From Desulfocapsaceae bacterium (GTDB lineage: Bacteria; Desulfobacterota; Desulfobulbia; Desulfobulbales; Desulfocapsaceae): 64,000 nt of DNA. The position numbers and the translations under genes were made by a program. Numbering within the stretch: position 1 is the stretch's first letter; each line of letters begins with the position of its first letter. The stretch is from contig JARLHL010000010.1 in assembly GCA_031292275.1 (NCBI GenBank), forward strand, positions 1 to 64,000, in the 5' to 3' direction. The notes below the pieces were generated by a model. It saw only the letters and a list, made by a program, of their open reading frames with translations. It made no database searches and was not told the DNA's origin. Below are positions 1-64,000 of the stretch, piece by piece.

Positions 1-1355
1 ACCATCTGCATGAATCCGCGAACGGCTTCGGCTGGTGTCGCATAGGTCGGAATGCCATTTTCGGCCAATATCCTGCGGGCCTCCCGGGCGGAATCTATCC
101 CCGGCCAACAGGTGAAGATGCCTCGTGATTTCATCTTTGAACTGTTTTCTTTAAGGACGTGGACCACCTCCAGAGCGGTGTCTCCGCCTGATGACACTGA
201 CGAAGGGCAGTTTATAACAAGCAGGGCATCCACTCCTTTATCGTCAAGGAGTGCAGGTATCGCATCAGCGTAGCGGCCAGGCGGCGCATCGCCGACGATA
301 TCCACCGGGTTGCTGTGCGACCATGCGGACGGAAGCACGTTGTTCAGGCGGGAGATGGTTTCAGGGGACAGTTCGGCCAGGCGGCCTTTTTTATCGATCA
401 GGACATCTGCCGCCATCATGCCCATACCTCCGCCGTTGGTCAAAATTGCCAGGCGATCTCCCTGAAACCTCCGAGAGACAGCCAGGGTCTCTACGGCATC
501 AAAGAGGGCCTGCATATCCATTACCCGCAACATCCCGGCCCGCTCAAATGCGGCATTGTATGCCTCATCAGTGCCAGTCACGATACCGCAACGAGAAGCG
601 ATAACCTGGACAGTCTCAAAATGGCGTCCGGGCTTTACGACGACTACAGGTTTCATCCTGGCAGCCGTTCGGGCCGCGGACATGAACTTCCGGATATGGG
701 TGACAGTCTCAATATAGAGCAATATCGCCTTTGTCTTGAAATCAGTGGCCAGATAATCGAGCATGTCGCCGAAATCGACATCAGACATATTGCCCAAGGA
801 TACAATGTGTGAGAACCCAATCCCCTTCGACGTGGCCCAGTCAAGTACGGTAGCCCGAATGCCTCCCGACTGGGTGACAAAGGCGATATTTCCATCCAGG
901 GGTTGCACCTGTCCCAGGCCGGCATTGAGCCCCACTCCGGGAACCATGATGCCCAGGCTGTTGGGTCCCATGATGCGCAGGAGATGGCGACGTGCAGACT
1001 TGAGCATGTGCAGCCGTTGTCCTTCCCTGCCGCCTTCGTCACCGAGTCCGTCCGTTATAAGCACGACTGAGCGAGTACCCAGACTGCCGAGTTTTTCAAT
1101 CAGCTGCGGAAGCATTTCCGGTGGTGCGGCGATCACAGCCAGATCCGGCGCCTTTGGCAGACTGTCCAGATCAGGATAGGTGGAAACACCTTCGATTGAG
1201 CTCTCATTCGCGCTGATGAGAAAGACATCTCCTTTAAATCCGGAGCGTACCAGGTTGTGCGCCAAGATGGCCCCAATGGAACCCGATTCCTGGCTTGCCC
1301 CTACAAGTGCGACTGAAGACGGGTTGAACATGAAATTAAGGTTACGGACAGTCAT
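1..1355 (-). CDS. NDP-forming acyl-CoA synthetase-like / Pat-type protein, 3' truncated by window edge
   Basis: An open frame of about 450 codons begins at an ATG at 1355 preceded by GGAGGT and runs off the left edge. The protein opens with a CoA-binding Rossmann fold (VALVGASQESGSIG) and continues with succinyl-CoA-ligase-like segments (TQSGGI, IMGPNSLGI, LTNGGGMGMMAAD). This is the architecture of ADP-forming acetyl-CoA synthetases and of Pat/YfiQ lysine acetyltransferases. In active synthetases the phosphorylated histidine lies in an S-H-T-G motif; here the matching stretch reads ASRCGIVTGTDEAY, so that histidine seems replaced by Arg. By family knowledge this favours a Pat-like or otherwise non-synthetase role, but the C-terminus, where a GNAT domain would lie, is outside the window. 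Confidence 0.8.
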   Translation of the reverse strand, partial: MTVRNLNFMFNPSSVALVGASQESGSIGAILAHNLVRSGFKGDVFLISANESSIEGVSTYPDLDSLPKAPDLAVIAAPPEMLPQLIEKLGSLGTRSVVLITDGLGDEGGREGQRLHMLKSARRHLLRIMGPNSLGIMVPGVGLNAGLGQVQPLDGNIAFVTQSGGIRATVLDWATSKGIGFSHIVSLGNMSDVDFGDMLDYLATDFKTKAILLYIETVTHIRKFMSAARTAARMKPVVVVKPGRHFETVQVIASRCGIVTGTDEAYNAAFERAGMLRVMDMQALFDAVETLAVSRRFQGDRLAILTNGGGMGMMAADVLIDKKGRLAELSPETISRLNNVLPSAWSHSNPVDIVGDAPPGRYADAIPALLDDKGVDALLVINCPSSVSSGGDTALEVVHVLKENSSKMKSRGIFTCWPGIDSAREARRILAENGIPTYATPAEAVRGFMQM

Positions 1356-1537
1356 TTATAACCTCCAGTGTCGAAAGATCGCATGCAGGGAAAACGTCTC
1401 GCCAGTTTTTGTCTGTTCACTCCTTCTTGGGCTCCTCAAACATCTGATTGGATTGCTCAAATGATCTTGAAGAGTTCAAAAAAACGGAGCCATCCGTTCT
1501 CGGTTTTCAGAAGGCATCTCAAAGTGGCTAACCGGAT

Positions 1538-3325
1538 TCATATTATTTTCTGCTTTATGAGTTGATCGTACATATCAGGATAAAGTTCTTTCGTGCATTC
1601 AGGACAGAGGCCATGGGAGAATTTAGCGTCGGAACGCTGTTGAATATAAAATTCCATTTGTTCCCAATTTCCTAGAGAATTTTTTATCCTTTTACAGGAG
1701 GCACAAGTGGGGAGCAAACCACTGAGGGTCTTGATATTTGCCAAGGCTTCGTTGAGGTTGCTGATAAGGTTTTCCCGTTCCTCTCTCATCTTTATTCGTT
1801 CTGTAATATTGCGGTTGATTTCGAGAAATCCCAGAAAATCGCCATCAAGGTTTTTATGGACGCCCCAGCGGCTTGCTACGACGATCGGCACTCCGTTTTT
1901 TGTAATATGCCTTAATTCACCTTCCCACTGCCCGGTGGCGAGGGTACATGCGACAATATCTTCCAGTGGGATTGGAAACTGGGTCTTTAAAAGGTCATGC
2001 GGTTTTTTCCCGAAAGCCTCTTCTTTCGTCCAGCCATAGGTTTTCTCGGCACCGCTATTCCAATATCGAATAATGGCATCCGAGTCATTAGCGAATATGG
2101 CATCATATGCAAGGTCAAGAAGTTCTGCCTGTTCTTTCAGTATGTCAACAGTCTTTGCCAACTCATCGGTTCGCTCCTGCACTCGGATTTCAAGCTCATC
2201 CCGCGATCTTCTGATCTCCTCCTCACGATGAGACAGGATTTCAAGGAGATGATTAAAACCACCGATCAGCCTGCCTATTTCATCAGGATTAGAGATTGGC
2301 AGAGGTCGCACCGGCTGCCTGCTATCCGATTGGGCGTCCACTATTCTCGCGGCAACAAGCATGGGTGCAAGCTGGTGACCTAAGATCCACCAGGTTAGAA
2401 CACCTGCCAGCACAGTTACCAGGATCGTATTCAGAATCATGCGTCGCTGGGTCGTGTGAATGGGAGAAAAGGCCTCTGCAGTTGGAATCTTTACGACCAG
2501 GATCCAACCTGCGGCGGGTATTTGTTTTGCAGACGACAATACTTTTACACCGCGAGAATCAACAACAACGCCTGAACCTTCAAATCCTTGCGCGAATCGG
2601 TCATATAAGGAGTTAGTTCCGGGAGAGGGGGTTGGCTGCATGATGTGACGCTTATCCGTGCCTGTGATAAACAACTTATGCTGTGGTGCGATAAGTAAAT
2701 ACCCACCAGTCTTCGCGTAGGGATGTTGAGCAATATTATCGAGAAAATTGGGTATACTCAAATCGATCACCCCTACCAGGGCTCCAGTAACTTTGCCCTC
2801 AGCATCATGAATGGGTGTCGCCATGGCGAAAACCGGAGTCATCAGCTTCTTGCCCACGACAGGTCGGCCGACCGACGTTTTATCCTCTTTGAGAGCGGCC
2901 TGTAGATAATCCCGTTCAATGATATTAAGTCCTATCCTTCCCGTCGCGACTGGAGTATCGGCAACCACGATACCATCAATCCCGGTGATAAAAATGCCAG
3001 CATTGAACAGGCTCAGAAGGGTTTCCCGACTTTCAAGAAGTGCCTGTAATGCCGCTTTATTGCCAAGCAAATCCGGCTTAAGGAAATAAGCAAAATTTTC
3101 CAGGGCTTGTAAACGGTTTTTCAATTCATCATTGATTTCATTTGCCACGAAGGTAGCCGTCGAAAACTGTTGATCGCTTACCATGTCTTGCAAATCCCGG
3201 CGCAGTATCCTGTTGCCATAGAATGCGAGGGACAAAATGCTCATCAGGAGGATAATCAGTGAGAATAGGGTTACTCTGGTCTTCAGGGACTTTTTGAGGA
3301 AGAATATAATATTGCCGGGATTCAT
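1538..3325 (-). CDS. Membrane sensor: double Cache, HAMP, PAS and C-terminal four-cysteine module
   Basis: The 595-residue protein has an N-terminal membrane helix (about 17-37), a large extracytoplasmic dCache-like domain (about 45-285, with GLNIIERDYLQAAL and GRPVVGKKLMTPVFAMATPI), a second helix (about 297-317), a HAMP-like linker, a coiled coil and a PAS domain (about 405-520). There is no kinase, GGDEF or methyl-accepting domain. It ends in a module with LPTCASCKRIKN and, about 30 residues on, FSHGLCPECTKELYP. The four cysteines could bind a metal. This module is seen at the end of other PAS proteins of Deltaproteobacteria, and its biochemical output is unknown to me. The ligand is unknown. 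No clear ribosome binding site precedes the ATG. Confidence 0.8.
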   Translation of the reverse strand: MNPGNIIFFLKKSLKTRVTLFSLIILLMSILSLAFYGNRILRRDLQDMVSDQQFSTATFVANEINDELKNRLQALENFAYFLKPDLLGNKAALQALLESRETLLSLFNAGIFITGIDGIVVADTPVATGRIGLNIIERDYLQAALKEDKTSVGRPVVGKKLMTPVFAMATPIHDAEGKVTGALVGVIDLSIPNFLDNIAQHPYAKTGGYLLIAPQHKLFITGTDKRHIMQPTPSPGTNSLYDRFAQGFEGSGVVVDSRGVKVLSSAKQIPAAGWILVVKIPTAEAFSPIHTTQRRMILNTILVTVLAGVLTWWILGHQLAPMLVAARIVDAQSDSRQPVRPLPISNPDEIGRLIGGFNHLLEILSHREEEIRRSRDELEIRVQERTDELAKTVDILKEQAELLDLAYDAIFANDSDAIIRYWNSGAEKTYGWTKEEAFGKKPHDLLKTQFPIPLEDIVACTLATGQWEGELRHITKNGVPIVVASRWGVHKNLDGDFLGFLEINRNITERIKMREERENLISNLNEALANIKTLSGLLPTCASCKRIKNSLGNWEQMEFYIQQRSDAKFSHGLCPECTKELYPDMYDQLIKQKII

Positions 3326-4335
3326 TATATTTGACGCATTTTGCTAAGTGATGATTGGCTGCCAGGAACTGTCATCTGGTCCACTCCCAATTTATGCTTC
3401 AAGACATTTCCAACAGATATTCGTATGAAAATCCCCTGGAAACTGCGGCATTGCCTTGCTAAAATGACGTGTTTTCATATTTCGTTTCGGCTGGCAAGTC
3501 TGGTCCAGCCATGCTGGTTAATTGAAATTTTATTCGTCAGGAGCAAAGGTCTCCTGATTTCTAGGGCTTCCCTGAACAAGAGAAACATGATGTAAAAGAG
3601 GCCCAAGCCAACGTGGAGGAACCCTGTAACTGTGGGCGAAGCATAAGGACAAGTCAATACCGCAGAAACTGAGGAAATACGGTATGCAAATACTGCATTC
3701 TCTATTAAATACTGACAATTCTTAATTATTTCGCTTGCTTGCCGTTAGAGTTTTTCCCTATTATTCCCGCACTCTTTTTAAAGAGCGCTCATCCAGGCGA
3801 TTGATATCGCCTGGGAAAACGGCGTGGGGAAGTCCCTTGGAGTTCCAGCATCCGCTCATTCTAAAATGGACATCCCTTTCATATTGCCGGTGTGATTCGA
3901 TTACGGCGGTAAGATCGACAAATCCTTTGGCTATCAGAGAGTACGTCATATCCAGAGCCCAGGACCTGGTAGACCCGGTTGAGGGTCGGCCCCAGCAAAA
4001 GATACGGGATTTTGTGACCGGGGACTTCGGCTGGTGCCAGGTTAAAGCAAACCAGCCGGAAATTTACCGATGACAGGAAGCGGAAATACCTGCATGTGAG
4101 TCCAGATATTTCGGCTGCGTTCGGCAGTTAATACAGCCCTGACCGGCTGATTTTCTGCAGGTCCACAAGCATGCCGCCATGGCCCCTTCAGGGGCTTTGG
4201 GGGCGCTGCTTCATCCGACAGGAGTTGCATGAATCAGTATTCTGGTTATTATCTAGATATCCTGCCATCCAGATAAAAAATCGACGTAATTATGCTCAAG
4301 ATAAGGAACAAATTATATAGACAGCACTGTCTCCT
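3326..4335. other. Gene-poor spacer of about 1 kb
   Basis: No convincing gene is seen. Short open frames occur on both strands without good ribosome binding sites or recognisable motifs; two overlapping minus-strand frames near 3761-4073 could be remains of a frameshifted gene that I cannot identify. A hairpin at 3793-3814 (CCAGGCGAT, TGAT loop, ATCGCCTGG) may be a structural or termination element, but no T-run follows. A sequence at 3655-3698 recurs near 47.1 kb and is listed separately. Confidence 0.4.
3655..3698 (+). repeat. Dispersed 44-nt repeat, copy A
   Basis: These 44 bases match 47087-47130 at 35 positions by eye. One frame in both copies reads like related peptide (NTAETEEIRYANTA here, NTAEAETIRYTNTV in copy B), so the pair may be remnants of one gene family rather than a regulatory element. 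Both lie in otherwise gene-free spacers. Confidence 0.5.
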
Positions 4336-5631
4336 ATGAAAACAATCACATTGTTTATCCTTGTCAGTGTCATAGCTTGTTCAGGTATTACTCGCCCAAA
4401 CTCGGTGTTCGCAGAAGAAATAACCTATCTGGATATAACATCGCCACAATCCAGAAAGGTTACTCTGGCCGTTCCGTGGTTTGTCGATAAAATCTCACAG
4501 ACTCAGCAACAACCTCTCAGCAGAGATCTCGCCCAAGTCTTAAGCAGCGCATTACAATTTCATGGAATTATTTCAATAATTTCGCCAGAATCCTATGGGG
4601 GCTCCCAGACGGCCGATTGGAAACAGCTGAATTCTGACTATGTCGCTCTCTGCCAATATTCAGTTTCCTCTGAAAGTCTGACACTCGAGATGCGATTGCT
4701 TAATGTCGCATCCGGCAATATAATCACGGCCAAATCGTTTCGCGGACCGATGAGCAAGAGCGATGAAATGCTCTTTCGATTTTGCGACAGCATCATTAAG
4801 GAACTGACGGGTGAAGAGGGTATCGCTTTGTCCCAGATTGCCTTTGTTTCATTAAACAACAAGATGAAAGAGGCATACATCACCGATATTCTCGGGGCTC
4901 ATTTCAGGCAAGTTACCCGACACCATAATCTGGTGGTCTCCCCCCGCTTTACCCCCGATGGCCTTTTTCTGTCATATACGTCCTTTCATACCGGGAATCA
5001 GATACTCTATTTAACCGATTTGAGACAGAGCCTGTCGACTCGTCCCTTATCGCAGCGCAGGGGTATGAATCTGGCTCCGGCCTGGGCCCCTGATGGTCAA
5101 AGCATGATTGTCACGCTGTCTATAGACGGGAACCCCGATCTCTTCCTTTTGGACAATCGTGGAAATATTCTCGATCAACTGACCAAAGATGAAGGAGCGA
5201 ATGTGTCGGCTTCCTATGCCAGCAATGGCAAACAGATTGTTTTTGTTTCGGATAGAAGCGGGAAACCGCAACTTTTTCTGATGAACCTTGCCAATAAAAA
5301 TGTCCAACGACTGACCTTTATCGGCCAGGAAAATACGGAGCCTGATTGGTCCCCTAAGGAAGACCTTATTGTCTACTCAAGCCTGATCGACGGCATTTAT
5401 CAGATATTCACCGTCAAACCGGACCCGCATGCCGAGCCGACCCAGATCACCAAGGATCTGACCAATGATGAGCAGCCGGTATGGTCGCCGGATGGAAAGC
5501 AGATAGCTTTCTCACGGCTTGTAGGTGGAGGTTATAAAATCTATGCTGTGCTCAAAAATGGAACATTTGAGCGGCAGCTTTTTTCATATCCGGGAAGCCA
5601 GTCTTATCCGCGATGGGCAAGGTTGCACTAA
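4336..5631 (+). CDS. tolB: TolB-like periplasmic beta-propeller protein
   Basis: The 431-residue product has a signal peptide (about 1-27), a TolB N-terminal domain (about 35-170; VTLAVPWFV, LARDLAQVLSSAL-like region, LRLLNVASGNII-like region) and a C-terminal propeller of WD40-like repeats (SPRFTPDG, APAWAPDG, EPDWSPKED, QPVWSPDGKQIAFSR). Length and order are typical of TolB, the periplasmic partner of Pal in the Tol-Pal envelope system. No tolQRA or pal gene is adjacent, so this is an isolated copy, and the role in a Tol-Pal complex is inferred from the family. The stop codon overlaps the end of the converging IS3 remnant by a few bases. Confidence 0.88.
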   Translation: MKTITLFILVSVIACSGITRPNSVFAEEITYLDITSPQSRKVTLAVPWFVDKISQTQQQPLSRDLAQVLSSALQFHGIISIISPESYGGSQTADWKQLNSDYVALCQYSVSSESLTLEMRLLNVASGNIITAKSFRGPMSKSDEMLFRFCDSIIKELTGEEGIALSQIAFVSLNNKMKEAYITDILGAHFRQVTRHHNLVVSPRFTPDGLFLSYTSFHTGNQILYLTDLRQSLSTRPLSQRRGMNLAPAWAPDGQSMIVTLSIDGNPDLFLLDNRGNILDQLTKDEGANVSASYASNGKQIVFVSDRSGKPQLFLMNLANKNVQRLTFIGQENTEPDWSPKEDLIVYSSLIDGIYQIFTVKPDPHAEPTQITKDLTNDEQPVWSPDGKQIAFSRLVGGGYKIYAVLKNGTFERQLFSYPGSQSYPRWARLH

Positions 5632-5858
5632 CCTGTCCACCTAAACGGTCCATATATAACTGAGTAGACCAATATTTCTTGTTTCACCTCTCTTTTTTGA
5701 GTCTTTGAGCGATACTCATTGCGCCAAGGATAATAGGTAAGGTCGTTTATCCCCAGAATTTTGGTGATTTCTGCTACGGTTTGCCCGAGATAATGAGAGG
5801 TATCTGCTTCTCTGAACTTGGCGATGATCACTTCAGGGCGGCAGTATCTTTTGGCCAT
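5628..5858 (-). pseudogene. IS3-family OrfA (helix-turn-helix) fragment
   Basis: The 76-residue frame begins MAKRYCRPEVIIAKFREAD and continues TVAEITKILGINDLTYYPWRNEYR. This is the N-terminal helix-turn-helix of IS3-group OrfA proteins, whose usual form has a YYRWR-type motif. After that the sequence leaves the family (KTQKREVKQEILVYSVIYG), and no OrfB integrase follows. It is therefore a truncated insertion sequence remnant. It abuts the 3' end of the tolB-like gene. Confidence 0.75.
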
Positions 5859-5977
5859 AATATTTATCCTTTGTTTTTTGGCCCCAAACCCAACATAAAA
5901 TTGGTTTATTCTCGGGGTGTAAAGTCACGTTGCACATATGGATCAGGATTCTTTTTCGTCGGAGAGGAAATCTAAAA

Positions 5978-6313
5978 ATGGAAACAAAAATGAAAAAATT
6001 ATTATTTCTTACGTCGACAATTGTCTTAAGCACCCTTATTGCCGGCTCTGTGCAGGCGGCTGAAAAACCCTCCGTCGAGCTTGGAGAAAAGCTATTTAAT
6101 AATCCTGTCCTCGGCGGTACCGGTAATACAAAAAGCTGCAACAGTTGCCATCCGGGAGGTAAGGGATTGGAAGATGCCGGAAGTAACCCCAAGCTTGCTG
6201 TCATTATCAACCGGTGTATTACTGGACCTCTGGGAGGGAAGGCACTAAAGGATAATTCTATAGAGATGCAGTCGGTAACACTGTATATTAAATCGTTAAA
6301 AGATAAAAAGTGA
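5978..6313 (+). CDS. Small periplasmic monohaem cytochrome c
   Basis: The chosen ATG at 5978 follows GGAGAGGA at suitable spacing; an upstream in-frame extension (MHIWIRIL...) lacks a binding site. The 111-residue precursor has a signal peptide (KKLLFLTSTIVLSTLIAGS, cleavage after VQA) and a single haem motif CNSCH near residue 54. A methionine near the C-terminus (SIEMQSVTLYIKSLK) is the likely sixth ligand, as in class I cytochromes. It probably carries electrons in the periplasm. Its partner is not evident; the next gene downstream encodes a 59-residue unknown. Confidence 0.85.
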   Translation: METKMKKLLFLTSTIVLSTLIAGSVQAAEKPSVELGEKLFNNPVLGGTGNTKSCNSCHPGGKGLEDAGSNPKLAVIINRCITGPLGGKALKDNSIEMQSVTLYIKSLKDKK

Positions 6314-6425
6314 TAAAGTAAAATTTTTGGTGGAAGAAATCCCGAACCGGGAAAAAGAGTCAAGGGAAGGGCATGCCCCTTCTTTAAACCATTAATACGC
6401 CCAGATCTCTTGGGAAGGACAAGAT

Positions 6426-6605
6426 ATGAAGAGAATAATTATTCATCAATGGCGGGATTGGCTCCTTGAATATGTTGGCAGCGACAAGTATGAATTGATT
6501 CAAAGAAATACTCTATCGGTTCAAACAGTTGTGGCAAAAGATGCCATGGACGCAGAAATAAAATGCCGGCAGATAATTAAAAACATGAAAGTAGAAGGGG
6601 CTTGA
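6426..6605 (+). CDS. Small hypothetical protein (59 aa)
   Basis: The ATG is preceded by GGGAAGGACAAG, a plausible ribosome binding site, and the frame encodes 59 residues beginning MKRIIIHQWRDWLLEYVG and ending KNMKVEGA. No known domain is recognised. It lies 112 bases after the cytochrome gene on the same strand and may be co-transcribed. Confidence 0.5.
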   Translation: MKRIIIHQWRDWLLEYVGSDKYELIQRNTLSVQTVVAKDAMDAEIKCRQIIKNMKVEGA

Positions 6606-7157
6606 GCGTCCAGGAAATATCAACATCTTGCCCCTGTGGGTACTCGGTCTTGGTTATGAATAAATTAGAAATATCTTCACCAGAGAATGGCCGGAAACCT
6701 GCCCAAATATATAGGGGGATATGATGAAAAAGGTTTTTCATGTTGCACTCTTAATGCAACAATCGGGTTGAGGAACGAGACAGAATTAAAATATCCCCAT
6801 ATAACTATACTGCCCGATACATGCTGGCCTTGAAAAGGAACGCCAGATGATTGAACTAGGTGATAATCAAATGAAAAATTCCTAGAACAAGAACCCGTAT
6901 ATGTAAAAAAAGATTTTAAAACTGAAAATCATGGCGGAGTCTTGGTGCAAAAAACTTCGATTCATTTCATGTCCCTTATTGATACCTTGTTGACTTAGAA
7001 AATTCATATCGTAATATTTTCCCATTGTTATCCCCCGGAAAAATGTCTCGGTAGAATTTCACCAGCATTGGATCTCGTGCACGCATTATCGTAAAAATTA
7101 TAGGATCGGTTGCATCTTGGATTGAATTACTCCTGCAATGTACGATATTCTTTTCCT
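6606..7157. other. Spacer upstream of hybrid kinase with short ORF traces
   Basis: No full gene is seen. A 40-codon frame starting at a TTG at 6602 overlaps the preceding stop and contains a CPCGY motif; it may be translated but support is weak. An ATG at 6724 after AGGGGG starts MKKVFHVALL and stops after 15 codons, which looks like the start of a deleted secreted-protein gene. The rest is A/T-rich. Confidence 0.3.
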
Positions 7158-10100
7158 ATGAGAAAAGAAAACCTGAAAAGTCCATCAGTAAGGATGAGAA
7201 ATTTTCTCATCCTTACAATTTTGATATACAGTGCTCATCTTCCAATTTCTGCCCCATGGGCAGATGCTGCTGATGTATCTTACCACAGCATTCGTGTTGT
7301 TATTGATGAAGACTACCCTCCCTATATTTTCAAGGATGCAGAAGGGCATCTCAAGGGCATTTTGCCGGAATTGTGGAATCTTTGGGAACAGAGGACCGGT
7401 ATACATGTCGAAATTGATGCAATGGACTGGAATGAAGCCCAACGTCGTATGCAGGCCGGCGAGTTTGACGTCATCGACACAATATTCCGCAACGAAAACC
7501 GAGAGAAAATATACGATTTCTCGGAACCTTATGCAAAAATCGAAGTCCCGATCATATTTCGATCGAACATATCCGGCATCAAAGGAATAGAAGATCTGGA
7601 AGGTTTTTCGGTGGCAGTCAAATCAGGCGATAATGCCATTGATATATTGCTTTCTCACGGGATAACCAACCTGTCAAGATTCAATAACTACAAGGAAATC
7701 GTAGAGGCGGCACGTGACCAGAAAGTTAATGTCTTCGTCGTCGATAAACCACCAGCCAACTACTATCTGTTTAAATTTGGCATTAGCAACCAGTTTCATG
7801 CAACCACCCCTCTGTATACAGGCGAATTCCATCGAGCAGTCCTCAAAGGGAACACGCAACTCCTGCAAATTATTCAGAACGGATTTGCCAAAATTTCCAA
7901 GGATGAATACGAGGGAATTGAAAGGCGCTGGTATGGTGCCCCCATCCTGAGCAGGGAGGAAAGTCGTTATCTGCGAGCGGGAATCACCATATTTGCAGTC
8001 GTATTTATAGCTGTCGCCTTCTGGGTTTGGATGTTGAAACGTATGGTCGTTCAAAGGACCGAGGCCTTACAAAAAGAAATACAGAATCGTATCGAACAGG
8101 ACAATCTATTAAGGGAAAGCGAGGAGAAATATCGCATTCTTCTTGAAGAATCACCAGACCCCATCTTTTCTTTTACAGCTGAAGGTCAGTATAGATATGC
8201 CAACCGGGCCTTCGAGGAAGTGGCCGGCAAGCCGATGCTTGATATCATCGGTAAGAGCCTCTGGGAGGTTTTCCCTAAAGCAGCGGCAGACAAACAATTT
8301 GCATCCATGAGCCAGGTTATTCATACTGGAGAAAGAAAAGTTATAGAGGCTCATATTCAAAGGATTGAAGGTGACCGATATTACATAACCACGATTAGTC
8401 CGATCAAGGACAGAACGGGGAAGGTCGTCTCTGTTTTCTGTGTCTCTAAGGACATTAGCGACCGCAAACAGGTAGAAGATCTGCTGCAGGAAAGTGAAAA
8501 AAAATTCCGGCTTGTGTTTAATAATGCCAATGATGCTATCTTTATCCTCAATAGACACGGGCAAATACTGGAGGTCAACCCCTTAGCATGCGAGCAACTC
8601 GGCTATACTTATTCTGAGCTGATATCCACGCCCCTCGATCACATAGATACACCTCAAGAAGCAGAGCAGATTCACGAGCGGATGTCATGTTTGATGGAAT
8701 CTGGGCAGATCATATTTGAAACTGTTCATTTGCGAAAAGATGGTACCCAGCTGCCGATGGAAGTGAGCGCCAGAAAAGTCCAATGGGGCGATCAACCGGC
8801 CGTGATAAGTATTTGCCGCGATATCTCCGAGCGCAACCGGATAGAAGAGCAATTACGAGAGAGTGAGAAAAAATTCAACCTTACCTTTACTCTCAGCCCC
8901 GATTCGATCATCATTAGCCGGTTTGACGATGGATTAATTGTTGATGTCAATGAAGGATTCACAAGAATAACCGGTTACGCCGCTGAAGAAGTCAGAGGAA
9001 AAAAGTCTTTGGAAATCGGTCTTTGGCAAAACCCTGTCGAACGCCATCAAATGCTTGAAGAGGTTCAAAGGAAGGGCTTTTTTGAGAATTTTGAGACACA
9101 GACTCGAAGGAAAAACGGAACTGTTTTAACCGGATTAACTTCCGTGAGGGTTTTTTCCTTGAAAGGGGTGAAGCATCTTATCACTATCGTAAGAGACATA
9201 ACTGAGCATAAAATACATCAGGAAGAACAGTTAAAAATCGAGAAGCTGGAATCATTGGGGACCCTGGCCGGAGGAATTGCGCACGATTTTAACAATATCC
9301 TGACAGGGATAATGGGAAATATCTCTTTTGCCAAGGTCCTTCTTGACACCAGTCATCAATCTTTTAAGCTTTTATCTGATGCGGAGAAAGCAACTATGCG
9401 GGCTGGACAACTTGCACATCAGTTGCTGACCTTTTCACGAGGAGGGAAACCAATCAAGAAAGTGGTTTCCCTCCGATACCTCGTACATGAAGCTGTGTCA
9501 TTGGTTCTTCACGGTTCAAATGTCAAGGAGATCATTGACATCCCTGATTCAATTCATGCCTTCGAAGCTGATGAAGGGCAGATAAGTCAAGTATTAAACA
9601 ACATTATCATTAACGCAACACAGGCAATGCCAGAAGGAGGAACGCTAACAATCACCGCACGAAATGAATTTCTTTCTGAGGGCAATACATTATCACTTTC
9701 TCCCGGCACATATATTTGTTTGACACTGGCTGATCAGGGTTGTGGGATTCCGTACGATAATTTGCTAAGAATTTTTGATCCTTATTTCACAACCAAACCA
9801 TCTGGTAACGGCCTTGGACTGGCTTCCGCGTATTCGATTGTGAATAGGCATGGCGGGCACATTGATGTCAGTTCAGAGGTCGGCGAAGGTACGACTTTTA
9901 CAATTCATTTGCCCTCAATTGGCAAGGTATACAAAGAATATCAACCATATATTCAAGGACAGATCCCCGATAGACATACTGATGGCTCCATTCTTGTCAT
10001 GGATGATGATGAGACGGTCAGGGACATTGCGGCTGCAATGCTCACACATCTAGGCTATGCGATTACAACATGCGCTGATGGTGAACAGGCTGTTGAATTC

Positions 10101-10361
10101 TATAAGACTTCCCAAGAGTCAGGAAATCCTTTTTCAATAGTTATTTTGGATTTGACCATTCCCGGTGGACTTGGTGGGAAACAAGCTGCAGAACAGATTC
10201 TCTCATTTTGCCCAAAGGCCTGCCTGATTGTTTCAAGCGGCTACTCGAATGACCCAATCATGTCCAATTATCGAGAGTATGGATTCAGCGGAGCAATTGC
10301 CAAGCCTTACGACATTCATAAATTCAAAGAGGTGCTCACAGAGGTGGCACAGACTCTTTGA
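7158..10361 (+). CDS. Hybrid histidine kinase: SBP_bac_3 sensor, three PAS domains, HisKA/HATPase and receiver
   Basis: The product of about 1067 residues has a hydrophobic leader, a periplasmic solute-binding (SBP_bac_3) domain (about 40-265; VVIDEDYPPYIFKDAEGHL, FDVIDTIFRN), a membrane helix near 272-292, three PAS domains (about 315-430, 445-555, 570-680), a HisKA box with the phosphorylated histidine near 709 (GGIAHDFNN), an ATPase domain (N box NNIIINATQAM, G2 box GNGLGLA) and a C-terminal receiver with phospho-acceptor Asp near 998 (VILDLTIP). It should sense a small ligand such as an amino acid. No output regulator is adjacent. The start is uncertain: a TTG at 7110, the ATG used here, or an ATG at 7194 are possible, and none has a strong binding site. 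Confidence 0.9.
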   Translation: MRKENLKSPSVRMRNFLILTILIYSAHLPISAPWADAADVSYHSIRVVIDEDYPPYIFKDAEGHLKGILPELWNLWEQRTGIHVEIDAMDWNEAQRRMQAGEFDVIDTIFRNENREKIYDFSEPYAKIEVPIIFRSNISGIKGIEDLEGFSVAVKSGDNAIDILLSHGITNLSRFNNYKEIVEAARDQKVNVFVVDKPPANYYLFKFGISNQFHATTPLYTGEFHRAVLKGNTQLLQIIQNGFAKISKDEYEGIERRWYGAPILSREESRYLRAGITIFAVVFIAVAFWVWMLKRMVVQRTEALQKEIQNRIEQDNLLRESEEKYRILLEESPDPIFSFTAEGQYRYANRAFEEVAGKPMLDIIGKSLWEVFPKAAADKQFASMSQVIHTGERKVIEAHIQRIEGDRYYITTISPIKDRTGKVVSVFCVSKDISDRKQVEDLLQESEKKFRLVFNNANDAIFILNRHGQILEVNPLACEQLGYTYSELISTPLDHIDTPQEAEQIHERMSCLMESGQIIFETVHLRKDGTQLPMEVSARKVQWGDQPAVISICRDISERNRIEEQLRESEKKFNLTFTLSPDSIIISRFDDGLIVDVNEGFTRITGYAAEEVRGKKSLEIGLWQNPVERHQMLEEVQRKGFFENFETQTRRKNGTVLTGLTSVRVFSLKGVKHLITIVRDITEHKIHQEEQLKIEKLESLGTLAGGIAHDFNNILTGIMGNISFAKVLLDTSHQSFKLLSDAEKATMRAGQLAHQLLTFSRGGKPIKKVVSLRYLVHEAVSLVLHGSNVKEIIDIPDSIHAFEADEGQISQVLNNIIINATQAMPEGGTLTITARNEFLSEGNTLSLSPGTYICLTLADQGCGIPYDNLLRIFDPYFTTKPSGNGLGLASAYSIVNRHGGHIDVSSEVGEGTTFTIHLPSIGKVYKEYQPYIQGQIPDRHTDGSILVMDDDETVRDIAAAMLTHLGYAITTCADGEQAVEFYKTSQESGNPFSIVILDLTIPGGLGGKQAAEQILSFCPKACLIVSSGYSNDPIMSNYREYGFSGAIAKPYDIHKFKEVLTEVAQTL

Positions 10362-10685
10362 ACTGAAATAGTTTCAGCTTAGTCTGGCCAGTTGCCAGTT
10401 TTGTGGATGTGTCTGGCCAGATCAAGTCGAAACTCTTTCAAATTATCTGAATGCTATTTGATGCAAATACTTGTTCTCTCGTTTCAAGAGCATTGATTGA
10501 CGATATCCTTTGAAGAAAGATAAAAGATTTTCAGGGCTTCTGATATGGCTGTCATACTTGGGTCCGGTAAACTTACAGATTGCAAACCGAAGCCTGGCAT
10601 GACAAATCCATTCCTGCAGAATATCGATTCAGGCAATCATCGTTTGTCCGTCCGCAACCCTCTGCTTGGAATATAATCGGGAAAA
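10362..10685. other. Spacer after hybrid kinase
   Basis: No gene is seen. A short hairpin (CTGAAA, TAG, TTTCAG) follows the kinase stop directly, but no T-run follows it. The segment GTCTGGCCAG occurs twice about 30 bases apart. Neither has an assigned function. Confidence 0.3.
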
Positions 10686-11012
10686 TCAGTGCTTTTTTCT
10701 TACAATATTAACTGCCTCTGTCCCTTCATAATTTGAGACCGTAAGTATTTGGAATTTCAAAGGCTCGCATAAAAGGCTTTTAATTCCGAGCAAAACGCTG
10801 AATCTGTCTGATCTCAGGTGATCATCAAGAGATTTACGGTTTTCCCACTCAGAGATCAAGCTGAAAACGTTCTCGTTTTCGATATCACAGTAAATATCAT
10901 ATCTCAGACAGCCCTTCTCCTTCTCTAACGAGGCAATCAAAGAAAGAAGTGTTTGCAGAACCTCTTTCTGCTTTTCCGGAAGCACATTTATGATTGTTCT
11001 GACTACTATCAT
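10686..11012 (-). CDS. Antibiotic biosynthesis monooxygenase (ABM) domain protein
   Basis: The 108-residue protein begins MIVVRTIINVLPEKQKEVL and contains CLRYDIYCDIENENVFSLISEW and DDHLRSDRF, the layout of the dimeric ferredoxin-like ABM fold (YgiN, LsrG and related proteins). Members act as small oxygenases or quinol-handling enzymes; the substrate cannot be told from sequence. The length is normal for the family. A palindromic repeat lies about 200 bases upstream. Confidence 0.8.
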   Translation of the reverse strand: MIVVRTIINVLPEKQKEVLQTLLSLIASLEKEKGCLRYDIYCDIENENVFSLISEWENRKSLDDHLRSDRFSVLLGIKSLLCEPLKFQILTVSNYEGTEAVNIVRKKH

Positions 11013-11219
11013 TTTTTCAATGAAGCTCCCTTTCGTCTCTGCGGTCCGACGAACCTTGTATCAAGAGTAAGTTCGGCTCTAAAGTGTTAAAGGGGCACAG
11101 GTCCAGTAATCTTTGCGCGAGGCTTTTCGAACCTGTTGTCATGCTGTATATCTTTCTGATTTAAGTAATAAACAGCTGAGATCGATTTATGTGGCTGCCA
11201 TAAACAGACAGAGAAAAAA

Positions 11220-11250
11220 GGTCATATTTGCCAAGTGGTCATATATGACC
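11220..11250 (+). repeat. Palindromic repeat, copy 1
   Basis: This 31-base element reads GGTCATATTTGCC followed by AAGTGG and TCATATATGACC. Its last 14 bases (11237-11250) form a perfect palindrome, GGTCATATATGACC. The outer arms AAGGTCATAT and ATATGACCTT also pair. Related copies occur at 11544, 15550 and 28336, all in the same orientation. It lies upstream of the minus-strand ABM gene. Confidence 0.7.
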
Positions 11251-11328
11251 TTCAGCCGGTTCCGGCGGTACGATGACGGTCAAATGGAACTCCGAGGCAG
11301 TACCTCCATGGCGAACCCGATGGCTGCA

Positions 11329-11469
11329 TCACGATTTTTTACGTGGCAATTCCAGCAAAGTCTGTCCCTTCTGTTGTTTTTCCAACTTGTTTTTTTCTTT
11401 CTGCTTGTGCTTCTCGTTGCTTTGTTTTTGACTTTTATCCTTATTCTTTTTACCACCTTTGTCTCCCAT
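11329..11469 (-). CDS. Small highly basic protein (46 aa)
   Basis: The ATG is preceded by AAAAAGGAG at good spacing. The 46-residue product begins MGDKGGKKNKDKSQKQ and is almost entirely Lys, Gln, Asn and Glu until LLELPRKKS. I recognise the MGDKG-plus-lysine-rich start as a recurrent type of small bacterial protein without known function; this recognition is from memory. Such composition suggests a disordered nucleic-acid- or ribosome-associated peptide, which is inference. The gene sits between two copies of the palindromic repeat. Longer open frames on the opposite strand are shadows of its low-complexity codons. Confidence 0.6.
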   Translation of the reverse strand: MGDKGGKKNKDKSQKQSNEKHKQKEKNKLEKQQKGQTLLELPRKKS

Positions 11470-11543
11470 GGTCCGGCTCCTTTTTGGATGTTATTCTTGG
11501 AATCATAGAGGGAAAATCGTTTATAGTTTTACAGCTTCTCCAG

Positions 11544-11573
11544 CAATATTTACCCGGGTGACCATATATGACC
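11544..11573 (+). repeat. Palindromic repeat, copy 2 (diverged)
   Basis: The 30 bases CAATATTTACCC, GGGTGAC, CATATATGACC match the repeat consensus with substitutions in the left arm and centre. The copy lies about 75 bases upstream of the small basic protein gene, which is read away from it. Confidence 0.55.
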
Positions 11574-11669
11574 TTTTTTCAGTCCTTAGGGAATTCGGGC
11601 GGATCGTGGAGAATGGAGAGCAACGTACAGTTTTATATACGGAAAGAGAAATAGGACAGCTCCTTTGTC

Positions 11670-14105
11670 TTATGGAAAGCATATTTTTATGACTTCACGA
11701 AAAGTTGTCACAAAATGAGCGGTGATCCCTTCTTTGATATGTTGCGGCAGTAGCTCGAAATCTTCCTGGTTGTCTTTTGGCAGAATTACGTATTTGAGTT
11801 TTTCTCTGATCGCAGCAATAATCTTTTCTTTCACTCCTCCGATGGGCATCACAAGGCCGCTCAAAGTCAACTCCCCGGTCATTGCCGTTTCGCCGATCAT
11901 TGCCTTCCCCATTGCAAGGGAATACAGTGAACAGGCCATGGTAATACCCGCGGAGGGTCCGTCCTTGGGAGTTGCCCCGGCGGGGACATGCAGATGAATG
12001 AGATTCTTTTTGAAAAATTCTGTCGCTTTGGCGTTTTCTTTCAAAAAATATTTTACATAACTGTATGCGATCTCAGATGATTCGACCATTACCTTGCCGA
12101 GTTGGCCGGTTTGCTTGAACCTCGTTTCCCCGGTTGGAACAGCAATAGATTCGATATGCAGGGTCACTCCGCCCATTTCTGTGTAAGCCAGGCCGGTGAT
12201 GACGCCGACCCTGGCTTTTTTAAAAGCATTATCATCAGAAAAATGCCGTTTTCCTAACAGATCTGCAAGATTATCCTTGTGAATCCGGACAATCTTCCGG
12301 GGATTGCCGACAATCTCTTTGGCACACTTGCGAAGAATTTTTTTGATACAGTTTTCCAGGGATCTGACTCCGGCTTCCCTGGCATACCCGTCAATGATTG
12401 CCCCAAGAACTGGTTTTGATATGATGACCTGTGTTTCAGTAAGGCCATGCATTTTAAATTGCTTCGGAATGAGATATTTTCGTGCGATTTCGATCTTTTC
12501 CGCCTGGATATAGCCCGGGAGCCGGATAATTTCCATCCTGTCCAGCAGCGGCCTTGGAATCGTATCAATCTGGTTGGCAGTGCAGATAAAGAGGACCTTG
12601 GACAAATCAAACCGCACATCCAGATAGTGGTCGAGAAAATTCTGGTTTTGCTCTGGATCCAGAACCTCAAGAAGCGCTGATGCCGGATCTCCCTGAAAAC
12701 TGGCGCCGATCTTATCAACCTCATCCAGCATGATCAACGGGTTGGACGTCTTACAGGTCTTGATGGCCTGAATGAACTTACCGGGAAGTGCGCCGATATA
12801 GGTCCGGCGATGGCCTTTGATTTCCGCCTCGTCGTGCATACCGCCCAAGGAAAACCGGTAGTATTCGCGGCCCAGGCTTCTGGCTATGGACTGGCCGATT
12901 GAAGTCTTACCGACCCCCGGAGGACCTGTAAGCAGGACTATAGATCCGGAGAGATTACCCTTGAGGATACCAACCGAGATCAGTTCCAGGATACGATCTT
13001 TAACATTCTCGAGACCAAAATGATCGTGATTCAGAATCTTGGCTGCCTTATCGATATCGTTATTGTCTTCAGTATAGACCCCCCATGGGAGTATGGTCAA
13101 CCAGTCCAGATAGGCTCTTGTTACATTGAATTCAGGAGATGATGTGCCAAGGAGCTTCATCTTCTCAAGTTCTTCCTCTATCCGTTCACGTACCTCTTCT
13201 GTCAGGGTTAGATTTTTCAGGCGCTTTTGAAATTTTTCTATCTCACTTTCAGTGTCATCTTTGAATATCCCCAGTTCCTTTTTTATCTCCTGCAGCTGCT
13301 GTTTGAGAAAAAATTCCCGTTGCTGCTTAGACAATCGCTCTTCGATCCGCTTTGCAATCTGGGATTTGAGTTTGGAAATCTCAACCTCTTTTCTGAGGAG
13401 TACCAAGACCTTTTCAAGGCGATTCCTGACATCTGCAATTTCCAGAATCTGCTGAAGCTCTATACCCGAGGATGTCGTCATTGAGGCGGCAAAGTCTGCA
13501 AGAGCGCTTGGGTCGCTGACGTTGATCCGTTCAACGAGGAACGACAATCCTTCCTTAAAAAGGGGATTTAAGGTAACCAATTCCTTGATACAGTCAATGA
13601 TTGCAACCGAATACGCCTTGATTTCTTCGGTGTTTTCAATCCGTTTCTCCAGCCAGTAATGAACCCGTGCTGTCACGAAAGTTTTACCAATAGTCAACTC
13701 TGCGACATCGAAACGCTCGAGGGCCTTGGTAAAGATCTGTAAAGGTGAATCTTCAGTGGGAAGAGATACACGAACAATTCGTACCGCAACGCCAACAGTG
13801 AAGAAGTCTGCTGGCGTTTCCGGGACATGCTGCAGCGTATCCTCCGTAGGTCGAATGAGAAGCAGTCCCAGATACATTGGTTTTGAATGTTCATGAGACT
13901 CTAAAATAATCTCCTGCATTTGAGGATTATCGATGATTAAAGGCCCCATCATTTTTGGAAACATGGGCCGGTCATAAAGCGGAAAAATCAGGATCGAATC
14001 GGGCATCAGATCTTTGGAGACTACGAGGGACCCCGCGCCATTCGAGACTGCTTCGTCAGGTGATTCGATTGATTGCGGAATCAAAGTTGCTGCTTCTTCA
14101 TACAT
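11670..14105 (-). CDS. lon: ATP-dependent protease Lon
   Basis: The 811-residue protein has the full Lon layout: N-terminal substrate-binding domain (about 30-230), coiled coil with [23 protein letters not shown]+ ATPase with Walker [10 protein letters not shown] near 393 and sensor region, and C-terminal serine protease. The catalytic dyad is Ser in [12 protein letters not shown] near 714 and Lys in IGGVKEKI near 757. Lon degrades misfolded and regulatory proteins in the cytoplasm. AAGGAGG precedes the ATG. The gene overlaps the 3' end of an upstream unknown gene by 25 bases, so translational coupling is likely. Confidence 0.96.
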
Positions 14106-14674
14106 TTCAGGCCTCCTTGATTCAGGATAGTTCTTCGTGACTGACGCGTATATCTGACTCTGTTTGCATCAAGTAATGGAAAAAGCTCATCACCGTCAAA
14201 GCCCAGCAGGGTTCTTTGATAGGCATTACCCTCAAGGTAGAGCCAGCCGTCCGTTTCATGCCGGTGGATCGGCCTGTGCAAATAACCCTCTCCCTCGGCT
14301 TTTGCCTTATTGAAATGGCTCAGGCAATACAGCTCTTCACGGACTCCCCATAACCTGGCCTGGAACAGCAATGCCATTATTTTTGACCATGCGTCATTTT
14401 TTGCAGGTAAGGCAACTGCGGTCTTATCGTCATACTCAAAAATTTTTGGTTTCTCATGAGCTGAAAATTGAAGCGCTTCAATCAAACTGCGCGCCGCCTG
14501 GGCCACCCTGTTTGCCAAATCAATCCCAGGGGCGACCCTTGCCCGGAACTCATTGGCTGTCCTTTGGGATATTTTCCCAGCAGAAACAAAGAGGTTGGAC
14601 GTACCACTATTCTGCTCTGGCTGGATAAGCACCGTTAAGGAATGCAATACGGAAAACAGTTCAATGAATTCCAT
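14081..14674 (-). CDS. Hypothetical protein upstream of lon (197 aa)
   Basis: Start chosen at the ATG at 14674, which follows AAGGTGAG. The soluble-looking product contains [37 protein letters not shown] and [21 protein letters not shown] recognise no family. It overlaps lon by 25 bases on the same strand, which points to co-expression and perhaps to a role in protein quality control; the latter is only inference. No signal peptide or membrane helix is seen. Confidence 0.6.
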
Positions 14675-14764
14675 TCTCACCTTTAACAATATCTGAAAGA
14701 ATAAAAATGCATCCATCCAGAATTTAAGGATTTTCCATGGAAAATATCGTTTTGGAATTGCAGC

Positions 14765-14995
14765 TTACAATATCAATGCACTACGCCAATGGTTGAAAAA
14801 ATCCTGCTCGTCTTCTTCGATCGCAACAACTTCACATCTATCCAACAGCCATTGTTTATGAGACATAACTTTGCCGCCCCATTCCTCAATCAAAAGAACA
14901 GGAAGCCGATCTGCCGAAGAAACGTGATCCATCTCGAATTTTCCCGTTAAGGTCCGTTGCCTTCCGTCATAGACATCAGTTGCCAGGATTTTCAT
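14765..14995 (-). CDS. Hypothetical protein (76 aa), lon operon
   Basis: The ATG at 14995 follows GGAGAACACAT and overlaps the stop of the preceding gene in an ATGA arrangement, a strong sign of coupled translation. The product begins MKILATDVYDGRQRTLTGKF and contains LPVLLIEEWGGKVMSHKQWL. It is acidic at the C-terminus. No known domain is recognised. Confidence 0.6.
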   Translation of the reverse strand: MKILATDVYDGRQRTLTGKFEMDHVSSADRLPVLLIEEWGGKVMSHKQWLLDRCEVVAIEEDEQDFFNHWRSALIL

Positions 14996-15201
14996 ATGTG
15001 TTCTCCATGGCTGATCTGCAACCATTCATCGTGCTGCAGATCGTCGACTGCCTTTTGAATCTGCCTGCACACGTCCTTGGGCGGTTTGATGCCGCATGCT
15101 TTTTCATATGTTTCTTCGTCAAACTCCCGGCCATATCCGACATAAAAATTTGATCCTGCGGAATCAGGCTCTCGGGTTTTTATATATTCAAATTTAATCA
15201 T
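14992..15201 (-). CDS. Hypothetical protein (69 aa), first gene of lon operon
   Basis: GAGAGGAATG precedes the ATG. The 69-residue product begins MIKFEYIKTREPDSAGSNF and contains EETYEKACGIKPPKDVCRQIQ. I recognise no family. Its stop overlaps the next start by ATGA. Together with the two following genes and lon it appears to form a four-gene unit; a palindromic repeat lies about 350 bases upstream. Confidence 0.55.
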   Translation of the reverse strand: MIKFEYIKTREPDSAGSNFYVGYGREFDEETYEKACGIKPPKDVCRQIQKAVDDLQHDEWLQISHGEHI

Positions 15202-15549
15202 AATTCATTCCTCTCTTTGTGACGGGAATCCGTAAAACCAGGGGATCCTCCGAGGACCGCGATGCCGCCACTTGCCGGTGAAATGACAGGGAAGGCGTGC
15301 TTCCCGCAATCTTCCTGTCAACCGAAGATATGGCACATCGCAGCCAACGGCAAAGTGGACAACAGGCCGGGGGGGCAAGTGCCTCAACTTTCGGGTAGCC
15401 GGGTATACACAACGCAGTGCTGATTACACCTTCAATGCAATCATTGAGCCAGGCTTTCAATCGCAACTTCTTGGCGTTCATCATTCTGTTATTTATACAG
15501 AATCAGCGTGATACATTGACAAGGCCCAGAGTTGCGACTTTCTGATAAG

Positions 15550-15581
15550 GGTCATATTTGCCCAAGTGGTTATATATAACC
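15550..15581 (+). repeat. Palindromic repeat, copy 3
   Basis: The 32 bases read GGTCATATTTGCCC, AAGTGGT, TATATATAACC. Extended to 15564-15585 the right half is a perfect 22-base palindrome built from AAGTGGTTATA and its complement. The copy lies between the sigma-54 activator stop and the lon operon, on the promoter side of the latter. Confidence 0.7.
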
Positions 15582-15652
15582 ACTTGCGACTGGCCGGAAT
15601 TTTCATGCGGAGCGACTCCACCTCGAATGTATCCGAGGGGCGCCTGATGGGA

Positions 15653-17176
15653 TCAAAACTCTATTTTCTGGATATCGAGTTTACGCATGCGGGCGCGCAA
15701 GGTGCTGCGGTCGAGTCCGAGGATTTCAGCTGCACTGTTTTTGCCGCTTATTTTCCACTGGGTCTGTTCAAGCACCTGCAAAATATACTCACGCTCCACT
15801 GTTTGCAGGGTTTTTGAGACCGGTCCAGGATCCCGGATCGGTTTCTTGAGCTCGTCAGCCAGCCGCAGTTTGGGACCAGACGAGTTGATCACCGCACGTT
15901 CAAGGACATTTTCCAATTCCCGGATATTTCCCGGCCAGTGGTAGTCCTGCAAGACATTCATAACGCCCGCCGGAATGATTTCAATGGTCTTGCCCAACCT
16001 TTTGGCAATCTTTTTGACGTAAAAATCCACAAGAAACGGCATGTCATCCAAACGATCCCGCAAAGGCGGCATCGTAATCGGAAAAACGTTCAGTCGGTAC
16101 CAGAGATCCTCGCGAAAGCTGCCTTTGCGAACTTCAGCTTCCAGATTGCGATTTGTCGCTGCAATGATCCGCGTATCGACTTTGATGGTATGAGAACTGC
16201 CCAGCCGTTCAAACTCGCCATCTTGGATAACTCTCAGAAGTTTCGCCTGCAATTCCAGGGGCAATTCTCCTATTTCATCGAGAAAAAGGGTGGTGCCGTT
16301 GGCGACCTCAAATCGGCCGAGGCGTCTCGTATGGGAACCGGTGAAGGCGCCTTTTTCATGGCCAAACAGCTCGCTTTCGATAAGGTTGGCCGGCAGGGTG
16401 GCGCAATTCACTTTGATCAGAGCCCGATTTTTGCGCAGGCTTGAGTTATGAATGGCTCTGGCAACCAGCTCTTTACCGGTTCCTGTCTCGCCTAAAACCA
16501 ACACGACCGTATTACTGCCGGCAATTTGTCCAACCTTGTAGAGTACGTATTTAAGTCCATTGCTTTTGCCGATAATATTCTCATAATTGTACTCCAGTTT
16601 GATTTCGTCCTGAAGATAGGCTCTTTCGGCCTCCAATTGGTCTTTTAATGATTTAATTTCGGCAAGGGCCGTTTCTGCAATGCGTTTTCGTTTTTCCGCC
16701 TCTTCCCTTGCCGCAACGAGGTCGATCATGCGCTTTTCGACAAGCTCCTCCATGCCTCTGCGATAATATACCTGTTCAGTGACATCAGTAATGGCCAGGA
16801 AGATCAGCCGGGTCTGGTTTTCCTCTCTATAGATCCATCTGGCGTTCAGATGCATTATCTTCGGGCCTATGTTCTCAAAGGTATGTTCCACCTCAAAGTC
16901 ATTAAGTACGGAATTTTTGGGAAGGAGGTCCTCAAGCAGTTCTCTCAGCCTGGGGATATCCCATTGACGGTTGCCGAGAGCATATATCATGACACCTTCC
17001 GTCTCCTCGGGCTTGACATTGAAGGTCTGGTAAAAGGCCTGACTGGCCTTCACAACCCTTAAATCAGAATCAAGCACCATGACAGGTTCGCGAATAGAAT
17101 CCAGGATGTCGTCAAAAACTTCAACAAAAGATTGCGCCTTTCGTTTGGGGGCGGATTTCTGGCGTTTTTCTTCCAT
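15653..17176 (-). CDS. Sigma-54-dependent transcriptional activator with PAS domain
   Basis: The 507-residue protein has a PAS domain (about 20-140), a coiled coil (about 140-190), a sigma-54 AAA+ domain (about 200-430) with Walker A GETGTGKE, the sigma-54 contact loop GAFTGS, Walker B TTLFLDEIGE and WPGNIRELENV, and a Fis-type helix-turn-helix (SAAEILGLDRSTLRARMRKL). There is no receiver, so activation is probably through the PAS domain. It should remodel RNA polymerase with sigma-54 at enhancer-bound promoters. Targets are unknown; the lon operon lies downstream and ndvB upstream, both on the same strand. Confidence 0.92.
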   Translation of the reverse strand: MEEKRQKSAPKRKAQSFVEVFDDILDSIREPVMVLDSDLRVVKASQAFYQTFNVKPEETEGVMIYALGNRQWDIPRLRELLEDLLPKNSVLNDFEVEHTFENIGPKIMHLNARWIYREENQTRLIFLAITDVTEQVYYRRGMEELVEKRMIDLVAAREEAEKRKRIAETALAEIKSLKDQLEAERAYLQDEIKLEYNYENIIGKSNGLKYVLYKVGQIAGSNTVVLVLGETGTGKELVARAIHNSSLRKNRALIKVNCATLPANLIESELFGHEKGAFTGSHTRRLGRFEVANGTTLFLDEIGELPLELQAKLLRVIQDGEFERLGSSHTIKVDTRIIAATNRNLEAEVRKGSFREDLWYRLNVFPITMPPLRDRLDDMPFLVDFYVKKIAKRLGKTIEIIPAGVMNVLQDYHWPGNIRELENVLERAVINSSGPKLRLADELKKPIRDPGPVSKTLQTVEREYILQVLEQTQWKISGKNSAAEILGLDRSTLRARMRKLDIQKIEF

Positions 17177-17271
17177 TTTTCGAGAGGATCGATTGTTGTT
17201 CGTATGGGAAATCCATCTATCAACTCAATGACGTGACGAGGCCAATACTCTTTGCTGATAATCGGATAGAG

Positions 17272-17458
17272 TAAGAGCGTATCCGTATATAAAACTTTAG
17301 TGCTCTGATCCGGCTTTTGGCCGCCTTTGATCGCTCCTCAATCGCAAAATCCTCATCGTAGCGCTGCTACGCTTGCGGTCTTGTTTAATCGTCGCGATCA
17401 AATCCGTCTCAAAATCCGGCGCGATACCGTGAAAGCTTACTTATAGATACGCTCTTAG
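17272..17458. mobile_element. Candidate MITE, 187 bp
   Basis: Perfect 12-base terminal inverted repeats (TAAGAGCGTATC at 17272-17283 and its complement at 17447-17458) bound a 187-base segment without coding capacity. The similarity continues inward (TATAA next to both ends). The interior holds the hairpin CGTAGCGCTGCTACG. No target-site duplication is obvious. It lies between the ndvB stop and the sigma-54 activator start. Confidence 0.6.
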
Positions 17459-17481
17459 TTTACTCTTTTGGCTTTACACAT

Positions 17482-20400
17482 TCACCCTGTTTTACGGATT
17501 CCCCCCATCCTGACAACGACCCGATGTTTCGTCAGGCCAGGTTCCAGCAGGATCAAACCACCGGCCACACGCCGGCCATCCATCTCTACCCAGGCAACAC
17601 CGTGCCCGCACCCATCCGGATTTTCTACCTGGATTTCATAGACCGCCTCGCCATGGCGATAGCGGAGACTGAAACCGGGCCAGGAGGAGGGGATGACGGG
17701 ATGTATCCGCAGGGTATTTCCACGGATCTGCAGGCCGAGCACTTCTTCAATCCAGGCCCGGTACATCCATGCCGCCGCACCGGTATACCAGGACCAGCCG
17801 CCCTGGCCGATCCGGCCGGGCAGGCGGTAGATATCGGCTGCGATCACGTAGGGCTCGACCCCGTAGTGCCAGACCGCTGCAGCGTCTCGGGCATGTTCGA
17901 TGGGATTGAGCATGCGCAGGAGCTTGACTGCCCGTTCCCCATCGCCTTTGCGGGCCATGGCCATGGCCATCCAGAGAGCGGCGTGGGTGTACTGGCCTCC
18001 GTTCTCACGTACTCCGGGCGGGTATCCTTTAATATAGCCGGGCGAAGGCAGCGAGTGGTCGAAGGGTGGGGTAAAGAGCAGTACCAGACCATCATCCTCG
18101 CAGACGAGATGCTGCCAGGCCGATTCCAGGGCCTGTCCAGCCCGCCCGGGCTCGGCAGCGCCCGAGAGCAAGGCCCATGACTGGGGCAGGGAATCGATCC
18201 TTGCCTCCGTGTTAGCAGCGGAGCCGAGCAGCGTGCCGTCATCAAATGTTCCTCGCAGATACCACGCACCGTCCCAGCCGGACTGTTCGACCCGTTGGAT
18301 CAGGGCAGTCCGCTCTTCCTGATAGGTTCGCCCCAGTTCCGGCTGCCGCATGAGCGTTGCCAGCTCAGCCATCCCCTGCAGACAATCGCACAGAAACCAG
18401 GCGAGCCAGACGCTCTCCCCCTTTCCTTCGGCACCCACCAGGTTCATCCCGTCGTTCCAGTCCCCCGTCCCCATCAGAGGCAGTCCATGGGGGCCGATCG
18501 TAAGTCCGCGGCTGATGGCACGCCGGCAGTGCTCAAAGAGTGTGGCGCATTCGAAGGTAATCTCAGGCGTTGAGAATTGCTCATGTTGATCGTAAGCCAG
18601 GATGGCGGTATTAAGAAATGGAATCTCTGCATGCAGGATATCCATATCGCCGGTGGTCCGGACATAGTGAGCGACAACATAGGGAAGCCAGAGCAGATCG
18701 TCGGAGATCCGGGAACGAATCCCGGCGCCCAGAGGCTCGTGCCACCAATGCTGGACATCCCCTTCAGAAAATTGCCGGCTCGCGGCCCGTATGATCTGGT
18801 CACGTGCAAGCTCGGGACTCGTGTACAGGAAGGCCATCACATCCTGCAATTGATCGCGAAAGCCGAAGGCGCCACCCGACTGGTAAAATGCGGAACGCCC
18901 CCAGAGGCGGCAGCTGAGTGACTGGTACTGCAGCCAGCGGTTGACCAGAAGGTCGGTTGCAAGCTCCGGTGTATGAACCTGAATGGTGCCGAGTTGATCA
19001 TCCCACCAGGTTTTGGTGTAATCGAGCGCGTCCTCTACGGCGAGGTCTTCCCGGTAGCGGAGCACCAGTTCCCGCGCCTGGGCTGCAGACTCGGCCTGGC
19101 CCAGCATACAGACGACATCGCGTTGTTCGCCTGGCGCCATGTCCAAGGTTACCCGGAGCGCGGCGCAGGGGTCCAGTCCTGCCCCGGTCCGTTGCGATAA
19201 GTGTCTCAATTCCATGGCAAGGGGTTGAGCCAATGAACGGTTGCGGCCGATAAAGGCGGTGCGGTCGCCGCCGTATGACTCGGCCGGAGGGGTGATGGCA
19301 ACGAACGTGACCCGGTCGCCGTAGTCGGGATGGTAATGATTTTGTGCCAGCATTGCCTGGACCTCGTCAACCCAACGGGTAGTACTGTGCATCTGGGAGG
19401 TTTCCCTGTTTTCGCCGAGGGTCAATTCCACATAGTACGTTATTGACAGCCTGCGCCTTTCGGGGGAGGCATTGGTGAGCTGCAGTCGCTGCAGTTTGAT
19501 CGGTTGTCCGCTGCTCTCATTCACCGGAACGAAGACTGTCAGCTCCTGCTCGATGCCGTTGCTGTTATGTTCGAAGACTGTATAGCCCGCACCGTGTCTG
19601 GCCCGATAGGCTGTATCTTCACGGATCGGCGCTGCGGTTGGCGACCAGAAGGCCCCGCTTTCCTCGTCACGGATGTACAGTGCTTCGGGCGTTGGATCCA
19701 GGACCGGGTCGTTGGACCAGCCGGTCAGGCGGTTGCGCTGGCTGTTGCCGTACCAGGTGAAACCGGCCCCGGTTTCGGAGACCATGGTGCCAAAGGACGG
19801 ATTGGCGATAACATTGACCCAGGGCGCAGGGGTGTTGGTGCCCGGGCCGAGATAGATCGCGTATTCCCGGCCATCCGGGGTAAATCCGCCGAGACTGTTG
19901 AAATAGTTCAGCTCCATAAAGGGGAGTGGGCTTGAGGGTTCCCTGTGGACACGTTTTCGGGCAATTGTCTGCAGCAGTTCGGGCACTTCCAGCGGCAGTC
20001 CCAATTGCCGGGGAAGGGTGCCCCGTGCCGCCACCAGCACAATGGCGGCTACGGCTTTCAAAAGTTTTTGATCTTCATCAGGGATCTGGGTAGCGTTTTT
20101 CAGGAAGATCGTGCCTGCCCGATCCGTCGCTGCCGACAGGCTATGGATCTGGATCAGCTGTTCCAACCTCTCCAGCAGCGGATGCTCATATCCGCCCTTC
20201 TCCTCGTTCAGGATCACCAGATCGGTGGACAGGCCGTGCATCCGGAGGTATGTATGGGCCTGGAGCATCTGTCGGACTAGATTGATCTCCCGCGCCTCAC
20301 CGACGGTGATCAGGACAAGCGGCCAGTCGCCGGAGATGCCGTATGGCCACAGTCCTGCTTGGCCCTTGCGGTTATCCTCAAGGTGTTTGGCGGAAGCGCG

Positions 20401-23400
20401 CAGGAGGGCATTGGGAAACAGCAGGTGGCTTGCCAGTTGTTGAAAACGGCGCGCCTCGTCAGGTTGGATGCGGAGCATCCGTAGCTGCTGCTGGGCCGAG
20501 TGCCAGGCAAAATCCATGGCTCGCTCAGTGGCATGGGGGGCGCTGTATTTATCGAGCAGCAGCAGGACCTTTTCCCGGCTTTCCCCGGCCACAAGCACCA
20601 GGCAGAACTGAGCGCGTTTTCCCGGTTCAAGGGTGATAGTCTGCCGCAGGCTCAAGATCGGATCGAGAACAAAGCCCTGACTGCAGCCGAGATCCTGCAT
20701 GGCCCCCATGGGACGTGCAAGCGTGTGCCCACGTCCGATGAACCGGCTGCGGTCGGTTTCAAACTGCCATTCTTTTTTATCCCGGTTTGCGGCATCCTTA
20801 TCCAGAGGCAGTAGGCAATGGGCTACATACAATGGCGGATCGTTTTCCCCCCGCGGCCGCCGCCAGGCAAGAAGCGCCTCATACTGCGGCAGCGCCTCGG
20901 TTTGGATGAAGAGCTTGTTGAAGGCGGGGTGCTGGCGGTCTGCGTTGTGCTGCGCCATGGAGAGTTCGATGTAACTCGTAAGGCTGAGGCGGCGAGGGGA
21001 GACGGAACGATTGCTGAGGGTGATCCGCCGCACCTCTACGTCATCTTCCGGAGAGACGATGACCTCGGTTTCAACGGAAATGCCGTTATCTGTGCGTTTA
21101 AATGTGGCACGGTCGAGAGTAAAGTCCACAGCATACACATCGAGCTTGCCGCCGACCGGATGATACGTCGCCGACCAGAGACGATCGCTATCGGCCTCGT
21201 GGATGTAGCAGAAGGTTCCATGGCTATCACACGTGGGATCGGATCGCCAACGGGTCAGTTCCCGGCCTTTCCATTGACTGTAGCCGCCGCCGCTGTTGGT
21301 GATCATCAGGCCATAGCGGCCGTTGCTGAGCAGCAGGCACCTGGGAATAGGAGTATGGGGGGTGCTGAATACGGTGCCTGCCGGGGCGACAAGGTCGTGG
21401 CCCATGAGAACCGGCTCGTTGGGACGCGTTGAGATCAGATGCAGCGGCGGCAGGGAGGGGATGCGCTCCTGCAGCAGGGCCTCAAAAGCACGGACCCGCG
21501 GGTCACCATGGAAGCGGCGCGGGAACGGATTATCATGGAGAAAATTAGTCAGCGCCAGGAAGGCCATACCTTGGTGATGGGCCATATAGGCCTTGATAAC
21601 CACCCCGCGTTTCCGATCTTTACCGGAAGGATCGCGTTGGGATTGCCGACTGAAATCCATCGCCTCGAAGTAACCGTAATCGCCAAGCAAATCATAGCCG
21701 GCCAGGTGTCTCAGGTTCTGCACTGCCATCCCAGGTGCAAGGCTCAGAGCCAGCAGGGTGGCATAAGGAGCGACAACCGGCTGTTCCTCCAGTCCGCGCT
21801 TCAGACCCAGGGCCGGCACGCCGAATGCCCTGTATTGATAGGTCTTATCCTGGTCAAGATCGGCAAAGGCTGATTCGGAAATGCCCCACGGCACATGATG
21901 GGCGCGGCCATAGGCAATCTGGACCATAACGGCGTCTCTTGCTGCCTTGCCCAGAAGAGAGCCGCCGTAGGAGCGGTGGAAAAGAAGCGGCATCAGATAT
22001 TCGAACATGGTCCCGGTCCAGCTGAGCAGTATCCGTTGCCGCCCAATCGCACCGTAGGGGCGGCTCAAGGAGAACCAATGTTCCAGAGGGACATCACCCC
22101 GGGCAATAGCTATGAAGCTCCCGAGCCGCGACTCACTTGCCAGGAGATCGTAACTGGAGTTGTCAAGGCGGTTCGTGGAGACATTATAACCGATGGCGAA
22201 CAGCTTGCGTTTGGGGGCATAGAGAAAACGCATGTCCATCCCGGCAGACAAGCTTTTAATGTTTACCAACAACTGTTCAGCTTTTCCCAGGGTTTCACCG
22301 GCAAGCCATTGCGCCGTGGCAAATGCGGCAATAAGGCGGTCAAGCCAGGCGACAAGCGCCGGGCAGGTCTCAGGAGACTTCTGCCGAACCTCTGTGAGGA
22401 GTTGAACCGAATCAATTTTTCCCTGGGCAAGATCGATAAGCGTCGGCGCTCTCGACAGGTCTCTGCCAATGGCAGCCACAGCAGCCTCACCCAGCGGGCT
22501 AAGCTCCTGCTCGGTTTTTTCAGCAAGGACCCGAATCCAGCCGAGATAACGGTCGGCGATTGACCGCCAGGCCTCCACCTGTTCTTCCAGCTCTTTCATC
22601 CATGGTGTGGTTGCCGCTGCCGCAACCGATTCGATTTCCGTGGACGTCCGGTCAAGCAGGCTCAGCAGATGGTTGAAATCTTGCGGGAGAGCGTTCCAAG
22701 CGTGCAGAAGTGCATCGAGAGTCTGGTTGTCGCGAGTTTCCTTGACGGCCTGTCGCAGGACCTCGCCGGTATCTGCCAGACCGGCAAAGGCCTTGCCGTC
22801 GAGCAGAGGCGCGTGCATCAGTTCGACCAGGCCCTGCTTCAGCGCCCACAGGGAGCCCAGCAGGTTGCCGCTGTCGACGGTGGAGACATAGCGAGGCTCC
22901 AATGGAACCAGCGTCCGGATATCGTACCAGTTCAGAAGATGCCCTTGATACCGTTCGAGCCGGCCGATAGTTTCCACGGTGCGGGTCAATCGTTCAATAA
23001 CCTGATCGATGGTCAGGTAGCCGGAATCGTGGGCCCCCAGCGCACTGGCCATCCAAAGGCCGATGTTGGTCGGACTGGTTCGCATGGCCAGGCGATCCTG
23101 ATGGGCGACCTGATAGTTGTCGGGCGGCAGCCACGATGTGTCACCGTTGACGAATGCCGAGAAATACCGCCAGGTCCGCCTGGCAACTTGTCTGAGCAGG
23201 CGGCGGTCCGCTTCGGGCAGCGTCTTGTCGCCTTTCTGCTCAACGGGGCGCAGGTTTAAAAGCCAGCCGAGCAACGGAGAAAAAAACCAGAGCCCGAGCC
23301 AGGGGGAGGCAAGCAGAAGGCTTTCCGGCCTGACAAAAGAGATCGTGAAGCCCACGATACTGCTGAAAAGGCTTCCGAAGGCCAGACGGGCAACAAAGAG

Positions 23401-26400
23401 CAGCTGTCTGCGGGAAGCTCTCCAATGGGTCGCCTGAACTGTCCATTCCAATAGTCCGCGTCGGGAGATCAGACTCCGGTACCAGATCCGGATAATGGCA
23501 TCCAGGGTCACAGCCGTCTGGTGCGGCAGCAGGGCGGCATCGGCCATCGCCCGCAGCAGGTCGTGCCCCATCTTTGACAAAGAAAGGCATTTGAGCCCTT
23601 TAATGGTAGTGGCCATGGTGAAGGGCTGGGCCAGCGGATGGAAGAGCAGCTGTATACAAACTACCAGTGTGGCGCACGCTCCGATGCGCGGAGAAACGAG
23701 CCATGAGCAAACCAGCAGGCCCAAGCTGGTGGCGGGCAACAAACTGCGACGCAGGTTGTCGAGGATCTTCCAGCGGTCCAAGAGGGAGAGCGGGTTCTTT
23801 TCCCGACCGCCGCCAGGAGAGGAAACATAAGGGAGAAGCCAACCTGCAATCTGCCAATCCCCGCGCACCCAGCGATGAGCCCGGCTGGTATAGCTTTGAT
23901 ACCCTTGGGGAAAATCATCGAAGAGTTCAATGTCACTGGCCAGGCCCACCCGAACGTGTGCCCCTTCGATCAGGTCGTGACTCAGTACCGACTCTTCCGG
24001 AAACCGTTCCGACAGCACCCGGCTGAAGGCGCGGACGTCGTAGATACCTTTACCCTGGTATGATCCCTCACCGCTGAGGTCCTGATAGACATCGGAGACA
24101 GCCTCGGTGTAGGGGTCGATACCGACTGCATCGGCAAAGAGACGACTGAATGTCGAGATGCTTGTGCTGGTAAGGGTCGGGCTCACCCGCGGCTGGATGA
24201 TGGTGTATGAGCCGGCCATGACCCGTCCACGCTCATCAAAACGCGGTTGATTGAGGGGGTGCGCCAAGGTCTCGATCAGCCTGCGGGCGGTTGCGTGCGG
24301 CAATTGGGTGTCGCTGTCCAGGGTGATGATGAAACGGACATCCGTAAGATGATCAGAGTTCCCCACATGGACCAAGGGGGGCGAGTTCTCAGGCCGTGTG
24401 CCATCGATCAGACGGTTCAACTCCTCCAGTTTGCCCCGTTTACGCTCCCAGCCGATGAATTTCTGCTCGGATTTGCTCCAGGTGCGCTCACGATGAAAAA
24501 GGAAAAAACGCTCGCCGCCATGGCGCTGGTTGAGGGCGGCCATGTATTCCCTCGCGGTCCTCAACAGGTGGCTGTCATCTTCACGCGAAGGTGCTGCTGA
24601 ATCGGCGTAATCTGAAAACAGGCTGAAGAGCAGATTTGCTTCCTTGTTGGCAAGGTAGCGGATCTCCAACTTTTCGACTTCAGCCCGGACGGTCTCCGTA
24701 TCCGCCAGCAACATCGGCACGACCACCAGGGTGCGGAAGGCGTCAGGGATCCCCGAGGTTTCGAAATCCATTTTTGGCAGCGGGCGGGGCGGTAGAAGCC
24801 GGGTAGCCAGGTAATTGGCCACCTCGATTGCCAGTTGACTCACCGGAATCAGCAGGAGCAGCACCAATCCGGCAAAAACAACAGGCGCCCTTGCGACCGG
24901 GTTAAACCCTGGTGTCAGGGCAAAATGGGCGGCAAGAAACACGAACAAGGCAAAAAATCCGCCGATACCACAAAAATAGACGGCGGTGTGATGGCCGTAG
25001 ATCCATGCAAGGAGGCGATAACGGTATGCCTCACGGAATCCGAGTAAACCTGCCAGTTCTGCCCGTCCCTCTCCGATAAGCCAAGTGCCGACGTGGCCGC
25101 AACGCTCAATTGAAGGCGATGCACGGTAGGCATCAGTTGCCAGTTTAAGGATGTATTCCGCGACCTCTTCCTCTGTCCGGGAGGCGGCATGGGATATCTC
25201 TTCAATCCCTTTCCGGCAGCGGTCACGAGTTGCAAAATCCATTTCCGGATAAATTCCGGATGGATCGAAGCGCAATATCTGCTCCACCCGGCTGAGTTTT
25301 TCGAAGATTTCCCGCCAATCGAGCAGGGCGAGTTGGCGCAGACTGGTAAAGGCATTGCCGCAGGCCAACTGTTCGCTGGTCTGCCGATTCTGTTCACGCA
25401 GGATGAGATCATGGTAGGGAATTTTGAGTATGCGCTCAAGCCAACTCTGGATCGGCAGTAACGCTGCGGCCTCATCGTAGAGCATGCCAATCAACTGTAC
25501 GCCGAAATACGGGCTTGGGTGTGGCTCCGAGGCAGCAAGTTCCGCTAGAATGGCGAAGAGCTGGTTCGAATCACGGCGATTGGCGGCGATCAGCCGATTG
25601 GCCCAGAAATCGGCTAATTGACGATCGCGAAGATCCGCCAGGGCGGTGACAGCCAGGCTCTGTATGCTTTCTATAAGGGCAATGCGCAGCATCTGGGGAA
25701 TTGCCCAAAGTTCGCCGATGCTCAGCGTTCGCACGGATTGGTGGGCATCGATAAAGTCCAGAACATTCTCCCGATCCAGATGCAGCTCAAGATGAGAAAC
25801 AAGATTCTTGGCCAGACCATAGATGCAGGGCATGCCCCGATAAGGCTCCGAGGCTAAAATCGGCAACTGTTGGTAGAAACGCAGGGGAAGGTTCAGCAGT
25901 ACATCTCGAATATTTCCTTCAAGGATGTATTCATTATCCAATATCCAATCCGCAGCCGGGGTTGCCTTTTGTTCCAGTCGGCTTGCCGCGGTGAGATCCG
26001 CACAAACCTGCCGGACCCACATTCTCGACTGTTTGAGACGCTTGAGCAATTCGGTGGTGCGGTGTGGAATTTGATCTACCTGCTGCTCGCCTGCATGGCG
26101 CTTTGCATGTTCCTGAATTTGTTTTGGAGAGAGTTTTACCGCCAGTTCCCTGGCTTCCAGACGTCGTTCATGTCTGGAATGCAGGACAAAAAGCGCAGGA
26201 GAGATATCGCCGCATTCCCGTAATTGAGCCATCGGCAGCGGCAAGAGCTCAATGGGCGCATTGAGGATAAGGACGGACTCTTTCGGCACGAGCCAGCGGG
26301 CGTGATTTCGCATCATGCTGACATTCACGCCAAACTTTTCACGTCGAAACCATGTGAGAAATACCAGCGCGCCGATGGCGGCAAAGACCGGAATAATCGC

Positions 26401-26667
26401 GAAGGAAGAGGAGATATACCAGGCAGGAACTCCCTGGAGCCGGTTCAGACAAAAAGCGGCTATACCGGCGCATCCTCCGGATAGAATGGCTGCAAGGCTT
26501 GTCCCGAAAGCCCGACGCCTGGAGAACGGGTCTACGGTATGGATTGCTCCGTCAGAGCCTTTATGTATAAGTACGGCGGCCTTGAAGCCTTGCCGCGCGA
26601 TTTTCCGAATGGATTTCCTCGCTTCATCCTGTCCGGCGAAATAACAAATAAGAGTAGTCAGGTTCAA
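17482..26667 (-). CDS. ndvB: Cyclic beta-glucan synthase (NdvB/Cgs type), 3061 aa
   Basis: This giant membrane enzyme should make cyclic beta-1,2-glucan from UDP-glucose. In order it has an N-terminal region with two helices near 52-110, a longer membrane segment near 550-630, a GT84-type transferase with TLDSDTQLPHATA near 782 and HRWVRGDWQ near 930, more membrane helices, a glycoamylase-like domain (GYFEAMDFSRQ near 1667) and two tandem GH94 modules, the last with GTGDWNDGMNLVG near 2736 for chain-length control by phosphorolysis. The start is a TTG at 26667 with AAAGGA ahead; I see no better ATG. It is G/C-rich relative to its flanks. Cyclic glucans act in osmoadaptation and surface interactions; that role here is inferred. 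Confidence 0.9.
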   Translation of the reverse strand: MNLTTLICYFAGQDEARKSIRKIARQGFKAAVLIHKGSDGAIHTVDPFSRRRAFGTSLAAILSGGCAGIAAFCLNRLQGVPAWYISSSFAIIPVFAAIGALVFLTWFRREKFGVNVSMMRNHARWLVPKESVLILNAPIELLPLPMAQLRECGDISPALFVLHSRHERRLEARELAVKLSPKQIQEHAKRHAGEQQVDQIPHRTTELLKRLKQSRMWVRQVCADLTAASRLEQKATPAADWILDNEYILEGNIRDVLLNLPLRFYQQLPILASEPYRGMPCIYGLAKNLVSHLELHLDRENVLDFIDAHQSVRTLSIGELWAIPQMLRIALIESIQSLAVTALADLRDRQLADFWANRLIAANRRDSNQLFAILAELAASEPHPSPYFGVQLIGMLYDEAAALLPIQSWLERILKIPYHDLILREQNRQTSEQLACGNAFTSLRQLALLDWREIFEKLSRVEQILRFDPSGIYPEMDFATRDRCRKGIEEISHAASRTEEEVAEYILKLATDAYRASPSIERCGHVGTWLIGEGRAELAGLLGFREAYRYRLLAWIYGHHTAVYFCGIGGFFALFVFLAAHFALTPGFNPVARAPVVFAGLVLLLLIPVSQLAIEVANYLATRLLPPRPLPKMDFETSGIPDAFRTLVVVPMLLADTETVRAEVEKLEIRYLANKEANLLFSLFSDYADSAAPSREDDSHLLRTAREYMAALNQRHGGERFFLFHRERTWSKSEQKFIGWERKRGKLEELNRLIDGTRPENSPPLVHVGNSDHLTDVRFIITLDSDTQLPHATARRLIETLAHPLNQPRFDERGRVMAGSYTIIQPRVSPTLTSTSISTFSRLFADAVGIDPYTEAVSDVYQDLSGEGSYQGKGIYDVRAFSRVLSERFPEESVLSHDLIEGAHVRVGLASDIELFDDFPQGYQSYTSRAHRWVRGDWQIAGWLLPYVSSPGGGREKNPLSLLDRWKILDNLRRSLLPATSLGLLVCSWLVSPRIGACATLVVCIQLLFHPLAQPFTMATTIKGLKCLSLSKMGHDLLRAMADAALLPHQTAVTLDAIIRIWYRSLISRRGLLEWTVQATHWRASRRQLLFVARLAFGSLFSSIVGFTISFVRPESLLLASPWLGLWFFSPLLGWLLNLRPVEQKGDKTLPEADRRLLRQVARRTWRYFSAFVNGDTSWLPPDNYQVAHQDRLAMRTSPTNIGLWMASALGAHDSGYLTIDQVIERLTRTVETIGRLERYQGHLLNWYDIRTLVPLEPRYVSTVDSGNLLGSLWALKQGLVELMHAPLLDGKAFAGLADTGEVLRQAVKETRDNQTLDALLHAWNALPQDFNHLLSLLDRTSTEIESVAAAATTPWMKELEEQVEAWRSIADRYLGWIRVLAEKTEQELSPLGEAAVAAIGRDLSRAPTLIDLAQGKIDSVQLLTEVRQKSPETCPALVAWLDRLIAAFATAQWLAGETLGKAEQLLVNIKSLSAGMDMRFLYAPKRKLFAIGYNVSTNRLDNSSYDLLASESRLGSFIAIARGDVPLEHWFSLSRPYGAIGRQRILLSWTGTMFEYLMPLLFHRSYGGSLLGKAARDAVMVQIAYGRAHHVPWGISESAFADLDQDKTYQYRAFGVPALGLKRGLEEQPVVAPYATLLALSLAPGMAVQNLRHLAGYDLLGDYGYFEAMDFSRQSQRDPSGKDRKRGVVIKAYMAHHQGMAFLALTNFLHDNPFPRRFHGDPRVRAFEALLQERIPSLPPLHLISTRPNEPVLMGHDLVAPAGTVFSTPHTPIPRCLLLSNGRYGLMITNSGGGYSQWKGRELTRWRSDPTCDSHGTFCYIHEADSDRLWSATYHPVGGKLDVYAVDFTLDRATFKRTDNGISVETEVIVSPEDDVEVRRITLSNRSVSPRRLSLTSYIELSMAQHNADRQHPAFNKLFIQTEALPQYEALLAWRRPRGENDPPLYVAHCLLPLDKDAANRDKKEWQFETDRSRFIGRGHTLARPMGAMQDLGCSQGFVLDPILSLRQTITLEPGKRAQFCLVLVAGESREKVLLLLDKYSAPHATERAMDFAWHSAQQQLRMLRIQPDEARRFQQLASHLLFPNALLRASAKHLEDNRKGQAGLWPYGISGDWPLVLITVGEAREINLVRQMLQAHTYLRMHGLSTDLVILNEEKGGYEHPLLERLEQLIQIHSLSAATDRAGTIFLKNATQIPDEDQKLLKAVAAIVLVAARGTLPRQLGLPLEVPELLQTIARKRVHREPSSPLPFMELNYFNSLGGFTPDGREYAIYLGPGTNTPAPWVNVIANPSFGTMVSETGAGFTWYGNSQRNRLTGWSNDPVLDPTPEALYIRDEESGAFWSPTAAPIREDTAYRARHGAGYTVFEHNSNGIEQELTVFVPVNESSGQPIKLQRLQLTNASPERRRLSITYYVELTLGENRETSQMHSTTRWVDEVQAMLAQNHYHPDYGDRVTFVAITPPAESYGGDRTAFIGRNRSLAQPLAMELRHLSQRTGAGLDPCAALRVTLDMAPGEQRDVVCMLGQAESAAQARELVLRYREDLAVEDALDYTKTWWDDQLGTIQVHTPELATDLLVNRWLQYQSLSCRLWGRSAFYQSGGAFGFRDQLQDVMAFLYTSPELARDQIIRAASRQFSEGDVQHWWHEPLGAGIRSRISDDLLWLPYVVAHYVRTTGDMDILHAEIPFLNTAILAYDQHEQFSTPEITFECATLFEHCRRAISRGLTIGPHGLPLMGTGDWNDGMNLVGAEGKGESVWLAWFLCDCLQGMAELATLMRQPELGRTYQEERTALIQRVEQSGWDGAWYLRGTFDDGTLLGSAANTEARIDSLPQSWALLSGAAEPGRAGQALESAWQHLVCEDDGLVLLFTPPFDHSLPSPGYIKGYPPGVRENGGQYTHAALWMAMAMARKGDGERAVKLLRMLNPIEHARDAAAVWHYGVEPYVIAADIYRLPGRIGQGGWSWYTGAAAWMYRAWIEEVLGLQIRGNTLRIHPVIPSSWPGFSLRYRHGEAVYEIQVENPDGCGHGVAWVEMDGRRVAGGLILLEPGLTKHRVVVRMGGIRKTG

Positions 26668-26794
26668 ATCGTATCCTTTCTTTGATAGTGTTTTCTGGAT
26701 TTCCAGTCGAGGTGAAGGATTCCACGTGACGGAAAGGCTCAGATTGGAACCGTGCAGATTGCTTATTCCAGAGCAAGTATTGATCCGCTGAGAT

Positions 26795-27904
26795 TCAATA
26801 AATAGGATTTCGAGATTCGTTCAGCCAGCCTGCAAACCGCTCTCGTGTACCTTTGGATAAAATCCGTCCGAATGATTCCGGATCATAGAGGTAGAGGCAG
26901 TGTCTGATTGCGGTGTATGGACTGAAGGTTTTACCTGGGTTTTCTGCTATAAAATTGTCACGATACTCCTTGATGGTTTTTAAATTCTCGGTCAGGCATT
27001 TATGGAGATCCGACCTTTGAAAATCGCTGTCCAGTTTCAGGATGTCGTGAACGAAATCGTCAACCTTGTAATCATCGAAATCAAAATCCCTGAAGAAATG
27101 GCTGGCTATGCGGAGGAAATTAAATACGTTCACGGTCCTGGAATTGGCCAGCATTTCCAACTGCCCATCCGTCCCGCGAACCTCGTCCAGGGGATCACTG
27201 ATCGGTGCCACCGTTTCCTGCTGAATCAACGCTGTCGTTGCGTTTCGAATTTCCATGAATTCCCGATCAGCAAGTTCAAAGAGCGCTGAGAGGACATTGA
27301 TCCTGCGCTTCAGATCAACGGGAATAGATTTTTTGTATTTGATTTTATGATCCAGCACGCTCCAGGCATCCTGGATTAAGGATCTGATCTGCACTTCGAC
27401 GGGATAGTCCACGTACGGCAGATATTTCGGCAGTGTGGTTATCTCGTTATTTAAGACCAGATCCATATGTAAGCCTTTATATCCAAACAAATCTTCGGAG
27501 CTCTCCATGGCTGAAATCTTGTCGGTGACGTTAAGAATCTTGAAGTGCTGTTGTAACATCTCCGACAGCGCAGCAATCTGGTCTTCATAGAGGCAAACGA
27601 TGCGGATACCAATCAGGTCTGAAATGCAATCCTTTATTTCGTAAGGCGTTTCATCTGCTTCAAGTTTGCTCTGGTATTTCCGGTGAAATTTTTTGAGGCA
27701 TTCCTTCTTATCCTTGACCCGGCCTTCAATTTTCGTCACTTCACCTCTATTAAACTGTTTGACCAGGGAGCTTATGATGCGGATGTATACATTCTTGACA
27801 TCAACAAAATGCTTTCGGTTGCCGTCATAGAATTTACTGAAGGTGCTTTTTTCCTGCTCGAAATCCAGAGAGGCCATGATTTGTTCCTTAACAGTTGTTG
27901 CCAT
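26795..27904 (-). CDS. RelA/SpoT-domain protein (small alarmone synthetase-like)
   Basis: The 369-residue protein has a RelA/SpoT nucleotidyltransferase domain (about 55-215) with DLIGIRIVCLYEDQI, GYKGLHMDLVL and VEVQIRSLIQDAWSVLDHKI, matching the synthetase core of (p)ppGpp synthetases. It lacks an HD hydrolase and the TGS/ACT domains of long RelA/SpoT proteins, and has a helical C-terminal part of unknown function. It likely transfers pyrophosphate from ATP to GTP or GDP. The gene follows the ndvB start at about 130 bases on the same strand, upstream of it, so both could share a transcript. Confidence 0.82.
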   Translation of the reverse strand: MATTVKEQIMASLDFEQEKSTFSKFYDGNRKHFVDVKNVYIRIISSLVKQFNRGEVTKIEGRVKDKKECLKKFHRKYQSKLEADETPYEIKDCISDLIGIRIVCLYEDQIAALSEMLQQHFKILNVTDKISAMESSEDLFGYKGLHMDLVLNNEITTLPKYLPYVDYPVEVQIRSLIQDAWSVLDHKIKYKKSIPVDLKRRINVLSALFELADREFMEIRNATTALIQQETVAPISDPLDEVRGTDGQLEMLANSRTVNVFNFLRIASHFFRDFDFDDYKVDDFVHDILKLDSDFQRSDLHKCLTENLKTIKEYRDNFIAENPGKTFSPYTAIRHCLYLYDPESFGRILSKGTRERFAGWLNESRNPIY

Positions 27905-28394
27905 AGGAAATTGGTATTGTCCACTCCTTGGACTTTAGGTCACCTTGGAATTTGCCTATTCGCCCGATCTCTGCGGTATGCTCAAAATTTTATCCTCGGG
28001 ATATTCTGTATATACCCGCAATAAAATTTCTCACATGCCTCGATCTCGAACGAAAAATCTAATTTTTCAAGGTACCCTTTACAGGGTATGCGACAAGGAG
28101 TTCGACTTCGATAGGACAGAGGCGATCATGCCAATACGTACGAGTCGACATTTTTTGTAATCCGGCAAATGATTGAGAGCAAAGGCAATGGATGACTGGC
28201 AGCAATACGACACATATGTTAAGCAATTTTGAGGCCAAGTCCCTAAGACAGGCCACCACTTCATACAAGCTTCTGTTTTTAAAAATAATTATCTGCAAGG
28301 CACGTGCCGGGATTCATCAGTTGCTTTTAAATAGTGGTCATATTTGCCCATGTGGTGAAATATGACCACTATTTTTACCGGCGGAACCCGTCAG
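27905..28394. other. Gene-free spacer with a strong palindromic repeat
   Basis: No gene is supported here; short frames on both strands lack binding sites and motifs. The main structure is the palindromic repeat near 28336, listed separately. Confidence 0.4.
28329..28374 (+). repeat. Palindromic repeat, copy 4, in a 17-bp-arm hairpin
   Basis: The core 28336-28367 matches the repeat family (GGTCATATTTGCCC then ATGTGGTGAAATATGACC). Here the arms extend to a perfect 17-base inverted repeat, 28329-28345 against 28358-28374, with a 12-base loop. Four further T residues are mixed into the right flank, so it could also act as a terminator. It lies in the spacer upstream of the RelA/SpoT-domain gene. 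Confidence 0.7.
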
Positions 28395-28490
28395 CATATT
28401 GACGGCAGTCCATCGATCTCATCCACTTGAACGAAGACAGTCAACTCCTTGCTCGATACCGTTGCTGTAATGCTCGAAGACCGTATATAT
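28395..28490 (-). pseudogene. Relic of a second ndvB-like gene
   Basis: The segment is clearly similar to 19501-19590 inside ndvB. Read on the minus strand it encodes YTVFEHYSNGIEQ and then, after a one-base insertion, ELTVFVQVDEIDGLP, against TVFEHNSNGIEQELTVFVPVNESSG in the intact gene. Only about 90 bases are recognisable. It is a frameshifted fragment, not an expressed gene. The remaining bases to 28642 hold nothing I can identify. Confidence 0.7.
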
Positions 28491-28642
28491 CTGTCCCCGT
28501 TTCCTCTCTGTGGATTACCTTACGGACAGTATTCCTCGCCAACCCTAATCCTTGATCGCCTTGCCTTCCGCAAATGATATCGTCGTATTTTTGCTGTGGT
28601 CTTCACTCGTAACATCCTCCATTACCTGCTGCGCCAATTATC

Positions 28643-29008
28643 TTACACCTTTGGCGGTTCAGGTATTGGCATCCAGTAAGTCGGAGGGGCCCACATTACT
28701 GCAAACGATTGATATTTACCTTCATTGTCAATCCAGCCTTCTGTCCATTCCTTTTTAGTCTCATCCCACTGACAATTCGTCACCCTATAACCATTTATCC
28801 ACAAATCGACCGCGCTCCCGTTCTTCGGCGCGCTTGCTATATCATGCCAGGGATTGGAGCGCCGGTTCCATTTTTCGGCAGCTTCTTTTTCTGATCCGCA
28901 GGGATCACTGCTAACGAAACATCTGTTGCAAATAACGGTATAATCTTCTTCCATTTGGCGAAATACTGACTCTGATCCGCAGAACGGGCAGGGGTTGAGT
29001 ATTGTCAT
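28643..29008 (-). CDS. Phage-type Lar-like zinc ribbon fused to DUF551
   Basis: The ATG at 29008 follows AAGGAGAA and gives 121 residues. The N-terminal half (MTILNPCPFCGSESV ... VICNRCFVSS ... EAAEKWNRR) is a Lar-type restriction-alleviation zinc ribbon with two CxxC pairs. The C-terminal half (PWHDIASAPKNGSAVDLWING ... PTYWMPIPEPP) is a DUF551 domain. Both are typical of prophages. An upstream ATG at 29053 is rejected because its first 15 codons are the tail of the amidohydrolase relic. The intact frame amid decayed genes suggests a more recent arrival. Confidence 0.75.
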   Translation of the reverse strand: MTILNPCPFCGSESVFRQMEEDYTVICNRCFVSSDPCGSEKEAAEKWNRRSNPWHDIASAPKNGSAVDLWINGYRVTNCQWDETKKEWTEGWIDNEGKYQSFAVMWAPPTYWMPIPEPPKV

Positions 29009-29029
29009 CGCTTTTCTCCTTCGGCAATT

Positions 29030-29690
29030 GGCAAAATATTCTGCAATAGCCATTGTCGTATCCAGCCAGAGGTTGTCATATTTATCAATGAGTTTCTAGT
29101 AGGCTGAGGTTTCATCAATTTTCAAATGAGGCACACATATTTTCAAGTCCGGAAAATCCTGTAAAACATGCTCTGATTTTTCTGCACTACAAATCTCATA
29201 TGGATCACAACGGCAAGCTGTGCTTTTCGGTTCTCTTCCAACATGCATGACAACGGGTTTATTATGTGACCGGCAGCACTCATACTCATGCAGGCAATTC
29301 ACATCATCCTGTTCCTATTGAAGCATTGGACATGAGCGTGTAATATCAGAGTTCTAAATCCTGAAGCAAAACCCTCTTGCAATATACTTCAGGCATTTTT
29401 TTCACCAGGATATACGGTGGCCAGCCCTGTAACTCAGCTGTCATACCCAATGCATTTTTCCACCATGTATTTGTTTAACTCATTTGCAATCCATGGTTTA
29501 TGAGCGTACTGAAATGCAATGATATGCTGAATACCGTGGGATAACAGAAATGCAATCACCTGAAAAAATGTCAGCCGATATCTAATGTGCCATCCATTTT
29601 GGTCAAACCATTTCCATACTGCAGAAAAAAAGTTCTGGGGGAGAATATGTACATGGGCATCAATGATGGCGGGCAGATCTGCTCTTGCAT
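29030..29690 (-). pseudogene. Decayed amidohydrolase-family gene
   Basis: Pieces of one amidohydrolase-2 protein appear in successive frames: ADLPAIIDAHVHILPQNFF, then LTFFQVIAFLLSHGIQHIIAF up to a TGA, then VTGLATVYPGEKN, SILQEGFASGFRTLILHAHVQC, then KPVVMHVGREPKS with HVLQDFPDLKICVPHLKIDE, a stop, and KLIDKYDNLWLDTTMAIAEYF. The metal-binding HxH (DAHVHI) is present, but at least two frameshifts and three stops break the gene, and the C-terminal part is missing where the Lar/DUF551 gene begins. It directly follows the cupin gene. The 68-residue open frame at 29096-29302 is one of these pieces, not a gene. Confidence 0.8.
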
Positions 29691-30007
29691 CACAAATAGT
29701 CCTTTCTTGGCGGACTGAATACGTCTAAAACTTGCCCTTGATCTATGATTTCGATGCGATACTCAACATCGCGCGAAAGAGTGTAAGAATCGCCAGGACC
29801 TATCACCTGATCATTTTTCCCGAACACAATTCTATACTTACCTGAGATAACATAACCGCTCTGTTTATTAGGATGTTTATGGAACGGCACATTATCTTCT
29901 TTTTTATAAAGCATCTTAGCTATCATTGATTCAGGACCATGCGATAGTAAGACGAAATCAACCCCGAGAAAGTTCCTGCTTTGTGCATTTTCTGATTTGA
30001 CGATCAT
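29690..30007 (-). CDS. Single-domain cupin protein
   Basis: The 105-residue protein shows the cupin motifs VPFHKHPNKQSGYVISGKYRIVFG and VIGPGDSYTLSRDVEYRIEIID, with histidines that could bind a metal. Small cupins of this type can be sensors, isomerases or dioxygenases; no function can be set. GGAGATGA precedes the ATG. It may have formed an operon with the amidohydrolase, now a relic, that follows it. Confidence 0.75.
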   Translation of the reverse strand: MIVKSENAQSRNFLGVDFVLLSHGPESMIAKMLYKKEDNVPFHKHPNKQSGYVISGKYRIVFGKNDQVIGPGDSYTLSRDVEYRIEIIDQGQVLDVFSPPRKDYL

Positions 30008-30117
30008 GTCATCTCCTTTCGGGAATTTGGCATAAGTTTTCGAGAATTGGCTGCGATATTAGATTCTTGCAACCTATTTGCGTCTGCCGGCTATTTTCGG
30101 TTCTCAGGCCTTGACGA

Positions 30118-30300
30118 TAGAGTATGGTGACCATATGCGATGTATTGGTGAACTGTAGCCCTTCCGCAACAAAAAGGTATTCCAGAGTAAACAAAATTCC
30201 AGCAGCGAGCCCCGGAAGCCATTTGCCATTGTCAGCAGCAGCGGAAATTCTTTTGTACGCAGATAACCTGAATCAATGGCGGACGATAAACACAATTGCG
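30118..30300 (-). pseudogene. DMT (EamA) permease fragment
   Basis: One minus-strand frame reads GKWLPGLAAGILFTLEYLF followed by VAEGLQFTNTSHMVTILY, closely resembling a helix pair of EamA-family drug/metabolite transporters (usual form LFVAEGL...TSASHMVVFLYT). The match ends abruptly at both sides and no start codon belongs to it. It is a remnant of about 50 codons. Confidence 0.6.
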
Positions 30301-30322
30301 TACAAGGTGTTTGAGACTCTAT

Positions 30323-30793
30323 TCACGATGCTCTCTTATTCAAAGAGTGAGCTGTACTGTTAGAAAGTAACATTTTTCCGGTAGCGGTCAAGACTTCCTC
30401 ACCTTTCTGGTTGCTGCATTTTGCCTCCAACACCGCAATGCCGCCGTCTAACTTTGGTTTGTCAATTTTATCGGTAATGGTCCAGCAGGTGGTAATTGTG
30501 TCTCCGATCCGGATAGGTCCAATAAATCTGCAATTATGCTCAAGATAGGCAATTGCGGCTTCCCCGAAGAAATTACCTATTGAAGCTGAAACCATTGCAC
30601 CTGAAATAGGACCGTGCAATATTCGAGAGCCAAATCGGGAATTACGGCTAAATTCCTCGTTAACATGCAGTGGATTGAAATCGCCAAAAAGTCCAGCCCC
30701 TAATACTAAATGGGATTCTGTGACAGTCATTGTTGCACCGAACGCGTCACCAATTGTAATTTCATTATAGGCTTTACCCGAATTGAGATGCAT
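30323..30793 (-). CDS. MaoC-like (hot-dog fold) dehydratase
   Basis: The ATG at 30793 follows GGAGGAG, so the longer frame beginning at 30841 is not used. The 156-residue protein has the MaoC hydratase core: GDFNPLHVNEEFSRNSRFGSRILHGPISGAM, with the catalytic Asp and His of the D-x4-H hydratase motif. Such enzymes hydrate trans-2-enoyl-CoA to (R)-3-hydroxyacyl-CoA. A TetR-type operator-like site lies in its promoter region and the TetR gene lies just upstream, so repression by that protein is likely. Confidence 0.82.
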   Translation of the reverse strand: MHLNSGKAYNEITIGDAFGATMTVTESHLVLGAGLFGDFNPLHVNEEFSRNSRFGSRILHGPISGAMVSASIGNFFGEAAIAYLEHNCRFIGPIRIGDTITTCWTITDKIDKPKLDGGIAVLEAKCSNQKGEEVLTATGKMLLSNSTAHSLNKRAS

Positions 30794-30817
30794 TTCTCCT
30801 CCTAGTAACGGATAACA

Positions 30818-30834
30818 ATACGACCGGCCGGTAT
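30818..30834. promoter_or_regulatory. Probable TetR operator, maoC side
   Basis: ATACGACCGGCCGGTAT holds the palindrome ACCGGCCGGT and its complement strand reads ATACCGGCCGGTCGTAT, similar to the site before the TetR gene. It lies 25 bases upstream of the MaoC start. Confidence 0.5.
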
Positions 30835-30879
30835 ATTTCAATTGAATAAAAAATCATCAATTGAAAAATTGAGTATCCA

Positions 30880-31476
30880 TTATTTCTTTATCTGCTCAAT
30901 ATAATTAGTACATTGGGAAATGGTTGTGTGCACAACATTCATATCCTTACTTGCAGCGTACAGCGCGGCACAACCACAAAGTGCGATTAATATAAAATCC
31001 GATATTTCATTGATACTGAGGGCTGGCTTTAACATCTGTTTTTCATCTGCTTCAATCAACCATCTCGTGAGCAGTTTTGAAAAACCGAACATGCCATCCA
31101 TAATTTGGCTGCTCTTGGAATTGGATTGTCCCGCCAGTTCCACGAGCATATTTAAAAAAATACATCCACCTTCAAAAACATTCCCCCCAAGATAGACCTC
31201 CAACTCATTTTCAAGTGTTTTTTGGATTCGTTTTACTGGATCATGTATTGATCGAGTATCTTTAAGCACGATCCTTTTCCAAATCTTTACAGCCTCATCA
31301 TAAGTCGCATCCCAGATGTCATCTTTACTTTCAAAGTGACCGTACAACCCGCCCTTCGTTAAATTTACAGCCTCCATAATATCTCTGAGTGAAGTATTAT
31401 AGAAACCTTTGACGGAAAACAACTGCAGGGATTCGTCTATAATTTTTTGCTTTGTTGTGAAACCTTTCTGATGCAT
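30880..31476 (-). CDS. TetR/AcrR-family repressor
   Basis: Start set at the ATG at 31476 after GAGGAGGG; the longer frame to 31578 includes promoter sequence. The 198-residue protein has an N-terminal helix-turn-helix (KQKIIDESLQLFSVKGFYNT, LRDIMEAVNLTKGGLYGHFESKDDIW) and a ligand-binding C-terminal domain (GGCIFLNMLVELAGQS). Regulators of this type next to MaoC proteins often respond to acyl-CoA or related ligands; that is inference. An operator-like palindrome overlaps its promoter, suggesting autoregulation. Confidence 0.88.
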   Translation of the reverse strand: MHQKGFTTKQKIIDESLQLFSVKGFYNTSLRDIMEAVNLTKGGLYGHFESKDDIWDATYDEAVKIWKRIVLKDTRSIHDPVKRIQKTLENELEVYLGGNVFEGGCIFLNMLVELAGQSNSKSSQIMDGMFGFSKLLTRWLIEADEKQMLKPALSINEISDFILIALCGCAALYAASKDMNVVHTTISQCTNYIEQIKK

Positions 31477-31497
31477 ACCCTCCTCGCAATAAAATAC

Positions 31498-31511
31498 ATA
31501 CCGGTCGGTAT
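31498..31511. promoter_or_regulatory. Probable TetR operator, tetR side
   Basis: ATACCGGTCGGTAT lies 22 bases upstream of the TetR start and shares the ATACCGGYCGGT core with the site before the MaoC gene. The arms ATACC and GGTAT are symmetric. Confidence 0.5.
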
Positions 31512-31636
31512 ATATTTTATATAAATATTGTCCTCGGCATTTGTCAACATTTATTATCTGCGCCAACGACCATATCAAGAAAGTACAAAATGGATGCCGG
31601 GACGGGCACGATCATACAATCTGGCACCGGTCAGGA

Positions 31637-31991
31637 GAAAGGGATATCCTTCTCCTGAACTGTCGTCTCAACGTTAATGCGCTCAAGTTGACGTTTCCTG
31701 ATAGCCTTCAGCCGCAACCCGGCTTCGACTGTCTCCTTTAACAACTCCTTCGTACCGGCCTCACCAATTCGTTGACGCCAACCTGGGCATGCTGGAAGGA
31801 TGAATCGGCAAGTCATGTTCGAAAAACTTCATGCCGCTCAGAAATTGCCAGTATGGATTTTCATCCCAGCCACTTGCAGCCTCTTCATCACTGAGGTCGC
31901 AGGAATATCGCAGGAATATTTGAGATAATGCAAGGCAACCATCAAACGGGTGCTGATTGCCGGTCGGCCATTATTAGAGCAAAAGGATACT
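31637..31991 (-). pseudogene. IS5-type transposase relic
   Basis: Three frames in turn read GRPAISTRLMVALHYLKYSC, then DLSDEEAASGWDENPYWQF with FFEHDLPIHPSSM, then WRQRIGEAGTKELLKETVEA with VETTVQEKDIPFS. This is the N-terminal half of an IS5-like DDE transposase with two frameshifts. The catalytic part is absent. Confidence 0.75.
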
Positions 31992-32140
31992 CTGAATACT
32001 GCTTAAAATTTTTGCCAGGCAACTGCCCATGTTCATTTCATGAGTAGATAACCGGGATTGATGATGTTCGCAGGCTCAGATTGGAACAAATCGTATTGTC
32101 GATTTTGCTGAGGCGATTTCTTTGGTTTCACGACTGAAAA

Positions 32141-32482
32141 TTGCGAGAAGATGAATCATGGCTACCTGATATCCTGCAATTTATAGAACAATTTTCCAGC
32201 TATTATTCCTTATATTGCTGCTACATGAATCGTTTTTCAGAAGCGACTAAGATATTCAATCGGCGGCGTTCGGCCGTTCTTTCCTGCCCGGACAGGAAAG
32301 AAGATGAAGTTCAGAAATCCATCCTCGAAGAAATATTGGATTATACCCATTTGCATTGGGCTGTTGAGGGAGATTTGACGAGGAAAGCAATCTATCCAGA
32401 TGCCTATAATCATTGGCGGAAACATACAGAGTTCAGCAAGCTCGTTTATAAAAAAACAGAGACCTCAAAGAAGGACCGCTAA
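32141..32482 (+). CDS. Unassigned ORF (doubtful)
   Basis: An open frame of up to 113 codons from a TTG, or 85 codons from an ATG at 32225, encodes a charged product with VQKSILEEILDYTHLHW and DAYNHWRKHTEFSKLV. I recognise no family and no clear ribosome binding site precedes either start. It may be a small real gene or decayed DNA. Confidence 0.3.
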   Translation: MREDESWLPDILQFIEQFSSYYSLYCCYMNRFSEATKIFNRRRSAVLSCPDRKEDEVQKSILEEILDYTHLHWAVEGDLTRKAIYPDAYNHWRKHTEFSKLVYKKTETSKKDR

Positions 32483-32649
32483 GTGGTAATCTACCCCATT
32501 TGAGGTTTCTGTTCATTATCCAAGACAGCATGGGAAGCATCATATAAGAAGATGTACTGAAGATATATAAAGATTTTTACGGGCAATCTTTATGATACGC
32601 TAAAGCAAAATCAGACTCATTCAACCGGAAATACCCTGCCTCTTCTCTC

Positions 32650-32677
32650 TTGACTGAAGGTACAAATGTTGTACAAT
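32650..32677 (+). promoter_or_regulatory. Putative promoter of vapC-phd with overlapping palindromes
   Basis: TTGACT and TACAAT are spaced by 16 bases. The palindromes TTGTACAA (32669-32676) and ACAATTGT (32673-32680) overlap the -10 box and could bind the toxin-antitoxin complex for autorepression. Confidence 0.45.
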
Positions 32678-32716
32678 TGTCTTGAATAATCAATTTTCTC
32701 AAGTCAAAGGAGCACC

Positions 32717-33109
32717 ATGGAACTTGTCATCGATACATCTGCATTGATAGCAGTAATCGTTGCGGAACCCGAACGGGACACAATTATCGAAATAACAAAA
32801 GGAAATACTCTGATTGGGCCAGGCTCAATTCCATGGGAAATCGGCAATGCTTTTTCTGCGATGTTCAGGCAGAACAGGGTATCAATGAAGGAAGCAGACA
32901 AAGGTATAGAGATATTCAATACGATTCCAATACGATATATTGAACCGGATTTTTCTAAAATTTTGTATTTGTCCAAAGAAAACAGCATGTATGCGTATGG
33001 CGCATATTTTCTTGACTGCGCAATACGGCATAAAGCACCTTTATTGACACTTGACAAAAAACTCCGAGTCATTGCCGAAAACCTCAACATCGAAACTTTG
33101 GAGGTTTAA
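32717..33109 (+). CDS. vapC: VapC-family PIN-domain toxin
   Basis: AAAGGAG precedes the ATG. The 130-residue protein is a PIN-domain ribonuclease: VIDTSALIAV with the first acidic residue, IPWEIGNA with the conserved Glu, YFLDCAIRH with the third acidic position and LLTLDKKL with the fourth. Such toxins cleave tRNA or rRNA when freed from antitoxin. It is followed after one base by the antitoxin gene, the reverse of the usual gene order. Confidence 0.85.
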   Translation: MELVIDTSALIAVIVAEPERDTIIEITKGNTLIGPGSIPWEIGNAFSAMFRQNRVSMKEADKGIEIFNTIPIRYIEPDFSKILYLSKENSMYAYGAYFLDCAIRHKAPLLTLDKKLRVIAENLNIETLEV

Positions 33110-33110
33110 A

Positions 33111-33329
33111 ATGCAGGTATATTCCTATTCAGAAGCCAGGCAAAAATTGGCAACAGTGTTGAAGCAGGCTGAACGTAGTGGAAAAATTTTCATCCGTAGA
33201 AAAGATGGTAGAACGTTTGCTCTTACCCCGGAAACAATGGCTGCATCTCCGCTTGATGTTCCTTCAATAAAGGCCAGGGTCACGACTAACGAACTAGTTG
33301 ATATTATAAGAGAAGGAAGGGAACGTTAG
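33111..33329 (+). CDS. Phd/YefM-type antitoxin
   Basis: The 72-residue protein begins MQVYSYSEARQKLATVLKQA, a prevent-host-death family DNA-binding fold, followed by FIRRKDGRTFALTPE and a C-terminal tail that would wrap the toxin. GGAGGT lies within the last codons of the toxin gene, so translation is coupled. An earlier in-frame start at 33051 lies inside vapC and is not used. Confidence 0.82.
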   Translation: MQVYSYSEARQKLATVLKQAERSGKIFIRRKDGRTFALTPETMAASPLDVPSIKARVTTNELVDIIREGRER

Positions 33330-33504
33330 CAGTAGAAATATTAACTTGCTGAAATTATATCGTAAATCATCTTGGAAATGACAATGTTGATGCTTGTCAT
33401 TATCCGCGAGCTTTAACACCTCAGGAAGTATTAACCAAAGGCTTTCCAGATTTGATGTATATTGCCACTTTGAATCCACAGGCCTGAGTATCGCTGCACC
33501 GATG
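33330..33504. other. Spacer between convergent genes
   Basis: No gene is seen. AATGACA and TGTCATT near 33377-33402 can form a hairpin between the convergent phd and radical SAM genes, but no T-run follows. Confidence 0.3.
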
Positions 33505-34779
33505 TCATGCTAACCAGGTAGGCCGACTCGCGGTCCAATCAGTGACGGTCTCGCGGAGCCAGGGTTCAAGATCACGACGTATATAGAATCGGGGGTGCAG
33601 AAGGTCGTCTGCGAAGTCGATCGTGCCGTCGGCCCGGGCTTCGTCGGCCAGACGGGTATAAGGATAAATACGGATCCCCACAGTAACCTTTATGGCCTCA
33701 AGGTTAAGGCTCTCGGCAAAGCGAAGGCTCTCCATCACTGTTTCCTTTGTTTCCTTAGGTCCACCGAGGAGGAGAAAGCCCATTCGGCGAATTCCTGCGT
33801 CGCCGAACATTTGGGAAGTGTGACGCACATCCTCGGGATCGAAGCGTTTTCCAATCCAAGAGAGGATCTGGGGGTGTCCGCTTTCAAATCCCAGAGACAC
33901 CTCGGTGCAGCCTGCCTGGGCCATGGCCTGGACGAGAGCGGGGTCGGTCCGGCAGGGGTAAAATATAGCCCGCCATTTGAGTTCAAGATTTGCTTCAATG
34001 AGGCGGTCGCAGAGCTGTCGAGCGTGGTTTGGTGGCAGGTTGAAGGTGTTGTCCACAAAGAAGATCCGTCGAAAGCCGGCGTCTCGCCACCGGCTAAGCT
34101 CTTTCACCACAACATCGATTCCCCGCATCCGGACCTGAGCTCCTTCGATGCAGGCTGTGGCGCAGTAGCTGCATCGTAAAGGGCATCCTCGCCGTGTCTG
34201 GAAGGGTAGAAAGTAGGAAGGGTCTTTAAACCTTTCCACATTAAAGATCGTAGGGTCCGGAAAGGGCAAGTCGTCAAGGCGGGTAATAAAGGTTCGGGGA
34301 GTCCGACAGCCTTTTCCGCGAATGTAGAGGCCAGGAACCCCCGAAGGATCCCCATTGGCCGCGAGAGTTTCAAGGAGAGTGACGAAAGAAGCCTCACCCT
34401 CTCCCTGGATCCCCATATCGGCACCGAGAAACTCCAAAGCGCTCTCGGGGAACATGCTGTATCCGGCACCACCAAGAATCACCAGGGCATGGGACAGAGC
34501 CTTGCATTGTGCCACTACATAGCGGGCAGCCTCCAGAAGAAAACGGGATCCGGTGCTCATCTGGTCGTCCACGTTGCGGATTGAGATGCCGATCGCCTGG
34601 GGACGGTTTTCAGCAATGGCAGAGGAAAGGGCTGCCTCCGGGGCGTCCTCAATCATGAGATCAAGAAATCGGACCTGATGGCCGGCTTTCTGGGTGGCAG
34701 CAGCCACAAGGCCCAGACCTATGGGCAGGGTCGGCATGTTGATCGTTTCTGTATTTGCGGAGATGAAAAGGACGTTCAT
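33505..34779 (-). CDS. B12-binding radical SAM protein
   Basis: AGGAGGATAACG precedes the ATG. The 424-residue protein has an N-terminal cobalamin-binding Rossmann domain (about 1-150; NMPTLPIGLGLVAAATQKAGH, GGAGYSMFPE, GEGEASF) and a radical SAM domain with the CxxxCxxC motif in RRGCPLRCSYC near 199-207, followed by VDNTFNLPP and SLGFESGHP. Family members methylate unactivated carbons or phosphinates or perform ring contractions. The substrate is unknown and no biosynthetic partner lies next to it; the efflux operon is upstream on the same strand. Confidence 0.88.
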   Translation of the reverse strand: MNVLFISANTETINMPTLPIGLGLVAAATQKAGHQVRFLDLMIEDAPEAALSSAIAENRPQAIGISIRNVDDQMSTGSRFLLEAARYVVAQCKALSHALVILGGAGYSMFPESALEFLGADMGIQGEGEASFVTLLETLAANGDPSGVPGLYIRGKGCRTPRTFITRLDDLPFPDPTIFNVERFKDPSYFLPFQTRRGCPLRCSYCATACIEGAQVRMRGIDVVVKELSRWRDAGFRRIFFVDNTFNLPPNHARQLCDRLIEANLELKWRAIFYPCRTDPALVQAMAQAGCTEVSLGFESGHPQILSWIGKRFDPEDVRHTSQMFGDAGIRRMGFLLLGGPKETKETVMESLRFAESLNLEAIKVTVGIRIYPYTRLADEARADGTIDFADDLLHPRFYIRRDLEPWLRETVTDWTASRPTWLA

Positions 34780-34880
34780 TGTGCGTTATCCTCCTGTCTG
34801 GAGAAGATCTTTTCCATTTGCTGGTTGTGCAATTTACCTGAGCCACTTCTTCCCGTTGATTTCAGACATTCCAGACTTCT

Positions 34881-36311
34881 TCAGGGCGATGGGGCAGGAT
34901 TTTCCGCAACGGCCCCGTCCTCTGCATGCCAGCCTCCCCCCACGGCCTTGACCAGGTGAACGCTTGCCGTCAGCCGGCGGGCCGTAATTGAAACAGCGGC
35001 CAGTCTGGCCTGCAGCTCTCCGTTTTGGGCCACGGCCACATCAAGATAGGTGGCAAGGCCACCCTGATACCTGTTAAAAGCCTGTGCAAGCTGGCGCCTG
35101 GCGGCGGAAACAGCCGCCGTCTGCGACCGGTCTTCCTGCTCCAGCCGGTGCAGGGCGGCCAGATTATCCTCAACTTCGCCATATGCGTTTAAGACCGTCT
35201 GACGGTAGCCCGCCACCGTCTGCTCATAGACGGCTTTGGCTTCGTCGGTCATGGCCCGGATTTTTCCCCCGTCGAATACAGGGGCGGCAACGGACGGTCC
35301 CAGCGACCAGACCCGGCTCGGCTCCGTGAACAATTGCGGCACCGAACTGCTGGAAAAGCCCAGCATGGCCGCCAGGTTGAAATCAGGAAACCAGGCGGCC
35401 TCCGCCACGCCTACCTGGGCATTGGCCGCCGCCACCCGGCGTTCAGCCGCGGCGATATCCGGCCTGCGCTGCAAAAGAACGGAGGGAATGCCTGTTTCAG
35501 CCTTCGGCGGCACCTCCGGAAGTGAAACGGGCGCCATCTTGAAATCGCCGGGCGCCAGGCCGGCCAGAAGGGCGATGGCATGCTCCAGCCCGGCCCTTTG
35601 CAGGCGCATCTCCGTTGCCTGCGTCAGGGAGTTCTGCACCTGCAAATCAGCCTGCAAGACATCGCTTTCCGCTGCAACGCCGCCATCATAACGCTGACGC
35701 ACGATTTCGAGATATGTCCGGTTCGTTTCAACGGTCTTCTCCAGAATGTCCTGAGCCACATCGGATGCGCCCAGCATGAAATACGCATCCGCCATCTCAG
35801 CATGCAGGCTGAGAGCGAGAACCGCAAGGTCGTCGGCACTGGCCTGGGCCAGCGCCGTTCCGGCGGCCACACTGTTCCGCACACGCCCCCATATATCGAT
35901 TTCATAGGAGAGATCAGCACCCGCGGATACAGTATTATACAGGAGCCGGGGTGACGTATTGGCAATGGTGCCCGACAGCTGATTCCTGGTCGCAGATGCA
36001 TCTACGGTAAGGTCTGGGAAAAACATCGCCCTGGCCGCACGGACCTCGGCGCTGGCCTGATCATAGCGGGCCAAGGCGGCCTTCAGGTTCTGATTGGAGG
36101 CCTCGACCATCCCTTCCAGTTTATCCAGCCTGGGATCATGGAATATCTTCCACCATGCACCGCGCTCAAGGCCGTCGGCAGGCATTGCCTTAACCCAACC
36201 GGCGGACTCTCTATAGGCAGCAGGGGTCTGCACCTCCGGCTGTTTATACACAGGGGCCATCGAGCAGGCGGAAAGCATAAGCAAGGCTGCTGCCCAGAGA
36301 CGGTATCTCAT
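34881..36311 (-). CDS. Outer-membrane efflux lipoprotein (NodT/OprM family)
   Basis: The 476-residue protein has a lipoprotein signal with lipobox LLMLSAC (Cys16) and the two repeats of an outer-membrane factor (LEGMVEASNQNLKAALARYD near 70, QRRPDIAAAERRVAAANAQ near 280). It should form a trimeric outer-membrane and periplasmic tunnel. Its start overlaps the stop of the periplasmic adaptor gene by four bases, completing an RND-adaptor-channel operon. Confidence 0.93.
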   Translation of the reverse strand: MRYRLWAAALLMLSACSMAPVYKQPEVQTPAAYRESAGWVKAMPADGLERGAWWKIFHDPRLDKLEGMVEASNQNLKAALARYDQASAEVRAARAMFFPDLTVDASATRNQLSGTIANTSPRLLYNTVSAGADLSYEIDIWGRVRNSVAAGTALAQASADDLAVLALSLHAEMADAYFMLGASDVAQDILEKTVETNRTYLEIVRQRYDGGVAAESDVLQADLQVQNSLTQATEMRLQRAGLEHAIALLAGLAPGDFKMAPVSLPEVPPKAETGIPSVLLQRRPDIAAAERRVAAANAQVGVAEAAWFPDFNLAAMLGFSSSSVPQLFTEPSRVWSLGPSVAAPVFDGGKIRAMTDEAKAVYEQTVAGYRQTVLNAYGEVEDNLAALHRLEQEDRSQTAAVSAARRQLAQAFNRYQGGLATYLDVAVAQNGELQARLAAVSITARRLTASVHLVKAVGGGWHAEDGAVAENPAPSP

Positions 36312-37489
36312 GGATTTTCACCATCGGCTTTCCCGGCAAGGATCCGCACCGTTTCGCCGTCGATCAGGGAGTCCGGCGGATTGACGATCACCGCATCCCC
36401 GCCATGAAGACCTGAAACAATTTCAATCCACGTGCCGAAATCACGGCCTGCAACGATGGTTTTGAGCCGCACCCTGCCGTCCGTCCCGACTGTCCCGGCC
36501 TTGAGTTCCGATCCCCTGAAAAGCAGGGCGTTGACAGGCAGTTGCAGGACATTCCCGTCGGAGGGCAGTTTCAGGTGAACTTCCGCATAACTGCCCGGCA
36601 GCAAAACGCCCTTCCTGTTGTCGGCCTGCAGTTGAATGCGCAGGGTCCGGGTGGCGGGATCCAGGGCTTCGGCAGTGGTCAGAAGGCTTGCAGGAAAACT
36701 TTTTCCCGGATATTCGGCAAAATACAGCTCGGCGGTCACATCCTGCGTCACAGCGTGCGCATAGGCCTCGGGAACCTGGACATAGACCCGCAGCCTGTCT
36801 GCTTCGGCAATGCGGAACAATTCCTGTCCCGCGCCGCCGCTGCCGGCATTAATCAGCGCGCCGGTATCGGTGTTCCTGGCGGTTATGACGCCGTTAAAGG
36901 GAGCTGTCACCCGCTTGAAATTCTCCAGTTCCCGCAGACGTTTCAGATTGGCGGCCTCCGAAGCCAGCACGGCCTCCTTGGCTGCGGCGTCACCCTGTTT
37001 TTCATCGGCCTCCTGTTGCGGGACAGACCGTGTTTTGAGCAGGAGCTGCCAGCGTCTGGACGTGGATTGGGCAAGATCGTTATTGGCCTTGGCGGTCTGG
37101 AAATCGGCCTCGGCCTGACGCCGCTGGGCGTCCACCTCGGGGGTCTCGATCTCCGCCAGCAGGTCCCCGGCCCTGACCCGGGCTCCGATATCCGTGCGCC
37201 AGTCTTTAAGATATCCGTTGGTGCGGGCATAGATGGGCGCCTCATGCCAGGCCTGTACCGTGCCCGGAAGCACGATCTCCTCCGTTGCAGGTCCCGCAAG
37301 AGGATGCATCACGGTGACTTCCGGAACGGCTTGCTCCTTCATGGATTTCTGCAGTTCGGCCGCAGCCTTCAGGCGCGTTGAAATTCCCCAGTACACGGCA
37401 GCAAGAACGATGAGCAGAACCAGAATGATCGTGCCCCGGCGAGGCCCTTGCGTCCTGTTCCCCGTGGGCTTTAAGGCTTGATCGGACAT
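36308..37489 (-). CDS. RND efflux periplasmic adaptor (MFP)
   Basis: The 393-residue protein has an N-terminal anchor (TIILVLLIVLAAVYWGI), a lipoyl-like half motif (YARTNGYLKDWRTDIGARV with LLAEIETPEV), an alpha-hairpin (about 110-180) and a beta-barrel part with APFNGVITARNTDTGALI. It bridges the inner-membrane pump and the outer-membrane channel. The gene begins directly at the pump gene's stop and overlaps the channel gene. Confidence 0.93.
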   Translation of the reverse strand: MSDQALKPTGNRTQGPRRGTIILVLLIVLAAVYWGISTRLKAAAELQKSMKEQAVPEVTVMHPLAGPATEEIVLPGTVQAWHEAPIYARTNGYLKDWRTDIGARVRAGDLLAEIETPEVDAQRRQAEADFQTAKANNDLAQSTSRRWQLLLKTRSVPQQEADEKQGDAAAKEAVLASEAANLKRLRELENFKRVTAPFNGVITARNTDTGALINAGSGGAGQELFRIAEADRLRVYVQVPEAYAHAVTQDVTAELYFAEYPGKSFPASLLTTAEALDPATRTLRIQLQADNRKGVLLPGSYAEVHLKLPSDGNVLQLPVNALLFRGSELKAGTVGTDGRVRLKTIVAGRDFGTWIEIVSGLHGGDAVIVNPPDSLIDGETVRILAGKADGENP

Positions 37490-40400
37490 TTACAGAGTCT
37501 CCCCGGCCACAGCTTGGGCCATATCTTTCCGACCGTGAATGATGCTGAACACGGCGGGTACAAAAAACAGGGTGGCCGTCGTCGCAAAGAGCAGACCGCC
37601 GATGACGGCCCGGCCCAGAGGCGCATTCTGTTCGCCGCCTTCGCCAAAGCCAAGGGCCATGGGCACCATGCCGATGATCATGGCCAGAGCCGTCATCATT
37701 ATGGGACGCAGACGGGTGAATCCGGCCTCAAGAACCGCGGTGACCGCATCGTCGCCCTGGGTCATCCTCTCGCGGGCGTAGCTGATCACGAGAATGCTGT
37801 TGGCGGTGGCCACCCCCATGCACATGATGGCCCCCGTCAACGCCGGGACGCTTAAGGTCGTCCGGGTTAGGAACAGCATCCAGACGATGCCGGCGATGGC
37901 CCCCGGCAGGGCCGTGATGATGATGAACGGATCGCTCCAGGACTGAAAATTGACGACGATGAGAAAATAGACCAGCACGATGGCGCCCATTAGGCCGAAA
38001 TACAGGCCGGTGAACGACTCGTCCATGGTCTGCATCTGGCCGCGGGCGACAACGGTGGACCCTTTGGGAACCTGCGCCTTGGTATCGCCCAGAAGCCGCT
38101 TCAAATCGGCGGAAACGCCTCCCAGGTCCCGGTCCTGAACGTTTGCGAAGATATCGACGGTGGGCTGGGCGTTGTACTGCGACACCACGGCCGCTCCCAC
38201 AGCCCGCTTGACGCTCGCCACCGCCCCCAGAATCTGCGTCTTGCCGGTGCTTCCGCTGACGGGGATATTGCGCAGATCCTCCAGGCTGTCCACCTGGTAT
38301 TGCGGCGCCTGGGTCACAATCGGATAGGAGACATTGTTCTTCGGGTCGAGCCAGAAGGTCGGCGAGGTCTGGAAGCTGCCGCTGAGCGTGATCAGCAGAT
38401 CGCTTGCCACGTCATGCTGGGTGATGCCCAGTTCCTTCGCCCGGGACCTATCGACGGTGACATCAAACTCCGGCGCATCCTGGGCCTGCTGGATCCTGCT
38501 GTCGACTATGCCGGGGATATGACGGATTCTGTTCAGCAGCATGTCGGCATAGGCGCGGTTTTCGGTCTTCCTGTTGCCGACCACCTGCACGTCTATTGGC
38601 GCAGGCAGGCCGAAATTCAGGATCTGACTGACCATGTCGGCAGGCAGAAAGGCAAAGGAAACCCCCGGCATGGCCCGTGAAAGCGCCGTGCGCAGATCAC
38701 GGATTGAGTCGGCGATGGGCCTGTGTTTTTCCCGAAGCGCGATATAGATATCCGCATCTTCAGGGCCGATGGGCGCCGAATTGCTGTAGGTCAGGTTCAG
38801 CCCGCTGTAAGGCAGGCCGACATTATGGGTCAGGCTTTCAATCTCGTCTGCGGGGATGACCGTCCTGATAACGGCATCGGCCTGATCGCAGAGGACGGCG
38901 GTCTCTTCCACCCGGGTGCCGGTATGGGCCCGGAGGTGCAGCTTGATCTGGCCCGCATCCACAGAGGGGAAAAAGTCCGCACCAAGCCACGGCCAAAGGA
39001 CCATGAAAGACACGATGACAAAGGCCAGAAAACCTGCGGCGAAGAGCCTGCGATGCCCAAGGACGGCGGCAAGGGTCCCGTGGTAGGCATGACGGAAGGC
39101 ATCAAACCAGCCCTCGAAGGCAAACTGCCAGCGCATCAGGAGGTTGCGGGAGGGGGCTTCGTGAGCCTCTTCGGTGAAATGAGGTTCATGGGCATGCAGA
39201 AGATACTTGGCCATGGTCGGCACCAGCGTCCGCGACAGGAAATACGAGGCCAGCATCGCAAACATGACGGCCTCGGCCATGGGTACGAAGAGATAGCGGG
39301 AGACGCCCGTGAGAAAAAACATCGGCACGAAGACAATGCAGATGCAGAGGGTGGAGACCAAGGCCGGGATGGCAATCTGCCGGGCTCCGTCCAGGATGGC
39401 GGGTTCAACCTCCTTGCCGTGTTCCAGGTGCCAGTTGATATTTTCCACGGCCACGGTCGCATCGTCTACCAGAATCCCCACGGCCAGCGCCAGGCCGCCC
39501 AGCGTCATGATGTTGATGGTCTCTCCTAAGACCGACAGCATGACCAGCGAAGCCAGGATGGAAAGGGGGATCGAGACGGTGATGATGATCGTGCTCCGCC
39601 AGCTGCCGAGAAAGAGCAGGATCATAAGGCCGGTCAGGGAGGCTGCGATCACACCCTCCCGGACAACACCCGATATGGCGGCGCGGACAAAAACGGACTG
39701 GTCGCCTATGACATGGAGATTGAAATCCGGCGGCAGACTGGCCTGGATCAGCCCCAGCCTCTTCTTAATCTTGGAGATGATATCCAGGGTCGAGGCCGCG
39801 CCTGTCTTCAGAATGGTCATAAGGACCGCGCGCTGGCCGTTCACCCGGACCACATTGGTCTGCGGCGCAAAACCGTCCCGCACGTGGCCGACGTCTCTGA
39901 CATAGACCATCGCGCCGTTGACCATTCTTATCGGCAGATCGTTGAGTTCCTTCACCGTCTGAGGGCTGGCGTTGAGCTTGATGTTGTATTCGTAGGGCCC
40001 GATCTTCTCCGTTCCGGCAGGCAGGATAAGGTTCTGCAGACCGATGGCGTTGTTGACGTCCTGGGCCGTCAGATTCAGAGCCCGCAGCCTCTTTTGATCC
40101 AGATCTACCTGGATCTGACGGATCATGCCGCCGTAGGGATAGGGAAGCGCCGCTCCCTGGACGGTTGCCAGCTGGGTCCGGATGATATTATTGCCGTCGT
40201 CGAAGAGTTCCTGCTCGGACAGCTTCGGGCTGGTCAGGGGCACGCTGGAGGCGTTGTACACCGTTATGAAGGGCGGCACGGTCCCCGGAGGAAGATTGCG
40301 CAGCATCGTTTGGGCGATGGCCGTGGTCTGGGCAGTTGCCATTTCCGTCTTGACATTGGGCTGAAAGAAGGTCTTGACAACGGCGATGCCGTTGAGTGAT

Positions 40401-40651
40401 TGCGATTCGATATGCTCGATATCATTGACGGTGATGGTCAAGGCCCGCTCATAATTAGCGGTAATGCGCGAACCCATCTCGTTGGCCGGCAGCCCCGTGA
40501 AATTCCAGATGGTGGCCACTACCGGGATGCCGATATTGGGGAAGATATCGACAGGCGTGCGCATCACCGCCAGCGGCCCCAGAATAAGCAGCAGGAGCGC
40601 CAGGACCACGAAGGTATAGGGGCGCTGCAAGGCAATACGCACAATCCACAT
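37490..40651 (-). CDS. RND efflux pump permease (AcrB/HAE1-like)
   Basis: The 1053-residue protein has the RND layout: first helix (TFVVLALLLLILGPLAVM), TPVDIFPNIGIPVV, a periplasmic porter domain, helices 2-6 with LALAVGILVDDATVAVENI, whose Asp pair carries protons in this family, a second large loop, and C-terminal helices ending in VIGGLLFATTATLFFVPAVF. It should export hydrophobic compounds by proton antiport. No regulator gene is adjacent upstream. The downstream adaptor and channel genes are coupled to it. Confidence 0.93.
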   Translation of the reverse strand: MWIVRIALQRPYTFVVLALLLLILGPLAVMRTPVDIFPNIGIPVVATIWNFTGLPANEMGSRITANYERALTITVNDIEHIESQSLNGIAVVKTFFQPNVKTEMATAQTTAIAQTMLRNLPPGTVPPFITVYNASSVPLTSPKLSEQELFDDGNNIIRTQLATVQGAALPYPYGGMIRQIQVDLDQKRLRALNLTAQDVNNAIGLQNLILPAGTEKIGPYEYNIKLNASPQTVKELNDLPIRMVNGAMVYVRDVGHVRDGFAPQTNVVRVNGQRAVLMTILKTGAASTLDIISKIKKRLGLIQASLPPDFNLHVIGDQSVFVRAAISGVVREGVIAASLTGLMILLFLGSWRSTIIITVSIPLSILASLVMLSVLGETINIMTLGGLALAVGILVDDATVAVENINWHLEHGKEVEPAILDGARQIAIPALVSTLCICIVFVPMFFLTGVSRYLFVPMAEAVMFAMLASYFLSRTLVPTMAKYLLHAHEPHFTEEAHEAPSRNLLMRWQFAFEGWFDAFRHAYHGTLAAVLGHRRLFAAGFLAFVIVSFMVLWPWLGADFFPSVDAGQIKLHLRAHTGTRVEETAVLCDQADAVIRTVIPADEIESLTHNVGLPYSGLNLTYSNSAPIGPEDADIYIALREKHRPIADSIRDLRTALSRAMPGVSFAFLPADMVSQILNFGLPAPIDVQVVGNRKTENRAYADMLLNRIRHIPGIVDSRIQQAQDAPEFDVTVDRSRAKELGITQHDVASDLLITLSGSFQTSPTFWLDPKNNVSYPIVTQAPQYQVDSLEDLRNIPVSGSTGKTQILGAVASVKRAVGAAVVSQYNAQPTVDIFANVQDRDLGGVSADLKRLLGDTKAQVPKGSTVVARGQMQTMDESFTGLYFGLMGAIVLVYFLIVVNFQSWSDPFIIITALPGAIAGIVWMLFLTRTTLSVPALTGAIMCMGVATANSILVISYARERMTQGDDAVTAVLEAGFTRLRPIMMTALAMIIGMVPMALGFGEGGEQNAPLGRAVIGGLLFATTATLFFVPAVFSIIHGRKDMAQAVAGETL

Positions 40652-40999
40652 AGATCAAAACTCCAAAACCGCCGGCCAGTTTCCCGGAACCGCTAAAAAG
40701 AAATTCACTGATCGTTCACCGTCGGCATCCTCCCGCAGGCACATTGCCAGACGGGACTGCCGCAAGAGCCGTGAGGATTGTCGCGTATTATAGCTTCCGT
40801 TTTAACAAATGCACCCGAATATGTATCGGGAGGAAGGGGCCTAGCGCAGTAATGCGTCATCTGTTTCCAAGTATCGGACAACTCCTGGAGCAGGGGCCTG
40901 CTCAACATAACAGAACGTAATCGGTAATTGGGCTCCGGCAGAATTGTTATTCAACCTGCTCAAAAAGCGTCTTCAAATGTTTCTCCATTTAATTTTCTC
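40652..40999. other. Spacer upstream of efflux operon
   Basis: No gene can be supported. A 67-codon minus-strand frame at 40705-40908 shows no recognisable motif. The interval should hold the efflux promoter, but no clear -35/-10 pair was found. Confidence 0.3.
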
Positions 41000-41253
41000 T
41001 ATTTTAAAATAGCCAGCAAGAGTGGCATTTATTACACGCTCACAATCCTCCAGAGAGGAGACATCCGCGATTAAAGGAGTACCCGTTCTTCTCCTGCTTC
41101 ATGTACAACAGATTCGATTTCCTTCAATGTTCGGGCTGCGGTAGCGACTACCTTGGCACCTGGCATGTGTCAGTCCCAGGAACATTGCCCTTCCCAAGCC
41201 TCTACCGCCGCCTGTGACGATGCATATTTTCCAGATAATCCCTGTGTAGCCAT
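41000..41253 (-). pseudogene. Short-chain dehydrogenase (SDR) relic
   Basis: An ATG at 41253 after AAGGAGG starts a frame that, with frameshifts, reads CIVTGGGRGLGRAMFLGLTH, then GAKVVATAARTLKEIESVVH and IADVSSLEDCERVINATLAG. The first part contains the SDR cofactor motif TGxxxGxG. The gene is broken early and its catalytic part (YxxxK) is absent. Confidence 0.75.
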
Positions 41254-41334
41254 ATTGATCAATCCTCCTTAACACTACATCATGGAATAGTAGAACATGA
41301 AGAAGCAAGACGCTTCGGTAATGGAAAGAGCCCA

Positions 41335-41988
41335 TCAATTCCAAGCATCGCCAACTAAACGTACCCCCATTTCAAAGGCCTTCGCACAGTCGAGGGGAAA
41401 CACTTCCTTGCGCCTCAAGGCTTTTTTCTCGGGGGCGAACCTTGGAGCGAATACCTTCGAATAGTCCTCAAACTGGTAGGTATCGTAGCTGCACAGAGAT
41501 TCTGATGCCCCGAATATCCTTTCCAGAATCTCTCGGTTAAAGCTGATGTGGTGATCAAAACCCCGTTCCTTTGCCATTTCCTCCGTTGCGCCCAGGGTAT
41601 AGATGAATCCAGTCTTAATCTTTCTTGGAAAGATGGTTCCCGGAGGGTCGACATAGGGCAGGAAGGGAAATGTCAGGCGCTCCATAAACGATCTCATCTG
41701 CCCTGTTGCAGTTCCCAAATAAATTGGTGATCCCAAAATAAGTGACTGCGCATCCAGAACCTTCTCGAAGATAGGTGTCAGGTCGTCATTTACCGCACAC
41801 CGGCCATAGCTCTTCCCGTTCATCGTCTTGCAGGAGAAGCAGCTTAGACACCCTTTATAGTTCAGATCGTATAGATGAATAAGCTCAGTTTCGGCCCCCT
41901 TTGACGAAGCTCCTTCCAGTGCCTTTTCAAGAAGGGTTGCCGTGTTCCATTTTTTTCTGGGACTCCCGTTAAATGCAATGACTTTCAT
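41335..41988 (-). CDS. NADPH-dependent FMN reductase / iron-sulfur flavoprotein
   Basis: The ATG at 41988 follows GGAGGAAG; the frame upstream to 42039 is not used. The 217-residue protein is a flavodoxin-fold reductase: MKVIAFNGSPRKKWNTATLL (FMN phosphate loop) and LILGSPIYLGTATGQM. GCLSCFSCK followed by GRCAVNDDL gives a CxxCxxC...C cysteine cluster like that of iron-sulfur flavoproteins. It is likely a cytoplasmic two-electron reductase. The neighbouring ferredoxin-like fragment and DUF362 ferredoxin point to a redox setting. Confidence 0.82.
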   Translation of the reverse strand: MKVIAFNGSPRKKWNTATLLEKALEGASSKGAETELIHLYDLNYKGCLSCFSCKTMNGKSYGRCAVNDDLTPIFEKVLDAQSLILGSPIYLGTATGQMRSFMERLTFPFLPYVDPPGTIFPRKIKTGFIYTLGATEEMAKERGFDHHISFNREILERIFGASESLCSYDTYQFEDYSKVFAPRFAPEKKALRRKEVFPLDCAKAFEMGVRLVGDAWN

Positions 41989-42026
41989 TTTTAATCTTCC
42001 TCCTGAGCCTGACCTTAAATGTTTTA

Positions 42027-42239
42027 TCATTCCCGGCACTGCTTTCCTGGGATTTCAGCCTTCTGCCGTTCATAGAGGTCTTGGTGTTCCATGAGAATGT
42101 CCGGAATGGGCAGGTCATGGGGGCAGCGGTCGATGCATTCCCGGCATTGCATGCACAGGGCAATACTTTCCATCGGCACCTTCGAGAATTCGACTGCGAC
42201 CTTTAGCGACATCCTGGATGCAATCACCTTGTACCTGTT
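42027..42239 (-). pseudogene. Fragment with 4Fe-4S motif, likely end of an oxidoreductase
   Basis: The frame reads YKVIASRMSLKVAVEFSKVP, then CMQCRECIDRCPHDLPIPDI and LYERQKAEIPGKQCRE before a stop. A single CxxCxxCxxxCP cluster followed by this tail resembles the C-terminus of iron-sulfur aldo/keto reductases. The N-terminal domain is missing. A short independent protein from the ATG at 42227 cannot be excluded. Confidence 0.5.
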
Positions 42240-42289
42240 AAGTCATTAAGGATATGCCAGTGATTCCTCTTTTGAGTTAAACCCTGCTT

Positions 42290-43357
42290 TCAAATCCGGA
42301 TGAGTTCGTAGGCGACGTTCCCTAATCGGATTTTTTCCGCATATTCCAGCTGTATTAAATGTTTTTGCCGGGGATGTACTTCTGTAAAGATATCTTTCCC
42401 ACATAATGCGTTCACTAGATCGAGGCTAGCCTTGTCGATTGCCACAGGATCGGTCGATGCAAGAATGCCCACATCCGGTGCAATTCTGGAATTTTCCAGT
42501 GTCCAGCAATCACATTCTTTATTGATCCTTACGGCAAAATTCAAAAAGCCCGCCCGGTCTTTTTTGTTTCTTAAAATTGCATAGGCATACTCTACCATCT
42601 TTTGCTGAAGGTCATCACCAGCTTTGAAATCGACAAAAAGCGCACGGTTGGGACAGGCCGCCACGCAGCTTGCACACCCGATACATTTCTCCCGCTCGAG
42701 TACCGATTTGTCATCCTCTATGCGGAGGGCCTCCACCGGACAGACTTTAACGCATTCACCGCAGCCGACACAGTTTTCCGGATAAAAGGTCGGGGCGACA
42801 TCACAATGCTGCGCCAGCTTGCCTCCCCGCGTTGCACACCCCATACCGATATTTTTCAGCGTTCCGCCGAAACCGGTCAGCCCATGTCCTTTGAAATGAG
42901 TCACAGCGAGGAATCCATCAGCCTCGGCAAAGCACCGTCCAATCTTCGCTGTTTTAATATGCTTTTGATCAATCGGCACCTCCAGGACGTGCTCCTTTAT
43001 GGATTCGTCTGGGATGAAGATATCCACACCCATAGACTGCTGCGTGAATCCGTGTTTTGACGCAACGGCAAGATGGTCCTTTGAATTGAGTCGCTGGCCC
43101 CGGTAGAGAGTATTGGCATCCGACAAAAACGGGCTTGCCCCTTGTTTTACGATTTCATCACAGATCAGGCGGAGGTGATCAGGTCGCACGAAACTGGTGG
43201 TGCCTTCTTCACCAAAATGCAGCTTAACCGCCACCTTCCTGTCTCCAGTGGCAAAGGACAGCACGTTGCTTTCTGCCAGCAGGAGCTTCAATTTGGCATT
43301 GACTCCGGCAATGTCATCTGAATCATTCACCGGTACAAAATATACTTTGCTCTTCAT
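42290..43357 (-). CDS. DUF362 protein with two 4Fe-4S clusters
   Basis: The ATG at 43357 follows GAGGTGA; an extension to 43465 is not supported. The 355-residue protein has a DUF362 domain (VAVKLHFGEEGTTSF, DANTLYRGQR, VTHFKGHGLTGFGGTLKNIGMG) with a ferredoxin insert holding two complete clusters (CVGCGECVKVCPVEAL and CIGCASCVAACPNRAL). Proteins of this kind are common in anaerobes, are probably electron carriers or enzymes, and have no settled function. Confidence 0.85.
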   Translation of the reverse strand: MKSKVYFVPVNDSDDIAGVNAKLKLLLAESNVLSFATGDRKVAVKLHFGEEGTTSFVRPDHLRLICDEIVKQGASPFLSDANTLYRGQRLNSKDHLAVASKHGFTQQSMGVDIFIPDESIKEHVLEVPIDQKHIKTAKIGRCFAEADGFLAVTHFKGHGLTGFGGTLKNIGMGCATRGGKLAQHCDVAPTFYPENCVGCGECVKVCPVEALRIEDDKSVLEREKCIGCASCVAACPNRALFVDFKAGDDLQQKMVEYAYAILRNKKDRAGFLNFAVRINKECDCWTLENSRIAPDVGILASTDPVAIDKASLDLVNALCGKDIFTEVHPRQKHLIQLEYAEKIRLGNVAYELIRI

Positions 43358-43724
43358 ATGGTTCACCTCACTGGTAAAAAATCCGTAATGTCTTAACTCC
43401 TTAATTTTTTCATTAAGGGGATATTTCAAAACAACGTCACGTAAAGGACCACAGAAATGGATCACCAGCTCCCTTTACGGAATACTCCCTGCCCAACTCC
43501 TGGATATGATCGGAAAAAATACCGGGTCAAGACGGTCTTCCCAGCTTTGAGTTTATCGATCACGACGGAGCGTTCCGTATCTTTGGGCATCGCATCAGCT
43601 TTGGGAAGATATCCTTTTCATTCATGCCCCTTGGTCTTGTCTCTCCGTCCCCATTTGATATGGGAGTCCCAATATCCACACTATCAGCCGTCAACTGCAA
43701 AGACAGGCTCAAGCATTTGAAACA
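43358..43724. other. Spacer with possible decayed sequence
   Basis: No gene is supported. A minus-strand frame contains KDTERSVVIDKLKAGKTVL and TRYFFRSYPGVGQGVF without stops, which looks like former coding sequence, but I cannot assign it. Confidence 0.25.
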
Positions 43725-44225
43725 TTACAAGGTTTCATAGCAGGCCAGAATTTCTCCGAAATAGAGTGTGTGGTAGTCTTTGTTGGGGTAGAGCTTCTCA
43801 AGGCTTCTATCGAGAAAAGCGTTGTCCATTGCTGATTTATAGGCAATTTTGCATTCGAAATGAATTCCGGGGATATCAATAACAGGGGATTCAACGCATG
43901 TTGCTGGCTTTGTAAGGAGATTACATTGTTTAAATTTATCAAAATCTCTGCCGGATTTTGTACCACAAAACAGAATGGCCTGATTATATTCGTCGCTTGA
44001 AGGAACCGTGACCGTAAAATTGTCTGTTTTTTCGATCACGGTGAAAGTGTGTCTTGAATCTCTCACCGCTACCATAAAGATAGGTTTTTGCCATACGTAG
44101 CCGATTGTGGCCCACCCAATTGTCATCGTATTGACGGTTCCGCCTGCCTTGACGGTAAGAAATACACCTTTTTTGATCCGTTCCATCAGCGTATCAGCAT
44201 GTTCAAGATAGTCTCTTTTCTTCAT
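43725..44225 (-). CDS. Flavin reductase-like protein
   Basis: AAGGAAAAC precedes the ATG. The 166-residue protein shows the flavin-reductase-like FMN-binding split barrel: GVFLTVKAGGTVNTMTIGWAT, KPIFMVAVRDSRHTFTVIEK, NFTVTVP and GTKSGRDFDKFK. Members bind FMN and reduce flavin or serve as flavoredoxin-type carriers. It begins 30 bases after the cfa stop on the same strand, so the two are probably co-transcribed. Confidence 0.85.
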   Translation of the reverse strand: MKKRDYLEHADTLMERIKKGVFLTVKAGGTVNTMTIGWATIGYVWQKPIFMVAVRDSRHTFTVIEKTDNFTVTVPSSDEYNQAILFCGTKSGRDFDKFKQCNLLTKPATCVESPVIDIPGIHFECKIAYKSAMDNAFLDRSLEKLYPNKDYHTLYFGEILACYETL

Positions 44226-44255
44226 ACATGTTTTCCTTATTGGTGTTTAAACGAG

Positions 44256-45419
44256 TTAGCGGATAGGGGAGTAATCTCTGTTCAGATAGTTTTTGGATAA
44301 CACAACCTGCCAGACCTGAATATGTTTGACCTGGAAACTCCCCATGAAAGATAAAAGATAATATGTCCACATTCGAAAGAACCGTTGATCGTAATTATTC
44401 CTTAAAGAATGCCAGTGGGAAGTAAAGTTATCATACCAGGCCCGAAGAGTTTTCACATAATCGAGACCAAAATCATGCCAATCTTCGATTACAAACTTTC
44501 CCCGGCAGGCATCAGTGATATCTCTGGCTGCGGGAAGTATTGAGTTGGGAAAGATGTATTTGGATATCCACGCATCTGTCCCACTTTCCACACAAGTCGT
44601 GCCGATGGTATGGAGAAGAAAGAGCCCGTCATCGATGAGACTTTTGAAAACCAATGACATGTAATCTTTGTAATTCTTTTTACCAACGTGCTCAAACATA
44701 CCGATGGAGATAACCCGGTCAAATTTCTCCGTAACATCCCGGTAATCTTGAAAGCGGATTTCTACCGGATACCCTTTGCAGTTTTCCTTTGCCCAGAGGG
44801 CCTGCTGCTCGGAAACGGTTACCCCGACAACATGAACCTTGTAGTTTTTTGCGGCATATTTTGCAAAGGCTCCAAAGCCGCAGCCGATATCCAGGACCTT
44901 CATGCCCGGCGCCAGTTTCAATTTCCGGCATGATAACTCAAGCTTGGCCTTCTGCGCCTCATCAAGGGTCGTTGCATTCTTCCAATAGCCGCAGGAATAG
45001 TTCATTTCGGCGTCCAGCATTTTCCTGTAGAGATCCGGGGCAATATCGTAATGGACCCTGCCGACCTCAAACGACCGCTTGTGGTTCTGGAAATTCACGA
45101 ATCTGCCGAGCAGCAGACAGAACAGAAATTTTTTGTTCTGTCTGACCTTATTTTCCAGGTCAGCTCTGATGAGGCGGCCGATTAACTGATCCACCTCCTC
45201 ACAATCCCACCATCCATCCACATATGATTCGCCGAGTCCGAGCGATCCTTCTCTGAGCAGCGCAGGATAAAGTCGGTCATCCTTGACCTTGATATCCCAA
45301 GGACTGACACCGTCTATGGAAACGCCTGCCAGTTGCAGAAGATCCGCTACTATTTTTTTTTCGTGAGTCTTCGATTTCTGTGCCGATATTGCAGAAGTTT
45401 TTCCAAGAAATGTTGGCAT
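44256..45419 (-). CDS. cfa: Cyclopropane-fatty-acyl-phospholipid synthase
   Basis: The protein of about 387 residues has an N-terminal lipid-binding part (LREGSLGLGESYVDGWWDCE) and a SAM methyltransferase domain (GMKVLDIGCGFGAFAKYAAK) with family features YDIAPDLYRKMLDAEMNYSC, GMFEHVGKKNYKDY and WHDFGLDYVKTLRAWYDNF. It transfers a methylene from SAM to unsaturated acyl chains of membrane lipids, usually under acid or stationary-phase stress. A TTG four codons upstream at 45431 is an alternative start; neither has a clear binding site. Confidence 0.92.
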   Translation of the reverse strand: MPTFLGKTSAISAQKSKTHEKKIVADLLQLAGVSIDGVSPWDIKVKDDRLYPALLREGSLGLGESYVDGWWDCEEVDQLIGRLIRADLENKVRQNKKFLFCLLLGRFVNFQNHKRSFEVGRVHYDIAPDLYRKMLDAEMNYSCGYWKNATTLDEAQKAKLELSCRKLKLAPGMKVLDIGCGFGAFAKYAAKNYKVHVVGVTVSEQQALWAKENCKGYPVEIRFQDYRDVTEKFDRVISIGMFEHVGKKNYKDYMSLVFKSLIDDGLFLLHTIGTTCVESGTDAWISKYIFPNSILPAARDITDACRGKFVIEDWHDFGLDYVKTLRAWYDNFTSHWHSLRNNYDQRFFRMWTYYLLSFMGSFQVKHIQVWQVVLSKNYLNRDYSPIR

Positions 45420-45596
45420 AACGCACCACAAATAAATTTAGTTTCGGCTGACGTATAATAAGGGAAAGTCTGTGGGGTAAGAAACACACATGAGAAGGCC
45501 TTGATTTTAGAAACAACGATCCGTTCATGCGGTAAAGCCAGAGAACTTAATCTCAGCATAAGGCTATTTATTTATTGTATAAAATTAAATACTTGC

Positions 45597-45788
45597 TCAC
45601 TGCTGATAGCAGTCGGCACCTTTGGTGCCCTGGACAATTTCGAAGCTGACCCGCTGTCCTTTCTCCAAGGATTTATATCCCATTCCCTGAATCGCAGAAT
45701 GATGAACAAAAATATCTTTTCCATTTTCCTGCTCGATAAGACCATAACCTTTAATTGCTTTAAACCATTTCACTTTTCCTTCCAACAT
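45597..45788 (-). CDS. Cold-shock-like (CspA family) protein
   Basis: The 63-residue protein is a single cold-shock domain: [20 protein letters not shown] and [17 protein letters not shown]. The RNA-binding motifs differ slightly from the usual KGFGFI and VFVHFSAI (Tyr and Leu instead of Phe, His instead of Phe), so nucleic-acid binding may be altered. It should be a cytoplasmic single-strand RNA/DNA chaperone. The roughly 220 bases upstream hold no other gene and could be its leader. Confidence 0.88.
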
Positions 45789-46007
45789 GTCGCTGACTCC
45801 TCTGCGTTATGGCCCCAAACAAGAATCAATTTTTGAAATGAAGGGGTTCCATATCTTTGCAGCATGATCGAAACGACCTTGTGATTCATGCCATCATGTA
45901 AGAATTGAATGGATCTTCGCGAATCTCGTCAAAAAATCTTCTGCTGAGAGCCTCTAAGCAGCATGGCTGGACCAGATTGACCAGCCTCAACGGAATATGA
46001 AAGTTCG

Positions 46008-46241
46008 TCATTTCAGTTCATCGGGATCACAGGGTTTAAGGAGAAGGACATCGATTCCGTTGATTCCGTCCATGATCAGGCCGGTTATGACCAGATCGAA
46101 ATAACAGGACTGGAATTCAGCCAATGCGGCTTCACCGCTTTGAGCTGTTTTCACATGATACCTGCTTCCCTCAAGGCAGTGGCCAAGAGACATCAGGATC
46201 GGTTCATCGTTATCTACCAGCAAGACAGCTTTACGGCGCAT
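46008..46241 (-). pseudogene. Truncated response-regulator receiver
   Basis: The 77 residues begin with a receiver fold (AVLLVDNDEPILMSLGHCLE, ALAEFQSCYFDLVITGLIMD). The phospho-acceptor Asp is Gly in VITGL, and the middle of the domain, about 35 residues including the Thr/Ser switch, is deleted: GIDVLLLKPCDPDEL joins the start to the end. It cannot act as a normal receiver. Confidence 0.75.
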
Positions 46242-46284
46242 TGCCCGGTCCTCCCTTTATTGCCCGGCAGGTTAACATGGACCT

Positions 46285-46494
46285 TTATGATGATTTATTG
46301 GTCAACCCTTCGTTCCAAATCATACATTCCCTTCGCCAACAACAAGCCATTTGATCGCAAGGACCGGTGTTCATTTGGAAACACGGAGTATAACCCTCCT
46401 GGGTCTGAATTTTTCTTATGAGGTCTGCCTTTTTTAAACTTTGGATATTGATGCCGAGTTCTTTGGCCATCTTTTGGGTTTCCGCAATTTTCAT
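46285..46494 (-). CDS. Small SAP/Rho-N-like protein (69 aa)
   Basis: AAGGAGACTGGCT precedes the ATG. The N-terminal half (KMAKELGINIQSLKKADLIRKIQ) is a SAP- or Rho-N-like helical motif. The C-terminal half has four cysteines (YTPCF, GPCDQMACCWRREC). Short proteins with this pattern are common in Deltaproteobacteria; nucleic-acid binding is likely but the role is unknown. Confidence 0.75.
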   Translation of the reverse strand: MKIAETQKMAKELGINIQSLKKADLIRKIQTQEGYTPCFQMNTGPCDQMACCWRRECMIWNEGLTNKSS

Positions 46495-46573
46495 AGCCAG
46501 TCTCCTTTCCTGTTGTCTTTCTAAGGCAGAGAATTATTGAATGATGATGCGGCTAAAATTAGTTAAACCATTC

Positions 46574-46774
46574 TTACGCGGCTCTGCTCTTCATTAAATA
46601 TTTCACAAATTTCCGTCTTGCATTCTCATAATCGTTCCACCTGTAATAATTGAAATTTTCTTCAATATCGAACAAGCTTTCATAATATATCACCAACCTT
46701 TGCAAACCGTTTTCAGACCGTGACATTTTACCAATCATTCCGAGCTTCGTGGGTGTTCTTGTTGCAATCTGCAT
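46574..46774 (-). CDS. Hypothetical protein (66 aa)
   Basis: AACAGGGGGGATTTAA precedes the ATG, a good binding site. The 66 residues contain QIATRTPTKLGMIGKMSRSE and NYYRWNDYENARRKFVKYL. No domain is recognised. The basic, aromatic C-terminus would suit nucleic-acid or protein binding. Confidence 0.5.
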   Translation of the reverse strand: MQIATRTPTKLGMIGKMSRSENGLQRLVIYYESLFDIEENFNYYRWNDYENARRKFVKYLMKSRAA

Positions 46775-47265
46775 TTAAATCCCCCCTGTTAGGGCATTAA
46801 TCCCGCATTATGCTTTTTGCACCTTTACCTTTCAGCCTGAGCAGGATTTGGCAAAGAAGTTATGTACAAATATTGGAAATAAAGGATGCTTCAATTTTCA
46901 CTGAAACCTGATTGGTGTCCATTAGGACACGACCTTCTTTCCTGGTTCTCCGTTGCTCTTAAACTTTTGTATTGGGATTTTTGCAGGAAAGTTTATCGAG
47001 CACTTCGACTTGATTATGGGGTCGTGTTCCGGACAGACAAATGATGTTGTACTGTATTTGAATATGGGGGAAGAAAACGGGAAAGACAATACTGCAGAAG
47101 CGGAGACAATACGGTACACAAATACCGTATCAGATCATGGAGGATATGAATTTTTCGAGATTTCTTTTCTGGTTTTTTATCCCGAGTTTTTTCCTGAAAG
47201 TATCCCGGTACGATTCTACTGTCCATAAAGAGAGATTTAAAAGGTCGGCTCTCTCCTTTGAGCTC
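46775..47265. other. Spacer with dispersed repeat
   Basis: No gene is well supported. A plus-strand frame at 46953-47228 contains the dispersed repeat listed next and lacks a ribosome binding site. The right end abuts a response-regulator gene read toward it. Confidence 0.3.
47087..47130 (+). repeat. Dispersed 44-nt repeat, copy B
   Basis: This matches 3655-3698 at 35 of 44 positions by eye. Here it includes a perfect 8-base inverted repeat, ATACGGTA and TACCGTAT, six bases apart (47109-47130). Confidence 0.5.
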
Positions 47266-47538
47266 TTATTCTGTTTGATATAATGGATATCTGGTCAGGA
47301 TGATGACACCGATATTAGGGTAAAGACGCTTTGCCTGGGTCAAAACACCGATACCATCAACTCTGGGCATGAAGAGATCGGTGATGACCAGGCCGTATTC
47401 CCTGGCACGAAGCTCCTCTATGGCCTTCTGACCATCTGCCGCTGCCGTGGCAATAAAGTTGTTTTTTTCAAGAGCCCAGCTTATGGAGACCAGGATAGAT
47501 TCCTTCTCGTCAACCAGGAGTATATATTTCTTACACAT
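47266..47538 (-). pseudogene. Response-regulator receiver, 3' truncated
   Basis: From the ATG at 47538 the frame encodes 90 residues of a receiver: KYILLVDEKESILVSISWAL, VITDLFMPRVDGIGVL with the phospho-acceptor Asp, and VIILTRYP. It ends before the conserved Lys and final helices. The start overlaps the stop of the preceding kinase relic, the normal order of a kinase-regulator pair. Confidence 0.65.
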
Positions 47539-48090
47539 TATCCACAATTTTGATAGGCAGAAATACAGAGAATATGGATCCGATGCCCGGTTCGCGTTTT
47601 ACATCGATGCGACCGCCATGGTTTTTAATAATACCGTAAGCTGACAGATAAACCGAGACCTGTCGCTTTCAACTCGGGCTTGGTCGTGAAAAACGGCACA
47701 AAGATATGAGGAAGATGTTCCGGGTCGATACCCGTACCATTTTCCCGTACCCGGCGATATTTTCCACGGGCATTTCAGTGGAAACGGTTATGACCCCACC
47801 GCCGTGGCAGGCGTCGGCAGCGTTGTTGAGAAGATTGAGCAGGACCTGCTTCAACTGATCGGTAACCACCATGACGCGCGGAATATGGCCTCCATATTCT
47901 TTTGCGACCGTAATCCTGCGATTGGAATATTCATTTTTGCTGCCTGGTATTATCAAAGGCGTAAGGGAGGTAGAGATACGGAACCGTTCTTCCTCTGCAT
48001 TTACGCTCGGTAAAGAAAGCGGCTCAGGTGAATTGAACAATGACCTGTCCAAATTTAATGAACCAGATTTTGATGAGGTGGCCACAGAAT
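47531..48090 (-). pseudogene. Histidine kinase C-terminal relic
   Basis: Successive frames read VVTDQLKQVLLNLLNNAADA (N box), [30 protein letters not shown] (G2 box) and [20 protein letters not shown]. At least two frameshifts, one near 47640, separate them, and no sensory or HisKA part precedes. It is the broken ATPase domain of a sensor kinase. Confidence 0.75.
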
Positions 48091-48356
48091 TTTGAACGTT
48101 CTCTGTACATTTGATTGCATTGGCGGTACAGTCGTAAACTGGATATGATCACCTCTCCTTGCCCGATAAAATTGTGCATTTGTAATTATTGCACTTTCTA
48201 AGTTCCTGATTTTATAGTTGATAGTTTGTAGTTGTCCCTAGCGCTCTGTAGAGTTGTTCCCTAAGTCCGGAAAGCTTTTCGTATACCGTAGCAGACTGAT
48301 CACCATTGTTTGCCGCTGTTTTTCTTTGGCCATGCCACCTACTCAGGATGCGGGAT
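48091..48356. other. Upstream region of the fdh operon
   Basis: No gene is seen between the kinase relic and the first fdh gene. The operon promoter should lie here. No confident -35/-10 or sigma-54 pair was identified by eye. Confidence 0.3.
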
Positions 48357-50033
48357 ATGGTAAAACAGTATTTTTTCAGTTCGGCGCCTCAGCCGGATCT
48401 GCAGCTGGATGAATCCTTTGCAGTCTCTGCAGGCGATAAGGGCGCGAGATACCTGGTTTCCAACGTCGGATCCGTGAATGCCGAAATCCATGCCCGTGAA
48501 ATCAATTTCTACCTTGCCCGGAGCGCGGATGGCCCTTCAAAAAAGTGCGCGCGCTGCAAAGACCTCTATGCCATACGGGCGACCGCGTTTGACCTGGCGC
48601 AGGATATCGATTTAACGGCCGAGGTCGGCAGGAAAATACTTATTGTTTCCAGCGACAGGCAGGATGATCTCTGCGCCGAGACGGATGCGGATGGTTTTAC
48701 CGCTGTTTGCGTCGATCCCTCGGATGTCGTCGAGGTCGCGGGGAGCATCGGCAGGCTGCGGATAAGGGTAAAAAATGAGGGGAGAGCCGATGTGGTGGAG
48801 GCTGACCAGATCATCTGGTTCCACCCTCCGCAATCTCTGTCGGGACGAGGCGGCATATATGACCCGGAAGTCCTCGGCATAGAGAGGACAGTGGCGGCGG
48901 TACAGGCCAATTCCGGGACATATCATTTCAGAAAATATATAAAATACGATTCCTCCCTCTGTCAATATCCTCACAAAAGGCAGGACGTCTGCGGACTATG
49001 CGTAGACGTTTGTGAAACCAGGGCCATCGCAAAAAACAGTTCCTGCCGGCAATTGGAGATCTCGGACATCAATTGCAGCGGCTGCGGCAGATGTGTGAGC
49101 GTTTGTCCATCCGGCGCCCTTGATTTCGCGCCAATCCCGAGGTCCGCCTTCCAGGCGCTCCGATCTTTTTATACCGATACCATCGCCTTGATCCTGCCTG
49201 AGCGGATCGATCCGGACCGGCTGGACATTCATCTGAAGGAAAACGTCCTGCCTCTTGTTGTTGAAACCGAAGAATTTCTGGATGAATGCCATTTCCTGTC
49301 GCTTCTGCAGACAACGGGGCATCCGGTCATCCTCTATACGGATCGTCTCTCAGAGCTTACGGCAAATATCATACGCCTGATCAATGACATATATCAGCGC
49401 AGATATGCCCGGCAGGCGATTTTCCCCTGCAGCGACGCCGGAACACTCCAACTCGTCTTTGACCAGGCATCGCCGATCCCCGGCAGTGTTTTTGAGATCG
49501 AAGAGGAGGGATTGACAAAGCGGGAGGTCTTCTCGGCGCGGCTTTCCCATGTCGTGGGAGAGCGGGACTGGGGCGTGGTCGCCACCGGTCCGTATCTGCA
49601 TTATGGAAACCTGGCAATCGATCAGGACCGGTGCACCTTGTGTCTGAGCTGTGCCGGTGCCTGCGACACAGGCGCGCTGACGGCGCACCCGCAGGACAAC
49701 ACGCTGCGTTTCCGGCCGTCAATGTGCACCGGCTGCGGCTATTGCGCGATAACCTGCCCTGAACAGGACTGCCTGCGTGTCCTGCCCGACCGGCTTGCTC
49801 TCAATCCGCTGTGCTTTACGCAGCAGGTGCTGGCACGCGATGAAATATTTCGCTGCGTCGAGTGCGGAGCGGGCTTCGCCCCGGCAAAAGTAATCGGCAA
49901 GGTCATCGCCGTCATGAAGCCGATATTCGGCGACGATGCGGCAAGGATCAGGACACTCTCCTGCTGTCCTGCGTGCAAGGCCAGGGTGATGCTGCAGGAA
50001 CAGGTTATGGAAAAGAGAACCGACAGGATATAG
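48357..50033 (+). CDS. Formate dehydrogenase-associated polyferredoxin
   Basis: The start is uncertain between ATGs at 48348 and 48357. The protein of about 558 residues carries an N-terminal CxxC (CARCKDLYAI), a partial cluster region (VCGLCVDVCETRAI), three complete 4Fe-4S motifs (CSGCGRCVSVCPSGAL, CTLCLSCAGACDTGAL, CTGCGYCAITCPEQDC) and a C-terminal pair of CxxC (RCVECGAGF, CCPACKARV). It has no signal peptide, so it works in the cytoplasm. A similar ferredoxin precedes the chaperone and fdhABC in Shewanella-type fdh operons (from memory). It may supply electrons or sulfur for FdhA maturation; that is inference. Confidence 0.82.
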   Translation: MVKQYFFSSAPQPDLQLDESFAVSAGDKGARYLVSNVGSVNAEIHAREINFYLARSADGPSKKCARCKDLYAIRATAFDLAQDIDLTAEVGRKILIVSSDRQDDLCAETDADGFTAVCVDPSDVVEVAGSIGRLRIRVKNEGRADVVEADQIIWFHPPQSLSGRGGIYDPEVLGIERTVAAVQANSGTYHFRKYIKYDSSLCQYPHKRQDVCGLCVDVCETRAIAKNSSCRQLEISDINCSGCGRCVSVCPSGALDFAPIPRSAFQALRSFYTDTIALILPERIDPDRLDIHLKENVLPLVVETEEFLDECHFLSLLQTTGHPVILYTDRLSELTANIIRLINDIYQRRYARQAIFPCSDAGTLQLVFDQASPIPGSVFEIEEEGLTKREVFSARLSHVVGERDWGVVATGPYLHYGNLAIDQDRCTLCLSCAGACDTGALTAHPQDNTLRFRPSMCTGCGYCAITCPEQDCLRVLPDRLALNPLCFTQQVLARDEIFRCVECGAGFAPAKVIGKVIAVMKPIFGDDAARIRTLSCCPACKARVMLQEQVMEKRTDRI

Positions 50034-50036
50034 AGG

Positions 50037-50714
50037 ATGGATGTCAACGCTGTCAATAAGGCCCGGGTGGTATATTACGGATTGTTGTCGTCCCTGTTTT
50101 CCTTTTGCCTGGGACGGGACCAATTTGACAATATTTTGAAATCTATAGATGTCCTCAGAAAGAACCCGATAGACGAACAGACAGGATCGGCGCTGAACCG
50201 CATGCAGGAAAAATTGACCGCGGGGGGCTGGCAGGCCTTGAAGGATGAAAGCGACGCGGTTTTTTACAATCCCACGGCCGCATTTGTCCCCATGACCGCC
50301 TCATTTTACGCAGAGCAGAGGGATGACGGCGCCAAACGCCGTGAAATGATCGGCTATGTACTGGAATCAAAATTCAGAAGAAACGCGGATGAGTTCAAGG
50401 AGCAGGAAGACCATGTCGAGTTCGTGCTGTTTTTCATGCAGCAGCTGATACTCGAAGAGCTGCGCGGCGATGCGTCCTGCCGGATCCTGGCGGGAAAAGT
50501 TTTCGCCAATATCCTCAATGAAATGCTCGACGAATTCGCAGACGGGTTGGTGCGCCACGCTGAAAGCCGTGTCTATACGGATGCGGCCCTTGTTCTGCAG
50601 TCATTCACGGAATGTGAACGGCTTTTCCTGGATATCGCAGGACCTGTGCGAAAAAAACAGGATGCATGCAGGCCTTCGGACAGGGCGGAAATACTTTCAG
50701 GCGGGCGTGCGTAG
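50037..50714 (+). CDS. TorD/DmsD-family chaperone for formate dehydrogenase
   Basis: The 225-residue helical protein begins three bases after the ferredoxin stop. It shows YYGLLSSLFSFCLG near the N-terminus and EDHVEFVLFFMQQLILEE, the E-D-H region typical of TorD-type chaperones, followed by FANILNEMLDEFADGL. Such proteins bind Tat leaders and guard cofactor insertion in molybdo- and tungstoenzymes. Its client here should be the Tat-tagged FdhA encoded downstream. Confidence 0.85.
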   Translation: MDVNAVNKARVVYYGLLSSLFSFCLGRDQFDNILKSIDVLRKNPIDEQTGSALNRMQEKLTAGGWQALKDESDAVFYNPTAAFVPMTASFYAEQRDDGAKRREMIGYVLESKFRRNADEFKEQEDHVEFVLFFMQQLILEELRGDASCRILAGKVFANILNEMLDEFADGLVRHAESRVYTDAALVLQSFTECERLFLDIAGPVRKKQDACRPSDRAEILSGGRA

Positions 50715-50845
50715 ATACAGCGGTTGTTTCCAGCCGGCATGGCAGGGCCGGTGCTTTGCCGGGACTTTCTTGGCAACCAGGCACGATATGCAGATGGGGC
50801 ATATCCGCCCGGCGACTCAAATCAACAACACGAAAGGAGGGACAG

Positions 50846-51052
50846 ATGCTTGAGGAACGAAGACGTTTTTTGAAAACGACGCTTGGCGCCGGACTGTTCG
50901 GCGCAGGCGTGATCCTGACCGCACAATACGGCATCGCCAGTGCTTCTGAGGTCCAGGAATCAAACGGCGTGGTGGTCGGCCTCTCGCCGAAGAAGGAAAT
51001 CCTGTACAGGAAGACCGGGGAATGGGAAGCCTACTATAAGGCAGCATACTGA
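50846..51052 (+). CDS. Small Tat-signal protein of formate dehydrogenase region (TIGR02811 type)
   Basis: AAAGGAGG precedes the ATG. The 68-residue product begins MLEERRRFLKTTLGAGLFGA, a twin-arginine leader, then LTAQYGIASASEVQ and the short tail KEILYRKTGEWEAYYKAAY. This fits the small 'formate dehydrogenase region TAT target' family found just before fdhA in several proteobacteria. Its function is unknown; export with or near FdhA is likely. It ends 17 bases before fdhA. Confidence 0.85.
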   Translation: MLEERRRFLKTTLGAGLFGAGVILTAQYGIASASEVQESNGVVVGLSPKKEILYRKTGEWEAYYKAAY

Positions 51053-51069
51053 GAGGAGGAACGATTGTA

Positions 51070-53907
51070 ATGGAAAATGCACAGGGCAATGCGCCTTCGA
51101 AAATCGGCAGACGGTCTTTCCTCAAGCTGGCAGCCATCGGCGCAGGTATCGGCGCCGCATCGGCATTTACGGCGGGAAAATCGCTCCGGGCCGCAAGCGC
51201 GGAGGAAATAAAAAATCCGTTTCCCGGCTCGAAGCGAGTGAAAACGATCTGCAGCATCTGCTCTGCCGGATGCGGCATTATCGCGGAAGTGCAGAATGGG
51301 GTCTGGGTTCGTCAGGATGTCGCTCAGGATCACCCGATAAGTCAGGGAAGTCATTGCTGCAAGGGCATTGACCAGATCGATTTGATCAAGAGCAAGCAGC
51401 GCGTCAAATTTCCCCTTAAGAAGGTGAACGGCGAGTGGAAGAGGATCACCTGGGACCAGGCGGTGGATGAAATTTCCGCCAAGATGCTGAAGCTGCGGGC
51501 GGAAAACGGACCCGATGTCGCAATGTTCCTGGGTTCTGCAAAATTCAATCTGCAGCAGGCCTATTATTTCCGGAAATTTACCGCGATGTGGGGCACCAAC
51601 AATATCGACCACGTGGCGCGCGTCTGACACTCCGCAACAGTCGCCGGTGTGGCGAACACGTGGGGTTATGGTGCGATGACCAATCATTTTGGCGATGTTG
51701 CAGGACACTCGAAGCTGATTTTCATAATAGGGGCGAACTCGGCTGCGGCCAATCCCATCGGCATGAAGCATTTCCTGCAGGCCAGGGACAGGAATAGCGC
51801 CCAGCTTGTGGTTGTCGATCCGGTATTCACCAAAACAGCTGCCAAGGCAGATCATTATTTACGAATCCGGACCGGCACCGACGTTGCCTTTATCTATGGC
51901 CTGCTCCATGTCATCTTCAAAAACGGCTGGGAAGATACGGACTTTATCAACGCCAGGGTCTACGGGATGGATGACATCAAGGCCGAGGCCGGCAAATGGA
52001 CTCCGGAGCTCACCTCCGATGTCACCGGCATTCCCGCGGACAAGATTATCCAGGTTGCAACGCTCCTGGCGAAGACAAAACCAGCCACCGTCGTCTGGGC
52101 TCTGGGCATCACCCAGCACAGTACCGGCACCTCCAACACCCGGATTCTTCCCATTCTGCAGCTGGTCCTGGGAAACATGGGCAAAAACGGCGGCGGCTGC
52201 AATATTATCAGGGGGCATGACAATGTCCAGGGTTCAACGGATATGTGCTGCCTTGCCGACAGTCTGCCCGGATATTACGGACTGGATGAAGGGCCGTGGA
52301 AGTATTTCGCGAAATCCTGGGGGGTTGATTACGAGTGGCTCAAGGCCAGATTCGCCGCTCCGGAGTGGATGACGGCCAAAGGCTTTTCCCTGGCCAAATG
52401 GTGGCAAGGCGTCCTGCAGGAAGAAAAGACCTACTCATCCAGCCCGATACGGGCGCTCTGGGTCCAGGGCAACGGCATTACGTCAATGACCCAGACCGCA
52501 AAGGTTCAGGAGGCGCTGGACAAGCTCGACCTTCTCGTCATTGCCGACCCCTTCGTCAACGAGGCGGCCGTCATAACGCATCAAAAAGATAATATCTACA
52601 TCCTGCCGGTGGCAACGCAGTTCGAGACGGAAGGAAGCGTCACCGCGACCAACCGCTCGGCCCAGTGGCGGAGCAAGGTCGTTGAGCCGCTTTACGAGAG
52701 CAGGCCCGACCAGGAAGTCATGTTCGCCTTCGCCAAAAAGTTCGGCTTCTACGATGAGCTGACCAAGGGCATGAAGATGGGCGTCAAAGACCGCCAACTC
52801 ACCCATGTCAAGGACACCTTCTCCTGGCCCGACGACGCCTCTTTAGAGATCGCGCGCACTATCAAAACCATAGGATGCGACGGCTGGACCCCTGAGCGGC
52901 TCAGGAAGCATCAGGAAAACTGGGATATGTTCGATCCCGGCACTCTTCTCGGGAGCGGACCCGTGGCCGGAGAGTATTACGGGCTGCCGTGGCCGTGCTG
53001 GGATGCGAAACATCCCGGAAGCCCAGTCCTTTATGATATCGGGACCGCGGTGAATGAAGGCGGCATGGGTTTCAGAAACAGGTTCGGTCTCGAGCACGAG
53101 GGCGTCAGTCAGCTGCCCGATCGGAGCGTCACGGTAAAAGGCTCCCGCATTACGGGGGGATATCCCGAAATCACCAAGGAAAACATCGAGACGGTTCTCG
53201 GTATTCAGCTCAGTGCCGAAGAAAAGGAGAGGATGGGGGCCAACTGGAAAGTGGATTTCAGCGGCATCATCCAGGAAAAGTGCAGAGAAGCGGGCGTTGC
53301 GCCCTACGGCAATGCCAAGGCCCGGGTCAAGGTCTGGGAATTTCCGGATCCCGTGCCGCTCCATAGGGAGCCGCTCCATTCTTCGCGGCCGGACCTTGTC
53401 GAGAAATATCCCACCTATGCGGATCAGAAAAATAACTTCCGCGTCGCGGTCAGATTCATCTCCGAGCAAAAGGCCCAGGAATGGGTCAAGGACTTTCCGG
53501 TCATGCTTGTAACCATGCGGGTGGTCAATCTGAGCGGGGCGGGGATGCTGGAGAGAACAAGCAAATACCTGTCGCATATCACCCCGGAGATGTTTGCGCA
53601 TATTCATCCCGATCTGGCGGCAGGCAAGGGTCTTCGCGATGGGGATATGATGTGGCTCCATTCCCCGCAGGGGACGAAAATCAAGGTAAAGGCGAAATTC
53701 AGCAGCACCGTCACGCCCGATAGAATTGCGTTGCCGTACAATTTTGCCGGCGTAATGCAGGGCGTGGATATGAGCTCGAACTACCCTGACGAAACACGGC
53801 CCTATGCGGTTGGTGAAAGTTCCAACACCATCACCAATTACGGATTTGATATCATAACGCAGATCCCTGAATATAATGCGGGACTCTGCCGCATTGAAAA
53901 GGCATAA
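51070..53907 (+). CDS. fdhA: Formate dehydrogenase catalytic subunit, selenoprotein (Sec186)
   Basis: One gene read through an in-frame TGA at 51625-51627 as selenocysteine, 945 residues. GAGAGGAGGAACG precedes the ATG. It has a Tat leader (GRRSFLKLAAIGAG), a 4Fe-4S site (CSICSAGCGIIAEV with a later Cys in SHCCKG), then ARV-Sec-HSATVAG, the signature of Sec formate dehydrogenases, and a C-terminal dinucleotide-binding domain (LVTMRVVNLSGAGMLERTSK). It holds bis-MGD with Mo or W and oxidises formate to CO2 at the periplasmic face. Both halves are in the same frame with strong homology across the TGA, so this is not a frameshift. FdhB and FdhC follow. Confidence 0.95.
51628..51660 (+). promoter_or_regulatory. 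SECIS element of fdhA
   Basis: Thirteen bases after the TGA a stem TCGCC (51641-51645) pairs with GGCGA (51651-51655) around the loop GGTGT. The distance from TGA to the loop (18 bases) and the GGT at the loop start equal those in the Escherichia coli fdhF element as I recall it. SelB should bind here. Confidence 0.85.
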
Positions 53908-53919
53908 GGAGGGGGGACC

Positions 53920-54486
53920 ATGAATTACGAGCAAGCCCGGATGAAATTTATTTGCGATGAGCATCGCTGCATAGAGTGTTTCGGATGTGCTGTGGCCTGT
54001 TCCGAAGCGCACGATCTTCCCGTCGGCATCAGCAGAAGAAAGGTCCTTACCGTGTTTGAAGGGATTGAAGGAAAGGAATATTCAACCTCAATCGCCTGCA
54101 TGCATTGCGCCGACGCCCCATGCCAGAAGGTCTGTCCCGTCGACTGCTTCTATATCAGAGAGGACGGGATCGTCCTTCATGATAAGAAGAAGTGCATCGG
54201 CTGCGGATACTGCCTCTATGCCTGCCCGTTTGGTGCGCCGCAGTTCCCGAAAAACGGTGCCTTCGGCACCAGAGGGGTGATGGATAAATGCACCCTGTGC
54301 GCCGGCGGCCCCGAGGAGACAAACAGCGCGCTGGAAAGACAGCTCTACGGGCAAAACCGTATAGCGGAGGGCAAGGTTCCGATCTGCGCCGCTGTCTGTG
54401 CAACGAATGCTCTTTTGGTAGGCGATGCTGAGGAGATTTCAGCCATCTACAGGAAAAGAGTGAGTTCACGAGGTAAAGGAGCATGA
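53920..54486 (+). CDS. fdhB: Formate dehydrogenase iron-sulfur subunit
   Basis: GGAGGGGGG precedes the ATG. The 188-residue protein carries four 4Fe-4S sites: CIECFGCAVACSEAH, CMHCADAPCQKVCPVDC, CIGCGYCLYACPFGAP and CTLC with ICAAVC. This is the beta subunit that moves electrons from FdhA to the membrane cytochrome. It has no leader of its own and would be co-exported with FdhA. It lacks the C-terminal membrane anchor of FdnH-type subunits, as in the Wolinella/Shewanella type. Confidence 0.92.
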   Translation: MNYEQARMKFICDEHRCIECFGCAVACSEAHDLPVGISRRKVLTVFEGIEGKEYSTSIACMHCADAPCQKVCPVDCFYIREDGIVLHDKKKCIGCGYCLYACPFGAPQFPKNGAFGTRGVMDKCTLCAGGPEETNSALERQLYGQNRIAEGKVPICAAVCATNALLVGDAEEISAIYRKRVSSRGKGA

Positions 54487-54492
54487 AAAGTG

Positions 54493-55389
54493 ATGAAAAA
54501 ATATTGGTTTGTCCTTATCACCTCCTTACTTGCGGCGTCGATTGCATCTGCAGCTGACAGCCGGATCTGGGGAGGGATGATCCTTGCAAATATCCTGGCC
54601 TACGGACAGGAGCATGCAACGAGGCTGGGTCCTCTGTTCACCACCTTGCAGGCCTTCTATTTCAGGAAGATATTCGCGGGGGTCCTCCTCTGTGTCCCGG
54701 CCGCATTCCTCGTCCATTATCTTGTGCTGGGGCAAAAGGTCTTCTCGCATGACGGAGAGAAAATCTTCGTCTTTTCAGTGTTCAAAAGACTTGTGCACTG
54801 GCTGGCCGCCCTTGCCTTCATCATCCTTATCCCCACGGGGCTGATGATGGTATTCGGCAGATATCTGGGCGGCGGGACGCTTGTCGCGACCGCACGGCAC
54901 CTGCATGGGGTGGGCACCGTGGTCTTTCTTGTCGCGGTAATCCCGATGTTCCTGTTTTGGGTGGCGGAAATGCTGCCGACCCGGGACGATATGCGCTGGG
55001 TTCTGATGGCAGGCGGGTACCTGAGCCGTGCAAAGCAGGAAATTCCGGCCGGGAAATTCAATGCCGGTCAGAAAATGTGGTTCTGGATGGTCACTCTCGG
55101 AGGATCAGGGATGATTGCAACGGGAGCGGCATTGTACCTGCAGGATTTCGACTACGGAGCGGCATCCCTTCTCGGGCTGTCGCAGATCGATCTGCTGCGG
55201 TTCTGCGCCATCGTTCACAATTTCCTGGCCATGGCGATAATCGCTAATTTCATCACGCATGTCTATATGGCGCTATTTGCGATCAAGGGCGTCATATCCA
55301 GCATGATAACCGGCTACAAGGAAGAAGAGGAGGTACGGTTTCTTCATAGTTCCTTTTACAAAAAGCTGAAGGGACAAAGGCAGGTATGA
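54493..55389 (+). CDS. fdhC: Formate dehydrogenase cytochrome b subunit
   Basis: The 298-residue protein starts at the ATG at 54493, with a GTG just before it as an alternative. It has a signal-like N-terminus and about four further membrane helices, with likely haem ligands in RLVHWLAALAF, TARHLHGVGTVVF and AIVHNFLAMAI plus NFITHVYM. It anchors FdhAB in the cytoplasmic membrane and passes electrons to quinone. It is the last gene of the fdh operon. Confidence 0.92.
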   Translation: MKKYWFVLITSLLAASIASAADSRIWGGMILANILAYGQEHATRLGPLFTTLQAFYFRKIFAGVLLCVPAAFLVHYLVLGQKVFSHDGEKIFVFSVFKRLVHWLAALAFIILIPTGLMMVFGRYLGGGTLVATARHLHGVGTVVFLVAVIPMFLFWVAEMLPTRDDMRWVLMAGGYLSRAKQEIPAGKFNAGQKMWFWMVTLGGSGMIATGAALYLQDFDYGAASLLGLSQIDLLRFCAIVHNFLAMAIIANFITHVYMALFAIKGVISSMITGYKEEEEVRFLHSSFYKKLKGQRQV

Positions 55390-55425
55390 CTTATTATGGC
55401 GGTCGGAGCATTGAAATCAGTCGTG

Positions 55426-55602
55426 TTCAATTCCTCTGGCCGCCGAGTTTGAACGGGAATTAATATGTGAACGTACAAAGCAGGGCTGGCATCAACTCCT
55501 GTACGATGGAGATCGGGCAGAGCACCCTGTAAAATGACTATGGCAAAATTACCCCTTGCCATGGCTGCAATTGAACAACCGGAAACTAAGGTTGGATATT
55601 TA
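55426..55602 (+). pseudogene. Serine recombinase (resolvase/invertase) C-terminal relic
   Basis: One frame reads AEFERELICERT and, after a frameshift, KAGLASTPVRWRSGRAPCK then MAKLPLAMAAIEQPETKVGY before a stop. This matches the linker and start of the DNA-binding part of Tn3-type resolvases (FERELIRERTKAGL... ETKVGDL). The catalytic domain and the helix-turn-helix end are missing. It marks an old mobile-element insertion between the fdh operon and the reductase cluster. The rest of the spacer to 55693 holds nothing recognisable. Confidence 0.7.
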
Positions 55603-55693
55603 TGACCTTATCCTGAGATATCTGATCAGGATATCTTTACTTGGCAAATGGCGAGGCCATTAACGCCCGGTTTGTCTGTCTCCACCTCCTCGT

Positions 55694-56611
55694 TTAGGCA
55701 TTTTCTACGTATGACATTTCGCTGGTGGCCACCTGACGCAGATTTATGATATCCTTCAGCGGTGGCAGGCCGAATAACCGGCTATACTCACGGCTGAATT
55801 GTGAGGGGCTCTCATAGCCGACCTGAAACGCCACGGTTGTTGCATCCAGACGCTCCGTCAGCATCAACCGCCGGGCTTCACTTAAACGCAGCCATTTCTG
55901 GTATTGCAGTGGGCTCATGGCCGTCAATGATCGGAAATGATGGTGGAAGGTCGAGGTGCTCATATTGACCTGCGATGCGAGGTCGTCGATATGTAACGGC
56001 CGTGTGAAATTATCTTTCAACCAATGGATGGCACGCGCTATCTGATGACTCTGACTTCCCACCGCCGCCATTTGTCGTAAACGAGTACCTTGGTCGCTTA
56101 CAAGCAAACGGTAAAAGATTTCCCGTTTGATGATCGGAGCAAGGATAGGTATATCCTGCGGCTCATCAAGCAGGTCGATCAACCGCTGGAAAGTGGTGAC
56201 GAGTGGCAATGTGATCTCGCCGGTAGCCATTCCACGATTAGACTGCTGCGTACGCGGCGGGGGAAGATGGCTGTCCACCATCAGTTGTGACATCTCGCGC
56301 TGGTCGAGTTTCAATATAAGCCCCAGACAAGGCTTTTCCGGGCTCGCCTCGATGATCTGTACAACTGTGGGCAGATCGACGGAGGTGATCAAAAAATTTT
56401 GGGCGTCATACACATACGTTTCATCCCCGAGCAATACGCGTTTAGCACCTTGTGTGATCATACAGACGCGGGGTTCATACATAAGGCTCTGGGGTTGGGT
56501 GGGTTCGTCCCTTTGAAAAAGCGACAGGCCTGGGATAACGGTAGTGAGCCGGTCGCCTTTATCGGTCCATCGCGCAATGCTCTTTCCTAAATTTCTGAGT
56601 TCAATTTCCAT
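55694..56611 (-). CDS. AraC-family transcriptional regulator (YqhC-like)
   Basis: The 305-residue protein has an AraC N-terminal cupin-like domain (about 20-170; MYEPRVCMITQGAKRVLLGD, YDAQNFLITSVDLP) and a C-terminal pair of helix-turn-helix motifs (LHIDDLASQVNMSTSTFHHH, AFQVGYESPSQFSREYSRLF). The gene is divergent from the zinc alcohol dehydrogenase gene and near a YqhD-like gene, the same setting as YqhC, which activates aldehyde reductases in Escherichia coli. It probably activates the plus-strand cluster through the shared upstream elements. Confidence 0.9.
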   Translation of the reverse strand: MEIELRNLGKSIARWTDKGDRLTTVIPGLSLFQRDEPTQPQSLMYEPRVCMITQGAKRVLLGDETYVYDAQNFLITSVDLPTVVQIIEASPEKPCLGLILKLDQREMSQLMVDSHLPPPRTQQSNRGMATGEITLPLVTTFQRLIDLLDEPQDIPILAPIIKREIFYRLLVSDQGTRLRQMAAVGSQSHQIARAIHWLKDNFTRPLHIDDLASQVNMSTSTFHHHFRSLTAMSPLQYQKWLRLSEARRLMLTERLDATTVAFQVGYESPSQFSREYSRLFGLPPLKDIINLRQVATSEMSYVENA

Positions 56612-56713
56612 TTTTTTGCCCTCAACTGTCTAATTGAGTGAATGATTAGAAACTAATTTCTTTTGGCTGATAATGCCATATACAATTTCGCGTTACAGCA
56701 ATTATCGATACCT

Positions 56714-56751
56714 CCGGACAATCAGGCAATAAATGAGCAGGATTGATCTAC
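56714..56751 (+). promoter_or_regulatory. Shared 38-bp upstream element, copy 1
   Basis: The segment begins CCGGACAATCAGGCAATAA and ends AGCAGGATTGATCTAC. It matches the element at 58175-58212 at 34 of 38 positions by eye. It lies 113 bases before the zinc alcohol dehydrogenase start and 102 bases before the divergent AraC start. Confidence 0.65.
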
Positions 56752-56864
56752 CGGTCTCTGTCCTTTCCGGATTATTGTATCAGTCATGAGCGAGGTTACA
56801 AATGGTGTGCGCAAAGTCTACGAAGCTATTCGATTGAGTTCAAGATAATAACAGGAGAATCACA

Positions 56865-57965
56865 ATGAAAAAGCCTCAAACAGGAAACACTGCATCCCTT
56901 TACAAAACAAAGGCCTATTCTGCTGCGAGCGAGACGTCACCGCTTGCTGCAACCTCGATTTCGCGGCGTGAGACGACTGATAACGACGTGCAGATCGAAA
57001 TTCTTTTCTGCGGAATCTGTCACTCCGACCTTCATACGGTCCGGAATGAGTGGAGCAGCATCATGCCCACAGTTTACCCTTGCGTACCCGGCCACGAAAT
57101 CGTTGGCCGGGTCACCAAGATCGGTTCCGCAGTCAAGAAATTCAAGCCGGGCGACCTGGCGGGCGTCGGCTGCCTGGTTGACTCAGACCACACCTGCCCC
57201 AATTGCCGGGATGGCCTGGAACAATTATGCCCCAACCAGACCCTCACCTTCAACTCTTTGGACAAACACCTCGGAGGTGTCACCTACGGAGGATACTCCG
57301 AAAGTATTGTTGTCGATGAACACTTCGTTTTACACGTCCCCGCCAATCTCAATCTTGCAGGCGTAGCGCCGCTGCTGTGCGCCGGGATCACGACGTACTC
57401 GCCGATGCGCCGCTGGGGCGATATTAAAGGCAAGAAAGTCGGAGTGGTTGGCCTCGGCGGGCTGGGACACATGGGGGTCAAGTTCGCCCGTGCCTTCGGC
57501 GCTCAGGTCGTGGTCTTCACCACCTCGGAGAACAAGAGGCAGGACGCACTCCGTCTCGGCGCCAATGAGGTCGTCGTCTCCAGCAAGCCGGGTGAGATGC
57601 AGAAACACGCCGGCAGCTTCGACTTCATCCTCGATACCATAGCCGCCGTCCACGACATCAATGCCTATATCAATATGCTCGGCCGCGATGGCAACATCAC
57701 CCTCGTGGGGGCGCCGGAGAAGCCACTTTCAGTCTCTGCCTTCGCGCTTCTGCTTGGCCGCCGCAGCCTCTCAGGATCGCTTATAGGCGGTATCGCCGAA
57801 ACCCAGGAAATGCTCGATTTTTGCGGGAAACACGACATCACCGCCGATGTGGAGGTCATCCCCATCCAGAAGGTCAACGAGGCCTACGAGAGACTGGTCA
57901 AGTCCGATGTAAAGTACCGCTTCTCGATCGATATGGCTTCTCTCAAATCCGAACAAACAGCATGA
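56865..57965 (+). CDS. Zinc-dependent NAD(P) alcohol dehydrogenase (YahK/cinnamyl type)
   Basis: AACAGGAGAATCAC precedes the ATG. The 366-residue protein has the MDR layout: catalytic zinc site CGICHSDLH, PGHEIVGRV, structural zinc loop DHTCPNCRDGLEQLC, and cofactor site VGVVGLGGLGHMGVKFA. It should reduce aldehydes to alcohols with NADPH. The structural loop has an Asp where the first cysteine (usually in VDSC) is expected, leaving three cysteines. It is the first gene after the AraC divergent promoter. Confidence 0.9.
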   Translation: MKKPQTGNTASLYKTKAYSAASETSPLAATSISRRETTDNDVQIEILFCGICHSDLHTVRNEWSSIMPTVYPCVPGHEIVGRVTKIGSAVKKFKPGDLAGVGCLVDSDHTCPNCRDGLEQLCPNQTLTFNSLDKHLGGVTYGGYSESIVVDEHFVLHVPANLNLAGVAPLLCAGITTYSPMRRWGDIKGKKVGVVGLGGLGHMGVKFARAFGAQVVVFTTSENKRQDALRLGANEVVVSSKPGEMQKHAGSFDFILDTIAAVHDINAYINMLGRDGNITLVGAPEKPLSVSAFALLLGRRSLSGSLIGGIAETQEMLDFCGKHDITADVEVIPIQKVNEAYERLVKSDVKYRFSIDMASLKSEQTA

Positions 57966-57983
57966 CCCAGAAAGGAGAAACGT

Positions 57984-58076
57984 ATGAATAACAGGTGTAT
58001 GGTCCGGATTTTCACCAGCCTGGAGGGATCGTCGGAAATCACCTGTGTCATCCTGCAGCCGCAGAAGGATGCGTGA
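57984..58076 (+). CDS. Possible 30-residue ORF
   Basis: AAAGGAGAAACGT gives the ATG a strong ribosome binding site. The 30 codons (MNNRCMVRIFTSLEGSSEIT...) match nothing known to me. It may be a short peptide or the start of a deleted gene. The rest of the spacer contains the second 38-bp element. Confidence 0.35.
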   Translation: MNNRCMVRIFTSLEGSSEITCVILQPQKDA

Positions 58077-58174
58077 AGAGGCATTTGCCGTCCCTCAGCC
58101 GGTCGCGGGAATATCAATTTCCGGTGACTGAGGGGCCTTTCTTCCGCCTTGAATTATAATAATTCCATTTTTGG

Positions 58175-58212
58175 CCGGACAATCAGGCAATAATCAAGCA
58201 GGATCGATCTAC
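58175..58212 (+). promoter_or_regulatory. Shared 38-bp upstream element, copy 2
   Basis: Nearly identical to 56714-56751 with the same orientation and about the same distance (78 bases here) to the next start. It gives the iron alcohol dehydrogenase gene its own control site. Confidence 0.65.
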
Positions 58213-58290
58213 TCACTCTATCCCCGTCATTGCTATAATAACAACATCAACCGGGAATCAACTTTATACAAACTGTAAAGGAGAGCTGTC

Positions 58291-59478
58291 ATGAATTTTG
58301 AATTCCATAATCCGACCCGCCTCATTTTCGGGGCAGGGACCCTCTCTCGTCTAGGTGAGGTGGCCCGCGAGAAAGGCAAACGTGCCCTGCTTGTCACCGG
58401 GGGCGGCAGCGTTAAACGCAATGGTGTATTTGATCGGGCGGTCGCATCCCTGAAAGAAGCCGAGGTTTCAGTCGTGGAGTGCCCCGACGTCGAGCCCAAC
58501 CCAAGAATCGCATCAGTCGCCCGCGGTGCGCAGATTGCCCGTGATGCAAATTGCGATGTCGTTATTGCCATGGGCGGCGGGAGCACTATGGATGCAGCCA
58601 AAGTCATGGCGGCAGCCGTCTATTACGATGGCAATCCCTGGGATATGATTCTTCACGGTCAGGACAATGTGTATGTGCCCAAAAAGGCATTGCCCATCAT
58701 TACCGTACCGACCCTGGCGGCAACCGGTTCGGAGATGAACAAAGGCGCGGTCATCTCCAATGATGAAACGAACGTGAAGTCGTTCATGAGCTCAGACCTC
58801 CTTTACCCGTATGTCGCTCTGGTTGACCCCGAGCTGACCCTGAGTGTGCCGCGGCATCAGACTGCATACGGTGTCTGTGACCTGATCACCCATGTGACCG
58901 AAGGCTACTTCAACGGCATAGACGGCACCCCGATTCAGGACCGCTTTGCCGAAGGCGTCATCCTGACAGCCATGGAATGGGGGCTGAAGGCGGTTGCCGA
59001 TGGCGGTAATCTCGAAGCACGAACCCAGGTTCAGTGGGCCTCCATCGTCGCGCTGAATGGCTGGGTACAGGCCGGGACCAACTACGTCCCTCCTGTACAC
59101 ATGATTGAACACACACTGTCCGCCCACCACGACGTTACGCATGGTGCTGGGTTGGCGATACTCAACCCTGCATGGATGCGTTTTGCCGCCAAGTCCCGTC
59201 CGGCCCGCTTCGCGCAGTTCGCGCGGCGCATCTTCGGCCTGTCGTCGAACGGTCAAAATGACCTGGAGACGGCGAAAGAAGGCATCGATCGCTTCCAGGC
59301 CTTTTTGGAATCGATCGGCTGCCCGACCCGCCTGTCGCAGTTGGGTATAAGTGATGAGAAGTTTGCTCAATATGCCAAAGATACCGTGCTCGTCCTCCAC
59401 GACAAAAACGGTAGACTCCTCGGACGCCCGCCCATGAGTGAGGCGGACATTATCGAGGTGCTGCGGGCGGCATTGTAA
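58291..59478 (+). CDS. Iron-containing alcohol dehydrogenase (YqhD/BDH-like)
   Basis: AAAGGAGAGCTGTC precedes the ATG. The 395-residue protein has the group III fold: MNFEFHNPTRLIFGAGTLSR, the cofactor motif MGGGSTMDAAKVMA, and metal ligands in VCDLITHVTEGYF, HMIEHTLSAHHDVTHGAG. This is closest to YqhD and butanol dehydrogenases, which reduce a wide range of aldehydes with NADPH. A relic of a second such gene lies at 62.7 kb. Confidence 0.92.
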   Translation: MNFEFHNPTRLIFGAGTLSRLGEVAREKGKRALLVTGGGSVKRNGVFDRAVASLKEAEVSVVECPDVEPNPRIASVARGAQIARDANCDVVIAMGGGSTMDAAKVMAAAVYYDGNPWDMILHGQDNVYVPKKALPIITVPTLAATGSEMNKGAVISNDETNVKSFMSSDLLYPYVALVDPELTLSVPRHQTAYGVCDLITHVTEGYFNGIDGTPIQDRFAEGVILTAMEWGLKAVADGGNLEARTQVQWASIVALNGWVQAGTNYVPPVHMIEHTLSAHHDVTHGAGLAILNPAWMRFAAKSRPARFAQFARRIFGLSSNGQNDLETAKEGIDRFQAFLESIGCPTRLSQLGISDEKFAQYAKDTVLVLHDKNGRLLGRPPMSEADIIEVLRAAL

Positions 59479-59536
59479 AGCAGCATTGATCCTGAATATC
59501 AATATCAACGAAAACCTCTTCTTGACTGTGCAGGAA

Positions 59537-60784
59537 ATGAAAGTGACTCCCGTAACTCATTTAAAAAAACAGAGAGCAATCGAAGCCTCGGCAGTGGTCG
59601 TCTCTGGCCCCGGATGGCACGTGCTTGCAGTTTTGAGTATGCTGATGGGGTTTGCTTCGATCTCGACCGATCTTTATCTACCGGCCATGCCTGCGATGGG
59701 CCGTTCGCTCGGCGCCGATACCGGCATGGTCGAACTGACGATTTCAGGTTACCTCATCGGTTTCAGCCTGGGCCAGCTTCTGTGGGGACCGATCAGTGAC
59801 CGTTATGGCCGCCGCCTGTCGGTAGCGATCGGGCTGGTTCTTTTCATGATCGGCTCCGCCGGCTGTGCGCTTTCGGAAAGTGCACAGGTTATGATCGGCT
59901 GGCGTATTGTGCAGGCGCTCGGTGCCTGCGCCAGTGTCGCATTGTCGCGGGCAATGGTTCGCGATCTCTATGAAGGAAGCCGTGCAGCGCAAATGCTGTC
60001 TACATTGATAACAGTGATGGCGATAGCGCCGCTTATCGGTCCGTTGGTCGGCGGGCAGATTGTGGCTTTTGCCGGATGGCGTGCAATTTTCTGGGTCCTG
60101 ATCGGTATCGGTTTCGTGACACTTGCGGCGCTGTTTACAATTCCCGAAACCTTACCCATTGAACGACGCAACAGGGAATCGCTCGGCCGTGCGATGATCC
60201 GTTACGGCGAACTGTTACGCTACCGACGACTGCTTGGTTATGCGGGCACAGGCGGTTTTCTCTACGCCGGGATGTTCGCATATATCGCAGGTACTCCATT
60301 TGCCTATATCAGCTACTACCATGTTCCGGCGCAGCGTTACGGCCTGCTGTTTGGCCTCGCTATCGTTGGCATTATGGTCGTCAATATCTTGAATTCACGT
60401 CTTGTTTTGCGTTTCAGCTATGACAAGATACTGCTCGTCGGCACGATTATCGCTGCACTCGCCGCCGTTGCAACAGCCTTGGCCGCCGGCACCGGCTGGG
60501 GCGGACTGTGGGGGTTGGCCGTGCCATTATTTGTGTTCGCTTCCACAACCGGTTTAATCGTTGCCAATTCGATCACGGGTGCGTTGGCCGACTTTCCGGA
60601 ACGTGCCGGAACAGTTTCAGCGCTGACCGGCGCGGTTCAGTACGGCAGCGGTATTGTCGGTTCCGCCTTGGTCGCTGCTTTCGCCGACGGCACACCCTGG
60701 CCGATGGGCTGGGTTATCGCAATTACCGGGATCTGCTGCCTGCTCTCCATGCTGCTGCTTATGCCGGATAGAACAGGAAACTGA
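59537..60784 (+). CDS. Bcr/CflA-type MFS drug exporter
   Basis: Start set at the ATG at 59537; upstream in-frame codons overlap the preceding gene and have no better site. The 415-residue protein has 12 predicted helices and the MFS motif A (GPISDRYGRRLSVAIGL) with the Bcr/CflA-type start (FASISTDLYLPAMPAMGRSL) and helix-5 region (RAMVRDLYEG). It should export drugs or toxic metabolites by proton antiport. It follows the iron alcohol dehydrogenase closely. Confidence 0.9.
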   Translation: MKVTPVTHLKKQRAIEASAVVVSGPGWHVLAVLSMLMGFASISTDLYLPAMPAMGRSLGADTGMVELTISGYLIGFSLGQLLWGPISDRYGRRLSVAIGLVLFMIGSAGCALSESAQVMIGWRIVQALGACASVALSRAMVRDLYEGSRAAQMLSTLITVMAIAPLIGPLVGGQIVAFAGWRAIFWVLIGIGFVTLAALFTIPETLPIERRNRESLGRAMIRYGELLRYRRLLGYAGTGGFLYAGMFAYIAGTPFAYISYYHVPAQRYGLLFGLAIVGIMVVNILNSRLVLRFSYDKILLVGTIIAALAAVATALAAGTGWGGLWGLAVPLFVFASTTGLIVANSITGALADFPERAGTVSALTGAVQYGSGIVGSALVAAFADGTPWPMGWVIAITGICCLLSMLLLMPDRTGN

Positions 60785-60822
60785 TGCCAGTTAAGATATT
60801 AATATTAAAAGGAGGGTAATTT

Positions 60823-61230
60823 ATGAGCGGTAACGATCTCAGCACAAGTGTGATTTTTCCTATTGGAGAGAAATTTGAAAGCCCAAATTTCATCGGAACG
60901 GTTTGGCTCAATATGCTGACCCCATTCGGTTCGGCCCTCCCCATCGCCAATGTGACCTTTGAACCGGGATGCCGCAACAACTGGCATAAGCACGCGGGGG
61001 GGCAAATCCTCCTCGTGACGGGCGGCAGAGGCTATTACCAGGAATGGGGAAAGCCGGCTCGTGAGCTTCATGCGGGAGATGTTGTCACCATCCTCGCCGA
61101 CGTGAAGCACTGGCACGGCGCTGCCAGGGATAGCTGGTTTGTCCATCTGGCCGTTGAGGTCAATCCCGAAAAAGGTCCGGCAACATGGCTGGAGCCGGTA
61201 TCGGACGAAGTGTATACTGCATTGAAGTGA
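60823..61230 (+). CDS. Cupin-domain protein
   Basis: AAAGGAGGGTAATTT precedes the ATG. The 135-residue protein has the cupin motifs GCRNNWHKHAGGQILLVTGGRG and LHAGDVVTILADVKHWHGA, with several histidines for metal binding. It is followed after 12 bases by a carboxymuconolactone decarboxylase-like gene, a common pairing; the joint function is not established. Confidence 0.85.
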   Translation: MSGNDLSTSVIFPIGEKFESPNFIGTVWLNMLTPFGSALPIANVTFEPGCRNNWHKHAGGQILLVTGGRGYYQEWGKPARELHAGDVVTILADVKHWHGAARDSWFVHLAVEVNPEKGPATWLEPVSDEVYTALK

Positions 61231-61242
61231 GGAGGCGCTCCC

Positions 61243-62010
61243 ATGTCCATCAGTGAAACAGCGCAGAAAAATCACGAGGAACTTTTCCCGGATCATACAT
61301 CAACGCTCAAGGTCACCGATCCCGAACTCATCGAAGTGTTCGACAATTTCGCCTTTGACGAAGTGCTTTCTTATGGAAACCTTGATGCCGGAACCAGGCT
61401 CATGGTGATCCTGGCTTCACTGATCGCCCAGCAGACATTAAGTGAATATAAGGTCATGCTTGGTGGTGCACTGAATGTTGGTGTTACGCCGATTGAAGTG
61501 AAAGAGATCGTGTATCAATCCGTCCCCTACGTGGGCATTGCAAAAGCCTTTGATTTTATACATGCCACAAATGAAGTATTAGGAAGTCGCGGCGTGAAAC
61601 TCCCGCTCGAAGGTCAATCAACCACGAATATTGAAACACGATTTGAAAAGGGACTGGCAGTATCAAAGTCGATTTTCGGCAAGATGATTGATGTCATGTA
61701 TGAGCAGTCTCCCGAAAATCAAATGCATATTCAGAAGTATCTCTCGGCGAACTGCTTTGGCGATTACTACACCAGGACCGGGCTCGATATCAAAATGAGG
61801 GAACTCCTCACCTTTTCGATGCTCTTGTCACTTGGCGGATGTGAGCCGCAGTTGAAAGGGCATATTCAGGGAAATGTGAATGTCGGGAACAATAAGAAAA
61901 CATTACTCAGCGTCGTCACGCAGCTGTTGCCTTATGTCGGGTATCCGAGAACGCTGAACGCCATTCGTTGTCTGAATGAAGTCCTGCCGGAAGATGACAG
62001 CAGCAATTGA
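61243..62010 (+). CDS. Carboxymuconolactone decarboxylase/AhpD-like protein, two domains
   Basis: GAGGAGGCGC precedes the ATG. The 255-residue protein contains two related helical domains (DAGTRLMVILASLIAQQTLSE then VSKSIFG..., and KMRELLTFSMLLSLGGCEPQLK). The AhpD-type CxxC peroxidatic pair is absent; only a single Cys (GGCEPQ) lies in the second domain. Activity is unknown; the setting suggests a role in oxidative or aldehyde stress. Confidence 0.85.
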   Translation: MSISETAQKNHEELFPDHTSTLKVTDPELIEVFDNFAFDEVLSYGNLDAGTRLMVILASLIAQQTLSEYKVMLGGALNVGVTPIEVKEIVYQSVPYVGIAKAFDFIHATNEVLGSRGVKLPLEGQSTTNIETRFEKGLAVSKSIFGKMIDVMYEQSPENQMHIQKYLSANCFGDYYTRTGLDIKMRELLTFSMLLSLGGCEPQLKGHIQGNVNVGNNKKTLLSVVTQLLPYVGYPRTLNAIRCLNEVLPEDDSSN

Positions 62011-62068
62011 AGGGATAGTGCAATATCCGGCGACGACAGGTATTGCCGACGAGTTTATGTGGAGATGA

Positions 62069-62602
62069 ATGATGAGCGAAAGAAAGAGGCTGATTGCCTA
62101 TTTTTCCCGTGCGGGAAACAATTATGTCGGCGGCGAAATCATGAATCTGCCGGTCGGAAACACCGAAGTGGCGGCGAAGATGATCCAGAAGCTGACAGGC
62201 GGCGATATGTTCCGAATCGAGACGATAAAAAAATATCCGGAAAGCTATGACGAGACAACGGATGTGGCAAAACAGGAACTGCGCCGGAAGGCCAGACCTG
62301 AACTGACAGAGCATGTCGGCAACATGGCGGATTATAGCGTGATGTATCTCGGCTATCCGAACTGGTGGGGAACAATGCCGATGGCGGTATGTACATTCCT
62401 CGAAGAGTATGGGTTTTCAGGCAAGACCATTATTCCGTTCTGTACCCACGAAGGCAGCGGAATGGGATGCAGTGAAAGCGATATCAAAAAGGTTTGCTCA
62501 GAGTCCAAGGTGCTGAAAGGACTGGCGATCATAGGAGGCAGTGTTCAGCGGGCGGAAAATGATATCGCTGCCTGGCTCAGAAACTTGGGTGAAATTGATT
62601 GA
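62069..62602 (+). CDS. Flavodoxin-family protein
   Basis: The 177-residue protein has the FMN-binding start RLIAYFSRAGNNYVGGEIMN, YLGYPNWWGTMPMAVCTFLE and FCTHEGSGMG, the pattern of flavodoxin_4-type quinone or electron-transfer proteins in such stress clusters. A second ATG three bases later is an alternative start. It probably shuttles electrons for the neighbouring reductases. Confidence 0.88.
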   Translation: MMSERKRLIAYFSRAGNNYVGGEIMNLPVGNTEVAAKMIQKLTGGDMFRIETIKKYPESYDETTDVAKQELRRKARPELTEHVGNMADYSVMYLGYPNWWGTMPMAVCTFLEEYGFSGKTIIPFCTHEGSGMGCSESDIKKVCSESKVLKGLAIIGGSVQRAENDIAAWLRNLGEID

Positions 62603-62683
62603 AATTCCATCGCCAACCGTGCCTATTTTTGTAACGGGTGCATTCTCCGGCCAAGATCCGTGCTGTCGGTGTGACCACAGTAC

Positions 62684-63848
<1,165 letters not shown>

Positions 63849-63878
63849 TCGCCAAGAGAATAACTACTGGAGAATGCA

Positions 63879-64000
63879 ATGAAAAATAAAATAACACATG
63901 TTAACGTCGTCATCGGAGCAGGCCTGATTGGTCAGGCGATTGCGCGACGAGTCAGCACAGGTAAGCACGTACTGCTGGCTGATCTGCATCAGGAAAATGC
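63879..64000 (+). CDS. SDR-like oxidoreductase, truncated by window end
   Basis: The frame begins MKNKITHVNVVIGAGLIGQA and continues IARRVSTGKHVLLADLHQEN to the window edge. GAGLIGQAIARRV is a Rossmann cofactor motif; such proteins are short-chain dehydrogenases in similar clusters. CTGGAGAATGCA precedes the ATG. The catalytic part is not visible. Confidence 0.7.
   Translation, partial: MKNKITHVNVVIGAGLIGQAIARRVSTGKHVLLADLHQEN

Follow-up and report, generated by a model that had tools for sequence, protein, structure and literature searches.

Paired 38-bp elements upstream of two alcohol dehydrogenase genes as probable operators of a YqhC-related AraC-family regulator in a Desulfocapsaceae genome

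Genes and Features of the Locus

The window, by which we mean the whole stretch of 64,000 nucleotides that was analysed (contig JARLHL010000010.1 of assembly GCA_031292275.1, Desulfocapsaceae bacterium), contains near its end an AraC-family regulator gene and, on the opposite strand, two alcohol dehydrogenase genes, each of them preceded by a copy of a 38-bp element and the second standing at the head of a longer gene cluster (Table 1).

Table 1. Positions of the regulator gene, the predicted operators, the promoter elements and the neighbouring genes in the window.
Feature	Position	Strand	Basis or remark
AraC-family regulator, YqhC-like, 305 aa	55694..56611	-	Pfam AraC_N 185 bits, HTH_18 75 bits
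Operator 1 (predicted)	56714-56751	+	5' of Zn-ADH; half-sites 56715-56729 and 56736-56750, 21 bp repeat
-10-like TATTGT	56773..56778	+	22 nt after TCTA end of operator 1; sequence
Zn-dependent alcohol dehydrogenase (Zn-ADH), Ahr-like, 366 aa	56865..57965	+	family profiles
Stem-loop between dehydrogenase genes, possible terminator	58090..58136	+	folding
Operator 2 (predicted)	58175-58212	+	5' of Fe-ADH; half-sites 58176-58190 and 58197-58211, 21 bp repeat
-10 TATAAT	58234..58239	+	22 nt after TCTA end of operator 2; sequence
Iron-containing alcohol dehydrogenase (Fe-ADH), YqhD-like, 395 aa	58291..59478	+	family profiles
Bcr/CflA-type MFS transporter	59438..60784	+	longest-ORF coordinates, overlapping Fe-ADH end
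Cupin-domain protein	60823..61230	+	family profile; putative operon member
Carboxymuconolactone-decarboxylase-family protein	61243..62010	+	family profile; putative operon member
Flavodoxin	62069..62602	+	family profile; putative operon member
Aldo-keto reductase	62865..63848	+	family profile; putative operon member

The regulator has the domain order of YqhC, with an AraC_N domain (PF06719) far above the cut-off of 24.2 bits followed by an AraC-type HTH, and its gene diverges from an alcohol oxidoreductase gene, which is the YqhC-type neighbourhood that an earlier note on this DNA had described. It was the only PF06719 protein found in its own genome. Because its identity with Escherichia coli YqhC is 32.5%, it is called a homologue here and not a strict YqhC ortholog. 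The AlphaFold2 model (mean pLDDT 92.5) was matched to full-length ToxT (Z 15.3, rmsd 5.0 over 256 residues) and to the regulatory domain of ExsA (Z 15.1, rmsd 2.6 over 150 residues), and the modelled layout is that of a full-length AraC-type protein, with a predicted cupin-like sensor domain, linker helices and an AraC DNA-binding domain; the solved relatives found by sequence cover only the DNA-binding part.

The best NCBIfam match of the Zn-ADH was Ahr, with 307 bits against a cut-off of 470, and that of the Fe-ADH was PRK15138 ("alcohol dehydrogenase"), which we take to be the YqhD model, with 261 bits against a cut-off of 645. Since both scores lie below the equivalog cut-offs, the enzymes are named Ahr-like and YqhD-like only; between the Fe-ADH and E. 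coli YqhD, identity is 37%. The earlier note had placed the two elements upstream of aldehyde-reductase genes: both genes do encode dehydrogenases, and aldehyde reduction is a family-based prediction for each.

The stem-loop between the two dehydrogenase genes was evaluated within positions 58080-58160 (81 nt), which fold at -30.2 kcal/mol (z -2.73; 2 of 200 shuffles equally good), and it was not among the matches of a simple terminator scan. If it acts as a terminator, the genes behind operator 2 would form a transcription unit of their own, which, judging from gene order, probably includes the MFS transporter gene. Between the Zn-ADH gene and the stem-loop, a 30-codon ORF with a ribosome-binding-like AAAGGAG (57984-58076, +) was read by eye and may represent a leader or a small protein.

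Elsewhere in the window, a molybdopterin gene (51070-53907, +), presumably formate-dehydrogenase-like, is split into two ORFs by an in-frame TGA that gives ...DHVARVUHSATVAG... and looks like a selenocysteine site.

The Paired 38-bp Elements

The two elements have the same orientation, lie 1461 bp apart and are identical at 34 of 38 positions (89%), and their flanks differ, so the near-identical pair reported in the earlier note, one copy before each dehydrogenase gene, was recovered as described. Of 100 dinucleotide-shuffled versions of the window, none contained a match to the 38-mer pattern with up to 3 mismatches. The genome-wide search that the note had proposed was carried out on 4,138,390 bases in 114 contigs (99.98% complete), and just the two window sites matched; no third copy was detected at up to 3 mismatches with either the 38-mer pattern or its 20-base core.

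Co-occurrence of the Motif and the Regulator

The core GGCAATAANNNAGCAGGATNNNTCTA, with up to 2 mismatches, was searched in a class set of 257 genomes, the window's own included, and gave 22 sites in 14 genomes, compared with 1 for the reversed control pattern. The regulator was found at E 1e-40 or better in 26 of the 257 genomes, 17 of them with a best homologue at least 53% identical (one, G093, being a 99-aa fragment at 93% identity) and 9 with only 32-38% relatives; the identity cut-off was chosen after the gap between 53% and 38% had been seen. The motif was present in 14 of the 17 genomes with a close homologue versus 0 of the 240 others (Fisher P 1.6e-20, a value inflated by kinship, for which it is uncorrected). 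For a draw of 395 genomes of the phylum, again with the window's genome included, the pattern was revised with broader sites, and 26 sites were obtained in 18 genomes versus 1 for the control; 15 of the 21 genomes with a close homologue (at least 60%) carried the motif versus 3 of the 374 others. The occurrence of the motif in many genomes without the AraC gene, which the earlier note held would speak against its reading, was thus seen in neither set.

Nine genomes with a close homologue (3 in the class set and 6 in the phylum draw) were missed by the patterns. In 7 of these 9, the divergent position holds a weaker site, with matrix scores of 21.9 to 47.5, and in G056 a site scoring 20.6 precedes another ORF on the same strand as the regulator, 1.3 kb upstream of it; no recognisable site was found by matrix score for the class homologue in G054 (L038). 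Among nine phylum loci with homologues of 39-49% identity, five had a site with a score between 10 and 28, and at four (L205, L206, L208, L209) no position exceeded 5.2.

Two genomes stand against a strict rule of site and regulator. A fair site in G484 (L172, 1497-1536, -; score 26.5) precedes an aldo-keto reductase gene whose product is 63% identical to that of the window, with no AraC_N homologue detected at E 1e-40, so either this is an orphan site or the regulator escaped the search. In G739, where no AraC homologue was detected, a strong site (49.8) stands at a locus that lacks relatives of the window genes. A further phylum match, in G505 (L174, broad matrix 1.7), is not accompanied by any relative of the window genes and was judged to be due to chance, yet it is counted in the 3 of 374.

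Weak sites scoring 8-14 were also noticed near four AraC_N paralogues of 33-36% identity (L045, L047, L053, L054), and other AraC_N branches may share the operator grammar. Divergent operator pairs about 160 bp apart were observed in two genomes (G055:C1:1825495 and 1825652; G063:C41:11071 and 11237); the second site faces the regulator itself in G055, where it may serve autoregulation, and another gene in G063.

Sites in Other Named Genomes and Their Downstream Genes

The named-genome loci are the best 80 of 584 confirmed, with homologues 48-79% identical, and therefore represent the closest relatives, not a sample. Judging from their names, they include Deltaproteobacteria, Nitrospira, Beta-, Gamma- and Alphaproteobacteria, Acidobacteria-type groups and a spirochaete. 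With a class matrix built from the 22 class sites alone (threshold 0; maximum on reversed sequences -6.9 over 1.35 million positions), 67 of these best 80 of 584 loci showed a divergent-facing site no more than 600 bp from the regulator, at a median gap of 103 bp, and no such site was found in the other 13. A broad matrix, partly trained on the same loci, detected a site in 75 of these 80 and none in 5. In the window itself, the class matrix gave a further weak site at 17525 (score 1.5), antisense within a single 3061-aa ORF (17482-26667, -) that presumably resembles a cyclic glucan synthase; this site was judged to be due to chance, though it lies above the null maximum.

In all, 127 distinct sites scored above 8, and after 4 without an ORF and 2 with very long ORFs (L078, L079) were set aside, 121 first downstream ORFs remained, chosen mechanically and some of them in the wrong frame. 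Among the first 25 of 44 Pfam families listed for these 121 ORFs were Fe-ADH (18), ADH_N (18), aldo-keto reductase (16), MFS_1 (13), cupin (7), DLH (7), Fer2_2 (5), short-chain dehydrogenase (3), Flavodoxin_2 (2) and CMD (2). Relatives of the window's aldo-keto reductase are thus often the first gene behind such an operator elsewhere. Sites with no regulator gene in the 3-kb locus were found, for example, before aldo-keto reductase (L176, L182, L021), Fe-ADH (L023), flavodoxin (L158) and MFS (L180) genes, and also at loci without a relative of the window genes, L015, L024, L159 and L179 among them. Some regulator-bearing genomes, G481 and G603 among them, have further sites on other contigs, distant from the regulator.

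Architecture of the Probable Operators and Promoter Spacing

The broad consensus of the element is CGGAGGATCAGGCAAgAAaTnnGcAGGATCGnTCTAcC. When the self-similarity of the matrix was summed over shifts 8-30, it was highest at 21 (permutation P 0.0005 for shift 21, or 0.02 when the best shift of all is taken). The self-agreement of individual sites was 47.9% at shift 21, and no other shift between 10 and 30 gave more than 33.5%. Based on this period, the element consists of two direct half-sites two helical turns apart.

In a non-redundant set of 115 sites, obtained by removal of near-duplicates, a -10-like hexamer occurred at an offset of 21 or 22 in 79 (33 + 46, no double counting), and any other single offset accounted for at most 6. 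The TCTA end of both window copies lies 22 nt before the -10, and the proximal half-site therefore reaches the -35 region; transcription is predicted to start near 56785 and 58246. A half-site that ends at about -35 is in the class II activator position, where AraC-type activators contact RNA polymerase. The window thus has the arrangement of class II activator sites, namely tandem half-sites about 21 bp apart, of which the proximal one extends to -35.

The E. coli yqhC-yqhD Spacer and Enteric Loci

When a 12-kb region around E. coli yqhC was scanned on both strands with the class matrix, the top-scoring position fell in the yqhC-yqhD spacer (L001:5233, +). The absolute score of this site, -6.9, equals the null maximum, so the argument is carried by ranking and register. 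With the broad matrix, whose training included no enteric sites, the E. coli site scored 15.7 versus a maximum of 5.2 in 200 sequences simulated by a first-order Markov chain. The -10 of the yqhD promoter was given as CACAAT in one report (PMC6115493), and the E. coli site ends 22 nt before it, as do both window copies before theirs; the operator pattern of the yqhD promoter, at 22 nt from the -10, is therefore also that of the window sites.

An enteric set was assembled from E. coli and 16 further loci with a close YqhC homologue, which came from a search of 197 genomes in the order that contains a Xenorhabdus genome. At 16 of these 17 loci, E. coli included, the site exceeded simulated sequences at P 0.01 or better, and no recognisable site was found with the broad matrix at the remaining homologue (L145). 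The absence of the motif upstream of orthologous operons, which the earlier note had named as the other observation that would weigh against it, was the exception both in the enteric yqhC loci (1 of 17) and in the best 80 of 584 named-genome loci (13 of 80 with the class matrix). When six enteric spacers were aligned, the direct-repeat block, the -10 and a short TCTCCAG at the yqhC end were conserved, and little else.

In published reports, purified YqhC bound only the yqhC-yqhD spacer in gSELEX (PMC8249747), gel shifts placed its binding at the yqhD promoter region (PMC8262776), and a 24-bp palindrome was named as a potential YqhC target (PMC6115493; PMC10991953), a role that it may still have. 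The yqhD promoter was described there with a SoxS-like sequence (PMC6115493), and within the literature searched, the YqhC target was described as this SoxS-like sequence and the palindrome only (PMC6115493, PMC10991953). YqhC itself, the promoter that it targets and the fact that aldehydes activate it are already known. New are the shared operator definition, the half-site period, the promoter spacing, the wide spread and the set of two promoters in the window genome; no such operator definition was found in the literature searched, and the primary YqhC paper, which lies outside that scope, could contain one.

The Sensor Domain

The sensor domains from 128 of 131 loci were aligned (3 were too short, and three genes are probably present twice: L128/L137, L068/L139 and L114/L138). 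Gly55, Lys57, Pro94, Leu144 and Glu164 occur in all 128 members, and Lys57 of the window regulator corresponds to Lys78 of YqhC. In the AlphaFold2 model, Lys57 lies in the strand 56-61; the alignment used with the structure comprised the window regulator and 68 of the 80 named-genome loci (the best 80 of 584).

No column of cysteine is invariant, the highest being 54 of 128, and a thiol switch was therefore rejected as the shared sensing mechanism; cysteines in individual members remain compatible with one. One review described the direct action of electrophiles on YqhC as unclear (PMC5297802). We offer tentatively, as a proposal with the odds well against it, that a single aldehyde-stress circuit with a common operator grammar is shared by enterics, Nitrospira, Acidobacteria and the phylum of the window, and that sensing occurs by a reversible Schiff base on Lys57/Lys78. 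A Schiff base at Lys57 would, speculatively, fit a broad range of aldehydes, and if true, it would explain how one sensor serves structurally diverse aldehydes without a thiol switch. A structural role for Lys57 is at least as likely a reason for its invariance. The invariant lysine is a first candidate residue for aldehyde detection.

Proposed Regulation and Alternative Explanations

Taken from the sequence evidence, both 38-bp elements are very probably landing sites of the neighbouring YqhC-related regulator. We consider it highly likely that they are operators of this AraC_N protein, arranged as tandem class II sites through which aldehydes would trigger activation of both promoters. In the proposed mechanism, each half-site would be occupied by one regulator subunit, so that two subunits lie next to each other on the same DNA face; upon a rise in aldehydes, the regulator would most likely activate RNA polymerase at both promoters, and the Ahr-like Zn-ADH and the transcription unit of the YqhD-like Fe-ADH would be made, so that the aldehydes are reduced. 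Physical binding, activation over repression, an aldehyde inducer and the substrates of the enzymes are the steps that we infer. The proposal in the earlier note that the elements are the regulator's binding site and define a regulon is thus supported at the level of sequence, with a regulon that is small here, comprising two promoters.

The strongest alternative, which we regard as possible though improbable, retains the elements as operators of the AraC regulator and lets it act mainly as a repressor, or respond to a signal other than aldehydes, such as a quinone or another electrophile. The MFS transporters (13), cupins (7), DLH (7) and Fer2_2 (5) among the 121 downstream ORFs are in its favour, but no downstream families are more frequent than Fe-ADH, Zn-ADH and aldo-keto reductase, the site abuts the -35 region as class II activator sites do, and E. 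coli YqhC was described as an aldehyde-responsive activator (PMC5297802, PMC6115493).

It is much less probable that the elements belong to a different, widespread regulator and that the link to AraC_N is one of neighbourhood only. Two genomes with a good site and no detected homologue would agree with this, but the site is almost never present without a close homologue, and regulator-bearing genomes also have the distant sites on other contigs mentioned above. Slightly weaker again is the view that the repeat arose by recent duplication, or that it is a mobile or repetitive element of small size that moved together with a promoter, as might be suggested by two near-identical copies within 1.5 kb: no further copies were found in the genome at up to 3 mismatches, the flanks differ, the downstream genes belong to unrelated families, and in other genomes the conserved positions and the -10 spacing are kept while the flanks diverge. 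An RNA function in the leader, as a riboswitch or attenuator, would account for a conserved element upstream of genes and can practically be set aside, since the element lies upstream of the -10 at a nearly fixed spacing and would not be transcribed from that promoter, and no Rfam match was obtained at gathering thresholds in 55300-59600.

Activation of both promoters by the neighbouring regulator thus remains the preferred reading, and the operator definition that comes with it can be tested in a family of aldehyde-stress regulators that is widespread. The E. coli site is in register with more than 100 others, and regulons become readable from genomes.

Comparison With Known Systems

The closest known system is E. 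coli YqhC with the spacer between yqhC and yqhD-dkgA. As in the window, a regulator with AraC_N and AraC HTH domains is encoded divergently from an alcohol dehydrogenase gene, and the site has the same pattern, orientation and 22-nt spacing. The two systems differ in that E. coli yqhC diverges from an Fe-ADH gene, whereas the window regulator gene diverges from a Zn-ADH gene; in that E. coli has one known target promoter, with a published -35 (TTGAGA) overlapping the end of the site, whereas the window has two operators; and in that the window aldo-keto reductase gene, unlike that of E. coli, stands at the end of a longer cluster, the regulators themselves being 32.5% identical. The I1-I2 sites of AraC likewise form a direct repeat with a 21-bp period whose proximal half-site lies at the -35 region, and the window elements resemble these in their tandem 21-bp half-sites and differ in the unrelated effector and in the half-site sequence. 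SoxS and MarA act as monomers and have no sensor domain. The sites of SoxS, MarA and Rob have the AraC-type HTH pair in common with the window system, which in contrast combines two half-sites with a regulator that bears a sensor domain.
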